60,515 nucleotides of DNA from Gemmatimonadales bacterium (GTDB lineage Bacteria; Gemmatimonadota; Gemmatimonadetes; Gemmatimonadales; GWC2-71-9). This document shows positions 1-60,515 of the stretch, in pieces; the first letter of the stretch is position 1, and the number at the start of each line of letters is the position of its first letter. The notes below the pieces were generated by a model. That model worked only from the letters and a program-made list of their open reading frames with translations, made no database searches and was not told the DNA's origin. The stretch covers positions 1-60,515 of the forward strand of contig DASYCE010000022.1 in assembly GCA_036500345.1 (NCBI GenBank), read 5' to 3'. Both the position numbers and the translations under genes were made by a program.

Positions 1-29
1 TTGGTACAGGCCTGCGCCGGGGCGGTCAT
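1..29 (-). CDS. Possible 5' end of a divergent gene (partial)
   Basis: On the minus strand an ATG at 29-27 is preceded by a purine-rich AAAGGGA about six bases upstream, and the frame stays open (MTAPAQACT...) to the window edge. Only about nine codons are visible, so no function can be given. The placement would make it divergent from the diguanylate cyclase at 189. It may equally be chance. Confidence 0.22.
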
Positions 30-129
30 CCAAATCCCTTTCGGTGCGGCGGCGGTGATTTGCGGAATGATGGCGAGCCCGAAAAATGTGACCACTGACC
101 AAGTGGCACAAGGCGACACCTCAACCGGT

Positions 130-135
130 TATACT
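130..135 (+). promoter_or_regulatory. Possible -10 box for the diguanylate cyclase gene
   Basis: TATACT lies about 53 bases upstream of the ATG at 189, matching the sigma-70 -10 consensus at 5 of 6 positions. No convincing -35 hexamer is visible at 16-18 bases spacing. A GGAG ribosome-binding site is present at about 177-180. The remainder of 30-188 shows no gene that I can support. Confidence 0.3.
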
Positions 136-188
136 GCGACCAACCGACCCGACAACCGTGCGTCCCACCATCCGACAGGAGCAGCATC

Positions 189-1493
189 ATGCTGCATGCC
201 ATCTGGAAGGGCGGATCGCTTCGCTCGTGGATCGCGATCGGCATGGCGGTGGCCATCCTCCCGCTCGGCGCCTCCGCGATCGGTGGCTACCTCGTGCTCG
301 GCCGCGGCGTGGTGGCGTCATTCCAGGACGTCGCGGCGCGGCAGCGCAATCAGCTCGATCCGACCCAGCGACTCCGACTTCTTCTCGCCGATGCCACCGA
401 GCCGCTTGATGATTTCGTCGATGAAGGGGATCCGCGCGATCCGGCAGCCTATCGCGAAGCGCGGGGACGGATCGAATCCCTCTTTGCGGACCTCGGTCCC
501 CGGATGCAGCGCGATAGCGCCCTCCGTTCGCTGGTCGCGCGGGCCGAGGACGACTGGACCAGCGCCGACCGCATCGCCACGCGCGTCCTCGCGGTGCGGC
601 GCGCCGCGGGCGACACGGCGAACGCCGCGCAGATGGACGAATTCCATGGCCTGGTGAACTCGGCAGACGACAAGCTCGGGGCATTGTACGAAGACCTGGC
701 TGCCGATGTTCACGCCGATCACGATCAGGCGTTGCGCGATGTCGAGCGATCCGAGTGGCTTGCCGTTGCAGCCGCGATTCTCTCTGCGCTGGCGATCCTC
801 GTCGGGGTGATCATCATCGGCCGGGTGATCTCGGGAAGCGTCGAACGGCTCGTGAGCGGCGCCGAGCGCTTTGCCGCAGGGGACCGGGAGCACCGGATCG
901 ACGTGACGGTCCCACCCGAACTGCATCGGGTTGCCCAGGAATTCAACCGGATGATCGGGCGGATCCACGAATCCGAGGATGCGCTCGCCGATCTCGCACG
1001 CCGCGACAGCCTGACGCGTCTCCTCAACCGCCGCGCGTTCGACGAAGCGCTGATCGAGATGTTCGCCCGCCAGGAGCGATTCGGCGAGCCGTTCGCGCTG
1101 GTGCTCTTCGACCTCGATCATTTCAAGCGGGTCAATGACGTCCATGGCCACGCTGCGGGCGACGAGGTGCTGCGCTCGGCAGCGGCGTCGCTGCTCGCGG
1201 CAATCCGGCCGTTCGATCGCCTCTTTCGTACCGGCGGCGAAGAATTCGCGGCACTCCTTTCCGGGGGCGATCGAACCACTGCTCGCGGTGCCGCCGACCG
1301 ACTGCGCGAAGCCGTCGGAGCAGCATCGGTCACCATTGGCGGGAGCCGCGTGGTGACGACCGTCAGCGTCGGCGTGGCGATGTCACACTCGGCATCCGAC
1401 GGGGCGACGCTGGTGGCGGCAGCGGATGCCGCGCTCTACCGAGCCAAGGAAACCGGCCGCAATCGCGTGGTCGTCAGCGGTGAGGAAGCGTAG
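189..1493 (+). CDS. Membrane diguanylate cyclase (HAMP-GGDEF)
   Basis: Makes cyclic di-GMP from two GTP at the inner face of the cytoplasmic membrane. The 434-residue protein has a membrane segment near residues 14-36, an extracytoplasmic helical sensor region to about 188, a second membrane segment at about 190-213, a HAMP linker to about 262 and a GGDEF domain to the end. The active-site motif is GGEEF at residues 349-353. An RxxD inhibitory site (RPFD, 340-343) lies exactly five residues before it, so product inhibition is expected. FDLDHFKRVND carries the metal-binding Asp. The ATG start has a GGAG site nine bases upstream. The sensed signal is unknown. Confidence 0.92.
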   Translation: MLHAIWKGGSLRSWIAIGMAVAILPLGASAIGGYLVLGRGVVASFQDVAARQRNQLDPTQRLRLLLADATEPLDDFVDEGDPRDPAAYREARGRIESLFADLGPRMQRDSALRSLVARAEDDWTSADRIATRVLAVRRAAGDTANAAQMDEFHGLVNSADDKLGALYEDLAADVHADHDQALRDVERSEWLAVAAAILSALAILVGVIIIGRVISGSVERLVSGAERFAAGDREHRIDVTVPPELHRVAQEFNRMIGRIHESEDALADLARRDSLTRLLNRRAFDEALIEMFARQERFGEPFALVLFDLDHFKRVNDVHGHAAGDEVLRSAAASLLAAIRPFDRLFRTGGEEFAALLSGGDRTTARGAADRLREAVGAASVTIGGSRVVTTVSVGVAMSHSASDGATLVAAADAALYRAKETGRNRVVVSGEEA

Positions 1494-1535
1494 AGTCAGT
1501 CGATCGCAGCCGGGGGGCCGTTACCACCTCTCCGA

Positions 1536-4500
1536 TCATCTCTCGACGCGTACCGTCACGGCGCCGAGTGCGGGAATCGTGATCCGGTTCGCTGACACGA
1601 TGACCCGCCGCTCCCCGGCAGGTGAGCTGAGCCAGAGCCGCGGAACGCCGTGGCCGCTCCAGTGGAAACTGGTACTGACGGTGCGCTCGCCGGGATTCCA
1701 GAGCCGCACGATCCATCCTTTTCCGTCGGCAGCATTGGCGATGCTCGAGACGACGACATCGGCATCGTCGAGGCTGAAACGCGGAGGGTCGACCGGAAAA
1801 TCCGGCGTCGCCTGCGCACGCGTCACGATCGGCGGTTCGGTCATCGCGATCGCTTCGCGCGTCGCGTCCGCCGCGTTGAAGGTGTCGTGCGGGACCAGCT
1901 GCACGATGAACGACACCGGACCAGGTTGATCGGCCTTGAAGTTGGTGTGCCAGTAATTGTTCATCGCGTAGGCAATCAGTTCCGTGCCCGGCAGTGCGTG
2001 TGTCAGCCACTCGTCGCGTCCGTCAGGCTGAGTAAACGCTTCCGCCGTCAGGCCGTTGAGCTCCCACAACGGCAAGTCTGGATTGACAACGGTCACGCCG
2101 AAGGTTGCATTGCTCGCGTCGAGCCATCGCTGGACCGGATAGAAATTCCGGTTGGCCCCGACCGCCTGGTCGAGATCTGGCCGCACGACGGCAAGACCCT
2201 GCTCCATCCGCACTGTGCCGCCGGGGACTGCGAGGGGGAAGCCGATGTGCACCGACTCCTTGTCGCGGACGCCGAGCTTGTCGAGATGGGTGGTGATGGT
2301 GACCGCGGCACTGCCGCGTTCGATGGTGACGTCGCGAACCAGCGACGCCGCGCCGGGAGCCTCGCTGGTCACCCTGAGGGTCGCGACCAGCGGACCGTTC
2401 TCGACGACTTCGATTCTGCTCCGCGATGCGTCTTTCGCGCGGCTCGTGTCGCGGCCGAGCACGTAGCGATAGCGTCCCCAGCCGCCGCGCGCCTGATCGA
2501 CCAACTCGTGACCGCGCCAGCGCACGCTCGCGACGGCGCCGGAGAGAGAATCAACGTGAACGGCGACGTCGCCATTCCAGAGCGAGTCGCTCGCGGCATG
2601 AATTCCGTCGGTCACTGGCGTCGGGGTGCCGGGTCCAATCAGCAGATTCGTGGCACTGAGCGGGGCGAGTTCGACCCCCACGGCGAGCGATCCGTCGCGC
2701 AACCGCTGCGCGGGGAAGGTGCGACCATGCCAATCGGTCACTCGGTCGCCGGTGCGAGAGAGCGAATCCGGAATCCGCACGACGCCACGCATGATCGATT
2801 CATGGGTGTTCCAGACGTCGAGTCCGATCCCCGGGCGAAACGGTCGAGACGCCGTCGCAAGCAGCGCGCGACTTACCGAATCGAGGGCGGTCGCGAATCC
2901 CTGCTTGATGCGCCATTGCTCCGTGACGATCGGGAGATCAGGGTCGCTGACGCTGCGATCTGCGCCCCAGGTGTGTTCGTCCCAGAGCAACGCATCGCGC
3001 CACGCCGCGTCGAAGATCTCTGCGCCAATGTGGAGCCTCCGCAGCGTCGCGAGCGTCGTCGCCTCCGTCAGTCGCGCGACCCCTTCGCGTGCGGCGATCT
3101 CTTCCCTCAGCGTGCTGGCGGCACCGTCCTCCCAGTAGCCGGTGAGGTCGCCGCGGATGCGCGGCAATTGCGGCCCGTACCGTTTCTCCATCGCGGCAAA
3201 CATCTGCGGCAGCGTCGCGATCACGAGTTTCGGACTGACGTACCGTTCGTTCCAGCGGCGCACTTCGTCGGCAAGCTGTCCGTCGGGCATGCCGTTGTCG
3301 CCGAAGATTGCGACGCGAACCTGCACGATCTGCCACGGATACCGGTGCGCGACGAGCGTATCCATGTACTCGCTCATCACGTTGGCGTCGTCGACGGTGA
3401 GTCGCCCTTTCGGCCAGCCATTCACCCACGAATAGCCGCGCCCGGCCAACATCACCAGCAGCGAATCATTGCCACTCGGCCCGATCCACCAGAACGGCCT
3501 GTCGCCCCACGCGTCGAGCGTGTGGCCGATCCGGTCGGTTTCGTTGGGCCCGCTGGAGAGGTAGCGAACGCCCTGGCTCGTGAGGGCCGGCACCATCCCC
3601 CATGTGAAGCCGGGCACATCGCTCGTCATTGCCATCGTCACCGGCACGTGGGTGGTGCGCCGGAGTTGCCGGGTGAAGTCGAGGAGATGAATCAGCTCTT
3701 CGCTCCCCGACAGCCCGGTCATCAGGTTGGCATAGGGCGCGCTCAGCGCGATGTCGCCGCGGCGCACGGCGGCAAGCACGCGCGCGGTGTCGGTCGCCGG
3801 ACGGTGCGCGAGATAATCCTCGAGCGGCCAGAGTCCCTCCTCGTTCCAGAGGAACCGCGCACCAACCGGACTCCCCCGGCTGCGGTCGATGTACGCCAGT
3901 GCACTATCGAGCGCGCGCTCATGCTTCAGGCGGACCGCCGGCTGCAGATCGGTGTAGCCGATGTCGAGGTGATCGTGATTGATGAGGTAGATCTCGCGCG
4001 GTATCACCGGTGCGAGCGGCAAGGCGGCGAACGCGGCGTCGGAGCCGGTACCGTGAATCGTCAGTGCCACCCTGGTCGGTCGCTGCACCGCCGGGACGGT
4101 GACGCGGATCGTCGTGGCGCCGGCCGCGAGGTGATCGGTCTGCGTGGTGGTGCCATTGATACTGACGGCGACCGTGGTCGTGTCAAACGGATGCCATGCA
4201 TCGAGCCGGATCGTCTGTTGATCGCCGTGACTGGTACGAGCCAGCATCTGTTCGGCATGGGCCGAGACCGTTGGCTGCATCGACACGGTGTAGAGAATGA
4301 ACCAGCTCTGCCGCGCGACACTCTCTCCATGCACGTCGAGCAGTACCGGCGCACCGGCGGGTGCCAGCGCGCCGGGAACGTCGAGGGTGACCACGCCGTG
4401 CACGTCGCCGAATCGATCAATCATCAATCGTCGGAAGTGCCATGCGATTCCGTCGACTCCCGGAACGGACCATTCTGCGGTAGTAGTCGTTGGCTGCGGG

Positions 4501-4826
4501 ACCGCGAAGCGATGGGTCCCGTTGACAGTGACCCAGAATCGCACCGGCGCGTGGCCGGGATCGGTGACGTCGATGGCGGCGAGGAAGACGACATGCCGCA
4601 TCGGTCCCGCGGCCGGCGACACCGGCGCCGTCATCCATCGCGCGGAATTGGTGCTGTCGACCGACCGGACGAGGAGCGAGGTGTGCGACGTCGGATGCGC
4701 CGACATGTAGGTGAAGCGTTCGCCGCGAATCGTCCGCGCGTATCCGTCGGTCGTGCCCGCGGGGAGCGCGCCGAGCGCGCGGGTCAGCGTGTCGGCGAGG
4801 AGCAGGAAGGTGCGGAGGGTCGTCAC
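1536..4826 (-). CDS. Glycoside hydrolase family 38-like (alpha-mannosidase superfamily) protein
   Basis: A 1096-residue protein. The N-terminal third looks like beta-rich accessory sequence. From about residue 280 it has features of the GH38 catalytic barrel: INHDHLDIGYTD (metal-binding His/Asp pair) and MAMTSDVPGFTWGMVPAL (the region holding the candidate nucleophile Asp). A beta-sandwich-like C-terminal half follows, as in GH38 enzymes. The likely role is hydrolysis of alpha-mannoside-type glycans; the exact substrate cannot be read from sequence. No clear signal peptide is seen. The GTG start overlaps the stop of the upstream lyase-family gene by four bases (GTGA), so the two are translationally coupled. 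A long open frame on the opposite strand is a coding shadow. Confidence 0.78.
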   Translation of the reverse strand: MTTLRTFLLLADTLTRALGALPAGTTDGYARTIRGERFTYMSAHPTSHTSLLVRSVDSTNSARWMTAPVSPAAGPMRHVVFLAAIDVTDPGHAPVRFWVTVNGTHRFAVPQPTTTTAEWSVPGVDGIAWHFRRLMIDRFGDVHGVVTLDVPGALAPAGAPVLLDVHGESVARQSWFILYTVSMQPTVSAHAEQMLARTSHGDQQTIRLDAWHPFDTTTVAVSINGTTTQTDHLAAGATTIRVTVPAVQRPTRVALTIHGTGSDAAFAALPLAPVIPREIYLINHDHLDIGYTDLQPAVRLKHERALDSALAYIDRSRGSPVGARFLWNEEGLWPLEDYLAHRPATDTARVLAAVRRGDIALSAPYANLMTGLSGSEELIHLLDFTRQLRRTTHVPVTMAMTSDVPGFTWGMVPALTSQGVRYLSSGPNETDRIGHTLDAWGDRPFWWIGPSGNDSLLVMLAGRGYSWVNGWPKGRLTVDDANVMSEYMDTLVAHRYPWQIVQVRVAIFGDNGMPDGQLADEVRRWNERYVSPKLVIATLPQMFAAMEKRYGPQLPRIRGDLTGYWEDGAASTLREEIAAREGVARLTEATTLATLRRLHIGAEIFDAAWRDALLWDEHTWGADRSVSDPDLPIVTEQWRIKQGFATALDSVSRALLATASRPFRPGIGLDVWNTHESIMRGVVRIPDSLSRTGDRVTDWHGRTFPAQRLRDGSLAVGVELAPLSATNLLIGPGTPTPVTDGIHAASDSLWNGDVAVHVDSLSGAVASVRWRGHELVDQARGGWGRYRYVLGRDTSRAKDASRSRIEVVENGPLVATLRVTSEAPGAASLVRDVTIERGSAAVTITTHLDKLGVRDKESVHIGFPLAVPGGTVRMEQGLAVVRPDLDQAVGANRNFYPVQRWLDASNATFGVTVVNPDLPLWELNGLTAEAFTQPDGRDEWLTHALPGTELIAYAMNNYWHTNFKADQPGPVSFIVQLVPHDTFNAADATREAIAMTEPPIVTRAQATPDFPVDPPRFSLDDADVVVSSIANAADGKGWIVRLWNPGERTVSTSFHWSGHGVPRLWLSSPAGERRVIVSANRITIPALGAVTVRVER

Positions 4827-5653
4827 CGATCGGGCGTCTTCAACATCCCCATCACCTCGGCGAAGGGGACGACGTCATCCATGAAGGAAAACGTGCCGCG
4901 ATCCCGCATCTCCCTGCTCGCCCGCAGAAATTCCCCAAGTGCTGCGCGCGCCAGGCCGCTGCCGATGCTGATGCGCCGTACGCCGATGGCATCGAGCGTG
5001 GCGCGATCGAGCGTGAATCCGGGTACGCCCGCGAGGACATTGACCGGCCGGTCGACGGCGTGAACCACTGCAGCAATGTCGTCGGCGGTGATTAGGCCGG
5101 GGGCATACAGCACATCGGCACCGGCCTGCTGGTACGCCTGCAATCGCGCGATCGTGTCGGCGAGGTCCGGCCGGCCATGCAGGTGATTCTCCGCGCGGGC
5201 GGTGAGCGTGAAAGGCCAGGGGAGTGCGTGAACGGCTTCCGCTACGGCGCGGACGCGATCCGCCGCCAGTTCGATGTCGTAGATCGGATCGCCCGGCTTG
5301 TTGGTCGCATCCTCGATCGACGCGCCAACCGCTCCCGCCTCGGCTGCACGGAGGTACGTCGTGACGACCTCGCGTGGCGCGTCGGCGTAGCCATTTTCGA
5401 GATCGGCACTGACCGGCAACGGCGTCGCCGCGGCGATCGCTGCCACGTGCGCCAGCATCTCGTCGCGGCTCACAGCGGTGTCCTGCTTCCCGATGGAGAA
5501 CGCAAAGCCGGCGCTGGTGGTGGCGAGTGCCTCGAACCCCAGATGCGCGAGGAGGCGCGCGCTGCCTGCGTCCCAGGGATTAGGAATGACGAATGCGCCC
5601 GCGCGCTGGTGCAGCGCCACAAACTGATCGGCCGGTACTCGCTGATCCGACAT
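4823..5653 (-). CDS. Isocitrate lyase/PEP mutase superfamily protein
   Basis: A 276-residue TIM-barrel enzyme of the isocitrate lyase/phosphoenolpyruvate mutase superfamily, which makes or breaks C-C or C-P bonds next to carboxylates using Mg2+. Visible family features are IPNPWDAGSARLL near the N-terminus, SADLENGYADAP (metal-ligand region), GASIEDAT and LTARAENHL. The Cys-containing KKCGH loop of true isocitrate lyase is absent, so the reaction is closer to the broad PEP-mutase/2-methylisocitrate-lyase-like group and cannot be specified. The ATG start has AAGGA six to seven bases upstream. It is the first gene of a two-gene operon with the GH38 gene. Confidence 0.82.
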   Translation of the reverse strand: MSDQRVPADQFVALHQRAGAFVIPNPWDAGSARLLAHLGFEALATTSAGFAFSIGKQDTAVSRDEMLAHVAAIAAATPLPVSADLENGYADAPREVVTTYLRAAEAGAVGASIEDATNKPGDPIYDIELAADRVRAVAEAVHALPWPFTLTARAENHLHGRPDLADTIARLQAYQQAGADVLYAPGLITADDIAAVVHAVDRPVNVLAGVPGFTLDRATLDAIGVRRISIGSGLARAALGEFLRASREMRDRGTFSFMDDVVPFAEVMGMLKTPDR

Positions 5654-5743
5654 CGCTCATCCTTGGTGCGGGTGCGCGGCGTCGCCGCGGCAGACCGAGG
5701 AAGTTACAGCGAGGGCAGGCGCGGGGATCGGAGCGATCGGTCG

Positions 5744-6709
5744 CTAGGCCGCCGCGGGGGCAATGCTGATCGCCGGGCGGCGATCTGCGGTGTTCGATCC
5801 GGCGCGTCGCCGTTCGATGTCAATCCGGTCGCGTCCGGCGGCCTTGGCGCGATACAGCGCCTCATCGGCGGTGTGTGTCAGCGTCGCCGAGTCACATTCG
5901 CCGGGGCCGGTCCAGGCAATGCCGACGCTGAGCGTGACCGGCAGCGGCTTGCCGTCCCATTGCGGCGGATTCATCGCGACCCGGCTGCGCACCCGCTCCA
6001 TCGCCACCGCGGCCTCGTCGCCCTCGCATCCCGGGAGGACGAAGAGAAACTCTTCGCCGCCGTACCGACCCACGCCGTCATAGGCACGGACCTCGATCTG
6101 AAAGCACCGCGCCACGTGGCGGAGGACGGCGTCACCACCGGGATGTCCGTGGAGGTCGTTGATCCGCTTGAAGTGATCGATATCGGCCATGGCGACAGCG
6201 AGCGGCTTCCGCTCGTGACGGGCGCGGCCGAGTTCGCGGTCGAGCTGCTCGAGAATGACCCGGCGGTTCGACAGCCCGGTCAGGTCGTCGCTGGTGGCCT
6301 GCACCCGCAGCGCTTCCTGCGCTTCGAGCAATCCTTCCTGCAATTGGAGCACGCGGTCGCCCGAGCGGATGCGTGCCTGCAGTTCCAGCACGTCGAACGG
6401 CTTGGTGAGAAAATCATCGGCACCGGACTCCAGTCCGGCGATGACATCTTCACGCCGGTCGCGGCCGGTGAGCAGGATCAGATAGATGTACGGCGCGGTG
6501 CGCTGGCGTACCACGCGGCAGACGACCAGACCATCGGCGCCGGGCATCTCCCAGTCGAGGATCGCCATCCGCGGCGCGTCGGCGCGCAGGAGCGCGTTGA
6601 CCGCATCGGGGCCGTCGGAGACGACTTCGACCTCGTGGCCGAGGCGGAGGAGCGTGCGTTCGAGCAGCTTGCGCGAAATCGGATCATCATCCGCGATCAG
6701 GATTCTCAC
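5744..6709 (-). CDS. PleD-like response regulator diguanylate cyclase (REC-GGDEF)
   Basis: A 321-residue soluble regulator that couples phosphorylation to cyclic di-GMP synthesis. The receiver domain spans about 1-120, with acidic residues near D7-D9, phospho-acceptor D52 ([10 protein letters not shown]) and K103 (LTKPFD). A short helical linker leads to a GGDEF domain with the motif GGEEF at 217-221 and an RxxD inhibitory site (RAYD, 208-211) five residues before it. The ATG start overlaps the stop of the upstream hybrid kinase by four bases, so the kinase, which ends in an HPt domain, is the obvious phosphodonor. The last ~20 residues are an Ala/Arg-rich tail without assigned function. Confidence 0.93.
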
Positions 6710-9700
6710 GCGGCCTCCCGCGACGTGAGACTGGCAAGCTCGCGATTCATCCGTTCGATCTCGCGGTCGAGCTGCGCCAGTCGTGCGGTTCCGCCGGTGA
6801 GGACATTGTCGCGACCCATCGCTTCGAGCGTCTGCGCGATCCGCGCGACCGTGACGCCGCCGAGGTTGCTCGCCGAGCCCTTGAGCGCGTGGGCGAGTCG
6901 CTCGACGCGCCTGGCGTCGCCCTCCTCGAGGGCAGTGTGCAGCCGGGCACGGGTCCGGACGGCTTCGGCATGGAAGAGGGCGACCAGCTCGCGCAGGAGA
7001 TCGACGTCGCCTTCGACCCGATCCATCACGCCGACGCCGTCGAGTGCGCTCTCGTGCTCCACCGGTTCCACCGGCTCAGGCTGAACGGGGGTGCTGCCGC
7101 CGCGCAGCACTAGTTCGTCGATCGCCGCGAGAAGTTCCCGCGGGTGCACCGGCTTCGAGAGATAGGCGTCCATGCCGGACGCGAGGCACTTGTCGCGGTC
7201 GCCCTTCATCGCGTGTGCCGTGAGCGCGATGATGGGGATGTGACGACCGGACCCGGCTTCGCTGCGACGAATCGCCGCGGTAGCCTCAAAGCCATCCATT
7301 TCCGGCATCTGCACGTCCATCAGCACCACGTCGAACTCGCTCTGGAGGACGGCGGCAACCGCCTGCGCGCCGTTCTCGACGGTGACGATCGAGTGGCCGT
7401 GCGTCCGCATGATCGCCGCGACGACGGCCTGGTTGACAACATTGTCTTCCGCCAGGAGGACGCGGCGCGACGGCTGTCCCGCCACTCGCACCGGCGGACT
7501 GGCGGCAGGCATCGGCACCGCCGGTTGCTTCATCGCCTTGATCGAGAGCATCGCGTCGAGGAGCACCGACTGGCGGACCGGCTTGGTGAGATACGAATCG
7601 ATGCCGAGCTCCCGGCACCGGGCGGCGTCGCCGTTCTGGCCCACCGACGAAAGCATCATGATCATCGGGGTGCCGAGTTCGGGACGGCGACGGATCTCTT
7701 CGGCCAGCTGGAAGCCGTCGACTTCCGGCATCTGGAAATCGATCAGGGCGAAGGGGAACGGCGTCCCGGCCGCCTGCGCGCGCTCCATCGCCTGCAGGGC
7801 TGCGCGTCCGCCGTCGACGATCGTCGGCACCATCCCCCAGTATCCGAGAATGTCCTCGAGGATGCGTCGGTTGGTGGCGTTGTCGTCGACGACGAGGACG
7901 CTCGTGCCGCGAAGATCCGCGAGTTCGGCATGCCCCTTCGCAGCGGGCTGTTCGGCTCGCACGTCGAACGGCAACACGAAGTGGAAGACACTGCCGCGTC
8001 CAGCGCCGCTCTCGACCCAGATCCTGCCGCCCATGAGGCGGACCAGATGACTCGCGATCGCGAGCCCGAGGCCGGTGCCCCCGAATCGCCGGGTGGTTGA
8101 GCTGTCGGCCTGGGTGAACGCTTCGAAGATCGTCGCCTGCTTCTCCAGCGGAATGCCGATGCCGGTATCGGTGACGCTGAAGTGGAGCAGCGGGCGATTG
8201 TCGCGATGTGATTCGACTGCGACGCGCAGCACCACTTCGCCTGCCGACGTGAACTTCACCGCGTTCCCGGCGAGGTTGAGCACGATCTGGCGCAGACGGG
8301 CCGGATCACCGCCCAGCGCGGCCGGGACGTTCTGGTCGACCTGATAGGCGAGTTCGAGTCCCTTGGCGTGTGCCGCCGGTGCGAGGACCCGCATCGTTTC
8401 GTCGAGCACGGTGCCGAGATCGAAATCGATCGACTCGATATCGAGCTTGCGCGCCTCGATCTTCGAAAAGTCCAGGATGTCGTTGATCACGGCGAGCAGC
8501 GCGTCGGCGGAATTGCGCACGGTATCGAGATACGACCGCTGCTCGCCGGTGAGCTCGGTCAGCAGCGCGAGTTCGGTCATTCCGATGATGCCGTTCATCG
8601 GCGTGCGGATTTCGTGGCTCATGTTCGCCAGGAATTCGCTCTTCGCCTGATTGGCCGCTTCGGCAGCCGACATCGCATCGACCAGGGCGCGCTCGGCTTC
8701 CTTGCGCTGGGTGATGTCGATCAAGGTCCCTTCGATCAGCTGGCCGTCGCTCGGACTGTCGAGCAGCGTGGCGTTCTCCAGCACCCACACCGGCGTGCCA
8801 TCGGTCCTCTTCAGGCAGCTCTCGAAATCCGTCAGCCGCTGCTGCTCGAGGAGCCGGCGGACAAAGGTGTCGCGCATCTCGACGCTGGCGTAGTGACGGT
8901 CCATCCGCTGCTGCAGGCATTCGTCGCGTGAGGTATAGCCGAAGATCCGGGCAAACGCCTCATTGCAGTCGACCAGCTGGCCGTCAGGCGTGCTCTGATA
9001 GACGCCGGCGAGCGACCGCTGGAAGAGCAGCCGGTACCGTTCCTCGCTGGCGGCGAGGAGCATTCCCTTGGCGGAAAAACGTCGATCGACGGCGGCCGTG
9101 AGCAGCGCCAGACCGAAGATGATGATCGAGATCGCGGCCACGCCGAACGACGGAATCTCGATCGCATGGGCGATGTCCACGTGCATCGGCGCACGGGAGA
9201 AGGTCGCCCCTGCCATCCCGGTGTAATGCATCCCGGCGATCGCGACGCCCATCACCGCAGCACTCCCCACCTTGAGGAGCGCGACGCCGCGCGTTTCGGA
9301 GCGGAAGAAGAACGCGAGGGAGAGACCGACCAGCGACACCACGATCGCAACCACGACTGACAGCGCCACGATTGCATCGTTCCATGCCGCCCGCGCCGGC
9401 ATCCGCATCGCCGCCATGCCGATGTAGTGCATCGCGACGATGGCGCTTCCCATCGCGAGCGAGCCGCCGATCGCCCCGCTCCAGCCGAGACGCGGACGAC
9501 TCACGACGAGCAGGGCGATCCCCGACGCCACGATGGCCGCGATGAGCGAGAGCCAGACGGTCGGGAGATCGTATTGCACCGGCACGGGGAGCGAGAACGC
9601 CTGCATCCCGATGTAGTGCATCGACCAGATCCCGAACCCCATCGTCGCGGCGCCGCAGACCAGCCACGTTGCCCACGCGCGTCCCTTCGATTGCGCGACC

Positions 9701-9789
9701 CGGCCCGCGATGTCGAGCGCGACGTACGAAGCGCCCATCGCGATCAGCACCGAGAGTCCGACGAGTCGCAGATCATATGTGCCGGTCAC
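6706..9789 (-). CDS. Hybrid histidine kinase (MHYT-PAS-HisKA-HATPase-REC-REC-HPt)
   Basis: A 1027-residue phosphorelay protein. The first ~235 residues are a seven-helix MHYT membrane domain with MHYI/MHYT motifs at about 57, 120 and 187; this fold is proposed to bind copper and sense oxygen, CO or NO. A PAS domain follows (about 250-365), then the dimerisation/phosphoacceptor domain with H392 ([12 protein letters not shown]), the ATPase domain (about 500-620), two receiver domains ([11 protein letters not shown] and [11 protein letters not shown] hold the acceptor Asp residues) and a C-terminal HPt domain with [12 protein letters not shown]. The GTG start has GGGAGA upstream. It overlaps the PleD-like cyclase by four bases, suggesting a gas- or redox-responsive relay ending in cyclic di-GMP synthesis; the output partner is inferred from coupling. 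Confidence 0.93.
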
Positions 9790-10273
9790 CGCAATCTCCC
9801 GAGAGAAGGAAATGATTCGGAGAGAAGCAAGGCAGCTTGTGGGCCGACCCGACAGGTCCAGTACATCTCCGGATTGCTGACGGATTGGCGTTCGTGCCTA
9901 ACTCGCTATATAGTAACGACTTGGAACTTGTCTCCGCGGCGCTCCTTGAGAGGGATGGAACGGTCAGTTTTTTGACAGTTGATCAGAGCAACTGGCGACG
10001 ATCAGGCCCTATGCAGCGGTCCGAACTGTCGAATTATCCGACGGCTAGCCGACCACTCCGGCACCGGCTGGGCTACCTTATCGACCATGGCGAATGTCTA
10101 TCCCCGCTGGCTCCGCTGGGTGATCGTCGCGATCTGTGTCATCGCCGCGTTCGTCTTCATTGCGGTGGCACTGGGGCATCACTGACGCCGTTGCATCTCG
10201 AATTGGCGCCACCGCGAACCATTACTATTCGCCTCCCCCTCCACAGCTGATCACGTCTCGCCGAAGGTTGTTC
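9790..10273. other. Intergenic region between divergent kinase and peptidase genes
   Basis: About 480 bases with no convincing long gene. It contains a TTGACA hexamer at 9972-9977 without a matching -10, an AT-rich patch CTATATAGTAACG near 9906-9918, and one possible small membrane-protein ORF, listed separately. Confidence 0.5.
10087..10185 (+). CDS. Possible small single-pass membrane protein
   Basis: A 32-codon ORF beginning ATG at 10087 encodes a basic start (MANVYPRWLRW) followed by about 18 hydrophobic residues (VIVAICVIAAFVFIAVAL) and GHH. This is the shape of a one-helix small membrane protein. There is no Shine-Dalgarno, but TACCTT lies seven bases before the ATG, resembling the spacing of other possible leaderless genes in this window. 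No family is recognised and it could be chance. Confidence 0.3.
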   Translation: MANVYPRWLRWVIVAICVIAAFVFIAVALGHH

Positions 10274-12277
10274 ATGTCTTCACGCTGCCGATTGGTGGCC
10301 GCAACGCTCGCAGTGTCGGCGTTCGCCGGCGTTCGTGCCTCTGCCCAGACCGCCGGTCCGGTCTTCAAGGACGGCCAGGCGCAGGTCGTTCCCGATTTCC
10401 AGGACCCCTCGAAGTGGATCCATCAGGAGCTCTGGGTCGAGACTGATTTCGATTCCGACCACGATGGCAAACCCGACCGCATGCACGTTGACGTGACCCG
10501 TCCGGCGCAAACCGATCACGGGCTCAAGGTGCCGATCGTGATGGCGTCGAGTCCCTACTTCGCAGGCACGGGACATCCGCAGGTGAACTGGGATGTGCAG
10601 GTCGAGGTTGGTGCAACGCCGCCGCCCCGCGGGAAGATGAACAATCCCGACTTCAAGTCCCCGCGGCCGGTGATCTCCACGTCACTCGTGAACGAATGGG
10701 TTCCGCGCGGGTTCGCCGTCGTGCACTCCGAAGCCCCAGGCAGCGGGCTGTCGTCGGGGTGTCCCACCGTCGGCGACTATCCCGAACGCAATGCCGCGGC
10801 CGCGACAGTGCGCTGGCTGACCGGGAATGCCAAGGGTTTCACCACCAAGACCGGCAACGTGGAGATCAAGGCGACCTCGTGGTCGACCGGCAAGGTCGGC
10901 ATGATCGGGACCTCATATGAGGGGACGATCCCGCTCGCCACGGCGACGACCGGTGTGAAGGGGCTCGAAGTCGTCGTTCCGGTTTCGCCCAACACCTCGT
11001 ACTACCATTACTACCGGACCAACGGCCTCGACCGTTCGCCGGCAGGATATCTCGGCGAAGATGTCGACGTGCTCTACGATTTCATCGCCAGCGGCGATAC
11101 CGCCAATCGCGCCAACTGCGACCGGATCTGGAAGAACGGGATCTTTGCCGGCGTGACCGGCCAGGATCGCGCCAGCGGCGACATGAACAAGTTCTGGGCC
11201 GATCGCGATCTCCTGCTGCACCTCAAGGGAGTCAAGGCAGCAGTGCTTCTTGCGCACGGCTTCAACGATTACAACGTCGTCTCCGAGCATAGCGTCCGCA
11301 TCTACAACGCGATGAAGGCGCTGCACAAGCCGGTGTCGATCTACCTGCACACCAATGGTCACGGCGGGAATCCGCCAGCCGACATGGTCAACCGCTGGTT
11401 CTCGCACTACCTCTACGGTGTCGACAACGGCGTCGAGAAGGATCCTCCCGTCTGGATCGTGCAGGATGCCAGGATGCAGGCACCGAAGGGTGTCGCGCTC
11501 GAGCAGGCGTGGCGCGATTCGGTGGCGGCACATCCGTCGCCGGAACCGCCTCCTGCGGCAACGGGTCGCGGTGGTCGCGGTGGTCGAGGAGGACGGGGAC
11601 GCGGTGGTCCGCCGTCGCCCTATCCCACACCATTCGCTTCGTTCCCGATCCCGGGGTCGGTGCCAGTCGCATTCCATCCGACCGCCGGCGGCACTGGTGT
11701 CGGCGGATTGTCGCTTGCCGCCGCCGGTGCAGCCACCGAGAAACTTGTTGATGATGTCGCGATGAGCGGCAGCGCCAACGCCGCCGCCGATCGGTCCGAT
11801 CACCGGCTGCTGTACGCGACCGGGACGTTTACGGACACGGTGCATGTCTCCGGCACGCCGCGCGTCACGCTGCGGATCGCCTCGAGCAAGCCGGCCGCGA
11901 ATCTGTCCGTCTGGCTGGTCATGCTTCCCTATGATTCGGCCAACGTGGGCAGCGGCAGTCACGAAGGGGTGGTCTCACGCGGGTGGGCCGACATCCGGAA
12001 CTACAAGTCGCTCATTAAGGGCGGCAATTACGAGTCGACGATTCCGGAAGAACAGCTCGTGCCCGGCAAGTTCTACGATCTCACCTTCGACCTCGAACCG
12101 GACGACGAATTCATTCCTGCCGGGAAGCGGCTCGCCGTCATGATCATGTCGAGCGATCGCGAATTCACGCTCTGGCCCAGGCCCGGGACCGAACTCACGG
12201 TGGACCTGGCGCATTCGGCGTTCGAGATTCCGATCGTCGGCGGCACGACGGCGGTGACGAAAGCCGGCGGGATGTAG
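10274..12277 (+). CDS. Secreted S15-family peptidase (X-Pro dipeptidyl-peptidase/CocE-like)
   Basis: A 667-residue exported alpha/beta hydrolase; the family releases Xaa-Pro dipeptides or acts on esters/amides. The ATG at 10274 is chosen because it gives a signal peptide (MSSRCRLVAATLAVSAFAGVRASAQ, written here as a cleavage near AQ). The nucleophile Ser sits in GTSYEG (near 10910); an Asp candidate is in HGFNDYNVV and the His in HTNGHGG. The C-terminal third is the beta jelly-roll typical of X-Pro peptidases. Between the catalytic and jelly-roll domains is a low-complexity linker, PPPAATGRGGRGG and onward, rich in Arg and Gly. Substrate choice between proline peptides and esters is not decided by sequence. 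Confidence 0.88.
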   Translation: MSSRCRLVAATLAVSAFAGVRASAQTAGPVFKDGQAQVVPDFQDPSKWIHQELWVETDFDSDHDGKPDRMHVDVTRPAQTDHGLKVPIVMASSPYFAGTGHPQVNWDVQVEVGATPPPRGKMNNPDFKSPRPVISTSLVNEWVPRGFAVVHSEAPGSGLSSGCPTVGDYPERNAAAATVRWLTGNAKGFTTKTGNVEIKATSWSTGKVGMIGTSYEGTIPLATATTGVKGLEVVVPVSPNTSYYHYYRTNGLDRSPAGYLGEDVDVLYDFIASGDTANRANCDRIWKNGIFAGVTGQDRASGDMNKFWADRDLLLHLKGVKAAVLLAHGFNDYNVVSEHSVRIYNAMKALHKPVSIYLHTNGHGGNPPADMVNRWFSHYLYGVDNGVEKDPPVWIVQDARMQAPKGVALEQAWRDSVAAHPSPEPPPAATGRGGRGGRGGRGRGGPPSPYPTPFASFPIPGSVPVAFHPTAGGTGVGGLSLAAAGAATEKLVDDVAMSGSANAAADRSDHRLLYATGTFTDTVHVSGTPRVTLRIASSKPAANLSVWLVMLPYDSANVGSGSHEGVVSRGWADIRNYKSLIKGGNYESTIPEEQLVPGKFYDLTFDLEPDDEFIPAGKRLAVMIMSSDREFTLWPRPGTELTVDLAHSAFEIPIVGGTTAVTKAGGM

Positions 12278-12308
12278 CGCTCGCGTCTTCGGCACATCTG
12301 CACAAACA

Positions 12309-12346
12309 TTCAAGCCGCAGAGCAACGGATCGCTCTGCGGCTTGAA
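12309..12346. terminator. Bidirectional hairpin terminator
   Basis: A perfect 15-bp inverted repeat (TTCAAGCCGCAGAGC and its complement) with an 8-base loop lies between the convergent peptidase (ending 12277) and DinB-like (ending 12375) genes. Neither side has a strong T tract, so it may terminate or stabilise both transcripts. Confidence 0.65.
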
Positions 12347-12374
12347 CCGTTCCGGTGCGCGCTGCAGCCCTGAC

Positions 12375-12890
12375 TTACGGCTTCTTGGCGGTGGGCGGCA
12401 GCTGGCCGTTCATGCGGAGATACACTGACGCCTGGCTGTAGTGATCGGCCCAGTCACCGGCGGTCTCGAGCATCTCCGAGGCGCGCGACATCTTGCGACC
12501 GAAGAACGGCAGCTGCTCGTCGAGCTTCGAATCGTCGAGCGATGCCAGCGAGGTCGTGCAGAAGTCAAACGTTTCCTTGAGCCGCGCCACCAGGGCGTCC
12601 TTGCCTGCGGTTTCGGCAAGCGGTGTCCGCTTCGGCGCGGCCACGCCGCCGATCGACCCGCAGAGATAGTCATTCCCTTCGGCGAGGTGCATGACGACCG
12701 CGCCGAACGTCATCTGGGCGGGCGTCGGCTTGTACGCGTACTTGTCCGCCGGCATCGTTTCCGCCGCGGCAATCAGGTTCCTTGCCCGGCCCGCCTCCAG
12801 CGTGCGGAACGCGGTGGCCACCGGTGATTGAGCCTGCGCGGCGAGCGCGGGCACGGCGAGCAGGAACATCGTCAGGACTGGGGCGCGCAT
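12375..12890 (-). CDS. Secreted DinB-like domain protein
   Basis: A 171-residue protein with an N-terminal signal peptide (MRAPVLTMFLLAVPALAAQAQ) and a four-helix DinB-like fold. Family features are a first-helix region that forms part of a metal-binding bundle, FGAVVMHLAEGNDYLCGSI (His in helix 2) and GDWADHYSQASVYLRMNGQLPP near the end. Such exported DinB proteins usually have unknown function, possibly thiol- or metal-related. A longer frame reaches 13031, but the ATG at 12890 has GAGAGAGG upstream and begins the signal peptide. A TATACT -10-like box at about 12943-12938 fits a promoter with a short leader. Confidence 0.8.
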   Translation of the reverse strand: MRAPVLTMFLLAVPALAAQAQSPVATAFRTLEAGRARNLIAAAETMPADKYAYKPTPAQMTFGAVVMHLAEGNDYLCGSIGGVAAPKRTPLAETAGKDALVARLKETFDFCTTSLASLDDSKLDEQLPFFGRKMSRASEMLETAGDWADHYSQASVYLRMNGQLPPTAKKP

Positions 12891-13124
12891 GGGCCTCTCT
12901 CGAGTGCGGGGTGGGATGGGGCTATGAGAGCGGAAAGTATAGCTCGACCGCAGCGGCAGCGGTTGACGCCCGGCGACGCGAATGTTTCCTTCTCCGATAG
13001 CGCGCCTTGGGGCGCCACCTGTCCGCGGCAAGGGGTTTCGACTCCACCCAACCGGCAGTCCAGAAGGCCATCACCTTCTTCCGGCCTGAAATCAGCGGAC
13101 GTCAGGCACTACGGGAGAAGGATC

Positions 13125-16100
13125 GTGTCCAGGCGTATCACGCCCTCCACCTCCATTGACAACCTCAAGCGGGAAGCGAAGCGTTGGTTGCAGGCGCTTC
13201 GTGTCGGTGACGCTGGCGCCGGCGCCCGGTTCGCCCGCGCCGTCACTCCGGTCCCGCCCGCCCCCGGGCTCCGCCAGGTGCAGCACGCACTTGCGCGGGA
13301 ATTCGGCGTCGCCGGTTGGAGCGACCTCATCGCTGCGGTGGCGGCCGCCCGCGCAGAGCCGGTTCGCATCGACGCGGCGGCGCTCACCCGGTTCCTTCGA
13401 GCCGCCGCTGACGGCGACGTCGACGCGGTAACCCTCGCGCTCGGCGCGCATCCAGCAATGGTCAGTGCACGTGGAATGCTGCGCGGTCACATCGGGCTTC
13501 GCTCGGCGCTGCACTTTGCCGTTGGTGGGTCGCATGTCGACGTCGTGAGGCTGTTGCTCGAGCGCGGAGCTGATCCCGACGTGCGCGACGAGGGCGACAA
13601 CGCGTTACCGCTTCATTTCGCGGCGGAGAGGGAAGAGCTGCCGATCATCCGGCTCCTGGTGGAGCACGGATCCGACATGATCGGAGCCGGCGACGACCAC
13701 GACCTCGAGGTGATCGGGTGGGCGACGGTCTTCGGATCGGCGCGGCCGGAGGTGGTGGAATACCTCCTGGCGCACGGTGCGCGGCACAACATCTTCTCGG
13801 CGATCGTCACCGGAAATCTCGCCGCGATCGAGACGATCGCGCGTGCGGACGGGGCACAGCTCGATCGCACGATGGACCGGACCAACCGCCGTCGCCGGCC
13901 ACTCCACCTGGCGGTGGTGAAGCGGCAGCTCGGCGCGCTCGATCTGCTCCTCCGACTTGGCGCACCGGTCGATCGCCGCGACGCCGCGGGACTGACGCCG
14001 CTCGACCAGGCCGCGCTTGACGGCCAGCGCGACATGGTCGATCACCTCATCGCCGCGGGCGCGCGCATCGAACTTCCTGCCGCCGTGGCGCTCGATCGTC
14101 CCGATGAAGTCCGGCGCCTGCATCGCGACGATCCGGATGTGCTGCACCCCGGGCACCGCCTCGGCACCTTGATCGTGCGGGCAGCGGAACGCGGCTCTGC
14201 GCGCGTGATCGATGCGCTCATCGCCGGTGGTGCCGACGTCAACGCCGAAGACGACGAGAGCACGTCTGTCGACGGAACGTTCGGGTATACCGCGCTTCAT
14301 GCCGCAGCGTTTGCGGGAAACATTGCGGCAACGAAGGCGCTTCTCGCGCACGGCGCCCGGGTCGCGGCGCGGGACACTGTCTATGCCGCGACACCGGTCG
14401 GGTGGGCGGCGTACGGCAAGCACGACGATGTGGTGAAACTACTCATCGAATCGCCCATCGACATCTTCGATGCGATCGATCAGCATCGCCACGATCGCAT
14501 TCGAGAGCTGGTCGTGGGCGATCGATCGGTGCTCGAACGTCCAATGCATGCGTATCTTCGCGTGCCGCCGCGGGAAGACTGGTGGTTCAAGGGCGAATGG
14601 ACGCCGCTCGCCTATGCCGCGGCGCTCGGTCACGACGACGCGATCGCGGTGCTCGAGGAGCTGGGGGCTGCAGTGCCGGCGGAAGTCGTCTCGCGCTTCC
14701 TCGAACTCGCCTGTCCCGACCATCACATCCGCAGCGCCTCCGATCACCTGCGAGTGCGGTCGGCGGCAATGCGGCTCCTCGCCGATCATCCCGACTTGAA
14801 GCGGGCGACTTTCGCGACGGCGATCGTCTGCGGGAACCTCGCCGATGTGCAGCGGCGGCTCGCCGCAGAACCGCAACTGGCGAATGCGCCGATTCGCCAC
14901 TCGGTGACGCGGTCGGCGCCGGGCAATGTTGGCGATACCGAACGAAATCTCCCCGCCAAGGAATGGGCATCGCTGCTCTATCTCTCGTTCGCGCGGCTGC
15001 CGCTCCAGGAGTCAGCAGAGAACGCCATCGCGATCGCGCAACTCCTTCTCGATCGCGGTGCCGATCCGAACGCGTACTTCATGGCCGGCGATTCGCGCTA
15101 CACGCCGCTGGTTGGTGTCATCGGCGAAGGCGAGGAGGACCGTCCGGCGCACCCGCGACGCGACGAACTGAGCCGGCTCCTCCTGGCGAACGGCGCGAAC
15201 CAATACGATCAGCAGGTGGGATACAACATCGGGTTCAAGGGAAAGGTCCTCTGGTTCCTGCAGCTCGCGTACGCTCGCGCCATGAAACTCGGCCTCGGCC
15301 GGGATTGGGAAGATCCCGCCTGGATGATGTTGAACATGGGGAACTACGGATCGGGTGCGCGATGGTACCTCGGCATTGCCGTTGCGAATGATGATGTCGA
15401 ATTGGCGCGATGGTGTCTCGAACACGGTGCCGATGCGAACGCCGAACCTCCGCTGGCGAAGATGCATCCCAAGGCGTCGCTGTACGAACTGGCGGTTCGC
15501 GGCGGGCGCGATGCGATCGCCGACCTGCTGATTGCTCATGGCGCCGCGCATGTGCCGATCGCGTTGACCAACGCACAACAACTCCTTGGCGCGGCACTAC
15601 GCCACGAATCAACGGCCGCGCGAGCGCTGGTGGCTCGGCATCCCGATCTTCGAACCGATGCGTTCGCGATCGGCGAGGCGGTGAAGCGAAAGGACGTCGA
15701 TGCGGTGCGGACGCTGATCGATGCCGGTGTCTCAGTCGAGGCGGTTGACCGGGAAGGCGAACGACCGCTTCACGTCGCGGCGTGGAGCAATGCGGTTGAC
15801 GTCGCCCGCCTGCTCGTCGCGAGGGGAGCCGAGGTCGACTCCATCCGCGGCAACTATCACAACACGGCGCTCGGTGCGGCGCAACACTTCCGCCTGGAAT
15901 CGATGATCAACTATCTGAGTGGCGTCAGCCGTGACATCTGGGAACTGGTGTACCTCGGCAAGATCGAGCGCGTTCGAGAGCTGATTGCCGAGAACCCCGA
16001 TCTCGCTCAGTGCCGCTCGGCCACACAGACTCCGCTGATGTGGCTGCCAGTCGACGACGAAGCATGCGCCGTCGATCTGGCGACGCTCCTCATGGCAAAC

Positions 16101-16250
16101 GGCGCCGATCCGCGCATCGTGAACCACGACGGCCGCACCGCCGCCGACATCGCCGAGCGCAATGGCATGACACGGCTCGGCAAGCTCCTGCGCGCTGGCC
16201 CGGCTCATGGTACGGCGGCGACCGCACCAGGCGCTGAGCAGCCGCGCTGA
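13125..16250 (+). CDS. Large ankyrin-repeat protein
   Basis: About 1041 residues made mostly of ankyrin repeats, which are protein-protein interaction modules. Typical repeat units are visible many times, for example LHFAVGGSHVDVVRLLLERGADPDV, YTALHAAAFAGNIAATKALLAHGA and ERPLHVAAWSNAVDVARLLVARGAEV. No signal peptide or membrane segment is seen. Chosen start: GTG at 13125, preceded by GGGAGAAGG. The open frame continues upstream to 12828 but would overlap the promoter and start of the divergent DinB-like gene. Partner and role are unknown. The stop is 55 bases before a sensor-kinase gene, with a possible promoter between. Confidence 0.85.
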   Translation: MSRRITPSTSIDNLKREAKRWLQALRVGDAGAGARFARAVTPVPPAPGLRQVQHALAREFGVAGWSDLIAAVAAARAEPVRIDAAALTRFLRAAADGDVDAVTLALGAHPAMVSARGMLRGHIGLRSALHFAVGGSHVDVVRLLLERGADPDVRDEGDNALPLHFAAEREELPIIRLLVEHGSDMIGAGDDHDLEVIGWATVFGSARPEVVEYLLAHGARHNIFSAIVTGNLAAIETIARADGAQLDRTMDRTNRRRRPLHLAVVKRQLGALDLLLRLGAPVDRRDAAGLTPLDQAALDGQRDMVDHLIAAGARIELPAAVALDRPDEVRRLHRDDPDVLHPGHRLGTLIVRAAERGSARVIDALIAGGADVNAEDDESTSVDGTFGYTALHAAAFAGNIAATKALLAHGARVAARDTVYAATPVGWAAYGKHDDVVKLLIESPIDIFDAIDQHRHDRIRELVVGDRSVLERPMHAYLRVPPREDWWFKGEWTPLAYAAALGHDDAIAVLEELGAAVPAEVVSRFLELACPDHHIRSASDHLRVRSAAMRLLADHPDLKRATFATAIVCGNLADVQRRLAAEPQLANAPIRHSVTRSAPGNVGDTERNLPAKEWASLLYLSFARLPLQESAENAIAIAQLLLDRGADPNAYFMAGDSRYTPLVGVIGEGEEDRPAHPRRDELSRLLLANGANQYDQQVGYNIGFKGKVLWFLQLAYARAMKLGLGRDWEDPAWMMLNMGNYGSGARWYLGIAVANDDVELARWCLEHGADANAEPPLAKMHPKASLYELAVRGGRDAIADLLIAHGAAHVPIALTNAQQLLGAALRHESTAARALVARHPDLRTDAFAIGEAVKRKDVDAVRTLIDAGVSVEAVDREGERPLHVAAWSNAVDVARLLVARGAEVDSIRGNYHNTALGAAQHFRLESMINYLSGVSRDIWELVYLGKIERVRELIAENPDLAQCRSATQTPLMWLPVDDEACAVDLATLLMANGADPRIVNHDGRTAADIAERNGMTRLGKLLRAGPAHGTAATAPGAEQPR

Positions 16251-16276
16251 CATCTATCTGCCGTTGCGTTTAGAAT
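16247..16276 (+). promoter_or_regulatory. Possible sigma-70-type promoter for the sensor kinase operon
   Basis: CTGACA (16247-16252, overlapping the ankyrin stop codon) and TAGAAT (16271-16276) match -35 and -10 consensus at 5 of 6 each, with an 18-base spacer. Transcription would start about 22 bases before the kinase ATG. Confidence 0.42.
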
Positions 16277-16304
16277 AGATACATCACGCACGATCGGACC
16301 CTGC

Positions 16305-18083
16305 ATGGCCAGGCCACTTTCCCTGGGTCAGAAACTGCCGCTCGTTGTCGCCGGCCTGATGCTCCTTGTGGGCGCCGGCATTTCCGTGGGCTCGTATCTG
16401 CAGGTTCGCGAGACCGCCGTCAATGCGGCGCGGCAGCATATCGGTGACCTGGTCCGGCTGGTGGGATCGGGGCAGCGAACCGGCCCGCAGTTGGTGTCAG
16501 CGGCACGTGCAGCGGCGCGGCGCGACCCGCTCAAGACATACCTCGGCAAGCCGAGCGCCGCGGCACGCGATGCTGCCGTGGCCGCACTTGCCGGTCGCGC
16601 TGGACAGGTGCTTGCCACGCAGATCATTGGCGCCGACGGCACCGTGCTGCTGAGCACTGACACGGCCTTCGACGACGTCCCATCCGATTTTCCGCCCGCC
16701 ATTCCGCCGCGGGATTCCGGCGCGGTCGGCCGTCTGCGGCTGGTGCACGATTCACTCGTTTACCCGGTCACCGGCACGATCGACGATCATCCCGGCGTGA
16801 TGATCGTCCAGTGGCGCCGCGGCTTGAATGCGGGCGAATCAAGTCCGAAAGCTCGCAAGGCGATCGGCGCCACGATGCTCCTTGGCAATCGTGACGGATC
16901 GTACTGGACCGATTTTGCGAAGGTTGTTCCTGGCCCCGCGCTCGAACCCCGCAGTTCGCAGCTCCCGGTCGAATACACGCGCGACTCATCCCAGGGCCCG
17001 GTGCTCGCCGGGTTTGTGCCACTCGACGGAACACCGTGGCTCTTCTCGGTGGAGACACCGATGAATGCGGTGTTGCAGCCGGCCGAGGCCTTTCTTCGTC
17101 GCGTGCTCCTGGTCACGCTGCTCTGCGTGCTGCTCGGCGGCATCGCGTCGTGGCTCTACACGCGCCGCTTGACCACGCCGTTGCGCCAACTCACCGACGC
17201 AGCCGACGCACTGGCGGCCGGTGGCCGCGCGCAGTCGATCCCCACCGGCCGCAACGACGAGCTCGGAAGTCTGGCGACATCGTTCGACCTGATGGGGCAC
17301 CAGATTCATGAGGCGCGGCAACGCCTCGAGGAGAAGGTCGCCGAACGGACCGGAGAGTTGAACAGCGCGCTCGACCAGCTGCAGGCGGCGCAGGAAGCGC
17401 TGGTGCGTCGCGAAAAGCTTGCGATGCTCGGCCAGCTCGCCGGCGGCGTCGGTCACGAGCTCCGGAATCCGCTCGGGGTCATGAGCAATGCGATCTACTA
17501 TCTCGAGATGGTGCTCGAATCGCCACCCGATGATGTCCGTGATTATCTGCAGCTGCTCCGCGAGCAGATCGCGTTGTCCACGCGGATTGTCGGCGATCTC
17601 CTCGACTTCGCCCGCGCGACACCGGCGCGCCGCCGGCCAACGGCGATCGGCGACATCGTGATGGCGCAGCTGCAGCGGCTCCCGCCGGCGCCGCGCGTCC
17701 GGATCGATGTGCGTCTCGACGGCGACGTCCCGATGGTTGAGGTCGATCCGATCCACATCGGCCAGGTCGTCGGCAATCTGGTCACCAACGCGGTCCAGGC
17801 GATGGGCGAATCGGGTGGTCGCATCATCATCACGGCCGAAGGGATCGGTGCCGACGATGTGAAGCTTCAGGTGACCGATTCCGGCCCCGGTGTGCCGCCC
17901 GAACTCCTCGATCAGATCTTCGAGCCGCTCTTCACGACCAAGGCGCGCGGCATCGGGCTCGGTCTCGCGGTCTCCCGTGCCCTGATGCAGGCCAACGGCG
18001 GCGACATCACCGTCGCCAACGACGGGACGCGCGGTGCGACCTTTACCATCACCATGCCGGCTGCTGCGCGGGTCACCACCTGA
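16305..18083 (+). CDS. Membrane sensor histidine kinase (HAMP, NtrB-like core)
   Basis: A 592-residue two-component sensor. It has an N-terminal membrane segment at about 10-30, a large extracytoplasmic domain to about 265, a second membrane segment (VLLVTLLCVLLGGIASWLY), a HAMP domain starting RRLTTPLRQLTDAADAL, a coiled linker, and the kinase core. The phospho-acceptor His is in GGVGHELRNPLGVMSNAI, the N box is NLVTNAVQAM, and the G boxes are DSGPGVP and GIGLGLAVSRAL. The sensor region has no recognised ligand motif. The stop overlaps the ATG of the following receiver protein by one base (TGATG), making that its probable partner. Confidence 0.92.
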   Translation: MARPLSLGQKLPLVVAGLMLLVGAGISVGSYLQVRETAVNAARQHIGDLVRLVGSGQRTGPQLVSAARAAARRDPLKTYLGKPSAAARDAAVAALAGRAGQVLATQIIGADGTVLLSTDTAFDDVPSDFPPAIPPRDSGAVGRLRLVHDSLVYPVTGTIDDHPGVMIVQWRRGLNAGESSPKARKAIGATMLLGNRDGSYWTDFAKVVPGPALEPRSSQLPVEYTRDSSQGPVLAGFVPLDGTPWLFSVETPMNAVLQPAEAFLRRVLLVTLLCVLLGGIASWLYTRRLTTPLRQLTDAADALAAGGRAQSIPTGRNDELGSLATSFDLMGHQIHEARQRLEEKVAERTGELNSALDQLQAAQEALVRREKLAMLGQLAGGVGHELRNPLGVMSNAIYYLEMVLESPPDDVRDYLQLLREQIALSTRIVGDLLDFARATPARRRPTAIGDIVMAQLQRLPPAPRVRIDVRLDGDVPMVEVDPIHIGQVVGNLVTNAVQAMGESGGRIIITAEGIGADDVKLQVTDSGPGVPPELLDQIFEPLFTTKARGIGLGLAVSRALMQANGGDITVANDGTRGATFTITMPAAARVTT

Positions 18084-18427
18084 TGCGCCGCATCCTGGTC
18101 GTCGATGACGATCCTGCGATGGTGCGGACGCTGTGCGATATCCTGAAATTGCGCGGATGGGAATCGCGGGGCGTCCATTCGGGATCCGAAGCGGTGGCCG
18201 TCGCCTGTGCCGATCGCTATCCGGTCGTCCTGATGGACATCATGATGCCGGGGATGGACGGTGTGGCGGCGCTCAGAGCGATGAAGCAGTGCGACCCGTC
18301 GCTCCAGGTCGTCCTGATGACGGCGCACACCGCGGCTGACCGGCTCGCGGAAGCGGAGCGCGAGGGGGCCGCCGGAGTGATGACGAAGCCGATCGACTTT
18401 CCGTCGCTGCTCGCGATGCTCAACTAG
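18083..18427 (+). CDS. Stand-alone response regulator receiver (CheY-like)
   Basis: A 114-residue receiver domain without an output domain. It has the acidic pocket VVDDDP near the N-terminus, acceptor Asp in LMDIMMPGMDG, the conserved Thr in LMTAHT and Lys in VMTKPID. Its start overlaps the kinase stop by one base, so it should accept phosphate from that kinase and act by protein-protein contact. The target is unknown. Confidence 0.92.
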   Translation: MRRILVVDDDPAMVRTLCDILKLRGWESRGVHSGSEAVAVACADRYPVVLMDIMMPGMDGVAALRAMKQCDPSLQVVLMTAHTAADRLAEAEREGAAGVMTKPIDFPSLLAMLN

Positions 18428-18436
18428 AGGCCGCGG

Positions 18437-18886
18437 ATGCCCCTCCTCTATTTCGACGACCTCCATCTCGGCCAGCAGTTCGTCTCGGGTGCGCACACGA
18501 TGACGGAGACGGAGATCATCCGCTTTGCCGGCGAATACGATCCGCAACCATTTCATACCGACGCGGATGCCGCCCGGCACTCGCTCTTCCGGGGACTGGT
18601 TGCGAGCGGGTGGCATACCGGCGCGGTCACGATGCGACTGCTCGTCACCGGTCCGATGCAACTGGCCGGCGGCGTGATCGGTGTGGGTGGCGAGCTCTCG
18701 TGGCCCAATCCAGTACGCCCCGGCGATACCCTGCGCGTCTACAGCGAGGTCGCGTCGATGCGCCCGTCGAAGTCCCGCCCGGAACTCGGCCTGGTTGCGG
18801 TGCGCAGCGAGACGCGGAATCAGGATGGCGTGATCGTCCAGATCCTGGTCGCCAATCTCTTTGTGCCGAAGCGGCCGGCGAACTGA
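18437..18886 (+). CDS. MaoC-like hotdog-fold hydratase/dehydratase
   Basis: A 149-residue hotdog-fold protein of the R-specific enoyl-CoA hydratase group. The signature catalytic Asp-His pair is in FAGEYDPQPFHTD, followed by GLVASGWHTGAVTMRL and the conserved PVRPGDTL. The family hydrates 2-enoyl-CoA or related acyl thioesters. It begins ten bases after the response-regulator stop with AGAGG before the ATG, so it is probably in the same transcript although functionally unrelated. Confidence 0.85.
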   Translation: MPLLYFDDLHLGQQFVSGAHTMTETEIIRFAGEYDPQPFHTDADAARHSLFRGLVASGWHTGAVTMRLLVTGPMQLAGGVIGVGGELSWPNPVRPGDTLRVYSEVASMRPSKSRPELGLVAVRSETRNQDGVIVQILVANLFVPKRPAN

Positions 18887-18965
18887 ACGCTGCAGCGTCA
18901 GGCACAATCGCGTTGAAGCAGTGCTGTTGTCGACTCACCACATTCAATCGATGCCGGAGTCCCCG

Positions 18966-20375
18966 ATGAAGTCGAGTGGCTCGCTCGTCATTCTCGCAAT
19001 CACATCGCTCGCCTCGGCAGCTCTCGCCGCCCCTGCGTCCGCGCAGAACACGCTCGATGCATCGACGCAGACAGCGATCGATTCGGCCGCGCACGACGTC
19101 CTGACGCGCACTGGCGCGCCGAGTGCCTCGATCGCAGTGGTTCGGAACGGAGAGATCGTCTTCGCGCAGGCGTACGGCTCGGCGCGGCTTGAACCGGCGC
19201 TCGCGGCAAGTCCGACGATGCGATACAGCATCGGGTCGGTCAGCAAGCAATTCACCGCGACCGCGATCCTCCTCCTTGCCGAGCGGGGAAAGTTGTCGCT
19301 CGACGACAAGGTCGGCCGCTGGCTACCCGATCTGACGCGCGCCAACGAGGTGACCGTGCGACAGGTCCTCTCGATGACCTCGGGCTACGAGGATTTCTGG
19401 CCGCAGGACTATGTCATGCCCCCGATGCTGAAGCCCACGACCGCGCGCGCGATCGCGGATGGGTGGGCAAGGAAGCCACTCGACTTTGACCCGGGGACAC
19501 GGTGGCAGTACAGCAACACCAACTACGTCCTCGCCGGAATGATCATCGAGAAGATCACCGGTACATCACTGGTGGATTTTCTCCGCAAGGAAGTCTTCAC
19601 GCCGCTGCACATGGAGTCCGTCGTCATCACCGACGACGCCGGTCTCGGTCCCGCTGATCCGGATCGGTATCTGCGTTATGCGCTGGGGCCGGTGCGCCCG
19701 GCGCCGAAGGAAGGGCGGGGATGGATGTTCGCTGCCGGTGAATTGGCGATGACCGCGAGCGACCTCGCACGCTGGGACATGTCGGTGATCAACCAGGCCA
19801 TTCTCAAGCCCGCGTCGTATCGCGCCCAGCAGACCACGGTCCTTCTCGCCAACGGAACGAGCACCGGCTACGGTCTCGGCGTGGATGTTGGCCTGGCGAA
19901 CGGGCACCGACTCATCTCCCACAGCGGCGAAGTCTCCGGTTTCACTGCCGAAAACAATATCTACCCCGATGATCGCGCGGCGATCGTGGTCCTCACCAAC
20001 CTCGATGCAACCGGCGCGTCAGGACAGATTGCGAATCGGATCGCCGACGTCCTCTTCACCGCCGTTGATCGTGACGCCGAGCGGGCGACGGCGCAGGCGC
20101 GGCGAATCTTCGATGGTCTGCAGCACGGAACGATCGACCGATCGCTCTTCACCGACAACGCCAATGCCTATTTCAGCACGCAGGCCGTGGCAGATTTCGA
20201 GTCGAGTCTCGGGCCGCTCGGTGCGCCGACGACCTTCTCCCCCGGGGGGCAATCGCTTCGCGGCGGGATGACGTATCGGTCGTTCCGGATTCGCGCGGGA
20301 AATCGGAACATGGTGGTTTCGACATTCACCATGCCCGACGGCAAGCTGGAGCAGTATCAGATCGCGGGACAGTAG
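18966..20375 (+). CDS. Secreted serine hydrolase (class C beta-lactamase/DD-peptidase-like)
   Basis: A 469-residue exported enzyme. The chosen ATG (18966) has GGAG upstream and starts a signal peptide (MKSSGSLVILAITSLASAAL, then APASAQ). The catalytic SxxK is in IGSVSKQFTATA, the YxN motif is YSNTNY and the third motif is HSGEVSGF. These fit the beta-lactamase fold used by esterases, DD-carboxypeptidases and AmpC enzymes. A C-terminal ~100-residue domain follows the catalytic part. Nothing indicates antibiotic resistance specifically; a peptidase or esterase role is at least as likely. Confidence 0.9.
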   Translation: MKSSGSLVILAITSLASAALAAPASAQNTLDASTQTAIDSAAHDVLTRTGAPSASIAVVRNGEIVFAQAYGSARLEPALAASPTMRYSIGSVSKQFTATAILLLAERGKLSLDDKVGRWLPDLTRANEVTVRQVLSMTSGYEDFWPQDYVMPPMLKPTTARAIADGWARKPLDFDPGTRWQYSNTNYVLAGMIIEKITGTSLVDFLRKEVFTPLHMESVVITDDAGLGPADPDRYLRYALGPVRPAPKEGRGWMFAAGELAMTASDLARWDMSVINQAILKPASYRAQQTTVLLANGTSTGYGLGVDVGLANGHRLISHSGEVSGFTAENNIYPDDRAAIVVLTNLDATGASGQIANRIADVLFTAVDRDAERATAQARRIFDGLQHGTIDRSLFTDNANAYFSTQAVADFESSLGPLGAPTTFSPGGQSLRGGMTYRSFRIRAGNRNMVVSTFTMPDGKLEQYQIAGQ

Positions 20376-20402
20376 CGGGGGCAGCGCGACTGAACGATCC
20401 GG

Positions 20403-20879
20403 TCACGCCGCAGTCGCGGGACGCGAACTCGTTCGCGGGACCGGTCGCCGCACCTGGTCGAGTGCACTGGTCTGCAGCTGTTCGACCAGCCGCGCCATGT
20501 CGGACTCGGTCACGATGCCGACGAGGTAGCCGTCGTCCACCACCGGGAGGCATCCCACGCGCCTGGCGCGCATCAGCGCCGCGGCTTCCTGCACCGGCGC
20601 GTCGGGGGCGATCGAAATCACATCCCGCTTCATGATTCGCTCGACGTCCGACATCGCGAGATGCTGGCGCCGTTCGGCCGCCGCGACCGTGAACGCCAGG
20701 GTCGAGACGGCGGCGCTCATCAGATCACGATGACTCACGATGCCGACGATCTGCCCATCGTTTCCCACCACCGGGACATGCCGGATATGATGCCACTGCA
20801 TGACCTCCTCCACCAGGAGGAGCTGCTTGTCGGCGCGGATGGTCACGACAGGGGTAGTCATCAGGTCATAGACGCGCAC
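20403..20879 (-). CDS. Tandem CBS-domain protein
   Basis: A ~158-residue protein consisting of two CBS domains, which bind adenine nucleotides and act as energy or signal sensors. The first begins VYDLMTTPVVTI and the second MSDVERIMKRDVISIAPDAPV; each ends in the typical VGIVSHRDLM or VGIVTESDMA strand-helix. I choose the GTG at 20879, which has GGAG five bases upstream; another GTG at 20885 overlaps that GGAG. There is no fused partner domain, so the regulated target is unknown. It is convergent with the serine hydrolase. Confidence 0.88.
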   Translation of the reverse strand: MRVYDLMTTPVVTIRADKQLLLVEEVMQWHHIRHVPVVGNDGQIVGIVSHRDLMSAAVSTLAFTVAAAERRQHLAMSDVERIMKRDVISIAPDAPVQEAAALMRARRVGCLPVVDDGYLVGIVTESDMARLVEQLQTSALDQVRRPVPRTSSRPATAA

Positions 20880-21013
20880 GGGCACTCCAGATCAGTTTCA
20901 GGGGACACCGAACGATCCGGCGATTATCGGTTGGGTTGAACGGAGTATGACCGCGCCGATGCGGATCGTCTCGGGGTGCAACTCTTTTTCGACGATGCGC
21001 GTCAGACTTGTTC

Positions 21014-23614
21014 ATGAACCGCCGCTCGACGCGCATCGTGACCGCACTGCCAGCATTTCTTGCCGTCATCGCTGTTCCGGTCCGGTGCGTCGGCCAGAGA
21101 GCGCAGACCGCGGCGGTCGGGGTGGTCACCGCTGGAACGTCGGGCTCTCCGGTTCGCGAAGTCCGGGCGATCCGGGCCGAGACGGCACCGGTGATCGACG
21201 GTCGCGCCGACGATGCAGTGTGGCAACGTGCACCGGAGATCACCGGCTTTCGCGTGTTTCGGCCGGTGGAGAACGGTGATCCGCACTTTCGGACAATGGC
21301 GAAGGTCGCCTACGACGCGCACTACCTCTACGTCTTCGTGCGCGCCTTCGACGCGCACCCCGACAGTATCGTCGGCCTGATGGCTCGGCGCGATGCGATG
21401 ACTCCATCGGATCTGATCACCGTCTACATCGATTCGTATCACGACCGCCGGTCCGGGTACGAGTTCGACGTCAATCCGGCCGGCGTCAAGACGGATGCGG
21501 CGATCTATCAGGACGGGAATGAAGACATGGCGTGGGACGGCATCTGGGATGTCGCCACCCGGGTCGATTCACTGGGGTGGACGGCGGAGTTCCGGTTCCG
21601 GCTGTCGCAGCTCCGTCACGCGGCCAAAGCGGAGACACAGTTCGGGTTCACCCTCGCGAGGACGGTCGAGCGGACCGGCGAACAATCGAGTTGGCCATTG
21701 TACCGCGTCTCGGCACCGGGACTCGCGTCGCAATTCGGCGAGCTCGCAGGGCTCGACTCCCTGGCGTCGCCGCGGCGCATCGAACTGGCGCCGTACTTCG
21801 TGACCCGCAACGTCACGCAGGCGACGACCGGTGGACCCGGGAGGAGCCAGCAGCTTTCAGGAGGCGCTGACTTCAAGGTCGCGGTCGCCTCCAACCTCAC
21901 CATGACCGGCACCATCAATCCGGATTTCGGTCAGGTCGAGGCCGATCCCTCGGTCCTCAATCTCTCGGCGTTTGAAACGTTCTTTCCCGAGCAGCGTCCC
22001 TTCTTCGTCGAAGGCAACGGGCTGTTTCAGTTCAACGTCAATTGCAGTCAGGTGAACTGCAACAACGAGAATCTGTTCTACTCGCGGCGTATCGGCCGCG
22101 CGCCGCAGTTGTCATCTCTGTACGGCGATACCACGTCCCCCACGGCGACCACGATTCTCGGCGCCGGCAAGCTCACTGGCCAGCTGGCGAGCGGATTGTC
22201 GATCGGTGCCATCGACGCCGTGACGCAACGCGAGGCCGGAGCCGGAAACGCCACGATCGAGCCGGCGACCAATTATGCGGTGCTTCGCGCCACCCAGGAC
22301 CTGGACGGCGGCGCCAGCGGCTTCGGGTTCATGTTCACCGGCGTGAATCGAACCCTTGATCACTGGTCGAGCGCTGACCTGCACAGCGATGCGTACGTCG
22401 GCGCCCTCGATTTCCGGCATCAGTTCGCCGGGCGCCGTTTCCAGCTCACCGGTTCGCTCGATCTCTCCCGCGTCGACGGCAGTCGCTCGGCGATCGCCCA
22501 GACGCAGCTCGATCCGGTCCATTTCTATCAGCGACCCGGCGGTCCGCTGACATTCGATTCCACGCGGACGTCGATGACCGGTGATGCCGAAGAGATCAAG
22601 CTCGCCAAGATCGCCGGTACGCACACCGACTTCGAAACGAGCTACCTCCGCCGCTCGCCGGGGTTCGAGATCAACGACCTCGGCTTCCTCCTGCAGGCCG
22701 ATCAACAGAGCTGGAACAACTGGTTCGGCATTTTCGTCAACAGACCGAACGCGGTGTTCAACCGGCTGCAATGGAACCTCAATTGGTGGCAGTGGTGGTC
22801 GGCCGCGGGATTGCCGACGGAGCGCGCCGCCAACACCAACGTGCACATCCAGTTCATCAATCACTGGTGGTTGCGCACCGGCGGGACCCTTGGCCAGCTC
22901 GGCGCCACCTGGTGCGACCGGTGTGCACGCGGTGGGCCGGCGATCCGGCAGGATCCCTACGTCGCACCGTGGTGGACGATCCAGGGCGACGACCGGCACC
23001 GGATCATCCCGTCGATCAACGGCAATTACTTCCGGGGAGACGCGGGCCGGAACAGCACCCTGAACATCAGCCCGCAAGTCACGGTGAATGCATCCACTCG
23101 ACTCTCGGCGTCGCTGGGTGCGTCGATCGCCAGGAACATTAGCGACAACCAGTGGTACAACAACGTGACCGATTCGGCCGGAACGGTGCACTACACCTTT
23201 GCGCACCTCGACCAGCGCACGGTGTCGCTGACGGCCAATCTGAGTTATGCCGTCAGCACGGTCCTTTCAATTCAGTGGTATCTCGCGCCGTTTGTGAGCC
23301 GCGGCACGTACTCCAACGTCCGGGAACTGGCGAATCCTGCCGCGGCGGCGTATGACGCGCGCTACCGCCCGTACGGCGATACAACCGTGACCAACAATCC
23401 CGGTGGCGTCGATTCCCGGCAGTTCAACTCGAACTTCGTGGTTCGGTGGGAGTACCGGCCAGGATCGACGATTTTCCTCGTCTGGACGCAGGGGAGGAAC
23501 GCCTTCGACCCGGTGGCCAATCCGCGGGGACTCTCCGGCGACTTCGACAACCTCCTCCATCTCCCTCCCGATAACACCTTTCTCGTCAAGGTCTCCTACT
23601 GGCTCAATCGTTGA
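21014..23614 (+). CDS. DUF5916 outer-membrane protein with CBM9-like domain
   Basis: An 866-residue exported protein. After a signal peptide ending near CVGQRAQ come a CBM9-like carbohydrate-binding domain (about residues 50-230; DGRADDAVWQRAPEITGF, DLITVYIDSYHDRRSGYEFDVNPAGVK) and a long DUF5916 beta-rich region expected to be an outer-membrane barrel. The motif NPDFGQVEADPSVLNLSAFE and FFPEQRPFFVEG are hallmarks of this family. The protein ends in an amphipathic strand, FLVKVSYWLNR. Family function is not established; glycan binding or uptake is a guess. A TTG six bases upstream is a less likely start. Confidence 0.87.
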   Translation: MNRRSTRIVTALPAFLAVIAVPVRCVGQRAQTAAVGVVTAGTSGSPVREVRAIRAETAPVIDGRADDAVWQRAPEITGFRVFRPVENGDPHFRTMAKVAYDAHYLYVFVRAFDAHPDSIVGLMARRDAMTPSDLITVYIDSYHDRRSGYEFDVNPAGVKTDAAIYQDGNEDMAWDGIWDVATRVDSLGWTAEFRFRLSQLRHAAKAETQFGFTLARTVERTGEQSSWPLYRVSAPGLASQFGELAGLDSLASPRRIELAPYFVTRNVTQATTGGPGRSQQLSGGADFKVAVASNLTMTGTINPDFGQVEADPSVLNLSAFETFFPEQRPFFVEGNGLFQFNVNCSQVNCNNENLFYSRRIGRAPQLSSLYGDTTSPTATTILGAGKLTGQLASGLSIGAIDAVTQREAGAGNATIEPATNYAVLRATQDLDGGASGFGFMFTGVNRTLDHWSSADLHSDAYVGALDFRHQFAGRRFQLTGSLDLSRVDGSRSAIAQTQLDPVHFYQRPGGPLTFDSTRTSMTGDAEEIKLAKIAGTHTDFETSYLRRSPGFEINDLGFLLQADQQSWNNWFGIFVNRPNAVFNRLQWNLNWWQWWSAAGLPTERAANTNVHIQFINHWWLRTGGTLGQLGATWCDRCARGGPAIRQDPYVAPWWTIQGDDRHRIIPSINGNYFRGDAGRNSTLNISPQVTVNASTRLSASLGASIARNISDNQWYNNVTDSAGTVHYTFAHLDQRTVSLTANLSYAVSTVLSIQWYLAPFVSRGTYSNVRELANPAAAAYDARYRPYGDTTVTNNPGGVDSRQFNSNFVVRWEYRPGSTIFLVWTQGRNAFDPVANPRGLSGDFDNLLHLPPDNTFLVKVSYWLNR

Positions 23615-23638
23615 GCCCCGGCGCCGCCCGGTTACTTT
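23611..23638 (+). promoter_or_regulatory. Possible leaderless promoter for PPi-phosphofructokinase
   Basis: TTGAGC (23611-23616, overlapping the upstream stop codon) and TACTTT (23633-23638) are separated by 16 bases. The -10-like box is six bases before the ATG, which would put the transcript start on the start codon. No Shine-Dalgarno is seen. Confidence 0.42.
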
Positions 23639-23644
23639 CTCGGA

Positions 23645-24874
23645 ATGCCGCCGCGTACGGTCGGGATCCTCACCGCAGGTGGTCTGGCGCCCTGCCTGTC
23701 GTCGGCGATTGGCGCGCTGATCCAGCGCTACACCGTCGCCGCCCCCGGCGCGGGAATCACCTGCTATGTCAACGGTTACCAAGGGCTGCTCACCGGCAAG
23801 CGGATCGACGTGACCCCTGCGGTGCGCGCCGCGGCCAATCGCCTCCACCATTTCGGCGGCTCGCCGATCGGCAACAGTCGCGTCAAGTTGACCAACATCG
23901 AGGATTGTCTTCGCCGCGGGTTGATCAAGGAGGGCGATGACCCGCAGGACGTCGCCGCGGCGCAGCTGATGCGTGACCAGGTCGACATCCTTCACACCAT
24001 CGGCGGCGACGATACCAACACCGCCGCCGCGACGCTGGCATCCTTCCTCGCCGACCGCGGCCATCGTCTCACGGTCGTCGGCCTTCCCAAGACCGTCGAC
24101 AACGATGTCTATCCGGTGCGACAAAGCCTCGGCGCGGCGACCGCCGCAGAGCAGGGGGCTCGATTCTTCGCCAATGTCGTGGCCGAGCAGAGCGCCAATC
24201 CGCGGATGCTGATCGTCCACGAAGTGATGGGCCGGGATTGTGGCTGGCTGACAGCCGCGACCGCGCGCGCGTATCGCCGGCAGCTGGCTGATCGCGAGTT
24301 TCTCCCGGAACTCGGATTGTCCCGGCAGAAATACGACATTCACGGCGTCTATCTCCCCGAAATGGCGATCGATTTCGCCGCGGAGTCGAGCCGCCTTCGC
24401 GCCGTGATGGACCGCCATGATTGCGTCAACCTCTTCATCGCAGAAGGTGCGGGAGTCGGGAGCATCGTCCGGGAGCTCGAGTCGGCCGGCGACACGGTGC
24501 CGCGCGATGCGTTCGGCCACGTCAAGCTCGATGCCATCAATCCCGGCGCATGGTTCGCCAAGCACTTCGCGGCGAGGCTCGGCGCCGAGAAGACCCTGGT
24601 GCAGAAGAGCGGGTACTTCGCGCGCGCGGCCGCGCCGAACACCGAGGATCTCGAGCTGATCCGCCGCACCGCTGACCGTGCGGTCGAGTGCGCCCTCGGC
24701 GGTGTCTCCGGCGTCGTCGGCGAAGACGAGGATCGCGGCGGCGCACTCCGCGCCATCGAGTTTGAGCGGATTCGCGGGGGCAAGCCGTTCGATCTCCGCA
24801 CCGGATGGTGGCGCGAGCTCCTCGACGCCGTCGGGCAACCTCCGGCACACGCAGCCGCCAGCATTCCCGCTTGA
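23645..24874 (+). CDS. Pyrophosphate-dependent 6-phosphofructokinase
   Basis: Converts fructose 6-phosphate and PPi to fructose 1,6-bisphosphate and Pi, reversibly, in the cytoplasm. The 409-residue length and the motifs GGDDTNT (Asp after GGD typical of PPi use), GLPKTVDNDVYPV (PKTVDND, with Lys diagnostic of PPi-PFK) and MLIVHEVMGRDCGWLTAATARAYR place it in the long non-ATP group. The N-terminal nucleotide loop is TAGGLAPCLSSAIG. It allows glycolysis or gluconeogenesis without ATP cost. The 3' end overlaps the possible TTG start of the following membrane-protein gene. Confidence 0.93.
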   Translation: MPPRTVGILTAGGLAPCLSSAIGALIQRYTVAAPGAGITCYVNGYQGLLTGKRIDVTPAVRAAANRLHHFGGSPIGNSRVKLTNIEDCLRRGLIKEGDDPQDVAAAQLMRDQVDILHTIGGDDTNTAAATLASFLADRGHRLTVVGLPKTVDNDVYPVRQSLGAATAAEQGARFFANVVAEQSANPRMLIVHEVMGRDCGWLTAATARAYRRQLADREFLPELGLSRQKYDIHGVYLPEMAIDFAAESSRLRAVMDRHDCVNLFIAEGAGVGSIVRELESAGDTVPRDAFGHVKLDAINPGAWFAKHFAARLGAEKTLVQKSGYFARAAAPNTEDLELIRRTADRAVECALGGVSGVVGEDEDRGGALRAIEFERIRGGKPFDLRTGWWRELLDAVGQPPAHAAASIPA

Positions 24875-26022
24875 ACGATTCCCGTCCGACATGGCGGAGC
24901 CGATGCATCCCCGGGATCGCCGGGGCAATCACGCTCCTCTGGCTGTCGGTGTCGCACACCGGTGATTTCCACGTCTACTGGCTGGCTGGTCGCGCGCTCC
25001 GCAGCGGCTGGGCCGCGGTGTACCAGATCAGCGGCCTCACGCCGTTCAAGTACCATCCGGCTTTTGCACTGGTGTTCGCGCCGTTCGGATGGTTGTCGGA
25101 GCCGGCAGCCCGCATCGTCTGGGCCGCGCTCAACGCCGCGATGGTGGTCGACGCGCAACGACGATGGCGTGCACGCTGGACTCTCGATGATGTGGCGATC
25201 GGTCTCGGATACATCTGCGTGGGGCACGCGTTGTTCTGGCAGTATCAGTTCGGCAACGTCACCTTCGCGATGCTGTGGCTCTGGACCGTGGCGCTCACCT
25301 CGCCACGACGCTGGGTCGAGGCCGGGTGCTACGCTATCCTCATCGCCCTCAAGCCGTTCTGGATCGCATTGATCGTTCCGTGGATCCTGTTGCGGCGGTG
25401 GCAGTTGCTCGGGCGCGTCGTGGCGGCGCTCATTGCCATTTCCGCGGTACCGGTAATCCTCGGACCTGCTTCCCTCGTGACCGCGTATCGGCGATGGATC
25501 GAGACCTTTGCCGATCCGCTGCATGCCCACAACTATCCCAAGAACGACAATCAGTCATGGTTCGGATTTCTCTACCGCCACCGTGAGCTGGTGCATGATC
25601 ACGTCACGTTGTGGTGGATCATCGGATGCACGCTGGCAGGAGTCCTCTGGCTCGCCTTCTGGCGACGGCTCTGGCGTGCTCCGCTTGCGCGGCGCGACTG
25701 GTGGATCGTCGAAGCGTCGTTGATCCCGTTCATCCTCTGGACCTCGCCGCTCAGCTGGATCCACCATCAGATCCTCCTGTGGCCACTGCTCGCGCTGGCG
25801 TGGAAGCTCGGCCGGCACGAACCGGCCGCACGCGCCGTCTTTGTTCTGTCGCTGATCGTATTGACGGTCCTGAGTCAGAGCATCATCGGGCGACCGGCGA
25901 CGCTTGTCGTCCTGACGTGGGGGATTCCGCTGATGGCATTTCCGCTGCTGACCTGGTGGGGCGGGGCGCGTGTCGCACCCGGCGGGTCATTTCTTCAGGA
26001 TCAGGAGCAGCGGATCGCGTAG
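24871..26022 (+). CDS. GT87/DUF2029-like membrane glycosyltransferase
   Basis: A ~383-residue polytopic membrane protein with about 8-10 hydrophobic segments. The motif FKYHPAFALVFAPFGWL and the early acidic GDFHVYWLAGRAL resemble the polyprenol-phosphate-mannose-dependent alpha-mannosyltransferases (GT87). It probably transfers a sugar to an envelope glycan from a lipid-linked donor. The proposed TTG start (24871) overlaps the kinase stop (TTGA), and the open frame extends further upstream. The 3' end overlaps the convergent AsmA-like gene by 36 bases. Confidence 0.72.
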   Translation: MNDSRPTWRSRCIPGIAGAITLLWLSVSHTGDFHVYWLAGRALRSGWAAVYQISGLTPFKYHPAFALVFAPFGWLSEPAARIVWAALNAAMVVDAQRRWRARWTLDDVAIGLGYICVGHALFWQYQFGNVTFAMLWLWTVALTSPRRWVEAGCYAILIALKPFWIALIVPWILLRRWQLLGRVVAALIAISAVPVILGPASLVTAYRRWIETFADPLHAHNYPKNDNQSWFGFLYRHRELVHDHVTLWWIIGCTLAGVLWLAFWRRLWRAPLARRDWWIVEASLIPFILWTSPLSWIHHQILLWPLLALAWKLGRHEPAARAVFVLSLIVLTVLSQSIIGRPATLVVLTWGIPLMAFPLLTWWGGARVAPGGSFLQDQEQRIA

Positions 26023-28194
26023 TTGAAACCAGATGAACTGCGGCAGCGTTTCGGTCGCCACCCATTGGTGGGTGATACTGGCATCGATCGGCCCGCGACT
26101 CTTCGAGGTGTCATTGCTGCCGCGGATGCCGAACGCGTTCGCGGCAAATTTCGCGAACTTGCGCTTGAGACTCCCCACCATGCTCGAGTCGGTGCGCGCG
26201 ACGCCCGGCAGGTCGACGTGCAGATCGTGCCAGCGTGGCACCAACTTGCCGACCGCGCGGCCCTGCTGCACCGTGGCATTCCACTCCGCTCCGGCGAACG
26301 TCCCGCTGGTAAACCGCATGCCGACCGAGTTGGCGAGAAACGAATTCATCGCGCGGGGATCCATCGCGCCAAGCGACCCGTGCCATTCCATCGCGAAGTC
26401 GGGCGCCAGGAGCGGGACGTCCCATTCCGCCTGCAGTCGTCCCGCCCCCATCAGGTTCGCCTCTGCGTTCAACCGGAATGGCGTGCGCGCCGTCATCCGG
26501 GCCGGCTCGGTGCTGAAGTTGTAGCCGTGAATGACCGCCTTGGAGAAGGCGAGCACGCCGGCCCGCGGTGCGCCGATGCCGATTTCACGGTAGGTGATCT
26601 CGCCGTCGCCGATGGTCGTATCAATCGACACGTCGACGCGGGAGTCGCGGAGCACCTGCTGAGGCGACCGGCGGACGATATCGGGCGCGGGATCCTCCGG
26701 CTTGTTGCGGTCCTTGAGGACGTCGACAATGGCGCCATGAATCTCGAGGCGTCGAGCCCGAAGCGCGCCACGCTGCAGGTAGGCCGGCAGGTCGATCCCC
26801 GTCGCCACCGCGTGTGCAAAGGTGACGCTCAAGCGGGACTTCTGGTACCGCATCCGGCGCTCGAACGCCGAGTCATCCCCTTCCGGTGCTGCATGAACGG
26901 CATCGACGCTGATCGTTGCGGAGCGGGCATTGACCAGAATTTCCGATGCGGAAAGCTTCACCTGCGATTCACGACGCTCGAATCCGTCGACGCGAAGGGT
27001 GACGTCGCCGATCGGATAGGCCGTGCTCCACGCCGAATCAGTCGATCCGAACGCAAGATGGCCGACGGTCAGCCGCCTGGCCGTGGTGACGATGCTGTCG
27101 GGGCGATGCTGCGGCGACACGATCACGGCGACGGATGTCGCGACCAGGGAGTCGAGACGGACGTTGCTACCCGCGGCTCGCAGCGTTTCTTCGAGCGTCG
27201 TCGGTGCCACCGCCCGCAGCAATCGCGTCGGTTCATGCTGCGGTGACACCATCCGAAGTCCGACGGTGTCGATCCGGAGGAGTCCAACGGCCACGTTTCC
27301 CGACAGCAGAAATGGCCGCCACGCAACCCCCGACAGGCGCACGCGCTGGGCTCGGAGGGTGGCGAACCCGAGTGAATCGGCGCGCGTCCCGGCCTCCGGG
27401 GCATACGTCAGCGAATCGAGCCGGCAGGTTCCGTCGTTGAGCGATGCCGAAAAGTGGCGCAGCGCCAGATGCGCCCCGCTCGGCGTGGTACCGCTGAAGC
27501 GGTCGAGCCGGACGTAGACGTTGCGTGAGAAAAGCGGCTGGCGCTTGGCGACCGGCTCATGCGGGTCGATCCGGACGGCATCAAGCTCGGCCGCGAGCGA
27601 ATCGACCGAAAGGGTGGCGTGCTTCCCGCCCGGTTTCGCCATGTCGAACGTGACGTGGACATGGGGAAAGGTCAGTGCGTCAAGCGAAATCGACGGTAGC
27701 GAGGCCGGGAGATCAACCTTCCCCTGAAACTTGAGGAAGTTGGTCGAGGTATCCTGGCTCTCGGATATCGTCGTCGACGGGATTGTCTCGATCGCAAGCG
27801 TCATCGTGTCGCATCCACCGCGGACGGCATGCAGGCCGCGCGCCGCGGTCAGCTGGTCGAGGTCGATCCCGCTGATCAGGCAGCGACGGAAGTCGAGGGT
27901 CAGCCTCGGATGCGGTGATCGCAGCCGTCCATTCACGACGGTATCCGTCGTGACCGTGATGGTGTCGATGGCGATCGTGTGACTCGACTCATCGAAACGG
28001 ATCGTGCTCATCGCGAGGTGATACGCGCTGTCGCTCGACGTGAGGACGTGCGCTTCAACCCAGTTCCGGATCACCGGATCGGCGACCTGAACTGCGGCGC
28101 GGCCCAGGTGCCAGCGGTTCATCCAGACCGCCGCCGCCGCGAGGATAAGACCTCCTGCGGCGACGCCCGCGAAGATCGGTCGTCGTCTTTGCAT
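25987..28194 (-). CDS. AsmA-like envelope protein
   Basis: A ~735-residue protein with one N-terminal membrane anchor (IFAGVAAGGLILAAAAVWM) followed by a long region of alternating beta strands. It contains repeated phrases such as LPSISLDALTFPHVHVTFD and a conserved-looking C-terminal section (MGAGRLQAEWDVPLLAPDF, NSFLANSVGMRFTSGTFAGAEW). This architecture resembles AsmA/DUF748 proteins, which are thought to bridge the periplasm or move lipids to the outer membrane. I recognise the shape, not a named family. Start at 28194 chosen for the basic residues before the anchor; the frame opens at 28251. Confidence 0.68.
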   Translation of the reverse strand: MQRRRPIFAGVAAGGLILAAAAVWMNRWHLGRAAVQVADPVIRNWVEAHVLTSSDSAYHLAMSTIRFDESSHTIAIDTITVTTDTVVNGRLRSPHPRLTLDFRRCLISGIDLDQLTAARGLHAVRGGCDTMTLAIETIPSTTISESQDTSTNFLKFQGKVDLPASLPSISLDALTFPHVHVTFDMAKPGGKHATLSVDSLAAELDAVRIDPHEPVAKRQPLFSRNVYVRLDRFSGTTPSGAHLALRHFSASLNDGTCRLDSLTYAPEAGTRADSLGFATLRAQRVRLSGVAWRPFLLSGNVAVGLLRIDTVGLRMVSPQHEPTRLLRAVAPTTLEETLRAAGSNVRLDSLVATSVAVIVSPQHRPDSIVTTARRLTVGHLAFGSTDSAWSTAYPIGDVTLRVDGFERRESQVKLSASEILVNARSATISVDAVHAAPEGDDSAFERRMRYQKSRLSVTFAHAVATGIDLPAYLQRGALRARRLEIHGAIVDVLKDRNKPEDPAPDIVRRSPQQVLRDSRVDVSIDTTIGDGEITYREIGIGAPRAGVLAFSKAVIHGYNFSTEPARMTARTPFRLNAEANLMGAGRLQAEWDVPLLAPDFAMEWHGSLGAMDPRAMNSFLANSVGMRFTSGTFAGAEWNATVQQGRAVGKLVPRWHDLHVDLPGVARTDSSMVGSLKRKFAKFAANAFGIRGSNDTSKSRGPIDASITHQWVATETLPQFIWFQLRDPLLLILKK

Positions 28195-28404
28195 CGCCCG
28201 TGGAATTGCCCGCTCCCGAGTAGTCCTGAATAGTTGACGCTTGCCGGTCAAAGAAGAGTACCGCTTCGCTGACGCAGATGACTGTGGCGGCTGCCCCTCG
28301 TTCCCGATCGGATTGCCTCCTCCCGCCGGTGGTCCTGCGCGGTCGATGATGAGCTAAAGCTTTATTTGGTATGATGTTATGCAATCAGCGCCGGGTTTTC
28401 GATC

Positions 28405-29577
28405 GTGGGCCCGCCGCTTGCGTTTCCGGGTGGCGGGTATCGGAATCGTGGTACCGGCATCGAAAATTCGTCGATCGGAGCGTCAGGCTTGCGTCATCTT
28501 AGCGCGTCGGTAGCAGCAACATCGGATGGACTCACAACGGGAATTGGCGAGCTGGTTGCGGCCGCCAATCAGACCGTCCGCGAATTACTCGCGGCGTGCC
28601 CGCCGGGTGATCCGATCGGCAACCGACTCGCCCGCGTTGAGCAGACGATGCACCGCCTGGCGATGCTGACCGGCCAGTTGCACACGTCCGGGCGGCCCGT
28701 GACCCCACGCGCCACACCGCTGGACCTCAATTCCGTCGTGAGCGGCCTGTCGCCGTCATTGCAGCGCCTCCTTGGTCCGTTCATCTCACTGGAGTGCGTG
28801 CTGCATCCAGGCGGGGTATGGGCCGCGGCCGATCGCGGTCAGATCGAGCAGCTGGTGCTCGGGCTGGTCATCAATGCACGCGAGGCCCTGCCACTCGGCG
28901 GCACCGTCCATGTCGTGGCCGACTCGCTGACGCTCGACCGGCCGCGCCGCTTCCGGATCGGCTCACTCGAGCCCGGGAACTGGTCCGTCCTTGAGGTGCG
29001 CGACAACGGATCGGGCATTGACGAGCGGTCGATCGAGCATCTCTTCCAGGCGCCGCCACGAAATCTCCCGTTCGATTCGAGCCTGTCGCTCTCGACCGTC
29101 GCGGCGATCGTGCGCGACTGCGGCGGCAAGATGGTGCTTCAGGCTGACCGCACGGCCGGAAGCGCGCTTGCTGCGTGCTTTCCCGCCGTCCGCCCGTCGC
29201 GCACCCGGCAGCCTGCCACCGGGACCGCCAGCGCCGTGCTGATCGTGGACGACGATGAGTGGGCACGAATGAGCGGGGCACGCATCCTCCGGCGCGCCGG
29301 CTTCGGCGTCCTCGAAGCAGAGCACGTCGATGCCGCCACCGAACTGCTGCACGACGTGGCAGGGTCCTGCGTCCGCGTGGTCCTGGTTGACGCACATCTC
29401 GCGCAACACGGCCCCGTTCCCTTTGCCGAAATCCTCCGGAGCGAGCGCCCCGAAATCGAGCTCCTCGCCACCGGAGACGGTGGGTTCTCGCGAAGCGGTG
29501 AGACTGTCGTCGCAAAGCCGTTCGTCGCCGATATCCTCGTCAAGGCCGTCTCGGCGCTCCTCGAGTCGCAGCCCTGA
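28405..29577 (+). CDS. Histidine-less kinase-like ATPase with C-terminal receiver
   Basis: A ~390-residue protein resembling NtrB-type hybrid kinases. Where such kinases have HDFNN, this one reads SVAATSDGLTTGIG, so the phosphorylatable His is missing. The ATPase domain keeps the N box (LVINAREALPLGG) and a G1 box (DNGSGID), but the later G2 lid is shortened. The receiver domain keeps VDDDE, an acceptor Asp in VLVDAHLAQHG and Lys in VVAKPF. It is probably a pseudokinase or an ATP-binding regulator phosphorylated by another kinase. The GTG start is uncertain. An AT-rich patch with TATGAT at 28370-28375 could be its -10 box. Confidence 0.75.
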   Translation: MGPPLAFPGGGYRNRGTGIENSSIGASGLRHLSASVAATSDGLTTGIGELVAAANQTVRELLAACPPGDPIGNRLARVEQTMHRLAMLTGQLHTSGRPVTPRATPLDLNSVVSGLSPSLQRLLGPFISLECVLHPGGVWAAADRGQIEQLVLGLVINAREALPLGGTVHVVADSLTLDRPRRFRIGSLEPGNWSVLEVRDNGSGIDERSIEHLFQAPPRNLPFDSSLSLSTVAAIVRDCGGKMVLQADRTAGSALAACFPAVRPSRTRQPATGTASAVLIVDDDEWARMSGARILRRAGFGVLEAEHVDAATELLHDVAGSCVRVVLVDAHLAQHGPVPFAEILRSERPEIELLATGDGGFSRSGETVVAKPFVADILVKAVSALLESQP

Positions 29578-29607
29578 ACGCCGCCCCACCTTGCGACCGG
29601 CGGCGGC

Positions 29608-29625
29608 GGCGCCAATATTGGCGCC
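29608..29625. promoter_or_regulatory. 18-bp perfect palindrome upstream of efp
   Basis: GGCGCCAATATTGGCGCC is a perfect two-fold symmetric sequence 48 bases before the EF-P start codon. The AT core and GC arms resemble an operator for a dimeric regulator. It is not followed by a T tract, so it is unlikely to be an intrinsic terminator for the preceding gene. Confidence 0.5.
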
Positions 29626-29673
29626 CGCGATGCTGTACCGCGAAGCGCGTCAACGCCGTCCGAGAGAGCCACG

Positions 29674-30231
29674 ATGAAAGCCAATGACATCCGCAAGGGG
29701 ACCGTGATCTATTACGAGGGGAAGCCGCACCTCGTCATGGATTTCACCCACCGTACCCCGGGGAACCTCCGGGCCTTCGTGCAGGTCCGGCTCCGCAACC
29801 TGAACACCGGCATGTCGCTCGACCATCGGTTCAGCGCGACCGAACTGGTCGAGGAGGCCCGCCTCGATACCAGGACGATGCAGGTCCTCTACGCGGACGG
29901 CAACGGGGTCCACGTCATGGACGCCGATACCTATGAGCAGTACACCCTCGATCCGGACGTGGTCGGCGAGGATGCCGCGTGGATGGTTGCAGAAATGCAA
30001 TTCGACGCGACCTGGCTCGAGGGGCGGCCGATCTCGTTCCAGTTGCCGGCCTCGCTCGAACTGGAAGTTGTCGAGACGTCACCGGTCATGAAGACCGCGA
30101 CCAAGACGGCGAGCTCGAAACCGGCCAAGCTCAGCAACGGGGTCACCATCCAGGTGCCGGAGTTCGTTGCGCAGGGTGAGCGCGTCCGGGTCAACCCGCG
30201 TGAGCGTGTCTATCTCGAACGCGTGAAGTAA
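29674..30231 (+). CDS. efp: Elongation factor P
   Basis: A 185-residue translation factor that binds ribosomes stalled at polyproline and promotes peptide bond formation. All three domains are present: the N-terminal KOW-like domain (MKANDIRKGTVIYYEGKPHLVMDF), the central OB domain (DGNGVHVMDADTYEQYTL) and the C-terminal OB domain (KPAKLSNGVTIQVPEFV, ending RVYLERVK). The domain-I tip that contacts the tRNA reads TPGNLRAF: Asn31 stands where E. coli EF-P has the modified Lys34 and others have Arg. Modification by EpmA- or EarP-type enzymes is therefore not expected, and neither is encoded in the window. GAGAGAG precedes the ATG. Confidence 0.96.
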   Translation: MKANDIRKGTVIYYEGKPHLVMDFTHRTPGNLRAFVQVRLRNLNTGMSLDHRFSATELVEEARLDTRTMQVLYADGNGVHVMDADTYEQYTLDPDVVGEDAAWMVAEMQFDATWLEGRPISFQLPASLELEVVETSPVMKTATKTASSKPAKLSNGVTIQVPEFVAQGERVRVNPRERVYLERVK

Positions 30232-30253
30232 CTGATTCCGGACCGACCGGAAT

Positions 30254-30291
30254 GCAGAGAGGCGGGAGCGACTTCGCTCCCGCCTCTCTGC
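30254..30291. terminator. Strong bidirectional hairpin terminator
   Basis: A perfect 16-bp stem (GCAGAGAGGCGGGAGC and complement) with a 6-base loop lies between the convergent efp and TonB receptor genes. A short T-containing tail (GTGTTTC) follows on the plus strand. Confidence 0.75.
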
Positions 30292-30322
30292 GTGTTTCGA
30301 TCATCGCTCGATCAGCAGGACA

Positions 30323-33300
30323 TCACTCTCCGCCGCCGCCGCGATTGCCACCGCGACCGCCGCCAGCGCCTCCGGGGCCGCCGCCAGGACCACCGCGCCC
30401 ACCGCCGAAGAGGTTGTTCTGCACGTTGGTCACCGAATCCGGGAGCAGCGCCCACTGGACGTCGGTCAGGATCGCGTGCGCCTGATCACGCGTCTTGATC
30501 TGCTGCTGAAAGAGCGCGAACTGGAACGGTCCCAGCTTCTGCTGTAGCGGTTGCAGGTCCGCCGCCGAGCCGATCTTGGCAATCTTCTCGACGTCCGGCC
30601 GGATACTGTCGACCTGGACCTGCAACTTCGCGTTGCTCGAATCAACCAGTGCCTGCAGCTTGGCGACCTGATCCTTGCTCAGGACCAGCGAGTCCTTCCG
30701 CGCCAGGATCTGCGTCGCGACGTTCTGCCGGCGATACCGTGCCATCGCCGAATCGAGCGCACCGAGACCGCTGCTGGCGCCGCCGAGCGAACGGCTCAGC
30801 TGCTGGATCTGCTGGGTGCGCGGATCGTATCCGATCGCGTACCGCAGCGCGACCTGCAGCTGGAACGGGCTGCGGCGCGCCGTCGCGGCCGAGCTGGTGT
30901 TGCCGAACCGCTCGTTCACCGCATAGACGAACTGCTCGGTCGTCGGGTCAAAGCCCTTGACCTGCAACAGGTGGTTGTCCGGCGACGCATTCCCGCCCCA
31001 TCCCTTGATGTTGTCGGGCCCGTTGATCCACTCGTCGAGGCCGCCGAGCAGGTTCTGCGTTGAGAGTGACACCGCGAGGCGGCGATCGAACATCGCGGGG
31101 CGCCAGTTCATCTGGAACGCCAGCGTCGGCTGCCACGGCCCGTAGCAGGTGTTGCGGCCGGCGATCTGGCCAATCTGCGCCTCGAGACACTTCCGCGCGT
31201 TCCCCGAAGTCTCCTTGAGGAGGCGGTTCATGCCATTCGAGATTGCGGTGTCGGTCGTTGTCGCAGGGTCGAAGATGAACGCGCGATCGTTGTTGCCCGA
31301 CCCATCTCCATTGATATCACCTGAGACGACCGGGGTGTACGGCCGCCCCGAGACCATCCCCATGTTCGAGGTGAGCTCGAACGCCGGAGTAATCGGCCAC
31401 GAGATCTGCGCCTGGAAGTTGTGCCGCCGATCGCTGCTCGAGGTCCCCCATTCGTAGTCGTTCGGATCGCCGGCGGTCTGGTTGCCGCCGCCGAACCCGC
31501 CGCCGAAGCCGCCACCCGAGCCCCCCTGGTCGCGGGCGGACATCAGCGTATAGCTGAAGCTCAGGTTGATCTGCTTGCTGGTCGTTCCCGAGACATTGAA
31601 CGTCACCTGCTTGGTGCTGTTCTGGAGCGCGCTGAAGACATCGTTTACCTGACCGAAGTTGATGTCCTTGCGCGACGCCGCCAGCGGAATCGCGCCGGTC
31701 GATGTCACGATCTGCGCGGGGTCCGCATACACCGGACGATTGTTTTCGCTGCCGATGCTGAAGATCGGCTGGTCGTTGAGGTTGAGGTCCTTCGAGGCCG
31801 CCTGGCCCACGCCGCGCACATAGGATGCGTCGACATTGAACGAGACACGCGGCGTGATCCGGCGGGTGAAGCCGAGTGAGGCACGCTTGGTCTTCGAGGC
31901 GCCATAGTTGGGGTCGTACACGGTGACGATCGGAATGCCGTTGATCACCGGCGTCGAGCTGTCGTCGAGGCATTGATCAGGGATGGTGCTCGGATCATTG
32001 ATGTAGTCCGACCAGTCCGGCGTCGGGACGGCCTCGCCGGTGCAATAGAGCTGGGTCTGGGCGTTGATCAGCCCCGACTGACCCTGCGCCGTCTGCGGCA
32101 GGCCCGATGGCATTGTCCCGCGGAAGACACCCACGCCGCCGCGTATCGTCCAGAGCGGCGGAGCGAAGCCGCGTTGCGCCGAGCCCTGCTGCTCCGGCGC
32201 CGGAATCGCGTAGCTGAATCCGATCCGCGGCGAGAGGTAGGTCTCGGTCGGCAGCACGTGCGTATCGACGTGGAATTCGTTGAGCACGTCCTCGTTGGTC
32301 GCCGGTGCGCCAGCGTACGAAGAATGCTCGAGGCGCAGGCCGTAGTTGAGCTGGAGATTGCCGGCGCCGCCGCCACCAAACCCGCCGCCGCCGCCACCAC
32401 CGCGACCGCCACGACCGCCGCCACCACCGAAGCCGCCGCGTCCGCCGCCATTCGGCGTTCCCTCACCGGCAGCCGTTGCCGCCGCCGTGCTGTTGCGTTT
32501 GCTGAGCGGAATGCGCCAGGCATCGCTGAGGTAGATCGCCTCGTTGAAGATCTGCCCCGAGCGGATCGTCGGCTGGAGCGTCCGGGTGAACGTCGAGGGG
32601 TCGTTGTTCTCGAAGTCCCCCAGCGTGGCGTAGGTGAACGTCCCGTTGCGATTGTTGGTCACGTCGCTGGTGATGTCGGAAGTATTGCCGTACAAGCCGA
32701 GTGCCCAGCGGTGTGCGCCCGCGGGCGAGAGGAGCGACAACTCGTCGGTGACTTCAACCCCGTTCGTCGTGCTGCTGGTCGGGAATCCGGTATTGCCGCC
32801 GAACCCGAGGGTCGTGAAGGTGAGCTGCCCGGAGTCGACCGTGCTGAAGCTGGTGACGCGTCCGGCGGGCGCGAACAGGTAGGGGCTCGAGTTGTTGCTG
32901 CTGTACGAGTACCCGCCATTCAGCGAGTTGATCAGACCACTGTTGAAGCGCGACGAGACGCGAACCGCAGCGGTGGCACTCTTGTTCGACGAGGTTCCAC
33001 CGACCTGCGGCAGCGACGTCGAATTGATGCGCTGCGGTTCGTTCGAGCTCCAGTTGGCACTTCCGGTGAACGAGATCACATGGGTCTGGCCGGCGTTCCA
33101 GTCGAAACGGAAGATGCCGTTGAAGCGGTCGTTCGAGGCGTTGGGCGAAATCGTCCCCGCCTTGGCGGTGAGGCCCGTCGCCGAGACGGCGTTGATGAAC
33201 GTGGCCACCGAGTCCGGTGACACGCCGAGTCGAGAGAGCGTCGCATCGTCGGCGACATTGAGCGAAGCCACCGGCGACGCCGAGTGATTGTACTGGAACG

Positions 33301-34210
33301 AGCCGAACAAGGACGTCACGTTCCGCTTCAGCGGACCACCGAACCCTGCGCCAAATGATTGCGTTGCCTGCCCCGCCTGAAACTGGTTGCCGCTGACACC
33401 ACCCCATGCAAGCGTGTTGTTGATCGAGTAACTGCTCAGCGAGCCCGTGACCCGGTTGCCGCCACTCTTCGTCGTCACCGACACCATGCCGCCCGAGAAA
33501 TTGCCGCGCGATACGTCGTAGGTGTTGGTAATCACGCGCGTGCTCCGCACGGCGTCTTGTGGCAGGTTGGTGCTGGTCGTCGTGAGGCCGTTCACCACAT
33601 AGGTATTCGATGCTGCGCTCTGGCCGGCAACCGAGAAGCTCGCCGCCGTCGAATCGGTGGCCCCGGTGAGAATGACGCCGGGAGCAAGCGCCGCGAGCGC
33701 CGACAGGTCGGACGCGTCGATCGGAAGACGCATCGCCTGGTCGCCGTTGATCGTGTGGACCGCCTCGCCCGCCGTGGCTCGGCTCTCGGCCTGGTCGAGG
33801 TTCGGGCGGCGTCCGCTCGTGGCCACCAGATCGGAGATCCGCTGCGCCTGGTCACCCATCTTCACGTTCAGGACGATGCGGTCGTCGTCCGGCTGGCGCA
33901 TCACGTTGTAGATCTGCGGCGCCTTGCCGATTGCCTTGACCGAGATCCGGTACTGGCTCTGTCCGCCGCCGGCATCGATGAGGATCCGGAATTGCCCCTT
34001 GTCGTTCGTATGCGTCGAGCGAGTCACCTCGGTCTCGATGCTGAACGCCTCGACCGAGGCACCCGGCACCGGCTTCCCGCTGGCGTCGGTCACCGTGCCA
34101 ACGATGATGTCGACGTCACTTTGCGCGTGGGCCGGTCTGACCGCCACGAACATCAGCGCTGCGAGGAGTGCGAAGGCGCTCGCGAGGCGAGCGGAGCAAC
34201 GAACCAGCAT
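30323..34210 (-). CDS. TonB-dependent receptor with carboxypeptidase-like N-terminal domain and helical C-terminal extension
   Basis: A ~1295-residue outer-membrane receptor. The signal peptide (MLVRCSARLASAFALLAALM...AHAQ) is followed by a carboxypeptidase-regulatory-like beta sandwich (VDIIVGTVTDASGKPVPGASVEAF), a plug domain (PIDASDLSALAALAPGVILTG) and a large barrel. A Gly/Arg-rich loop interrupts the barrel (about 32361-32452). The barrel appears to end near FQLQVALRYAIGYD. After that come ~135 helical residues with KDQVAKLQALV and ILTDVQWALLPD, resembling Spy/CpxP (LTxxQ) proteins, then a Gly/Arg tail ending in Glu. There is no C-terminal aromatic residue. Start 34210 begins the signal peptide; CGGGACCAA precedes it. 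The ligand is unknown. Confidence 0.88.
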   Translation of the reverse strand: MLVRCSARLASAFALLAALMFVAVRPAHAQSDVDIIVGTVTDASGKPVPGASVEAFSIETEVTRSTHTNDKGQFRILIDAGGGQSQYRISVKAIGKAPQIYNVMRQPDDDRIVLNVKMGDQAQRISDLVATSGRRPNLDQAESRATAGEAVHTINGDQAMRLPIDASDLSALAALAPGVILTGATDSTAASFSVAGQSAASNTYVVNGLTTTSTNLPQDAVRSTRVITNTYDVSRGNFSGGMVSVTTKSGGNRVTGSLSSYSINNTLAWGGVSGNQFQAGQATQSFGAGFGGPLKRNVTSLFGSFQYNHSASPVASLNVADDATLSRLGVSPDSVATFINAVSATGLTAKAGTISPNASNDRFNGIFRFDWNAGQTHVISFTGSANWSSNEPQRINSTSLPQVGGTSSNKSATAAVRVSSRFNSGLINSLNGGYSYSSNNSSPYLFAPAGRVTSFSTVDSGQLTFTTLGFGGNTGFPTSSTTNGVEVTDELSLLSPAGAHRWALGLYGNTSDITSDVTNNRNGTFTYATLGDFENNDPSTFTRTLQPTIRSGQIFNEAIYLSDAWRIPLSKRNSTAAATAAGEGTPNGGGRGGFGGGGGRGGRGGGGGGGFGGGGAGNLQLNYGLRLEHSSYAGAPATNEDVLNEFHVDTHVLPTETYLSPRIGFSYAIPAPEQQGSAQRGFAPPLWTIRGGVGVFRGTMPSGLPQTAQGQSGLINAQTQLYCTGEAVPTPDWSDYINDPSTIPDQCLDDSSTPVINGIPIVTVYDPNYGASKTKRASLGFTRRITPRVSFNVDASYVRGVGQAASKDLNLNDQPIFSIGSENNRPVYADPAQIVTSTGAIPLAASRKDINFGQVNDVFSALQNSTKQVTFNVSGTTSKQINLSFSYTLMSARDQGGSGGGFGGGFGGGNQTAGDPNDYEWGTSSSDRRHNFQAQISWPITPAFELTSNMGMVSGRPYTPVVSGDINGDGSGNNDRAFIFDPATTTDTAISNGMNRLLKETSGNARKCLEAQIGQIAGRNTCYGPWQPTLAFQMNWRPAMFDRRLAVSLSTQNLLGGLDEWINGPDNIKGWGGNASPDNHLLQVKGFDPTTEQFVYAVNERFGNTSSAATARRSPFQLQVALRYAIGYDPRTQQIQQLSRSLGGASSGLGALDSAMARYRRQNVATQILARKDSLVLSKDQVAKLQALVDSSNAKLQVQVDSIRPDVEKIAKIGSAADLQPLQQKLGPFQFALFQQQIKTRDQAHAILTDVQWALLPDSVTNVQNNLFGGGRGGPGGGPGGAGGGRGGNRGGGGE
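32361..32452 (-). repeat. Gly/Arg-rich low-complexity segment in first TonB receptor
   Basis: Encodes a run of Gly, Arg and occasional Phe (GGGRGGFGGGGGRGGRGG and onward) inside the barrel domain. It probably forms a flexible surface loop. The DNA is an imperfect array of CCGCC-type triplets and may be prone to slippage. Confidence 0.75.
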
Positions 34211-34320
34211 GTCATTGGTCCCGGTATCGGGGTCGATGGCACGATTCTCGGCCGAAGCGCCTAGTCGCACCTGGGCTTAGTTACGCTGGGTTGAGGCCAA
34301 AAGTTGAGGGATTAAACGGA

Positions 34321-34355
34321 CCGGCGGACTGTCAAGGAACTTGACAATCCGCCGG
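34321..34355. terminator. Hairpin between the tandem TonB receptor genes
   Basis: An inverted repeat of 8 bp plus 7 bp with one internal mismatch and a 3-base loop (CCGGCGGAcTGTCAAG-gaa and partner) lies just downstream of the second receptor on the minus strand. It would separate its transcript from that of the first receptor. Confidence 0.5.
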
Positions 34356-34384
34356 AGCACGGCCTGGCGCTATCCTGGTGCCGG

Positions 34385-37300
34385 TTACTCGCCCCCGCGG
34401 CCGCCCCCACCGCCGCCTCCGCGACCACCCCGCCCACCGCCAAAGCCGCCACGGCCGCCCGCCGCGCCGCCGGTGAGGTTGTTCGAAGGTGTCCGCACGT
34501 AGTCGGGGAGGAGCGCCCACTGGACATCGGTGAGTATCTGGCGGACCCGGTCGTGCACCCGGGTCTGCTCCCGCACGGCGATCTGAGAGAAGGTCCGTAT
34601 CTGGGTAAGGAGCGGTACCACGTCGGCGCTGGTCTTCGCCTTCTGCACCACGTCCACCGCTGTCGTGAGGGAATCGATCTGCGGCTTCATGAACGCGGCA
34701 CTCGAATCCCTCAACGTGGTCAGCTGGGTCACCTGCGCCGGCAACAGCGCCAGCGAGTCTTTCCGGTTGAGTGCCGCGACCGCTGCGTTCTGGCGGTCGA
34801 AGCGGACCGTGAACGAGTCGACCAGCATCCGCGCGGTTGCGGGCTGGATGGTGCCGCGACCGAGCTGCTGAATCTGCTGCAGCCGCGTGTCATAGCCGAT
34901 GGTATACCGCACGCTGAGCTGCAGCTGGAACGGCTGGCGCTGTGCCAGGGCGCTCCCGCTTGTGTTGCCGAAGCGCTCATTGACCACGTACTTGAACTGA
35001 TTGGTGTTCGGATCAAAACCGTCGACCGTGAGCAGCGTCCCGTCGGGACGAGCGAAGCCGCCCCATCCCTTGAGGTTGTTCTCGCCATTGATCAACTGGT
35101 CGAGTCCACCCAGGAGATTCTGTGTGGACACCGACAGCGCCAGCCGACGATCGAAGAACCCGGGCCGCCAATTGACTTGCACGTTGAGCGATGGTTGCCA
35201 CGGTCCCGTACAGGTGTTCCGGCCGGCAATCTGCCCCATCTGCGCCTGCAGGCATTTGCGGGCATTTCCCGACGTTTCGTTCAGCAGGCGCGACATGCCG
35301 TTCGCCACCGCCGTGTCGGTCGTGATGGACGGATTGTAGATGAAGGCGCGGTCATTCCCGGACGAACCATCCCCGTTGATGTCGCCGGCGACGATCGGCG
35401 TGTAATGCGACCCCGATGTGATGCTCCCCGTGCCGGTGATTTCGAGTGCGGGAGTGACCGGCCACTGCATGCTCAGCTGGAAGTTGTGGCGCCGCTCGTT
35501 GCTCGACGGTGCCCAGGTGTAGACGTTGGGATCTCCGGCGGTCTGGTTGAGCCCGCCGCCAATGCCGCCGCCCGCACCGCCTTCGTCCTGGGCATACATC
35601 AGCGTATAGGCGAGGTTGATCACCATCTGCTTGTTGGTCGTGCCGGCCAGATTGAAGGTGACCTGCTTGGTGCGGTTCTCCAGCGCCGAGAACACCGTGT
35701 TCACCCGGCCGAATGCCTGGTCGATGCGCGACGCCGAGAGCGGCACCGCCCCGGTGGTGGGGATGATCTGTGCCGGATCAGCAAAGACCGGCCGGTTATC
35801 CTCGGCACCAAGGTTGAAACGCGATGTTGCGTCGTTGAGATTGAGATCGCGCGACGCTGCCTGGCCGATGCCATGCACGTACGACGCATCGACATTGAAC
35901 GAGATGCGCGGCGTGATGCTGCGCGAAAGGCCGAGCGACACGCGTTGCGTCTTGGGCGCGCCGTAATTGGGGTCGTACGTGGTGACCGTCGGCCGGCCGG
36001 TGGTCACGGGCGTCGATTGGTTGTTGACGCACTCGGACGGGATGTTGCCGGGATCGGTCGCGAAGTCCATCCAGTTCGGATCCGGAACGGCATCGCCGAC
36101 GCATACCAACTGTGTCTGTGCGGTGCTCAATCCCGACTGCGCCTGCGCCGTGCCCGGAAGCGTCGCCGGCATTTGCCCGCGGAAGATTCCGGCGCCCCCG
36201 CGGATCACGAGGATCGGCGGCGCGAAGCCGCGCTGACTCGAGCCCTGCTGCTCCGGGCGCGGAATGCTGTAGCTGAAGCCGATGCGCGGCGACACGTAGA
36301 ATTCGCCGGGAAGCTGATCGGTGCGGACGTGGAATTCATTGAACACCGAATCGTTGAGCGCCGGCGCGCCGAGGTACGACGAATGCTCCAGCCGCACGCC
36401 ATAGATCAGCTGGAAATTGCTGCCGCCGGCCCCTGCCGTGCCGATGTCTCCGCCGCCACCGCGGCCGCCGCGACGACCACCACCGCCGCCCCCGCCAAAT
36501 CCGCCGCCCCCACCGCCCCCAGCCCCGCGGCCGCCGCCGTTGGCGCCCCCGCCACGGCCGGCGCGCGATGACCGCGGACGCCATGCGTCGCTGAGGTAGA
36601 TCGCTTCGTTCCACGACGTGCCGTCGCGGATGGTCGGCTGCAGCGTGCGCGTGAACTGCGCGGGCGTGTTGTTCTCGAAGTCGAGTAGCGAGTTGTACGT
36701 GTAGGTGCCGAACCGGTTGTTGGTGACGTCCTGGTCGAACTGCTGGGCGTAGGAGTAGAAGCCCAGTGCGAATCGATGCGTCCCGCTCCCCGGCAAGACC
36801 GAAATCTCGTTGGTGGCCTCGAAACTCTTGGTGTTGTTGTGCTGCGGCAGGCCGGCGTTTCCGCCAAAACCGAACACCGTCGTTGCGATTTCTCCGGAAT
36901 CGAGGGTCGACTCATTGGTCACCCGGCCGACCGGGGCGGTGAGGTACGGATCCGATCGGGAATCGTTGACCGACACACCACCACGGAACTGGTTCACCCA
37001 TCGTCCGAGTTGCGACGCCACCTGGAGCGACACCGCGCCGTTATTCGTCTTCGAGTTGCCGCCGACCTGCGGCAGCTGGGTGCTCCCGATTCGCGTGGGA
37101 TCCTGGGTATTCCAGCCAAGATTCGACGTGATCGTGACGATCGAGGTCCGACCCATGTTCCAGTCGAAGCGGTCAAGCGAGGAATACTGGTCGCTGGTGC
37201 GATCCGACGAGATGTCGCCGGCGAGTCCCGTCAAGCCGAGGCCATTGACGGTCGAGATGAATTTCGCGACGGAATCCGGCGAGGCACCGAGGCGCTGCAG

Positions 37301-38266
37301 CGTCGCGTTGTCGGCAATGTTGAGCGAAGGAAGCGGCTGCAATCGTCGGGTGACCTGCAGCGACCCGAACAGCGATGTGTGATTCCGCTTGATCGGACCG
37401 CCGAACCCGCCGCTCAGCAGTTCGTTGGTTGTTCCCTGGCCGAACGCGTTGGACGTATTTCCGCCCCACGCGAGATCCTGATTCTGGAATCGACTGCTGA
37501 GTGATCCGGTGACGCGATTCCCGCCGCCGCGTGATGTCACCGACACCTGCCCGCCGGAAAATCCGCCGCGCGCCACGTCGTAGGTGTTGGTGATCACGCG
37601 CGTCGTCCGCACCGCGTCCTGCGGAACGGTGGTGCTCGTCGTCGTCATGCCGTTGACCTGATAACTGTTCGACTCGGCGCTCTGGCCGGCGACCGAGAAG
37701 GTCGATGCGGTCGAGTCGGTCCCTGAGGTGAAGATCACTCCGGGCGCGAGTGCCGCGAGGGCGGCGAGGTCGGTCGCATCGATCGGCAACCGGAGCGCCT
37801 GATCGCCGGTGATGAAAAGTCCGGTCTCGCCAGCAGTTGGCCGATCCTCGCGGGTCAGGTCAGGGCGCCGGCTGGTGCTCGCGACGATGTCCTGCAACCG
37901 GACCGCCTGGGATCCGAGGGTGATGTCGAGGTCGATGCGATCGTCATCTTCCTGTCGTGTCACGTTCTGGATGAACGGGTTGTGACCGATCGCGCGGGCG
38001 GTGATCCGGTACTGCCCGCCGCCATCGTTGAAGAAGATGATGTACTTGCCGTCGGCTTTCGTGGTGGCGCGGCGGGTTTCGTCGGTCTGGATGCTCAACG
38101 CTTCGATGGTGGCATTGGGAACCGGCTTGCCGTCCTTGTCGAGCACCTTTCCTTCGATGATGTCGAGGTTGCCGCCTTGCGCGAGGGCAGTGTGGGGACG
38201 AGCGAGCTGGGCGGCGGCGACGAAGAGCAGAGCGGATACGACTCGAAGCACACGGCGCAACGGCAT
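34385..38266 (-). CDS. TonB-dependent receptor, tandem paralogue of the neighbouring receptor
   Basis: A ~1293-residue outer-membrane receptor with the same layout as its neighbour: signal peptide (MPLRRVLRVVSALLFVAAAQ...ALAQ), carboxypeptidase-like sandwich (LDIIEGKVLDKDGKPVPNATIEAL), plug (PIDATDLAALAALAPGVIFTSG) and barrel with a Gly/Arg-rich insert (about 36450-36560). The barrel appears to end at FQLQLSVRYTIGYD, then come a helical extension (AQVTQLTTLRD, RQILTDVQWALLPD) and a Gly/Arg tail. The open frame runs on to 39448 only because it is antisense to the ABC exporter; 38266 starts the signal peptide and is preceded by the same CGGGACCAA leader. The ligand is unknown. Confidence 0.88.
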   Translation of the reverse strand: MPLRRVLRVVSALLFVAAAQLARPHTALAQGGNLDIIEGKVLDKDGKPVPNATIEALSIQTDETRRATTKADGKYIIFFNDGGGQYRITARAIGHNPFIQNVTRQEDDDRIDLDITLGSQAVRLQDIVASTSRRPDLTREDRPTAGETGLFITGDQALRLPIDATDLAALAALAPGVIFTSGTDSTASTFSVAGQSAESNSYQVNGMTTTSTTVPQDAVRTTRVITNTYDVARGGFSGGQVSVTSRGGGNRVTGSLSSRFQNQDLAWGGNTSNAFGQGTTNELLSGGFGGPIKRNHTSLFGSLQVTRRLQPLPSLNIADNATLQRLGASPDSVAKFISTVNGLGLTGLAGDISSDRTSDQYSSLDRFDWNMGRTSIVTITSNLGWNTQDPTRIGSTQLPQVGGNSKTNNGAVSLQVASQLGRWVNQFRGGVSVNDSRSDPYLTAPVGRVTNESTLDSGEIATTVFGFGGNAGLPQHNNTKSFEATNEISVLPGSGTHRFALGFYSYAQQFDQDVTNNRFGTYTYNSLLDFENNTPAQFTRTLQPTIRDGTSWNEAIYLSDAWRPRSSRAGRGGGANGGGRGAGGGGGGGFGGGGGGGRRGGRGGGGDIGTAGAGGSNFQLIYGVRLEHSSYLGAPALNDSVFNEFHVRTDQLPGEFYVSPRIGFSYSIPRPEQQGSSQRGFAPPILVIRGGAGIFRGQMPATLPGTAQAQSGLSTAQTQLVCVGDAVPDPNWMDFATDPGNIPSECVNNQSTPVTTGRPTVTTYDPNYGAPKTQRVSLGLSRSITPRISFNVDASYVHGIGQAASRDLNLNDATSRFNLGAEDNRPVFADPAQIIPTTGAVPLSASRIDQAFGRVNTVFSALENRTKQVTFNLAGTTNKQMVINLAYTLMYAQDEGGAGGGIGGGLNQTAGDPNVYTWAPSSNERRHNFQLSMQWPVTPALEITGTGSITSGSHYTPIVAGDINGDGSSGNDRAFIYNPSITTDTAVANGMSRLLNETSGNARKCLQAQMGQIAGRNTCTGPWQPSLNVQVNWRPGFFDRRLALSVSTQNLLGGLDQLINGENNLKGWGGFARPDGTLLTVDGFDPNTNQFKYVVNERFGNTSGSALAQRQPFQLQLSVRYTIGYDTRLQQIQQLGRGTIQPATARMLVDSFTVRFDRQNAAVAALNRKDSLALLPAQVTQLTTLRDSSAAFMKPQIDSLTTAVDVVQKAKTSADVVPLLTQIRTFSQIAVREQTRVHDRVRQILTDVQWALLPDYVRTPSNNLTGGAAGGRGGFGGGRGGRGGGGGGGRGGE
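36450..36560 (-). repeat. Gly/Arg-rich low-complexity segment in second TonB receptor
   Basis: Encodes a Gly-dominated run with scattered Arg and Phe in the equivalent place to that of the tandem paralogue, but of different length and order. This suggests repeat expansion or contraction after duplication. Confidence 0.75.
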
Positions 38267-38413
38267 GAGTTGGTCCCGGCTCGGGTTCTGGTTGTCCGCG
38301 CGAATGCCGGACGCACCACGGACTTTCCTACGCTGCCTCGCCGGAAAACGTTGATCTCCGTGAACGCCGTGTTTCAAGCTGGGGCTGCGACGATTTTCTC
38401 TTATCTTCCCTCC

Positions 38414-40228
38414 ATGACAGCACCCGGAAAACCAAAGGTCAGCAGCGAGGTTGTCTGGCGCGAAGCGCGTGAGCTGATCTGGCTCCATCGCAAGCGACTG
38501 GGCGTCGGCTTCATCCTGATGCTGATCAACCGAGGCAGCGGGTTCGTCCTCCCCGGCTCCGTCACGGTTGTGCTCGGCCGGGTGCTCCCGCGCCACGACA
38601 AGCATCTGCTGGTGATGGTTGCCTTGGCCATCGGAGCTGCCACGCTGGTGCAGGCCGCCACATCGTTCGGACTGTCGCAGATCCTCGGCGTCGCCGCGCA
38701 GCGCGCCATTACCGACATGCGACGGACGGTGCAGTCCCACCTGATTCGGCTTCCGATTCGCGCCTTCGACTCCACCCAGACCGGCCAGCTGGTATCCCGC
38801 GTGATGAGCGATGCCGAAGGGATTCGCAACCTCATCGGCACCGGCTTGGTGCAACTCGCCGGCGGGCTCCTCACGTCGCTCGCGGCGTTTGTCATCCTGC
38901 TCTATCTCAATTGGCGTCTGACGGTCTGGACGATCATTCTCCTCGGCGGGTTCTCGGCCGGGATGGCGTACGCGTTCAGCAAGCTGCGACCGATCTTCCG
39001 GATCCGCGGGCAACTCAATGCCGAAGTCACCGGACGCCTGGTCGAGAGCATCTCGGGGATTCGCGTCGTCAAGGCGTACGCGGCCGAGCGCCGCGAGAAG
39101 CTGGCGTTCACCAAGGGCGTCAATCGCCTGCTGCGCAACGTTGCGGCAACGATGACCGGAATCTCCGCCGCCGGGGCGATGTCGGCGGTGGTGATCGGAC
39201 TGATCGGGGTTGTGATGATCGTCGTCGGCGGCGGGGATGTGATCGCGGGCCGCATGACGATTGCGCAACTGGTGGCCTACTCCGGCTTTACCATCATGAT
39301 GGCGAGCCCGCTCATCCAGATCGCGTCGGTGAGTACGCAGATCACCGAGGCATTCGCCGGCCTCGACCGCATCCGGGAACTCCGGTCCTGGGTGCCCGAG
39401 GATGCCGACGATGCCAACCGGCATCCCGCGGGGACGATCATCGGGCATGTGGAGTTCCAGGACGTCACCTTCTCATACGACCCGGGCGTTCCCGTACTCA
39501 AGCACGTCTCGTTCGATGCGCCAGCCGGCTCCTCCACGGCACTGGTCGGGTCGAGTGGATCGGGAAAAAGCACGTTGGTGTCACTGGTCATGGCGTTCAA
39601 TCATCCCGATTCCGGCACGATCCTGGTCGACGGTCGCGATCTCGGCACATTGCGGCTGCGGGACTATCGCAGCCGGCTGGGGATCGTGCTGCAGGACAAC
39701 TTTCTCTTCGACGGCACCATTCTCGAGAACATCCGCTTTGCGCAGCCAAGTGCCAGCGACGCCGAGGTCCTCGAGGCGGCGCGGATCGCCCACTGCGATG
39801 AATTCACCCTCCGATTCGAGCTCGGGTACATGACGATCGTGGGGGAGCGCGGGGTGAAGCTCAGCGGCGGCCAGCGCCAGCGTGTCGCGATCGCGCGTGC
39901 AATTCTCGCGGATCCGGCGATCCTCATCCTCGACGAAGCGACGTCGTCGCTCGACTCGGAAAGCGAGGCGTTGATCCAGGAGGGTCTGGCGCGGCTGCGC
40001 GCCGGTCGCACCACGTTCGTGATCGCGCACCGGCTCTCGACGATTACCTCAGCTGATCAGATCCTGGTCCTCGACAACGGCGAGATTGCGGAGCGGGGAA
40101 CCCACGACGAACTGCTGGAGGTCGGAGGCAGGTACCGCGCGCTGTACGAACGTCAGTACCGGCAGGCCATCAATCGATATGTGAACCCGGGAGAGGAACT
40201 GCCCGGTGCGGTGCATCTCAGAAGCTGA
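38414..40228 (+). CDS. ABC exporter half-transporter (permease-ATPase fusion)
   Basis: A 604-residue protein with about six N-terminal membrane helices (residues ~30-320) and a C-terminal ATPase domain. The Walker A is GSSGSGKST, the signature is LSGGQRQR, Walker B is ILILDEATSSLDSE and the H loop is IAHRLSTI. This is the MsbA/multidrug/lipid exporter type, working as a homodimer or with a partner in the inner membrane. The exported substrate is not determined. The ATG at 38414 lacks a Shine-Dalgarno, but TATCTT lies six bases upstream. It is divergent from the second TonB receptor with a 147-base gap. Confidence 0.93.
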   Translation: MTAPGKPKVSSEVVWREARELIWLHRKRLGVGFILMLINRGSGFVLPGSVTVVLGRVLPRHDKHLLVMVALAIGAATLVQAATSFGLSQILGVAAQRAITDMRRTVQSHLIRLPIRAFDSTQTGQLVSRVMSDAEGIRNLIGTGLVQLAGGLLTSLAAFVILLYLNWRLTVWTIILLGGFSAGMAYAFSKLRPIFRIRGQLNAEVTGRLVESISGIRVVKAYAAERREKLAFTKGVNRLLRNVAATMTGISAAGAMSAVVIGLIGVVMIVVGGGDVIAGRMTIAQLVAYSGFTIMMASPLIQIASVSTQITEAFAGLDRIRELRSWVPEDADDANRHPAGTIIGHVEFQDVTFSYDPGVPVLKHVSFDAPAGSSTALVGSSGSGKSTLVSLVMAFNHPDSGTILVDGRDLGTLRLRDYRSRLGIVLQDNFLFDGTILENIRFAQPSASDAEVLEAARIAHCDEFTLRFELGYMTIVGERGVKLSGGQRQRVAIARAILADPAILILDEATSSLDSESEALIQEGLARLRAGRTTFVIAHRLSTITSADQILVLDNGEIAERGTHDELLEVGGRYRALYERQYRQAINRYVNPGEELPGAVHLRS

Positions 40229-40236
40229 CCCGGCCG

Positions 40237-40422
40237 TCAGCACCCGCCGACTTCGCGCAGCAACTGCGCGACGGCCTGGCGGCGACGAAGCGTCTCGTCG
40301 AGACCACCCGCAGCAGTGACATCCTGATACTCGTCATCGGCGGCCAGGAACTCGTCATCGCCTTTTGGCTCCTCAGCACGGCGGAGCCGATCCTCTTCGT
40401 CGAACATCGAATCGCCAAACAC
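40237..40422 (-). CDS. Small acidic hypothetical protein
   Basis: A ~61-residue ORF rich in Asp and Glu (MFDEEDRLRRAEEPKGDDEFLAADDEYQDV) with a basic end (LRRRQAVAQLLREVGG). I choose the GTG at 40422, with GGGGG upstream; ATG at 40407 and a frame extending to 40614 are alternatives. No family is recognised. Its stop is eight bases from the ABC exporter stop, convergent. The ordered charge pattern makes a real gene plausible but not certain. Confidence 0.42.
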   Translation of the reverse strand: MFGDSMFDEEDRLRRAEEPKGDDEFLAADDEYQDVTAAGGLDETLRRRQAVAQLLREVGGC

Positions 40423-40717
40423 GGTGTCACCCCCGGTCCTGTCGCGTCGTTCCGGCACGCGTCCCGCTGACACACTCGGTCGGCAGGGCTCGGTCGGACG
40501 CTGGGTGCACGGCACGACGTCTGAGGGTATTACATACTTCGTGCCACGTTTTTCACGCAGAAAGATTCCCGATCGCCGCATCGAAGTTTTCGCACAGAGG
40601 TCACGATCCGGCAACGACTTGGGTCACCGGGAATGGTCGATTGGTGCGGGGGTTTGGGGATCGGGAGCGCGCAGATTTGCTACAGCGGAGCTCTCCCGTC
40701 GGTCAAAATCCCGATGA
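40423..40717. other. Intergenic region without a supported gene
   Basis: About 295 bases between the small acidic ORF and the end of sufE. There are open frames on both strands but none with a convincing start, composition or recognised sequence. No hairpin or consensus promoter stands out. Confidence 0.4.
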
Positions 40718-41146
40718 TTACGCTTGCGGGTCGACCTCGGCCACCAGCGCCTTGACCCGGAGCAGGACCGCGGTCAGACCATGCGTCCGGGTCATGCCGA
40801 GCAGTTCGGCGATCCCGAGTTGGTCGAGGAGATCGTTGGGGATCGCCGCAACCTCCGCCGCGGTCGCGCCATCCAGGCGGGACTGCAGCAGGGCGAGGAA
40901 TCCCCTGACCGTCGGTGCCTCGCGCGGAGCATCGGCATGCAAGGCGACTTTTCCATCATGAAGCAACGCCCAGAGGAAGACCGGGGTCTGGCACTCGTTC
41001 ACCCGATGCGATGCGCGATCGCTCGCCGCTTGTAGAGAAGGAGGCAAGTCCCGAAGTTTCCGGGAATAGTCCAGCAGCGTTTCCAGCCGGGTGTTTCGAT
41101 CCGCCGCGCGCAGGCGGGCAATTATCGAATCGAAGAGCATCGCCAT
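40718..41146 (-). CDS. sufE: SufE-family sulfur acceptor protein
   Basis: A ~142-residue protein that accepts persulfide sulfur from a cysteine desulfurase and passes it to Fe-S cluster assembly. The active-site Cys is in HRVNECQTPVFLWALL; also typical are LLDYSRKLRDLPPSL near the start and LLDQLGIAELLGMTRTHGLTAVL near the end. Two ATGs are possible, 41146 and 41140; the first overlaps the start codon of the divergent sulfurtransferase. No SufS or SufBCD is in the window, so a sulfurtransferase could be an alternative partner. Confidence 0.88.
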   Translation of the reverse strand: MAMLFDSIIARLRAADRNTRLETLLDYSRKLRDLPPSLQAASDRASHRVNECQTPVFLWALLHDGKVALHADAPREAPTVRGFLALLQSRLDGATAAEVAAIPNDLLDQLGIAELLGMTRTHGLTAVLLRVKALVAEVDPQA

Positions 41147-42035
41147 GCAATCTACCGATACAGGAACGCTCCCTTCGCTGGTGCCACCGGTCTGGCTGGC
41201 GTCGAATCTTCGCGATCCTGATCTCGTGGTCCTCGACTGCTCGTGGTACATGCCGGCGTCAGGCCGGGACCCGACCGCCGAATATCAGATGGCACACATC
41301 CCGGGAGCGGTCCGTCTCGATCTCGACGTGCTCAGCCTCACCGGCACGACGCTCCCCCACATGCTGCCACTCCCGTCAGAATTCGCCGCCGCAATGGAGC
41401 GCTTTGGGGTCCGGCCGAGTGACCGAGTTGTCTGCTATGACGGGAGCGGGGTGAACCTTAGTGCGACGCGCGCGTGGTGGATGTTCCGCGTCTTCGGCCA
41501 TCGGACCGTGGCGGTGCTTGATGGCGGCTTCGGCGGTTGGTCAGCGGCGACCCGCCCGGTGCAGCGCGGCGTGGTCCGGCGACCCTCGACGGGATATCCC
41601 GTTCCCGTGATCGACGCAACACTGGTGCGTGATCGCCACAGCGTCGAAGCAATTGTTGCCGGCCACGGCAGGGTACAGCTCGCTGATTGCCGGTCAGCGG
41701 ATCGGTTTCGTGGCGAAGTCGACGAGCCTCGCGCCGGCGTCCGACGCGGAACGATTCCCGGGAGCAGCAACATACCGTTTGCCGATCTCACCGATCCGGC
41801 AACCGGCATGATGCGGCCGCCAGCGGAGCTGCGGGCGGTCCTCGCCGGGAGGGGACTCGATGTCGAGCGGCCGATTGTCTCTTACTGCGGATCGGGGACG
41901 AGCGCCTGCGTGCTCGCGCTTGCCGTGGAAGTGATTCGCGAATCGGGGAGCCGCGCGGTCGGCCCACCGGTCGCGATCTACGATGGGAGCTGGTCGGAAT
42001 GGGGGGCGGAGGGAGCGCGTCGCGGACCGCAGTAA
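41145..42035 (+). CDS. sseA: Sulfurtransferase, two rhodanese domains (3-mercaptopyruvate type)
   Basis: A ~296-residue protein of two rhodanese domains. The C-terminal one carries the catalytic loop YCGSGTSA, close to the CGSGVTA of 3-mercaptopyruvate sulfurtransferases and unlike the CRKGVTA of thiosulfate-specific rhodanese. Substrate preference is therefore likely 3-mercaptopyruvate, releasing pyruvate and a protein persulfide. The N-terminal domain (DLVVLDCSWYMPASGRDPTAEYQMAHIPGAVRLDL) is structural. The ATG at 41145 shares a CATG with the possible sufE start on the other strand. The frame extends 54 bases upstream, inside sufE. Confidence 0.87.
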   Translation: MQSTDTGTLPSLVPPVWLASNLRDPDLVVLDCSWYMPASGRDPTAEYQMAHIPGAVRLDLDVLSLTGTTLPHMLPLPSEFAAAMERFGVRPSDRVVCYDGSGVNLSATRAWWMFRVFGHRTVAVLDGGFGGWSAATRPVQRGVVRRPSTGYPVPVIDATLVRDRHSVEAIVAGHGRVQLADCRSADRFRGEVDEPRAGVRRGTIPGSSNIPFADLTDPATGMMRPPAELRAVLAGRGLDVERPIVSYCGSGTSACVLALAVEVIRESGSRAVGPPVAIYDGSWSEWGAEGARRGPQ

Positions 42036-42050
42036 CACCACCGCCGCGTG

Positions 42051-43700
42051 CTACCTCGGCACGCGCACGCCACATCGACGAGCCGCCGCGATCGGCGCGG
42101 GCCAGGTCGGGGCGAGGTCCAGGGCGGCGGCGATGCTCGTTCGAGCCGCGTTGCACGGCAGTCGCTGCGCCAGTGCAATGCGCAACGGATAACTCCCCGG
42201 ATCGATCCGGACCGCCCACGCAAGCCGCGTGACGGAGCGGCCCGAGCCGGCAACCACGTACGCGGCGGTCTGAAGCGCGCTCCGGAGGGTGCACAACGCG
42301 AGTGCTAACGGGAGCAGCAGCAACCAACGCGAGGGCGCAGCGCGTGCCGCTTCCGCATCGGCGGCAGGATCGTCGGTCCGGACCAGCAACGCGCCGCTGG
42401 CGATCGCCACCAGCAGGAGTGGGGCAGGGAGGAGCAGGACCGCATCGAATGAGCCAGTCAGAAGCGTCGTCGCCAGCAAGCCGAGGAGCGCGCTTCCTGC
42501 CAGAACCCGTGCGCCGCTGGAGCGCCAGCCGCGAATCGCCCGCCACCCCACCGCCCCGCCGAACAGCAATGCCAGGAGCACCGCGGCCGGGCCCACTTCA
42601 CTGAGCAGCGCCATCCAGTCGCTGCTCGGCCACGGGTTGATCGGGACGACATCGCCAAAGACCCATGTGGGATCGCTTGCCGGTGCTACGTCAGCGTAGT
42701 GGATCGACCAGTTCCCCGGGCCCACGCCGAGAACCGGATGCTGCAATGCGAGGCGGATGGTATTGCGATACTGAAGAACGCGGCCGCGCCCGGACCCTTC
42801 GTCGTGGTTGGCGAGTCCGACGAGGGTGTCGCTGTATGGCGACCCGGACTTCCACGCCAGCCGATTGGGGATCACGACGGCGCCGATGATTGCCGCAAGC
42901 ACGGCGGCCACCAGCAGCGCCGGTCGTGGCCCGAAGGACGGGACCGCGTTGCGCCGCCGCGCAAGGATGCAGGCGAGGGCCATCATCGCGGCCCCGATTC
43001 CCGCGCCGATCCACGCGGCACGCGAGCGCGACAGGATGATTGCCGCGACAAGGAACACGACCGCCACGAGGCCGAGCGCGGCCACGAGGCGGCGCCGCGC
43101 GGCGAGGACCGTCATCAGCACGACCGGCATGGTGAGCGCCGCGAAGTGCGCCATGAAGTTTCGGTTGCCGAACGTTCCGCCCGGGAGTCGCGTGCTGGCG
43201 AAGAGCGGAGAGTCGAGTCCGTATGCCTGCGCCAGCCCGGTCCCGGCTCCAACCACACCAGCAATGCCGCACCAGGTCAGCAGCACAGCGCCGGCACCGA
43301 GAGAGGCGACATATGTCGCGGTCGTGAATGCAGCAGCTGCCGTCACCATCAGCGCGGTGGCGCGGAACGCGAGCCAGCCGTTGGTCGCGACCAGCGAGCT
43401 GGCGATCGCCACGGCGATGAGCAGCAGAAGCGACCAGCGGATGGCAGGACGCATCGCCCGCGGCATCCGCGGGCGAGCGAGAAGGACTGCAAGCCACGTG
43501 ATCAGATGGACGATGGTTTCCTTGGGAAGCTGATGTCGGTCGAGATCAGTGGGCGCGACTGGGAGCGCCACGATGACGGCGGCGACCAGGCCGGCGCCGA
43601 GCAGGTGTGCCGCGGCGCGGACGGGCCAGCGGGCGGCGGCGTCGAAATCGAGATGGGCGGGATCGTGATGCGCTGGGAATGTCACGGCGGTCCCAAACAT
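42051..43700 (-). CDS. O-antigen ligase-like (Wzy/WaaL-type) membrane protein
   Basis: A ~549-residue polytopic inner-membrane protein with about 11-13 hydrophobic segments and a large loop containing RGRVLQYRNTIRLALQHPVLGVGPGNW, the hallmark of the Wzy_C/O-antigen ligase family. It also has the conserved GTFGNRNFMAHFAA. These enzymes polymerise or transfer lipid-linked glycans, or glycosylate pilins. The C-terminal ~80 residues are an added soluble tail. Start 43700 is the first good ATG; upstream codons are Ser-rich and unlikely. No polysaccharide genes are adjacent. Confidence 0.82.
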   Translation of the reverse strand: MFGTAVTFPAHHDPAHLDFDAAARWPVRAAAHLLGAGLVAAVIVALPVAPTDLDRHQLPKETIVHLITWLAVLLARPRMPRAMRPAIRWSLLLLIAVAIASSLVATNGWLAFRATALMVTAAAAFTTATYVASLGAGAVLLTWCGIAGVVGAGTGLAQAYGLDSPLFASTRLPGGTFGNRNFMAHFAALTMPVVLMTVLAARRRLVAALGLVAVVFLVAAIILSRSRAAWIGAGIGAAMMALACILARRRNAVPSFGPRPALLVAAVLAAIIGAVVIPNRLAWKSGSPYSDTLVGLANHDEGSGRGRVLQYRNTIRLALQHPVLGVGPGNWSIHYADVAPASDPTWVFGDVVPINPWPSSDWMALLSEVGPAAVLLALLFGGAVGWRAIRGWRSSGARVLAGSALLGLLATTLLTGSFDAVLLLPAPLLLVAIASGALLVRTDDPAADAEAARAAPSRWLLLLPLALALCTLRSALQTAAYVVAGSGRSVTRLAWAVRIDPGSYPLRIALAQRLPCNAARTSIAAALDLAPTWPAPIAAARRCGVRVPR

Positions 43701-43776
43701 ACCGACTAGGTTGCAGGGAGGGTCGAGAAAGGCGGGTCGCCACAGGCGATTCACGCGGTCGGACCACGAGGAATTG

Positions 43777-44376
43777 ATGCTGGACGACGGGTTCGAACCA
43801 GACGAAGACGATGAGCCCGAGGCGCCGCCGCAAGGCGCCGCCGTGCTCGCTGCTACCGACCGGCCGGTGCCGATCGGCGTGCGCGAAATCGTGGACGAGC
43901 GCGTGCCGGAAGGCATGCGCTGCCTGGGAACCTTTCTTGACGCAAAGCTGGTGGCGCGCTGCGTCGTTCCGCCCGGAGCAATCGACTACTTCGACCGCCA
44001 CGGCGTCTTCGCGGAACCGCGGCGCCTGGTCCTCGCGGCACGCGAGGAGGATCCCGGCCTGCAATGCGAACTCTACGCGCTCGTGCCGATGCCGTCCGAA
44101 CCGATGCATGCCGACGACGACGACGGCGAGGAGCCATGGGCGGTCTCGGTGCCATCGTCACGATACGAAGAGGCGGTCGCCGAGGATCCGGACGAGAGTG
44201 AGGACGGCGAGTCACCGATGGCGGCCGTCCTGCTCGGCCAGATCGTCCGCTTTCAGAAGGATCGCAAGCACCCCGACAACCTCGCGCTCGAAACGGTCGA
44301 CGTGCTCGCGCGAATCGTGTCGGGTCGCGTCGTTGAAGCGGTCGACAAGGTGCTGGAGGACCTGCTCGGCAATTGA
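43777..44376 (+). CDS. Acidic protein of unknown function
   Basis: A 199-residue soluble protein not assigned to any family. The N-terminus is highly acidic (LDDGFEPDEDDEPEAPP). The middle is globular (IGVREIVDERVPEGMRCLGTFLDAKLVARCVVPPGAIDYFDRHGVFAEPRRLVLAAREED). A second acidic stretch follows, and the C-terminal helix-rich region is VETV-like (LALETVDVLARIVSGRVVEAVDKVLEDLL). ATG 43777 has GAGGAATTG directly upstream. It is 28 bases before the CysA-type sulfurtransferase on the same strand, so the two are probably co-transcribed. Confidence 0.75.
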   Translation: MLDDGFEPDEDDEPEAPPQGAAVLAATDRPVPIGVREIVDERVPEGMRCLGTFLDAKLVARCVVPPGAIDYFDRHGVFAEPRRLVLAAREEDPGLQCELYALVPMPSEPMHADDDDGEEPWAVSVPSSRYEEAVAEDPDESEDGESPMAAVLLGQIVRFQKDRKHPDNLALETVDVLARIVSGRVVEAVDKVLEDLLGN

Positions 44377-44404
44377 CTGAGCCTTATTGCGAAAAGGTAC
44401 GATC

Positions 44405-45286
44405 ATGGCAGCAACGCAACTCACTCCGATTACTTCGCGCGGTTATGCGCGGCCGGATGTCCTGGTCGATTGCGACTGGGTCGCCGCGCACCTGATTGAT
44501 CAGAAGGTCCGCCTCCTCGAATCCGACGAAGACCTGCTGCTCTACGACACCGGTCATATCGAAGGCGCCGTCAAGCTTGACTGGGTCAACGATCTCAACG
44601 ACCCGGTCATCCGGGACTACGTCGATCGAGCGCGACTGCAGACGCTGCTCCGCGATCGTGGGATCGACGACGATACGACGCTGGTCTTCTACGGCGACAA
44701 GAACAACTGGTGGGCATGTTACGCCTTCTGGGTCTTTCAGCTGTTCGGCATCCGCCGCTGCAAGCTGCTCGACGGTGGACGTGCGCGCTGGGTCGACGAA
44801 GGACGTCCGCTGACCACGCAGGCGCCCGCAACACGACGCGGCAGTGTCTCGGTGAGCGATCGCAACGACGCAGCGGTCCGCGCCTTCCGCGACGATGTGG
44901 CGCGGCACGTCGGGGCCCATCGGCCGCTGGTCGACGTCCGCTCGCCGGAGGAGTTTCGCGGCGAGCGCCTCCACATGGCCGACTATCCCAACGAAGGGGC
45001 GATGCGCGGTGGCCACATTCCCGGTGCCCGCAGCGTTCCGTGGTCCCGTGCGGTTGACGCCGACACGCACACCTTCCGGTCGGCCGCTGAACTGCGGCAC
45101 CTCTACCGCGAGGAGCAGGGCATCGAACCCTCGGACGACGTCATCGTCTATTGCCGGATCGGGGAGCGGTCGTCGCACACCTGGTTCGTGCTGACCTATC
45201 TCCTCGGTTGGCCCACGGTGCGGAATTACGACGGCTCGTGGACCGAATGGGGCAACTCGGTTTGCGCTCCCATCGAGCGACCGTAG
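44405..45286 (+). CDS. Sulfurtransferase, CysA/thiosulfate rhodanese type
   Basis: A 293-residue two-domain rhodanese. The catalytic loop is [15 protein letters not shown], the form found in actinobacterial CysA/SseB proteins, distinct from the CGSGTSA enzyme 3 kb away. The N-terminal inactive domain contains [21 protein letters not shown] and [15 protein letters not shown]. It probably moves sulfur from thiosulfate to cyanide or a protein acceptor. The ATG is preceded by AAAAGG at eight to nine bases. The upstream acidic unknown gene is likely in the same operon. Confidence 0.9.
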
Positions 45287-45312
45287 CCGCGCGCGCCGCG
45301 GCACCGCGCCGG

Positions 45313-45340
45313 GTGACAGGCGTTCCGCGGCCGCTATAAT
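45313..45340 (+). promoter_or_regulatory. Near-consensus promoter placing the icd start codon at +1
   Basis: GTGACA (45313-45318, 5 of 6 to the -35 consensus), a 16-base spacer and TATAAT (45335-45340, 6 of 6) precede the icd ATG by six bases. Transcription would begin on or next to the ATG, giving a leaderless mRNA. No Shine-Dalgarno exists. Confidence 0.68.
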
Positions 45341-45346
45341 TGTCGC

Positions 45347-46621
<1,275 letters not shown>

Positions 46622-46646
46622 CTTGTCTCGCGCAGCGCACCAGCCG

Positions 46647-47099
46647 ATGCTCCCTGAGGATGATCCCGGCTGGTCCACCTACGCGGACACCATCGTGCAC
46701 TTCTCCACCACCCCTCCGGTGATGATTGACCTCGCCGTCCCGGTCGGCGCATCCGCACGCGCGCGCCTCGCGGCGGCCGGCTTCGAGGGATCATTCGGCC
46801 TGGTGACGCCGTGCAATCCGCGCGGCCGGCGGGTCGATGAGGCCACCAACGGCAACCTGCTGACGCGGTTCCTCGCCGAACTCGACGCAACCGGCAAACG
46901 GTATGTCCGGGTCGCAGGCTCGTCGGCGGATGGGCAGCACACCGAGCATGGTGTGGCGCTGGCGTGGTCGCAGGCCGATCTGGTGGCGCTTGCTCGCAAG
47001 TGGGAACAATCGGCGATCTACTGGTGGGATGGGGCTGCCTTCTGGGTGATCGGGGCGCTCACGGCGTCGGCGCCATGGCGCCTCGGCCGGGACACATGA
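46647..47099 (+). CDS. DUF3293-like protein
   Basis: A ~150-residue protein resembling DUF3293: FGLVTPCNPRGRRVDEATNGNLLTRFLAELDATGKRYV followed by a region ending in ALARKWEQSAIYWWDGAAFWVI. Its function is unknown. The ATG at 46647 is used; a TTG at 46623, two bases after the icd stop, is an alternative, and neither has a clear ribosome site. Its stop overlaps the start of the HEAT-repeat gene by four bases (ATGA). Confidence 0.72.
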   Translation: MLPEDDPGWSTYADTIVHFSTTPPVMIDLAVPVGASARARLAAAGFEGSFGLVTPCNPRGRRVDEATNGNLLTRFLAELDATGKRYVRVAGSSADGQHTEHGVALAWSQADLVALARKWEQSAIYWWDGAAFWVIGALTASAPWRLGRDT

Positions 47100-49039
47100 C
47101 CGGACGCGCTCGCGCGCCATCGATCGCTCCGCCGCTGGAGCAGGCGCTGCGTGAATTCGCCAACGCGCTCATCAAGTCGGCGATGTATCCTCCCGGTCAC
47201 CGCTTCGTGATCCACAGCGCCGAGGCGTTGATCGATCGGTTGAGCACCCTGCTGCTCGATCGCGAAAGCTTCACCATCGGGGTCACGCCGCGCGGCTTGC
47301 TGGTGGATGGCGCCGCCGTGGAGGGGCTTCCCCCCGCGTTGCGTGAGTTCGCGGTCCGCCTCCATCGCAAGAACGTCGGGACGGTGCAGTTCACGCCGGG
47401 GATCGATGCCGCGGAACTCGCCGCCATGCTCAGCGCGCTCGCGGCCAGTGATGCCGATGAAAAGGTCGGGCGCGAAGGAATTCGGCTGGCGCACATCCGC
47501 GTCGAACCGCTGACCTACGACGTCCTCGCCTTTGCGGATCCGCTGGTTGATTCCGACATCGATGACATCTTCTGGGGACAACTCGTCGAAGCGGCGTTCG
47601 GGCTGCGCATTGCCGAACTGGAATCGCTGCCGACCGCGAGCCAGATCGCGGAGCACATCACTGCGCGGGTCGAAAACGCCGACAGCGCCCGACGAGTGTA
47701 CCAAGCGCTCGCCGCCTTTTCGACGGCGCTTGCTGCGCGGGGCGAACGGGCCGGAGGCAACGCCAAGCGACGCTTCGTCGATGTCCTCGGGGCGCTGTCG
47801 CGACCGACGACCGCGCGATTGGTGGCGGCTGCTCCCACGCCATCGGCGCGCCGTCGCTTTCTTCGCGAGACGCTGTCGCTGGTGCCACCGGCCGTGTTGA
47901 TGCAGGTCCTGGAGTCGGTCGCCGACGCGGATGGCGAGCCGATCTCACCGCAGTTGCGATGGCTTCTGGGCAAGCTCGCCGGCGGCGGCGGAGAGGAATT
48001 GCCCGCCGACGGCTCGGGAGCGTTCGCATCGCAAGTTGTCGGCCTGGTCGAGCAATGGGACGGCGTGCCGCCGCAGCAGGATGAGGGGACCGATCCCCGG
48101 CTCGGGATTGAACCGGCGCGCGTCGTGGCGGCCGGACTCGATCTCGGTGTGGCGAGTCCATCGGTGTTCACAGCCGCGCGCGCGCTCGCCGGTCACGGAC
48201 AGCTCGGTGAAGTGCTGGCGCTCCTTGATCATGCCGAGAACGATCCGGAGATCGTCCGCGTCATCGCCGATGCGGTGCTCGATCCGGGCCTCCTGTCGCG
48301 CCTTCTGCATGAGGAGGTCCTCGACTTCCCGCTGATCGAACGCGTCGTCAAGCAGTCGAGTGCGTCGGCGATCACGCCGCTGGTCGACGCGCTGGCCGCG
48401 GCACCGGAACGGCCGACGCGCCGGCGTCTCCTCGATCTGCTGATCCGGATCGGCCCGCCCGGCGAATCGGCGTTGATGGCGCGACTCGAATCGGCGAACT
48501 GGCAGGTGGTGCGCAACATTCTGGTCGTCCTGAGCCAGTATCCCGCGATCGCCAATCCCGAGCCGATCGTGAAGGAGCTGGAGCACCCCGAGATACGCGT
48601 CCGGCAGGAAGCGTTGAAGGTGCTGGTCCGGCAGCCGGCGACGCAGGCCCGAGCCGTGACCGTCGCACTGGAAGGCGGCGAGGAATCGCTGGTGCGGATC
48701 GCGCTGTCGGCGCTGGCGCCAGTCTGCCCGCCGGCGCACGTGGCGTCGGTCCTCTCACTCCTCGCCCGGACCAATCCGGAACTGCAATTGCAAGCAGTGC
48801 ATGTGCTCAGTACGGTGCGGACGCCGCTTGTGGTACCGCAGTTCCTTGCCCTGGTGCGATCCCGCAGCGGCATGTTCCGCCGGCTCCGGCTCCTCGCGCC
48901 GACACCGGTGATGCTCGCCGCACTGCGCGTCCTCGCGACCCAATGGGCGAGCCACCGACCGGTCGTCGCCGTACTCCAGCTCGCTGCCCGGTCGTCGGAC
49001 CCGACGATCCGCGGTGCTGTCCGGGGCGATAATCGATGA
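47096..49039 (+). CDS. HEAT-repeat protein with N-terminal YPPGH module
   Basis: A 647-residue soluble all-helical-looking protein. Residues ~12-125 form a module (ALREFANALIKSAMYPPGHRFVIHSAEALIDRLSTLL, then a small beta segment GLLVDGAAV) that reappears at the N-terminus of the next protein. The C-terminal 300 residues contain HEAT-like repeats (LLIRIGPPGESALMARLESANWQVVRNILVVLSQY, ELEHPEIRVRQEALKVLVRQ), which act as scaffolds. No catalytic motif is seen. ATGA overlaps join it to the DUF3293 gene upstream and the HD-type gene downstream, so the three are coupled. Confidence 0.82.
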   Translation: MTGRARAPSIAPPLEQALREFANALIKSAMYPPGHRFVIHSAEALIDRLSTLLLDRESFTIGVTPRGLLVDGAAVEGLPPALREFAVRLHRKNVGTVQFTPGIDAAELAAMLSALAASDADEKVGREGIRLAHIRVEPLTYDVLAFADPLVDSDIDDIFWGQLVEAAFGLRIAELESLPTASQIAEHITARVENADSARRVYQALAAFSTALAARGERAGGNAKRRFVDVLGALSRPTTARLVAAAPTPSARRRFLRETLSLVPPAVLMQVLESVADADGEPISPQLRWLLGKLAGGGGEELPADGSGAFASQVVGLVEQWDGVPPQQDEGTDPRLGIEPARVVAAGLDLGVASPSVFTAARALAGHGQLGEVLALLDHAENDPEIVRVIADAVLDPGLLSRLLHEEVLDFPLIERVVKQSSASAITPLVDALAAAPERPTRRRLLDLLIRIGPPGESALMARLESANWQVVRNILVVLSQYPAIANPEPIVKELEHPEIRVRQEALKVLVRQPATQARAVTVALEGGEESLVRIALSALAPVCPPAHVASVLSLLARTNPELQLQAVHVLSTVRTPLVVPQFLALVRSRSGMFRRLRLLAPTPVMLAALRVLATQWASHRPVVAVLQLAARSSDPTIRGAVRGDNR

Positions 49040-50151
49040 GCGATGCCGTCGCGTTCCTGCACGCCTTGTCGCAGGCACTCGCCGCGATGTCGCTGTATTC
49101 GCCGGGGCACCCTGCTACGAAGCGCAGCAGCCATGTGGTCTGGAACGCGCTGGTGGCCCTCTGCGCAGCCGATGCGACACCGACCTTTCTCTTCCTCGGG
49201 CTCGCCCCGATCTACAACGGCCGCCCGCTACACGAACTCCGCGACTGGCCATGGAGCAGGCGGCTTGCCGACGCCGGGGTGCAGCGCCTCGAGTTCGACA
49301 CCGGCGCGACTCCCGAACTCGTCGTGGCGATGCTCGAACGGATCGTTCTCCGGCTCACGACCGGCAAGCCCCGCGCGGATGAAAGCGAGACCCCGCTCAC
49401 CGGCATCCGGTTCGGTCCCGTCGCAGTGGAAGACTCGACGGCCGGCGCGCAGGGAACCATTCCTGGTGGCGGCACTGCGATTCCATTCGAGGATCTCGCC
49501 GATGAACTCGCCGCGATGGAATTCGTGTGGGACGAAGCCGGACGCGGCAATTTCGCCCGGGCCGAAGCCGACGCGATCATCAGGATCCTGGGGAGCATCC
49601 TCGATCGGTATCAGCTTCCACAGGCGCCGTATGAAGCTGCCGGTCCGCGGTACCAGGCGGTGCATGCCGTCAACACGGCATTGCTGGCGATGGTCGCCGG
49701 AAGCTCCTGGCTCGACCGCGGTGGTCGTCAACGGATCGGACTGGCTGCGCTCCTCCACGATATCGGAATGGCGCGCCTGCCGTCGGATCTCGGCGAACGT
49801 GAGACCTTGACGGTCTCGGAACGTGCCCTGGTCGAAACACACCCGGTTGAGGGGGCGAAGCTGCTCCTTGGCGTTGGCGCGCCGGGCCTGGAGCTCGCCG
49901 CCATCGTCGCGTTTGAACATCATCTTCGTCCTGACGGGGCAGGATATCCCGCGCGACGATTTCGCCCGTCAGTCCATTGGGCCAGCCGCCTGATTGGAAC
50001 CTGCGCGACCTTCGCTGCGCTCCGGGCGCCTCGACCGTTCCGGCCGCCCTGGCCGGCCGACCGCGCAACCGAGTTCGTGCGAACCAACACTGGATCGCTG
50101 TTTGATGCCGACGCCGCCCACCTGCTGCTCACCGCGGTCGCGCCTCGGTAA
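49036..50151 (+). CDS. Degenerate HD-GYP-type protein with the same N-terminal module
   Basis: A 371-residue protein. Residues ~4-110 repeat the module of the preceding gene (FLHALSQALAAMSLYSPGHPATKRSSH). The C-terminal ~180 residues follow the HD-GYP fold: VHAVNTALLAM, ALLHDIGMARLP, THPVEGAKLL and EHHLRPDGAGYP. The Lys of HDIGK is Met, and the segment that normally reads VAD-x-(Y/F)-DAL reads TCATFAAL, losing both Asp residues. One of these is a metal ligand in characterised enzymes. Cyclic-di-GMP hydrolysis is therefore doubtful; ligand sensing or altered chemistry is possible. Start by ATGA overlap with the HEAT gene. Confidence 0.8.
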   Translation: MSDAVAFLHALSQALAAMSLYSPGHPATKRSSHVVWNALVALCAADATPTFLFLGLAPIYNGRPLHELRDWPWSRRLADAGVQRLEFDTGATPELVVAMLERIVLRLTTGKPRADESETPLTGIRFGPVAVEDSTAGAQGTIPGGGTAIPFEDLADELAAMEFVWDEAGRGNFARAEADAIIRILGSILDRYQLPQAPYEAAGPRYQAVHAVNTALLAMVAGSSWLDRGGRQRIGLAALLHDIGMARLPSDLGERETLTVSERALVETHPVEGAKLLLGVGAPGLELAAIVAFEHHLRPDGAGYPARRFRPSVHWASRLIGTCATFAALRAPRPFRPPWPADRATEFVRTNTGSLFDADAAHLLLTAVAPR

Positions 50152-50205
50152 CGCCCGCACCGTCGCTGCTGTTTTGCCGATGCGCCAATCCCGGTATTTT
50201 CGCAC

Positions 50206-51069
50206 ATGTCTCCACGTATCCGGATCGCGTGTGCCGCGCTGCTCTTTTCGACCGGCGGTGCCGCGATCAAGGCCGCCGATTTCACGGCGTGGCAGGTCGC
50301 CTCGTTCCGATCGGGAATCGCGGCGCTCACGCTGCTGATCCTGGTGCCGCAGGCACGCCGCGGCATCGGCTGGAAGCCGGCGCTGGTCGGCATCGCCTAC
50401 GCTGCAACGCTCGTGCTCTTCGTACTGGCCAACCGGCTGACCACCAGCGCGAATACCATCTACCTCCAATCCACGGCACCGCTCTACGTCCTCCTGCTTG
50501 CGCCGTTCCTCCTCCGCGAACGGATCCGGCGCAGCGACCTGCCGATCATCGCCGCGGTCTTCGGTGGTCTGATCCTCGTCTTCCTCGGCGTCGACCATCC
50601 GAGTGCGACCGCCCCGGATCCTGCACGCGGCAACCTCCTCGCCGCCGGCAGCGGTGTGACGTATGCCTTCCTTCTCATCGGATTGCGCTGGCTGGGTCGC
50701 GGCGACACCGTCGACCGAGGCGTTCCTGCCGTGCTGCTCGGCAACTGTTTTGCCTGTCTCGCGGCCCTTCCGATGGCGATGCCGGTGGGCGTCCATCCCT
50801 GGCACGCTTGGACTGTGATCCTGTATCTGGGCATCTTCCAGATCGCCGGGGCGTACCTGCTGATCACCTCGGCCTTGCGACACATTCCGGCGATCGAGGC
50901 GTCCCTGATGCTCCTGGTGGAAACGGCGTTCAATCCGGTCTGGTCGTGGCTGGTCCTCGGTGAAGTCCCCGCCGCGCTCGCGCTGGTGGGAGGCGGACTC
51001 ATCGTCGGTGCCACGATCCTGCAGGCGATTCGCGCGCCGTCACCGGTTCCCGTGCCGGATCTTGTCTGA
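50206..51069 (+). CDS. EamA/DMT-family transporter
   Basis: A 287-residue inner-membrane protein with about ten membrane helices in two EamA repeats. Typical motifs are AAIKAADFTAWQVASFRSGIAAL in the first repeat and LTTSANTIYLQSTAPLYVLLLAPFLLRERI and SLMLLVETAFNPVWSWLVLGEVPA in the second. The family exports amino acids or other metabolites. TATTTT lies five bases before the ATG with no Shine-Dalgarno. The stop overlaps the following ATG by one base. Confidence 0.92.
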   Translation: MSPRIRIACAALLFSTGGAAIKAADFTAWQVASFRSGIAALTLLILVPQARRGIGWKPALVGIAYAATLVLFVLANRLTTSANTIYLQSTAPLYVLLLAPFLLRERIRRSDLPIIAAVFGGLILVFLGVDHPSATAPDPARGNLLAAGSGVTYAFLLIGLRWLGRGDTVDRGVPAVLLGNCFACLAALPMAMPVGVHPWHAWTVILYLGIFQIAGAYLLITSALRHIPAIEASLMLLVETAFNPVWSWLVLGEVPAALALVGGGLIVGATILQAIRAPSPVPVPDLV

Positions 51070-51716
51070 TGGCTGATGCGCTCATCGAGACGGTGCGCGT
51101 CATTGACGGCGATTCGCCGCTCTGGCCGCTGCACGAATGGCGACTGATGCACAGCGTCCTCGCGCTTGGGGTGCCGCTTCCGGCGCTCGAACGTCCGCGC
51201 GGCGGTCCCGATCGCGTCGTCCGGATCGAAATCGCGGATGGGATGGCGCAGATCACCGAACGCGAAGTCGAAGCCGACGAGTCACTGGCGTTGGCGAGCT
51301 CGCCGGCCCCGCATCGCGGCTACCCGCACAAGATCGGCGCGCGCGCCTGGCTGGAAGCGGCGCGGGCGACGGGGCGCGCGGCAGCCGCCGACGACGCGCT
51401 GCTCTTCGATAGCGAGAATCGCCTCGTCGAAGCGACCCGGTGGGCGGTTGGCTGGTGGGACGGCGAGACGCTCTGCTTCCCGCCGTTCGCCTTGGGCGGC
51501 CTTCGCAGTGTGGCAAGGGCGCGCCTCACCGAGATGGCTCGCGGAGGACTCCGGGAAGCGGTGCTCACTCGCGATCAGCTCGCCAAACGATCGTTCCTCG
51601 CCTGCAATGCCGCGCGGGGCGTGATTCCGGTGGGAATGCTCGACGGGACACCGCTCGGTGGAAACCCGCGCACGGCGGCGCTTGCGCGGCGATTCTGGCA
51701 GCGGACTACGGCTTGA
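51069..51716 (+). CDS. Aminotransferase class IV (aminodeoxychorismate lyase-like)
   Basis: A 215-residue PLP enzyme of fold type IV, shorter than the usual ~270 residues. The PLP Lys is in PHKIGARAWLEAARATG; DDALLFDSENRLVEATRWAVGWW and PPFALGGLRSVARARLTEMA match the family's cofactor and substrate segments. It could be 4-amino-4-deoxychorismate lyase (PabC) in p-aminobenzoate synthesis or a relative acting on branched-chain or D-amino acids. It is coupled to the EamA gene (TGATG) and precedes the tRNA cluster. Confidence 0.78.
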   Translation: MADALIETVRVIDGDSPLWPLHEWRLMHSVLALGVPLPALERPRGGPDRVVRIEIADGMAQITEREVEADESLALASSPAPHRGYPHKIGARAWLEAARATGRAAAADDALLFDSENRLVEATRWAVGWWDGETLCFPPFALGGLRSVARARLTEMARGGLREAVLTRDQLAKRSFLACNAARGVIPVGMLDGTPLGGNPRTAALARRFWQRTTA

Positions 51717-51758
51717 CCGGTTCGGCGCCGGGGACCATTTTGCACCTCGCGGCACCGT

Positions 51759-51833
51759 GGTGCCTGTAGCTCAATTGGTTAGAGCGCCGCACTGTGGCTG
51801 CGGAGGTTGCGGGTTCAATCCCCGTCAGGCACC
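51759..51833 (+). tRNA. tRNA-His (GUG)
   Basis: A full cloverleaf with acceptor GTGCCTG/CAGGCAC, an extra G at -1, discriminator C, anticodon GTG (51794-51796) and the T-loop TTCAATC. G-1 with C73 is the histidine identity pair. CCA is not encoded. Confidence 0.95.
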
Positions 51834-51850
51834 CTTGCCACGCCTCGCGA

Positions 51851-51923
51851 AGGTCCGTAGCTCAATTGGTAGAGCACCGGTCTCCAAAACCGGGGGTTGC
51901 AGGTTCGATTCCTGCCGGGCCTG
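51851..51923 (+). tRNA. tRNA-Trp (CCA)
   Basis: A cloverleaf with acceptor AGGTCCG/CGGGCCT, discriminator G, anticodon stem CCGGT/ACCGG and anticodon CCA (51884-51886). The 3' CCA tail is not encoded. It lies 17 bases after tRNA-His. Confidence 0.95.
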
Positions 51924-51985
51924 TGGTGTTGCGCGATCGGCCCCGCCGATTCGGGGGGACGACTTGTTATATTCGCCCCCGCTGC

Positions 51986-52058
51986 GGCGCTATCGTCTAG
52001 GGGCCCAGGACACAGCCCTCTCAAGGCTGGAACACGGGTTCGAATCCCGTTAGCGCTA
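51986..52058 (+). tRNA. tRNA-Glu (CUC)
   Basis: Acceptor GGCGCTA/TAGCGCT with a G-U first pair, anticodon stem CAGCC/GGCTG and anticodon CTC (52020-52022). CCA is not encoded. A TATATT box at 51968-51973 could start transcription here separately from the first two tRNAs. Confidence 0.95.
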
Positions 52059-52081
52059 TGTGGGATGTTGTGCGGGAAAAG

Positions 52082-52153
52082 GGCCCCATCGTCTATCGGT
52101 TAGGACAAGACCCTTTCAAGGTCTAGAGACGGGTTCGATTCCCGTTGGGGCTA
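52082..52153 (+). tRNA. tRNA-Glu (UUC)
   Basis: Acceptor GGCCCCA/TGGGGCT with a G-U first pair, anticodon stem AGACC/GGTCT and anticodon TTC (52115-52117). CCA is not encoded. It is the second glutamate isoacceptor in the cluster, which together with the CUC tRNA reads both Glu codons. Confidence 0.95.
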
Positions 52154-52163
52154 TGCCAGTTTC

Positions 52164-52236
52164 GCCTCGATAGCTCAATTGGTAGAGCACGTGACTCTTA
52201 ATCACTAGGTTCCAGGTTCGAGTCCTGGTCGGGGCA
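52164..52236 (+). tRNA. tRNA-Lys (CUU)
   Basis: Acceptor GCCTCGA/TCGGGGC, discriminator A, anticodon CTT (52197-52199). The first anticodon-stem pair (27-43) is a C-U mismatch; the other four pairs are intact. CCA is not encoded. It is the last tRNA, directly before the terminator. Confidence 0.94.
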
Positions 52237-52240
52237 TTCT

Positions 52241-52274
52241 CCGCCGTCACACCCCCGTGACGGCGGCTTTTTTT
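52241..52274 (+). terminator. Rho-independent terminator of the tRNA cluster
   Basis: A perfect 10-bp GC-rich stem (CCGCCGTCAC/GTGACGGCGG) with a 6-base loop is followed by C and seven T residues, the classic intrinsic terminator form. Confidence 0.93.
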
Positions 52275-52284
52275 CGCCAGTCGT

Positions 52285-52302
52285 TATGTTGGGAGCGCTC
52301 CC
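52285..52302 (+). promoter_or_regulatory. TATGTT box abutting a 12-bp palindrome upstream of the hydroxyproline region
   Basis: TATGTT (52285-52290) is immediately followed by the perfect palindrome GGGAGCGCTCCC (52291-52302). If TATGTT is a -10 box, the palindrome covers the transcription start, a usual operator position. The first downstream gene starts at 52330. No -35 match is clear. Confidence 0.4.
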
Positions 52303-52329
52303 TCCGCCACACCTCATCGAGGAGTTCCC

Positions 52330-53019
52330 GTGTCGCGCCGGACGTTTGCCCTCGCCGCCTCCCTCGCACTGACCATCGGTGCTGCGTTCTCGCTCTCTGC
52401 CCAGGAAAAGCCGACCGCAGACCAGCAGAAACTGATCAACGGAACCTGGAAGCTCGACCCTGCTCGCAGCGACGCCGTGGGTGCTAGCGCGCTCAACTCG
52501 ATGCGAGGCGGCGAGGGCGGGTTTGCCCGGCCGAGTGGTGGCGGTGGCCGGGGTGGTGGCGGCGGAGGTGGCGGCAAGGGGAAGGGCCGCCAACAGGCGC
52601 CTGTGCCTGACAGTTCTGCAGCGGCGGCGGCCAGCGCCGACGCGGCGCGCAATCAGGAGATGGAAGCGAGCACCCTGCGCGATCCGCATATGGCGATCAT
52701 TCTCTCCGATTTTGCCCCCGGCGCGAAGATGATCATCGCGACCAACGACTCGACGGTCGCGATCGCCGTCGCAGCAGGGCAATCCAGCTACAAGACCGAT
52801 GGTCACAAGCGGCAGGATGCCCAGATGGACGGCAGCATCATCGAGACGGAAGCCGGCTGGAAGGACGGAACGCTTGCCGTGGCGCACGGCGTGACCGGCG
52901 TCGCGATGCTGACCCGCGAGTTCAAGCCGAACAAGGATGGCAGCGTCCTCGAGATCAAGGAGACGGTCGAAGCTGGCGGCGGGAAGCTGCAGAAGAAACT
53001 CGTCTTCACGCGGGAGTAA
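52330..53019 (+). CDS. Secreted Gly-rich protein of unknown function
   Basis: A 229-residue exported protein. The signal peptide MSRRTFALAASLALTIGAAF precedes SLSAQ. The mature N-terminus (LINGTWKLDPARSDAVG) resembles lipocalin-like or DUF starts that describe substrate residues, then a Gly/Arg/Lys low-complexity run (GGGGRGGGGGGGGKGKGR), then a beta-rich C-terminal part (MAIILSDFAPGAKMIIATND, GTLAVAHGVTGVAMLTREF, VLEIKETVEAGGGKLQKKLVFTR). GTG start with GGAG upstream. It ends six bases before the aldehyde dehydrogenase start, so it is likely the first gene of the hydroxyproline operon. The link to that pathway is unknown. Confidence 0.82.
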   Translation: MSRRTFALAASLALTIGAAFSLSAQEKPTADQQKLINGTWKLDPARSDAVGASALNSMRGGEGGFARPSGGGGRGGGGGGGGKGKGRQQAPVPDSSAAAAASADAARNQEMEASTLRDPHMAIILSDFAPGAKMIIATNDSTVAIAVAAGQSSYKTDGHKRQDAQMDGSIIETEAGWKDGTLAVAHGVTGVAMLTREFKPNKDGSVLEIKETVEAGGGKLQKKLVFTRE

Positions 53020-53025
53020 CCTGCG

Positions 53026-54465
53026 GTGACTGACGTTCTTCATCACCTGATCGGCGGCGAGTTCCGTCCCGGATCGTCGAGCACCATCCTCGAACGGCAC
53101 AACCCGTCGAATCCGTCGGATGTCGTCGCGCGAACCTCCCTGGCGGCAGCAGACGACGTCGACGCCGCGGTGGCTGCCGCTGTGGCGGCGTTCCCGGCGT
53201 GGCGCCGACAGAGCGGGCCGGCCCGGGCCGAGATCCTGCACCGCTGGGGTGACGCAATCACGGCTCGCGCCGCTGAGCTCGCCGGCGCCATGGCGCGCGA
53301 GGTCGGCAAGCCGATCAGCGAAGCGCGCGGTGAAGTGGCGCGCGCCACCGTGATCTGCCGCTATTACGCCGGCGAAGCGGTGCGCGAAGTGGGCGACGTG
53401 ATTCCGGCGCAGGCTGCCGACGTCTTGCAGTTCACCCTTCGCGACCCGCTGGGACCGGTCGCGCTGATCACGCCATGGAACTTTCCGCTCGCCATCCCGC
53501 TGTGGAAGGCGGCGCCCGCCCTTGCCTTCGGCAACACCGTGGTGCTCAAGCCATCGGAACACGCTCCGCTGGTGTCGCAACTGCTCGCGGAAACCGCAAC
53601 CGCTGCGGGGCTCCCCGGCGGCACATTCAACGTGATTCACGGCAACGGCAGCACGGGTGCCGCGCTGCTGGCGCATGATCAGGTGCGCGCGGTCTCATTC
53701 ACCGGGTCTCAGGGCGTCGGATCGCGTGTCGCGGCAGGAGCGGCCCAGCGGAACATCCGCTTTCAGACCGAGATGGGCGGCAAGAACGTCGTGATCGTGG
53801 CAGCTGACGCCGATCTCGGTCGGGCTGCGGCGCTGACCGCTGCAGGTGCGATGCGCTATGCAGGCCAGAAGTGCACCGCCACCAGCCGGGTGATTGTCGA
53901 TCGCCGAGTGGAAGCGGAGTTCCTCGATCGCCTCGGCGCCGCGATTCACGCGCTGCCACTCGGGCCGGTGGACGATCCGGCTGCCGCGATCGGGCCGCTG
54001 ATCACGGCCGAGTCACGCACGCGGATCGAAACCGCGCTGCGTGACGGCGACGCCAACGTCCTGCTGGGCGGTTCACTTCCCGATGATCCACGCTATCGCA
54101 CCGGCAACTGGTTCGCGCCGCGAGTGCTCCGCTTCGATTCGCCGACTGCCGTGCTCGCACGCACCGAGCTGTTCGGTCCCGTGCTCGGCGTGATGGTCGC
54201 CGACGATCTCGATCAGTCGATTGCACTGGCCAACGATACGCCGTTCGGGCTCTCCGCCTCGCTCTTCACGAGCCACCTGGCGACCGCTCTCGAGTATGTC
54301 CGGCGGATCGAGGTCGGGCTGGTACGTGTCAACGGTGACACCACCGGTGTCGATCCGCACGCGCCATTCGGCGGCACCAAGGCCTCGTCATCCGGGAGCC
54401 GTGAGCAGGGGCCCGCCGCGCGCGAGTTCTACACCGAAATCCGCACCGTCCAGATTCATCCTTGA
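53026..54465 (+). CDS. 2-oxoglutarate semialdehyde dehydrogenase (hydroxyproline pathway)
   Basis: A 479-residue NAD(P)-dependent aldehyde dehydrogenase. The catalytic Cys is in GQKCTATSRV, the general-base Glu in TEMGGKN and the cofactor segment is TPWNFPLAIPLWKAAPAL. Beside a 4-hydroxyproline epimerase and pyrroline-hydroxycarboxylate deaminase, it should oxidise 2-oxoglutarate semialdehyde to 2-oxoglutarate, the last step of trans-4-hydroxy-L-proline breakdown. The GTG start uses GGGAG inside the end of the previous gene. Confidence 0.9.
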   Translation: MTDVLHHLIGGEFRPGSSSTILERHNPSNPSDVVARTSLAAADDVDAAVAAAVAAFPAWRRQSGPARAEILHRWGDAITARAAELAGAMAREVGKPISEARGEVARATVICRYYAGEAVREVGDVIPAQAADVLQFTLRDPLGPVALITPWNFPLAIPLWKAAPALAFGNTVVLKPSEHAPLVSQLLAETATAAGLPGGTFNVIHGNGSTGAALLAHDQVRAVSFTGSQGVGSRVAAGAAQRNIRFQTEMGGKNVVIVAADADLGRAAALTAAGAMRYAGQKCTATSRVIVDRRVEAEFLDRLGAAIHALPLGPVDDPAAAIGPLITAESRTRIETALRDGDANVLLGGSLPDDPRYRTGNWFAPRVLRFDSPTAVLARTELFGPVLGVMVADDLDQSIALANDTPFGLSASLFTSHLATALEYVRRIEVGLVRVNGDTTGVDPHAPFGGTKASSSGSREQGPAAREFYTEIRTVQIHP

Positions 54466-54473
54466 GGAATGCA

Positions 54474-55388
54474 ATGGCGTCGATGACACCCAGTCAGTGG
54501 TATGGCGTTTTCCCCGCGATCACGACGCCGTTCACGGCGAACGGCGAGGTCGATCACAGCTTTCTTGCGGGACACGCGCGGCGGATGACGGCGTCGGGAT
54601 GCCGCGGCCTCGTGGCGCTGGGATCGCTGGGCGAAGGCGCCACGCTCACCACGGATGAGAAGCTCGCGATCCTCGAGACCTGCGTGCAGGCGGTCGGCGA
54701 TCGTGTTCCTGTCGTTGCCGGAATCTCGTCGCTGTCGACCAGCGACGCGGTCGCGCTCGCCCGTGCCGCCGAAAAGGCCGGTTGTGCGGGCCTCATGGTC
54801 CTCCCGCCGTACGTCTACCGTGGCGACTGGCCCGAGATGCGCGCGCATGTCAGCGCCGTGATCGCGGCGACTCCGCTTTCGTGCCTGCTCTACAACAATC
54901 CGATCGCGTACGGCACCGATTTTCTGCCGGAGCAGGTTCGAATGTTCTGTGAACACAAGAACCTTCACGCGGTGAAGGAATCGAGCGGCGACGTGCGACG
55001 CTTTACGGCGCTGCGCGCGCTGCTCGGCGAGCGACTCGCGCTGTTCGTCGGAATGGATGACGCCGTCCTCGAAGGCGTCGCCATGGGCGCCACCGGCTGG
55101 GTGGCAGGGCTGGTCAACGCGCTTCCCGATGAATCGGTCCTCCTCTTCGAGCACGCCGTTGCGGGTCGGATGCATGAAGCGCGGGCCTTGTATGAGTGGT
55201 TCCTGCCGCTCCTGCGACTCGACACGGTGCCGAAGTTCGTGCAATTGATCAAGCTCGTGCAGGACGAAGTCGGTCTCGGCAACGAGCGCGTCCGCGCACC
55301 ACGCATGGTGTTGACGGGAGCGGAACGCGAAATGGCGCTCGCGGTAATCCGCGAACGGCTGGCGACGAAGCCGGCCACCGCCGCATGA
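54474..55388 (+). CDS. 1-pyrroline-4-hydroxy-2-carboxylate deaminase (DHDPS family)
   Basis: A 304-residue class I aldolase-fold enzyme of the dihydrodipicolinate synthase family. The Schiff-base Lys is in HAVKESSGDVRRF, the catalytic Tyr in LLYNNPIAYG and the carboxylate-binding loop is GSLGEGATLT. Context indicates that it deaminates and ring-opens pyrroline-4-hydroxy-2-carboxylate to 2-oxoglutarate semialdehyde. The ATG at 54474 has GAGGA upstream; ATG 54483 is also possible. The stop overlaps the epimerase start (ATGA). By itself the family could also be an N-acetylneuraminate- or KDG-type aldolase. Confidence 0.88.
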   Translation: MASMTPSQWYGVFPAITTPFTANGEVDHSFLAGHARRMTASGCRGLVALGSLGEGATLTTDEKLAILETCVQAVGDRVPVVAGISSLSTSDAVALARAAEKAGCAGLMVLPPYVYRGDWPEMRAHVSAVIAATPLSCLLYNNPIAYGTDFLPEQVRMFCEHKNLHAVKESSGDVRRFTALRALLGERLALFVGMDDAVLEGVAMGATGWVAGLVNALPDESVLLFEHAVAGRMHEARALYEWFLPLLRLDTVPKFVQLIKLVQDEVGLGNERVRAPRMVLTGAEREMALAVIRERLATKPATAA

Positions 55389-56335
55389 GCGGCATGGTTC
55401 CGATCGACGTCGTCGACTCGCACACCGAGGGGGAGCCGACACGCGTGGTGATCGACGGGTGGCCGATGCCGCCCGGCCGGACAATGGCCGAGCGTCGCGA
55501 ATACATGCGGCGCGAACAGGAAGGACTCCGCCGCGCCGTCGTCACCGAACCGCGCGGCCACGACGCCATCGTTGGCGCGCTGCTGACGCCGCCCGAACGG
55601 CCGACCGCTGCGGCAGGAATCGTCTTCTTCGACGACGTCGGGTACCTCGGGATGTGCGGGCACGGAACGATCGGCGTGGTGCGGACGCTCGAGTATCTCG
55701 GCCGCGTCCGTCCGGGGCACATCGAACTCGACACGCCGGTCGGACCGGTGGCGGCAGATCTCGACGCCGACGGCACCGTCACGATCCGCAATGTCCCCGC
55801 GCGCCTGGCGAGGCGTGACGTGGCGGTCACCGTCCCCGGCATTGGGGTAGTAACCGGTGATATAGCGTGGGGCGGGAACTGGTTCTTCCTCACCGAACTG
55901 CCGGGCGTGGCGCTCGACCTGTCGCACCGCGCGGAGCTTCTCCGCATCACCACGATGATCCGCGAGGCGCTCGCGGCTGCCGGGATCACCGGTGACGATG
56001 GTGATCGGATCGAACATGTCGAGCTCTTCACGGCGCCGACCCGGCCCGATGCCGACAGCCGCAACTTCGTGCTCTGTCCCGGTGCGGCGTATGACCGGTC
56101 GCCGTGCGGCACCGGAACGTCGGCGAAGATGGCGACGCTGCACGGCAGGGGAGAGCTGGCGATCGGCGAACATTGGCATCAGGAGAGCATCGTCGGATCG
56201 ATGTTCACCGGATGGCTCGAGGACGATCAGGGCGCCTTGATCCCGCGGGTGCGCGGCCGGGCTTACATCACCGGGCGCACGACACTCCTCTTCGATCCCG
56301 ATGACCCGTTCCGGGAGGGGCTGCCGTCGCGATGA
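55385..56335 (+). CDS. 4-hydroxyproline 2-epimerase (proline racemase family)
   Basis: A 316-residue cofactor-independent enzyme that converts trans-4-hydroxy-L-proline to cis-4-hydroxy-D-proline. Both catalytic Cys residues are present, in MCGHGTIG and DRSPCGTGTSA, distinguishing epimerase/racemase from the Thr-containing dehydratases of the same family. SHTEGEPTRVV at the N-terminus is typical. It is the entry step of the pathway. ATGA overlaps occur at both ends. Confidence 0.93.
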   Translation: MSGMVPIDVVDSHTEGEPTRVVIDGWPMPPGRTMAERREYMRREQEGLRRAVVTEPRGHDAIVGALLTPPERPTAAAGIVFFDDVGYLGMCGHGTIGVVRTLEYLGRVRPGHIELDTPVGPVAADLDADGTVTIRNVPARLARRDVAVTVPGIGVVTGDIAWGGNWFFLTELPGVALDLSHRAELLRITTMIREALAAAGITGDDGDRIEHVELFTAPTRPDADSRNFVLCPGAAYDRSPCGTGTSAKMATLHGRGELAIGEHWHQESIVGSMFTGWLEDDQGALIPRVRGRAYITGRTTLLFDPDDPFREGLPSR

Positions 56336-57459
56336 CCGCCGACGTCATCGTCGTGGGCGCCGGGTTGGTCGGAACGATGACCACGCTCTGCCTCACCGAG
56401 GCGGGGGCGGATGTGACGCTTCTGGAGGCGAGCTTTCCCGGAGGCGGCAGCAGCGGCGCCGCGATGGGACACGTGGTCGTGATGGACGACACGCCGGCGC
56501 AGTTCGCCCTCTGCAATTACTCCCGGGCACGATGGCAGGATCTCTCCGACTCGCTTCCCGCCGCCGCCGAATATGACGGCTGTGGCACGCTGTGGATTGC
56601 CGCCGACGACCGGGAACTTGAGGGCGCAACGGAGCGGGCGACCCAATACTGGGCCGCCGGTGTCGCCGCGGAAATCGTCGATGCACAGGCGCTGCGCGAG
56701 CTCGAGCCGCAACTTCGACCCGATCTCGCCGGCGCCCTCCTCGTTCCCGGCGACGGCGTCTGCTACCCGCCGGCGGTCGCGCGCGCCATCAGCGCCCGCG
56801 CTGCATCTCTGGGCGCGCGGGTGCAGCTCGGCAGCGTGGTGCAATCGATCGAATCCAATGCCGTGCGACTGCAGGACGGCACCACGCTCCACGCCGGGGC
56901 GATCGTGATCGCGGCCGGCGTGGCGTCGACCTATCTCGTGCCGGGGTTGCCGATCGTTCCGCGCAAGGGCCATCTCGTCATCAGCGATCGCACGCCCGGA
57001 TTTGTCCGTCATCAGCTCGTGGAACTTGGCTACCTGCGCAGCGCACACACCTTCGGCGGGTCGTCCGTGGCGTTCAACGTGCAGCCCAGGCGGAATGGTC
57101 AGGTGCTCATCGGATCATCGCGTGAACTGGTGGGAACCGATTCGTCGATCAATCGCTCGCTGGTCGCGACGATGCTGGCGCGCGCGACGGAGTATATGCC
57201 AGGCGTGGCCGAGCTTCGAGCGCTTCGCACCTGGATCGGCTTCCGGCCGGCGACACCCGACAAGCTGCCACTGATCGGGCCGTGGCCACAGCTCCCCGGC
57301 GCCTGGATCGCGGCGGGCCACGAAGGACTCGGCATCACCATGGCGACCGGAACCGCCGAACTGATCGTCGCCGGGATCACCGGGAAACCGGCACCAATCG
57401 ATCCGCTACCATACCGGCCCGATCGCACCATGCCATCGATGGGCCACCTTGCCGCATGA
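56332..57459 (+). CDS. D-hydroxyproline dehydrogenase FAD subunit (DAO type)
   Basis: A 375-residue FAD-dependent oxidoreductase of the D-amino-acid-oxidase/glycine-oxidase fold. The dinucleotide-binding motif is VVGAGLVGTMTTL at the N-terminus. RTWIGFRPATPDKLPLIGP and the C-terminal GHEGLGITMATGTAELI are family hallmarks. With the following small Fe-S and BFD-type subunits it should oxidise cis-4-hydroxy-D-proline to pyrroline-4-hydroxy-2-carboxylate, passing electrons to the respiratory chain. Coupled by ATGA to the epimerase and to the next gene. Confidence 0.9.
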   Translation: MTADVIVVGAGLVGTMTTLCLTEAGADVTLLEASFPGGGSSGAAMGHVVVMDDTPAQFALCNYSRARWQDLSDSLPAAAEYDGCGTLWIAADDRELEGATERATQYWAAGVAAEIVDAQALRELEPQLRPDLAGALLVPGDGVCYPPAVARAISARAASLGARVQLGSVVQSIESNAVRLQDGTTLHAGAIVIAAGVASTYLVPGLPIVPRKGHLVISDRTPGFVRHQLVELGYLRSAHTFGGSSVAFNVQPRRNGQVLIGSSRELVGTDSSINRSLVATMLARATEYMPGVAELRALRTWIGFRPATPDKLPLIGPWPQLPGAWIAAGHEGLGITMATGTAELIVAGITGKPAPIDPLPYRPDRTMPSMGHLAA

Positions 57460-57704
57460 CTGACGGCATCCCGATCATCGTGAACGGAAACCCCGTCACG
57501 GTCACGAGCGATATCACGCTGGCGGCTGCGCTGCTCAACGCAGGTGTCACCAGCTTTCACCGCGACGTCCACGGGGCGCCGCGCGCTCCGCTCTGCGGGA
57601 TGGGAACCTGCTTTGAATGCCGCGTCACCGTCGACGGGGTGGCTGGTGTTCGCGCCTGCCTCGAACCGGTGCGGCGCGACATGCGGGTGGACACCGGACG
57701 ATGA
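57456..57704 (+). CDS. Small [2Fe-2S] subunit of D-hydroxyproline dehydrogenase
   Basis: An 82-residue ferredoxin-like protein of the HcnA/SoxA-gamma kind. The four cluster Cys residues lie in APLCGMGTCFECRVTVDG and in VRACLEPV (spacing C-x4-C-x2-C then C). It sits between two flavoprotein genes with ATGA overlaps on each side, so it is the electron-carrying small subunit of their complex. Confidence 0.92.
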   Translation: MTDGIPIIVNGNPVTVTSDITLAAALLNAGVTSFHRDVHGAPRAPLCGMGTCFECRVTVDGVAGVRACLEPVRRDMRVDTGR

Positions 57705-58978
57705 GTCCACTTGCCGCAGGGACCGACGTCGCGATCATCGGCGCGGGGCCGGCCGGGTTGAGCGCTGCCATCGCCGCCGCCGAACAGGGGAAACGCGTCC
57801 TGGTGATCGATCAGGGACTTCGCCCGGGAGGCCAGATCTGGCGGCACCGCGACCAGCGCACGCTGGGTGCCGTACCGCGCCGGCTTCTCAAACGCGCCGC
57901 CGCACTCGAAGTGCGGATGCTCTCCGATGCCCGCATCATTGATCTCGACGGACCGCGCGACCTGCTCCTGCACCACGGCGGCCGGGTCGTCCGCCATCAC
58001 GCAACCGCGCTGATCCTGGCGACCGGGGCACGGGAGCAGTTCCTCCCCTTTCCCGGCTGGACGCTTCCGCGAGTGGTCGGCATCGGCGGCCTGCAGGCCC
58101 TGATCAAGAGTGGATTGACGCTGCGCGGTGCGAAGGTCGTGATCGCAGGGACCGGACCGCTCATCCTTCCCGTGGCGTCGGCCGCGGCATCCGCCGGCGC
58201 TTCGCTGCTGCTGGTGGCGGAGCAGGCGTCGCGTACCGCGCTGCTGCGCTTCGGGATGCACGTCGTTCGCAACAAGCGCGATGCGATGGCCGATGCGGCG
58301 CGCTATCGCTGGTCATTTCGCAGGACTCCGTTCCGGACTTCGAGTTGGGTTATGCGGGCCGATGGCGATCAGTTCGTCGAACGGGTCACGATGCAGCTGA
58401 ATGGTGATCAGCGCATCATCGAATGTGACTGGCTTGCGACCGGCGCGGGGCTGGTGCCGAACACCGAGTTGGCGCAACTCATCGGCTGCACACTCGCAGG
58501 AGACGCCATCGCCGTCGATGCGCGGCAGGCGACCAGCGTCAGTGGCGTATGGGCTGCCGGCGAATGCACCGGGGTCAAGGGCGACGCCGGCGCGATGGCC
58601 GAAGGCGAAATCGCCGGGCGCGCCGCGGCCGGCGACCTCACCGGCGCCAATGCCTCGTCGCTGCAGGCCGCGCGCAAGGCCGCCAGGGCGTTTGCGGGCC
58701 ACCTCAGCACAACGTTCGCGCCGAGGGCCGAACTGCTGGCGCTGGCCGATGCCGATACCGTCATATGCCGCTGCGAAGGAATCCGTCGCGGCGATCTCGA
58801 CCCGACATGGAGCCAGCGGCAGGCCAAGTTGTGGACCAGAGTTGGAATGGGAGAGTGTCAGGGAGCGGTCTGCGGACCGGCGTGCGGCGCCCTCTTCGGT
58901 TGGTCGGGCAATCGAGTGCGGCCGCCGCTCGGGGCGCCGCAGTGTCGCGAATGGAAGGATGGATTGTCATCGGCTTGA
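57701..58978 (+). CDS. D-hydroxyproline dehydrogenase FAD/BFD subunit (HcnB/LhpE-like)
   Basis: A 425-residue flavoprotein. The FAD-binding motif is IIGAGPAGLSAAI with RPGGQIW, and a second nucleotide-binding fold starts VVIAGTGPLILPVA. The C-terminal bacterioferritin-associated-ferredoxin-like domain contains VICRCEGI and MGECQGAVCGPACG, four Cys for an Fe-S cluster. This is the alpha-type subunit of heteromeric opine/sarcosine/D-hydroxyproline dehydrogenases, and it closes the operon. MarR lies downstream on the other strand. Confidence 0.9.
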   Translation: MSPLAAGTDVAIIGAGPAGLSAAIAAAEQGKRVLVIDQGLRPGGQIWRHRDQRTLGAVPRRLLKRAAALEVRMLSDARIIDLDGPRDLLLHHGGRVVRHHATALILATGAREQFLPFPGWTLPRVVGIGGLQALIKSGLTLRGAKVVIAGTGPLILPVASAAASAGASLLLVAEQASRTALLRFGMHVVRNKRDAMADAARYRWSFRRTPFRTSSWVMRADGDQFVERVTMQLNGDQRIIECDWLATGAGLVPNTELAQLIGCTLAGDAIAVDARQATSVSGVWAAGECTGVKGDAGAMAEGEIAGRAAAGDLTGANASSLQAARKAARAFAGHLSTTFAPRAELLALADADTVICRCEGIRRGDLDPTWSQRQAKLWTRVGMGECQGAVCGPACGALFGWSGNRVRPPLGAPQCREWKDGLSSA

Positions 58979-59049
58979 TGCAGGAATACGCGGACTTTGC
59001 ACAAATCTCAAGCGCCGCTTCCTCGTCAACGCCAAGCAGAAACGCCGGT

Positions 59050-59481
59050 CTACGACATGTCGGTGAGGCCCGATGTCGCCGCGGCCACGAATTTTTGAAG
59101 TCGCGCCGCGTCGGCCGATCCCAGCGCCCGCACCATCGACTCGTCAAGCGTGGCCCAGGCCCGCTTCACCGAACTCTCCAGCAGACGTGATCGCGGTGTC
59201 GGATAGACGAGCGAGACTCGCGCGTCGTGCTGGTCGGGGCGCCGCTCGACCATTCCGCCGCGTTCCAGCCGCTGCACCATTCGCGTCAGCGTCGGTTGCT
59301 CAATGCCGAGGTGGGCTGCCAGTGCCCCCTGTCGTTGTCCCGGCTCCGCCCATACCGCGAGAAGCAGCAGGTCCTGGCCCGCATGGAGGCCGTGTGGTGC
59401 GAGGAGCGCGCTCAGCCGGGCGCGGTGGGCGCGCGCCAGAGCATGGAGCGTGAGTCCGAGCGAATCAGCGGGCATCGGCAC
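59050..59481 (-). CDS. MarR-family transcriptional regulator
   Basis: A 143-residue winged-helix protein with GALAAHLGIEQPTLTRMVQRLERGGMVERRPDQHDARVSLVYPT, the helix-turn-helix and wing of MarR proteins. It probably binds as a dimer and responds to a small ligand. Its target is not evident: it is convergent to the hydroxyproline operon and 33 bases downstream of the CopD gene on the same strand. GTG at 59481 is five bases after TACCTT; ATG at 59475 is an alternative. Confidence 0.9.
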   Translation of the reverse strand: MPMPADSLGLTLHALARAHRARLSALLAPHGLHAGQDLLLLAVWAEPGQRQGALAAHLGIEQPTLTRMVQRLERGGMVERRPDQHDARVSLVYPTPRSRLLESSVKRAWATLDESMVRALGSADAARLQKFVAAATSGLTDMS

Positions 59482-59513
59482 GCGATAAGGTATCCCGCCG
59501 CGACCGACTCTGC

Positions 59514-60437
59514 TTACTCGCCCGGCAGTGCGGCGACCACGAGGAGCGTCGTGATCGCCAGCATGATCGCGCCGAGAACAAGTTCGATCCGGACTGCCCG
59601 GCGCAGGCGCGCCTCAGAACCGGTGGCCCGCATCTCCAGCGCCGGGGTGACAACCTTCCAGTTGTACCATCCCAATGCCAGTACGCCGATGAATGCCGTC
59701 AGCTTGAGCAGCAGGAGGCGGCCCCACGTGGAACGGACGATCAGCCCGATCGACAGGTGACTGTACACCGCGGCGATCGTGACGCCGGAGATGACCGCGA
59801 GCGACGCACCGGTGCGGCCGAAAATAGAAAATGCCTTGACGACACGCGCGAGATCCGGGAGTTGCTCCTCACCAGAGAGCGCCGGAAGCGCCACAAGGGT
59901 TAACATCCCGACGGTTCCGATCCACATTCCGATTCCGGCAAGATGGATCAGGTAGGCAACGCGTCCAGTAATCCATGGCCAGGTGTCGCCGGCACCGTGG
60001 CCCATCCCCGTCTCCGCCCAGAGAATGACGAAGACGATGACGGTGATGACTGTATCCGGCGCCACGCCGCGCTTGCGACGCAGCGGCAGCGCACCGAGGA
60101 GGACGATCGCGGCCGCCAGTTGCAGCATCCACGCGCGCGCCCATGTGCCGTTGAGCAGGACGCTGCGGACCATCTCGGCGGTGACGGAATCTCCGGGATC
60201 GACGAAGGTGCCGACCTGGAAGACGCCGCGGACCATTCCAGCGATGATGAGGATGACGGCCGCCGGCATGACGGCCCGGCCGAGCCGGGCGCGAAGGTCG
60301 CGGCCAACGCCGGTGGCATCGGACGGGCCCGCATACTTGATCACGAGCCCGAGAATCTGCGCGCCAACCAGCAGCAGAAGCGCGACGTAGATGACCCCTC
60401 GAACGACCGCATACAGCGCGACGAGGGGCGCGGTCAT
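59514..60437 (-). CDS. CopD-family copper resistance membrane protein
   Basis: A 307-residue inner-membrane protein with about eight helices. The CopD domain signature is YLIHLAGIGMWIGTVGMLTLVALPAL. Hydrophobic segments fill nearly the entire chain. The family takes copper across the inner membrane or confers resistance, often with CopC, which is absent here. The start is ATG at 60437, four bases after the stop of a Fur-family gene, so the two are probably one operon that may respond to a metal. Confidence 0.87.
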   Translation of the reverse strand: MTAPLVALYAVVRGVIYVALLLLVGAQILGLVIKYAGPSDATGVGRDLRARLGRAVMPAAVILIIAGMVRGVFQVGTFVDPGDSVTAEMVRSVLLNGTWARAWMLQLAAAIVLLGALPLRRKRGVAPDTVITVIVFVILWAETGMGHGAGDTWPWITGRVAYLIHLAGIGMWIGTVGMLTLVALPALSGEEQLPDLARVVKAFSIFGRTGASLAVISGVTIAAVYSHLSIGLIVRSTWGRLLLLKLTAFIGVLALGWYNWKVVTPALEMRATGSEARLRRAVRIELVLGAIMLAITTLLVVAALPGE

Positions 60438-60441
60438 GCCG

Positions 60442-60515
60442 TTACGTCGATCCGGCGCAGTCCGCGCAGAGGCCGTACAACACCAACTCGTGATTCTCGA
60501 GCGAGAATCCCGGGG
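60442..60515 (-). CDS. Fur-family regulator, C-terminal fragment
   Basis: Only the last ~24 residues are in the window: PGFSLENHELVLYGLCADCAGST then TAA. The pattern x-H-x-L-x-L-Y-G-x-C-x-x-C is the C-terminal structural zinc-binding part of Fur, Zur and PerR proteins. The rest of the gene, including the DNA-binding domain, lies beyond the edge. It is four bases before the CopD gene. Confidence 0.78.
   Translation of the reverse strand, partial: PGFSLENHELVLYGLCADCAGST

Follow-up and report, generated by a model that had tools for sequence, protein, structure and literature searches.

Two adjoining TonB-dependent receptors, encoded as tandem paralogues on the minus strand of a 60,515-nucleotide contig of a Gemmatimonadales bacterium (the window, that is, the whole stretch of DNA analysed), almost certainly have an architecture in which a receptor barrel with an internal beta-signal is followed by a periplasmic LTXXQ-type tail. 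Judged by its sequence relationships, the helical part of this tail belongs to the LTXXQ (Spy/CpxP) domain family as a divergent member. The fusion occurs across the Gemmatimonadota class and seems to be undescribed, and a search of open-licence papers found none that links TonB receptors with LTXXQ/Spy domains.

Receptor architecture and the end of the barrel

The features of the two receptors, A and B, are as follows:

30323..34210, minus strand: receptor A, 1295 aa, with CarboxypepD_reg, plug, OMP_b-brl_4 barrel, LTXXQ-type tail and Gly/Arg end
34121..34210, minus strand: signal-peptide-like N-terminus of A, MLVRCSARLASAFALLAALMFVAVRPAHAQ, read from the sequence
33857..34105, minus strand: CarboxypepD_reg domain of A, residues 36-118 (Pfam PF13620, E=8e-13)
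32363..32500, minus strand: internal Gly/Arg-rich stretch of A, residues 571-616 (model 452-497, pLDDT under 50)
30824..30865, minus strand: predicted last barrel strand of A, FQLQVALRYAIGYD, residues 1116-1129, with the internal beta-signal (model strand 997-1008)
30407..30823, minus strand: helical LTXXQ-type periplasmic domain of A, residues 1130-1268 (model and profile matches)
30326..30406, minus strand: Gly/Arg-rich C-terminus of A, 27 residues, predicted disordered (pLDDT mostly under 50)
34385..38266, minus strand: receptor B, 1293 aa, tandem paralogue of A, 59% identical
34889..34930, minus strand: predicted last barrel strand of B, FQLQLSVRYTIGYD, residues 1113-1126 (alignment with A)
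34472..34888, minus strand: helical LTXXQ-type periplasmic domain of B, residues 1127-1265 (Pfam LTXXQ E=0.034, under the cut-off; profile matches)
34388..34471, minus strand: Gly/Arg-rich C-terminus of B, 28 residues (sequence)

The interval 30323-34888, in which an earlier note had placed both receptors, holds all of A but just the tail of B, which reaches 38266. In the Pfam scan, PF25183 (OMP_b-brl_4) was above the cut-off in the receptor and PF07715 (Plug) was weak, and the model of A (~20-1008) was aligned with solved TonB-dependent receptors at Z 26-33 over 516-666 residues. The plug and the 22-stranded barrel that define a TonB-dependent receptor are both present, and the genome encodes a TonB system with three TonB_C proteins above the cut-off. 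According to Pfam, the receptors have no N-terminal STN domain, and CarboxypepD_reg is found there instead. A candidate TonB box, LQDIVAS / ISDLVAT, was picked out by eye. The same CarboxypepD_reg, plug and barrel occur in the Oar-like/PF25183 receptors, among them tail-less paralogues in the same genome; the canonical members, however, end at an aromatic beta-signal (..LTLRYAF), whereas the tailed ones run ~165 residues further.

AlphaFold2 prediction combined with structure alignment placed the end of the 22-stranded fold of A at FQLQVALRYAIG, after which the model continues with ~139 helical residues and then ~28 disordered Gly/Arg residues. The solved receptors match the model up to residues 1007-1009, which is as far as their own C-terminal strand. 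At the same time, the tail-less paralogues stop where the tailed receptors go on, mostly with an aromatic last residue, and because they do so at that very point the beta-signal of the tailed receptors is considered internal. Model and sequence together support a barrel that ends, in both A and B, at an internal beta-signal (..LQVALRYAIG), with a soluble LTXXQ helical domain beyond it. The earlier note had read the same order from the letters, namely a barrel pattern stopping at the two strands listed above, an internal beta-signal, a helical stretch and a Gly/Arg end in Glu, and this description was borne out: both motifs are as it gave them, the tails comprise 166 (A) and 167 (B) residues with the last 27-28 Gly/Arg-rich and both ending in Glu, and the tail is modelled as helical and outside the barrel rather than as the last barrel strands.

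The linker between the barrel and the LTXXQ domain comprises 16-75 residues and is often Gly-rich. In a TonB-receptor barrel of 22 strands the final strand finishes in the periplasm, so the tail domain must be periplasmic. The internal Gly/Arg stretch of A lies at a turn between model strands 430-448 and 500-514, which strand parity would likewise place in the periplasm. As a conserved feature, the Gly/Arg end was rejected, being present in 29/71 relatives. In OmpA, too, a barrel is followed by a soluble C-terminal periplasmic domain, and the internal barrel end recalls the tailed receptors; OmpA differs in having an 8-stranded barrel and a peptidoglycan-binding domain, in not being a plug receptor and in not being related to LTXXQ.

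Relation of the tail to the LTXXQ family

A profile built solely from free-standing LTXXQ proteins gave six matches in the whole genome, three of which were receptor tails: that of A (E=4.8e-8, at 30449-30733), that of a third paralogue (1e-6) and that of B (1.2e-6, at 34514-34774). This profile also matched 62 of 71 related tails (E<1e-3, Z=1e6) against 0 of 1491 shuffled or reversed ones, which, together with the return of the window tails by the genome-wide search, excludes chance. Alignment of the tails with free-standing LTXXQ proteins by hhalign gave a probability of 98.9-99.0 and E ~1e-17 (1.2e-17), and the free-standing profile scored E. coli Spy at 46.6 bits, CpxP at 23.6 and ZraP at 17.2. 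In the LTxxQ-family search suggested in the earlier note, related receptors exceed the Pfam LTXXQ cut-off by themselves and the free-standing profile matches A and B, but each of these two alone misses that cut-off (for A, single-sequence Pfam and NCBIfam scans gave no LTXXQ match), and for this reason they are regarded as divergent members. A scan of the genome contigs with a single protein as the query gave no match. The receptor-tail profile matched E. coli Spy alone weakly, with shuffled copies scoring nearly as well, and in hmmsearch of the tail profile against the PDB apolipoproteins came top for compositional reasons, with Spy at E 0.3. Because the direct match is weak, the link to Spy needed a bridge via free-standing Gemmatimonadota LTXXQ proteins, through which homology of the tails to Spy/CpxP (PF07813) can be detected.

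The tails carry L-x-L-[TS]-x-x-Q and ILTxxQW, a pair of LTxxQ motifs ~70 residues apart. The Q of the first is kept in 68 of 71 rows, and the second has L in 71, T in 62, Q in 70 and W in 63 of them; A carries LSKDQ and LTDVQ, and B carries LLPAQ and LTDVQ. The phrase ILTDVQWALLPD, noted earlier as shared, was found by alignment in both tails. The tails are like the free-standing periplasmic Spy/CpxP proteins in motif spacing, helical hairpin and periplasmic location, but differ in being joined covalently to the C-terminal end of a TonB-dependent receptor, in some relatives as two tandem copies, and in their own second-motif variant, ILTxxQWxx(L/V)P.

The AlphaFold2 helices of the tail span 32-54, 63-97, 100-131 and 134-151. 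The proposed structural comparison with Spy/CpxP turned out not to be discriminating by itself: the tail model matched CpxP (3itf) at Z 7.1 over 104/111 residues with an rmsd of 4.7, within the range of unrelated helical bundles, among which CpxP and a Salmonella VirG-like protein stood at Z 7.1-7.7. The LTXXQ case is for this reason not rested on fold comparison, and the earlier claim of a Spy/CpxP-type helical module fused after a complete barrel holds on the model, profile and paralogue evidence. Absence of any real domain, with the tail being a barrel part, a low-complexity extension or a gene-boundary artefact, would agree with the empty single-sequence Pfam scan of the A tail and with a Foldseek search that gave no significant PDB match. 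The solved receptors, which align as far as model residues 1007-1009, and the profile matches refute it, and it is extremely improbable; moreover, tail and barrel share one open frame in A, B and relatives from many genomes, so that the tail is not a free-standing small secreted protein.

A role in metal binding or sensing, as in ZraP or CnrX, was also considered, given that the PF13801 (Metal_resist) and LTXXQ matches overlap in E. coli Spy and CpxP and that PF13801 weakly matches 1/71 tails. However, Cys and His account for 0.0% and 0.5% of the domain residues, and in any column His occurs in at most 7 and Cys in at most 3 of 71 rows; with no conserved His or Cys in 71 tails, this very improbable reading was rejected.

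Distribution and gene neighbourhood

Tailed receptors were found in 215 of 395 genomes of the phylum Gemmatimonadota, with up to 8 per genome. They form one branch of the tree (SH-aLRT 100), in which every receptor whose C-terminus is intact carries the tail. The survey of homologues that had been called for found the same fusion across the clade, and all named carriers belong to Gemmatimonadota, including the cultured Gemmatirosa kalamazoonensis; in a plasmid collection searched for carriers from other phyla, Gemmatirosa was the sole match. Orthologous tails evolve under purifying selection, with dN/dS of 0.25-0.57. These data are consistent with one fusion event in the Gemmatimonadota class of this genome, retained since.

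Receptors A and B are flanked by an ABC exporter and efp, with no ECF sigma or anti-sigma gene beside them, and a neighbour census over all loci gave no dominant partner gene. Among 62 related loci, ECF sigma genes lie in the flanks of three. In L167 and L183 the run consists of a secreted LTXXQ protein, an ECF sigma factor, a membrane-anchored LTXXQ protein and, last, the receptor after a gap of 18 and 38 bp, respectively; in L183 the sigma factor was confirmed by Pfam Sigma70_r2 and r4, and a small transmembrane protein is encoded between it and the membrane-anchored LTXXQ protein. L132 has a similar gene set. Additionally, a free-standing LTXXQ gene of the present genome (L259) lies near an ECF-sigma-like gene.

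Possible functions of the tail

By analogy with Spy, the most likely function of the tail, proposed with somewhat less than even confidence, would be to bind polypeptides as a module tethered on the periplasmic side. The Spy protein of E. coli binds unfolded outer-membrane proteins and protects them (PMC8546600), and this activity, together with the lack of conserved His/Cys in the tails, favours the tethered-chaperone function. The tail may act as a tethered Spy that binds polypeptides independently of ATP on the periplasmic side of the outer membrane, shielding unfolded segments of its own receptor during assembly or, alternatively, those of neighbouring outer-membrane proteins or of imported polypeptide; tandem copies could raise avidity or imitate the Spy dimer. 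Several results count against such a chaperone: the domain carries only a mild net positive charge (range -10 to +9), the fold match to CpxP lies within the helical-bundle background, the same genomes encode similar-sized tail-less paralogues, which assemble with no such domain, and the three loci with ECF sigma genes favour signalling.

Because the receptor adjoins ECF sigma and further LTXXQ proteins in these loci, the main rival, possible but rather unlikely, is a signalling or stress-sensing domain that would use homotypic LTXXQ contacts to inform ECF anti-sigma factors and LTXXQ proteins of the inner membrane about receptor occupancy or misfolding, either as an equivalent of the FecA signalling domain placed at the C-terminus or as a CpxP/CnrX-like inhibitor freed on stress. 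L259 points in the same direction, whereas the small share of loci with a sigma gene, the surroundings of A and B, and a receptor number that is large for a single pathway all speak against it. FecA-type transducers are similarly receptors with an extra periplasmic domain, and a few tailed relatives do stand beside ECF sigma genes, but the extra domain of FecA-type transducers is an N-terminal STN domain, in contrast to the C-terminal LTXXQ-type domain of the sigma-less window genes. CnrX-CnrY-CnrH/ZraP share the LTXXQ/Metal_resist relation and, in some related loci, the combination of ECF sigma with membrane-anchored LTXXQ proteins, but the receptor tails have no conserved metal ligands. It is unlikely that a new class of trans-envelope transducers, running from the C-terminal LTXXQ domain to membrane-anchored LTXXQ proteins and ECF sigma/anti-sigma factors, is widespread in Gemmatimonadota. 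Still less probable is a structural role devoid of chaperone activity, in receptor oligomerisation, peptidoglycan spacing or gating of the periplasmic mouth or TonB access; a flexible linker with a helical hairpin at the periplasmic exit and the known dimerisation of Spy-type domains would suit it, but the conservation of the LTxxQ motifs is more detailed than a mere spacer requires and tandem copies have no obvious use for spacing.

The fusion is amenable to testing, since the cultured G. kalamazoonensis has it, and tail-less paralogues from the same family, which share the cell with the tailed receptors, are ready controls. It offers a naturally occurring example of a TonB-receptor barrel whose assembly relies on an internal beta-signal. 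It would also be a conserved architecture that equips an outer-membrane receptor with its own Spy/CpxP-type periplasmic module and, if the proposed reading is true, joins nutrient uptake to signalling or to proteostasis of the envelope in a phylum that has been little studied.

Receptor layout and the end of the barrel

The two tandem paralogues, which are 59% identical, occupy the following positions:

30323–34210, minus strand: receptor A, open frame of 1295 aa, ATG at 34210
34385–38266, minus strand: receptor B, open frame of 1293 aa, ATG at 38266

The interval given in the earlier note (30323–34888) takes in the whole of A, but only the tail of B. Both proteins start with a signal-peptide-like stretch, followed by a CarboxypepD_reg domain and an OMP_b-brl_4 barrel, and 166–167 residues lie beyond the phrase RY.IGYD. 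As the note had correctly described, these comprise a Leu/Gln/charged-rich stretch (~139 residues) and then 27–28 Gly/Arg residues with Glu last. A second disordered Gly/Arg-rich stretch lies within the barrel of A (residues 571–616; window 32363–32500), where strand parity puts it at a periplasmic turn, and B carries one at the matching position.

In the AlphaFold2 model of A residues 120–1295 (43 full-length sequences; pLDDT 81, pTM 0.76), the last strand was model 997–1008, i.e., A 1116–1127 (FQLQVALRYAIG), followed by helices only, up to A 1268, and then by disorder; the tail residues therefore did not make up the last barrel strands, the outcome that the earlier note had named as refuting its reading. 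Fifty solved TonB-dependent receptors aligned to the model with Z 26–33, and their alignments ended at model residue 1007–1009, which corresponds in each chain to the C-terminus or a position close to it (residue 594 in BtuB). Most tail-less paralogues that share both barrel family and genome with the tailed receptors have the classical aromatic residue as their last, in identical register, as in WQAQLTLRYAF (contig C32 of the same genome as A and B), FQLGARYTF, IQLSARYSF and IQVGAKYLF, where A and B have FQLQVALRYAIGYD. The beta-signal is therefore now internal, as had been proposed, and the tail begins where other receptors stop. A periplasmic location of the tail follows from TonB receptor topology.

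Relationship of the tail to the LTXXQ family

The pattern L-x-L-[TS]-x-x-Q-v-x-x-L ... ILT-x-x-Q-W-x-x-(L/V)P, with its two motifs ~70 residues apart, was derived from 71 tails. The Pfam LTXXQ family (PF07813) matched 48 of them at E ≤ 0.05 (best 4e-9), and several receptor frames of 1229–1457 aa exceeded its curated cut-off in the family-wide search; the 1310-aa receptor of the related locus L183 did so as a whole protein, alongside CarboxypepD_reg and OMP_b-brl_4. In the family check proposed in the earlier note, A alone gave no match and B alone E = 0.034, for which reason both are divergent LTXXQ members.

An independent profile was built only from free-standing LTXXQ proteins, as picked out by Pfam, and hhalign related it to the tails with a probability of 98.9–99.0 (E about 1e-17). 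It detected 62/71 tails and 0/1491 shuffled or reversed tails at E < 1e-3 (Z = 1e6), with a mild circularity, as the free-standing proteins were selected partly for likeness to the tails, although nearly all come from loci passing the Pfam LTXXQ cut-off. Three of its six matches in the whole 3.3-Mb genome were receptor tails (A, 4.8e-8; a paralogue on contig C7, 9.5e-7; B, 1.2e-6). In E. coli it scored Spy at 46.6 bits, CpxP at 23.6 and ZraP at 17.2; Pfam itself assigns Spy and CpxP to LTXXQ. The Pfam, hhalign and genome-wide matches support the Spy/CpxP-type domain suggested previously. The AF2 model of the tail contains helices, including a long hairpin, and the structure search that had also been suggested returned CpxP with Z 7.1 over 104/111 residues, within the background of helical bundles, so that it is only compatible with this identity.

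Distribution, descent and gene neighbourhood

For the homologue survey called for earlier, an alignment spanning barrel end and tail was searched against 395 genomes of the phylum, of which 215 gave a match. The 77 loci from named genomes belong to Gemmatimonadota, save a few titled only "bacterium", and 70 receptor frames >700 aa with a tail match were found among them; the other seven loci are contig-end cuts, broken frames or, in one (L150), an unrelated minus-strand receptor. No member of a more distant group of the phylum was among the matches listed, although free-standing LTXXQ proteins do occur in that group. When 67 barrels were placed in a tree, with the tail columns left out, a single branch separated the 43 tailed receptors from the rest (SH-aLRT 100; one change), which is consistent with a single fusion and no loss within the sample, though the tail was part of the query that found most tailed rows. 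At least seven receptors from two families (L086, L087, L088, L090, L091, L092, L096) have two tandem LTXXQ domains; their linkers are Gly-rich or Gln-rich. Purifying selection acts on the tail (dN/dS between orthologues, 0.25–0.57; barrel, 0.16–0.30). The only matching replicons in the plasmid collection were those of Gemmatirosa kalamazoonensis.

The main rival interpretation, that the tail is a signalling domain, draws on three loci in which a tailed receptor lies directly downstream of genes for an ECF sigma factor, a small transmembrane protein and a membrane-anchored LTXXQ protein:

L183:1118–6954
L167:3419–9477
L132:3567–8586

In L183 these are preceded by a secreted LTXXQ gene and the receptor comes last, 38 bp away; L167 shows the same run, as far as gene calling resolves (18 bp), and L132 a similar gene set. 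However, this arrangement was found in only 3/62 loci, and the window pair is flanked instead by efp and an ABC exporter. In L167 and L183 the run is followed by a second ECF/LTXXQ set, which is accompanied by a TolC-like efflux gene. Elsewhere in the same genome, a free-standing LTXXQ protein (C26:87513–87887) has an ECF-sigma-like gene nearby on the same strand, and a secreted LTXXQ-like one (C7:19520–19900) has a Gly/Arg-rich stretch on each side, resembling the receptor tails.

Several congeners retain the order efp/receptors/ABC exporter (window 29674–40228), with either one receptor or two, so that the A/B pair resembles the product of a tandem duplication in this genus. Look-alikes of a 754-aa frame (25987–28251; apparent N-terminal membrane anchor, no Pfam match) also lie near efp in several congeners, and ankyrin repeats make up most of the 1140-aa frame at 12828–16250. 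One receptor subclade has a secreted protein of ~440–590 aa near the receptor (L140:9339–10778 and 20 other loci), nearly always immediately downstream on the same strand; it is beta-propeller-like in appearance (the one scanned had no Pfam match) and is likely an operon partner of the receptor.

Novelty and proposed function

Both domain kinds, LTXXQ and TonB receptor, are already known. The open literature searched contained no description of their fusion, of its placement at the C-terminus of a TonB receptor, of the resulting internal beta-signal or of the tandem version, all of which seem undescribed.

A ZraP/CnrX-like role in metal sensing is unlikely, since the receptor tails differ from these sensors in having no conserved His or Cys column. 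The chaperone Spy, which works without ATP, holds outer-membrane proteins in their unfolded state and can make up for missing Skp and FkpA (PMC8546600). We infer that a Spy-like domain tethered to a receptor of ~1300 residues could shield the receptor's own strands during assembly; alternatively, it could act on neighbours or on an imported polypeptide.

Follow-up and report, generated by a model that had tools for sequence, protein, structure and literature searches.

The HEAT-repeat gene and the HD gene that adjoin on the forward strand of the window, the 60,515-nucleotide stretch of Gemmatimonadales DNA analysed here, start with homologous copies of one domain of about 110–135 residues that has no name in Pfam or NCBIfam. 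The HEAT gene (47096..49039, + strand, as for all features below) codes for 647 amino acids with the module at residues 11–146 (47126..47533; profiles A1/A7 and AlphaFold2), and the HD gene (49036..50151) codes for 371 amino acids with the module at residues 1–133 (49036..49434; profiles A2/A8 and AlphaFold2). Like HEAT-repeat scaffolds (PF13646), the HEAT protein has a C-terminal part that passes the Pfam gathering cut-off for HEAT_2 in two stretches (29.4 against 27.7 bits, E 9.7e-7), the top-scoring one being residues 532–595 (48689..48880); unlike them it has an HD neighbour, and its N-terminal module lies outside every HEAT family found. The HD protein carries an HD_5 (HD-GYP-like) domain at residues 215–358 (49678..50109; Pfam HD_5 E 1.3e-18, HD E 2.7e-6; phmmer against PDB chains), and a long hydrophobic segment is absent from both proteins. 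The stop of the HEAT gene and the start of the HD gene overlap by ATGA (49036..49039), as the initial annotation of this DNA had stated.

The homology of the two modules becomes visible in their families, through HHalign, and not from the two window sequences alone, for which single-sequence BLASTP gives E 0.19, a likeness that is not significant. Comparison of the HEAT-module family with the HD-module family returned a probability of 96.8 (score 69.5, 97 columns), and with alignments built by the tool itself it was 97.5 (E 7.4e-12). Over 100 column shuffles the best probability was 3.3 and the best score 22.2, which rules out chance likeness, while six other control comparisons (the reversed alignment, the HEAT N-terminus against the HD C-terminus, and the HD N-terminus against four HEAT C-terminal segments) gave probabilities of 0.1–0.4. 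The initial annotation had aligned the two N-termini by eye and proposed HHalign as the check; the probability lies far above background and the residue pairing is the same, with HEAT Y31/H35 set against HD Y21/H25, GLLVDGAAV against APIYNGRPL, and AELAAMLSAL against ELVVAMLERI. A profile of HEAT modules only, run against the genome of the window with a limit of E 10, gave three matches. Besides the HEAT gene itself these were the HD gene of the window (E 0.041) and a further HD gene, located on a different contig (E 8.5e-4). In relatives this profile matched the adjoining HD gene at E 1.4e-10 and 1.8e-10. Shuffles, family comparison and profile search together confirm the shared module.

Modelled separately in AlphaFold2, the HEAT module (pLDDT 88.2, pTM 0.83) and the HD module (pLDDT 88.0, pTM 0.84) have their secondary-structure elements in one common order (H H E E H E H E), a predicted helix-helix-hairpin-helix-strand-helix-strand fold. 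The signature YPxGHP lies at the turn joining the first two helices, and across all four module families described below only Y21 and H/N25 are near-invariant; they sit at the turn that leads into the predicted second helix, and in the models suggest a helix cap more than a pocket. No Pfam family was matched by more than one member in sets of 23, 28 and 26 modules (E up to 1, 1 and 0.1, respectively), nor any NCBIfam family by more than one of the 26 members from the second pair (E up to 0.1), and among the window proteins NCBIfam gave nothing for HEAT and only HD families for HD. A fold search of the PDB found no convincing solved-structure match, which does not imply a new fold: the best Foldseek matches had E 0.14 and 0.87 at TM 0.20–0.22, with weak top rows that are GAF-like, and the best VIA-align rows (Z 6.1, rmsd 5.2, 76 aligned; Z 6.0, rmsd 6.0, 73 aligned) are proteins other than these. 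Known folds therefore give no reading of the module's role.

The HD gene directly follows the HEAT gene in 74 of 80 loci, mostly from Gemmatimonadetes MAGs, and the remaining six stop at a contig edge; the HD module was found in all 74 paired loci, so homologues in which the pair persists also have the module. Pairing holds for 43 of 45 HEAT matches and 43 of 46 HD matches among relatives (main rows, with weaker fragments and generic HD matches left out), the exceptions being contig edges or one broken locus. Two HD paralogues lacking a HEAT neighbour had been candidates for module-less forms and were rejected, as both stop at a contig edge. The HEAT/HD overlap is four bases in 49 of the 70 relatives among the 80 loci in which it was measured, with start codons picked by script. 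Outside the genus of the window the surroundings vary and the pair stays. The DUF3293 gene (46623..47099) does overlap the HEAT start by ATGA, as initially noted, but this arrangement is sporadic: among six further regions of the genus that carry the isocitrate dehydrogenase-like gene upstream, one has DUF3293 ahead of HEAT, and DUF3293 was rejected as part of the unit. Searches of plasmids, phage records and viral contigs found no homologues of the HEAT protein, and plasmid searches with the HEAT protein of the second pair and two modules found none. PADLOC matched 89 residues of the HEAT stretch to HEAT-ARM_XIII (E 5e-7) and gave no match for the HD or DUF3293 protein. A single genome-contig scan yielded almost only Gemmatimonadota loci; HD proteins with similar YPxEN N-termini presumably occur in other phyla as well.

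This genome has a second HEAT/HD pair, paralogous to the first and bearing the same module, between trpB and trpA. The two pairs are alike in two-gene order and in having homologous modules, HEAT and HD domains, and they differ in three respects: the signature of the second pair is YLPNNP/YPxEN, with Asn where the window pair has His; its HD catalytic residues are intact in the examined rows; and its position is constant, next to lexA and to the trp genes in loci that have them. The modules fall into four separate and deep clades (HEAT1, HD1, HEAT2 and HD2), each with 99–100% support. Besides preceding HEAT or HD domains, the module occurs in tandem inside longer HEAT proteins, and one relative (L109) joins GGDEF, AAA, two modules and HEAT repeats in one chain, which we count as a link of the unit to c-di-GMP. 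An apparent fusion of alanine dehydrogenase with tandem modules (L102) was dropped, as it crosses a run of N.

The HD domain aligns with PmGH-type HD-GYP phosphodiesterases (PDB 4mcw/4mdz/4me4; PF13487 HD_5) over window residues 210–363 (phmmer E 4.5e-16; profile E 3e-39), and like them keeps the HD and GYP motifs and most metal histidines. In the PmGH report (PMC4159591), the enzyme has an N-terminal GAF domain, where the window's HD protein has the new module, and its metal ligands are E185, H189, H221, D222, H250, H276, H277 and D305, with D183, K225 and D308 in the second shell. Six of these eight ligands are kept in the window; Y stands in place of E185, matching the Y/F subfamily of that report, and A in place of D305, while D183, K225 and D308 have become P, M and A. 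The lysine of HDIGK is thus lost in the HDIGM motif (residues 241–245; 49756..49770), and A-T-F-A (residues 324–327; 50005..50016) stands where most relatives have the D-V-Y-D that holds D305 and D308. K225, D305 and D308 are replaced in all eight pair-1 HD proteins of the genus and D183 in at least seven, whereas the other pair-1 rows keep K225 in 92 of 94 and D305, D308 and D183 in 94 of 94 (rows not de-duplicated, some named loci being the same genomes as unnamed ones, and the HD of two paired loci scoring below 300 bits omitted); in the pair-2 HD proteins of the same genus these residues are intact in five of five. Within the genus H189, H221, D222, H250 and H276, the HD motif (H241-D242), the GYP motif and R314 are kept in 8/8, and H277 in 7/8. 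In place of HHExxDGxGYP the window reads HHLRPDGAGYP, with HH, D and GYP kept and E lost, and other pair-1 rows have I, L, V or M at this position; we therefore call the protein HD-GYP-like. It differs from PmGH also in that its gene adjoins a HEAT gene wherever this can be judged. From these residues the HD protein of the window is probably a poor or dead enzyme, and perhaps a receptor. Where the initial annotation had left the HD part as sensor or enzyme, the losses make a sensor or receptor the likelier role in this genus, with the HD-GYP metal and second-shell residues kept in most lineages.

Two PDB chains annotated as 'HD domain/sensory box protein', 9rbz and 9rc0, which we take to be DvhD of Desulfovibrio vulgaris, match the HD protein of the window at E 2.2e-9 and 6.9e-9. 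DvhD is described as an HD-GYP c-di-GMP switch that binds without hydrolysis (PMC13090378), and by analogy it may serve as a model for the window's domain, in which catalytic residues are likewise lost. According to that report, DvhD has lost the HD motif and the double histidine, whereas the window's protein keeps HD and HH, and DvhD, which carries dCache and PAS domains, is membrane-bound, whereas the window's protein has no long hydrophobic segment and a HEAT partner.

Our preferred reading, held tentatively and at somewhat below an even chance, is that the gene pair is an old two-protein unit of Gemmatimonadota under strict conservation, whose products would be expressed jointly and work in a single soluble complex or pathway. 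The homologous modules might pair with each other, or bind a common ligand or partner. The HEAT solenoid would offer its client a surface, and a cyclic dinucleotide or similar phosphodiester would be read by the HD-GYP-like domain. In most lineages this domain keeps the residues for metal-dependent hydrolysis. In the genus of the window up to four of them are lost, with the histidine/aspartate core, GYP and R314 kept, which makes the HD protein there most likely a non-catalytic nucleotide-binding or structural subunit that would control its HEAT partner; retention of the core ligands counts against a purely structural role, which would not need them. A more specific reading, possible but doubtful, sees a YPxGHP/YPxEN module class of Gemmatimonadota in which HEAT and HD proteins assemble through their twin modules, with the window's HD protein a dead-enzyme nucleotide receptor, and includes at least three paralogous operon types and a GGDEF-linked single-chain form.

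The module could instead be a sensory, ligand-binding input of PAS/GAF-like kind placed before two outputs, which would receive the same signal with no need of contact. We consider this unlikely, yet it accommodates the module's occurrence before HEAT, before HD and in tandem within HEAT proteins, one with GGDEF and AAA, as well as the GAF-like top rows of Foldseek, although at TM about 0.2. A coarse test of low power (72 of 83 pairs after near-copy removal, Neff 46) showed no concentration of mutual information between HEAT and HD proteins in module-module pairs, which made up 55 of the top 1000 where 7.7% was expected. This lends no support to the proposal of the initial annotation that the module mediates assembly, and it counts against contact between HEAT and HD in our preferred reading; it suits an input that needs no contact. 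However, the near-invariant Y21 and H/N25 resemble a helix cap and not a pocket, and a shared signal alone does not demand unbroken adjacency and a four-base overlap. The same lack of covariation, together with the four deep clades, would also fit a relic of an old tandem duplication, with each module serving its own protein (for example in homodimerisation) and co-transcription alone holding the genes together. With four separate old clades, the shared module could indeed be inheritance without present interaction, but we regard the relic as rather improbable, given that outside the genus the neighbouring genes vary freely and the pair is unbroken at every judgeable locus, and that the paralogous pair keeps the identical two-gene order.

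Least probable of the alternatives, and improbable in itself, is that in this genus the HD protein continues to act as an enzyme, its metal site or substrate having changed. The uniformly kept HD motif, H189, H250, H276, GYP and R314 favour it, as does some activity left in PmGH D305A (PMC4159591); against it, K225 and D308 are replaced in every genus member and D183 in at least seven of eight, and the same paper reports alanine changes at K225, D308 and D183 to be as damaging as those of metal ligands.

Gemmatimonadota are common in soils and waters. Our literature search, with most subscription journals outside its scope, did not find the HEAT/HD-GYP gene pair, found no work on HD-GYP in Gemmatimonadota and little on nucleotide signalling in the phylum; papers joining HEAT repeats and HD-GYP concerned Xanthomonas genomes and jumbo phages. 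A domain present in both members of a conserved operon offers a way into a signalling unit without described function. In a single genus, whose genomes also contain an intact paralogue, the active site has gone from apparently intact to broken, which makes evolution from enzyme to receptor directly testable.

The HEAT-repeat gene (47096-49039) and the HD gene (49036-50151) are joined by an ATGA overlap, and the start of the HEAT gene is overlapped likewise, via ATGA, by a DUF3293 gene (46623-47099) that lies between it and an isocitrate dehydrogenase-like gene. The C-terminal domains of both proteins are already known, with Pfam matches to HEAT_2 (E 9.7e-7, just over the cut-off) in the first and to HD_5 (E 1.3e-18) and HD (E 2.7e-6) in the second, and Pfam at E up to 1 gave no match to either N-terminus. 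The initial annotation had aligned these N-termini by eye as a common module, a case that is weak on single sequences, since BLASTP of one window protein against the other recovers the YxPGH stretch alone, at E 0.19. Profiles of orthologues bear the module out, far above shuffled controls. Matches to the window HEAT protein occur in 45 of 61 genomes (its own and 60 relatives; E up to 0.001), and the proposed HHalign comparison of N-terminal profiles, built from alignments of 25 HEAT and 30 HD proteins from the matched loci, gave a probability of 96.8 (E 2.1e-10, score 69.5, 97 columns). Tool-made alignments (23 and 28 rows) gave 97.5 (E 7.4e-12) and larger sets (73 and 70 rows, almost all from named loci) 96.6. 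The best of 100 column shuffles of HEAT-N against HD-N reached a probability of 3.3 and a score of 22.2, and the other controls (a reversed alignment, the HEAT-N profile compared with HD-C, and four HEAT-C segments compared with HD-N) stayed at 0.1-0.4. Over the whole of the window's own genome, a profile built from HEAT modules alone matched three places. One is the window HD gene, at E 0.041, and another is the HD member of a second HEAT/HD pair, here pair 2. Across 200 genomes from the phylum, the same profile matched the adjoining HD gene with a best E of 1.4e-10. The HEAT and HD modules are homologous.

AlphaFold2 models of the HEAT module (mean pLDDT 88.2, pTM 0.83; alignment of 73 sequences) and the HD module (88.0 and 0.84; 70 sequences) start alike with helices at 3-20 and 26-43/45, a strand from ~49-50 and a short second strand. 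They continue with a helix (70-81 or 72-79) and a strand (84-89 or 84-87), and end with a helix (95-106 or 93-109) and a strand (124-128 or 124-127). Neither model has a convincing structural match in the PDB, sequences of solved structures gave no good match to the HEAT-module profile (best E 0.18), and Pfam and NCBIfam gave no consistent match to the module. Near-invariant across all four module families, those of the HEAT and HD proteins of the window's pair (pair 1) and of pair 2, are Y21 and a His or Asn at position 25. The latter directly precedes the second helix of the models, and together the two residues may form a helix cap. Position 25 is His in both members of pair 1 (in the window, H35 of the HEAT protein at 47198-47200 and H25 of the HD protein at 49108-49110) and Asn in both members of pair 2, so this residue tracks the pair and not the HEAT or HD type.

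The pairing of the two genes is unbroken. Eight aligned HEAT proteins, used as the query in a single scan of genome_contigs, brought up 80 loci. Of these, 74 have a gemmatimonad name in the title; the other six are Longimicrobium, bacteria without a name, and two MAGs labelled Actinobacteria and Acidobacteria. An HD gene lies directly 3' of the HEAT gene in 74 of the 80, and in the six without one the contig ends less than 900 bases past the HEAT end. The overlap is exactly four bases in 49 of 70 measured loci. Among relatives, 43/45 HEAT matches and 43/46 HD matches are paired; three of the five unpaired rows lie at contig ends and two come from one genome (G019), where the locus is split across two contigs and HD still comes directly after a shortened HEAT frame. 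Gene order within the genus is isocitrate dehydrogenase-like, (DUF3293), HEAT, HD, EamA, aminotransferase IV, while outside the genus the pair stays and the flanking genes vary. Of six further genus members examined, one shares the window's DUF3293 gene at this place, and five clustered tRNA genes (His, Trp, Glu, Glu, Lys; 51760-52236) lie shortly downstream of the window's aminotransferase gene. The whole pair is repeated in tandem, HEAT-HD-HEAT-HD, at one locus (L111, G057:C146) and occurs as two copies a few kilobases apart at another (L106, G146:C10).

Paralogous HEAT/HD pairs exist. Pair 2 of the same genome lies on a different contig (G000:C26, ~127375-130529; L118:8376-11530, minus strand). 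A search of 200 genomes from the phylum with the pair-2 HEAT protein found matches (E up to 1e-10) in 135. When the four module sets were compared by HHalign, each of the six comparisons gave a probability between 82 and 97, with the best of 30 shuffles per comparison at no more than 5 in five and at 33 in one. A tree of 79 modules contains four clades, each with 99-100% support, whose joining, where long branches meet, is not settled. Of 12 pair-2 regions examined, eight have the pair between trpB and trpA, neither gene was found in the other four, and lexA is close by in all 12. In a set of 30 short pair-2 loci, partly drawn from the same genomes, 21 have trpB upstream and the remaining nine have lexA adjoining the pair. 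In the window's own genome pair 2 sits in a tryptophan operon between trpB and trpA; trpC and trpF lie upstream, lexA is divergent, and in relatives without trp genes the pair remains beside lexA. A third, more distant pair with the module was seen in two genomes belonging to one genus (L121:7241-10961; L131:8210-11918), where it adjoins amidohydrolase-like genes. Two loci (L102 and L109) encode tandem modules ahead of HEAT repeats in a single chain. In L109 (2762-6850, minus strand, truncated by the contig end) one unbroken frame carries GGDEF, an AAA ATPase, two modules and HEAT repeats, which links the module to c-di-GMP synthesis.

Residues 210-363 of the window HD protein align to PmGH, an HD-GYP enzyme whose structure is solved and which served as reference for the mapped residues (PMC4159591). 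Outside the genus, all 94 pair-1 HD rows keep D183, D305 and D308, 92 keep K225, and E185 is Tyr in 93, matching the Y/F subfamily described in that source. Loss of catalytic residues is specific to the window's genus: in all eight of its rows K225 is Met, D305 is Ala or Ser and D308 is Ala, Val, Ile or Thr, and D183 is replaced in at least seven. H189, H221, D222, H250, H276, G284, Y285, P286 and R314 are kept in all eight, and D183, K225, D305 and D308 are intact in 5/5 pair-2 HD proteins from this genus. D183A, K225A and D308A cost PmGH activity much as changes of metal ligands do, and D305A strongly reduces it (PMC4159591). Because these residues are replaced, the window HD protein is, to judge from its sequence, unlikely to be a normal phosphodiesterase. 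In DvhD of Desulfovibrio vulgaris, an HD-GYP domain that does not hydrolyse its ligand works as a switch responding to c-di-GMP, although the residues lost there differ from those lost here (PMC13090378).

Literature searches returned no published work on such a HEAT/HD pair. On the favoured reading, the HEAT and HD proteins work together as one signalling unit: the HD domain would read a nucleotide, the HEAT solenoid would carry the output, and the twin modules would join both partners or bind a common one. Assembly through the modules, as the initial annotation suggested, is not favoured by covariation, a weak analysis of 72 pairs (Neff 46) in which module-module pairs, expected at 7.7%, make up 6 of the 100 highest-ranked pairs and 55 of the 1000 highest. 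With a module absent from the libraries searched, the pair would represent signalling of the HD-GYP type that involves a HEAT partner as well as a new domain.
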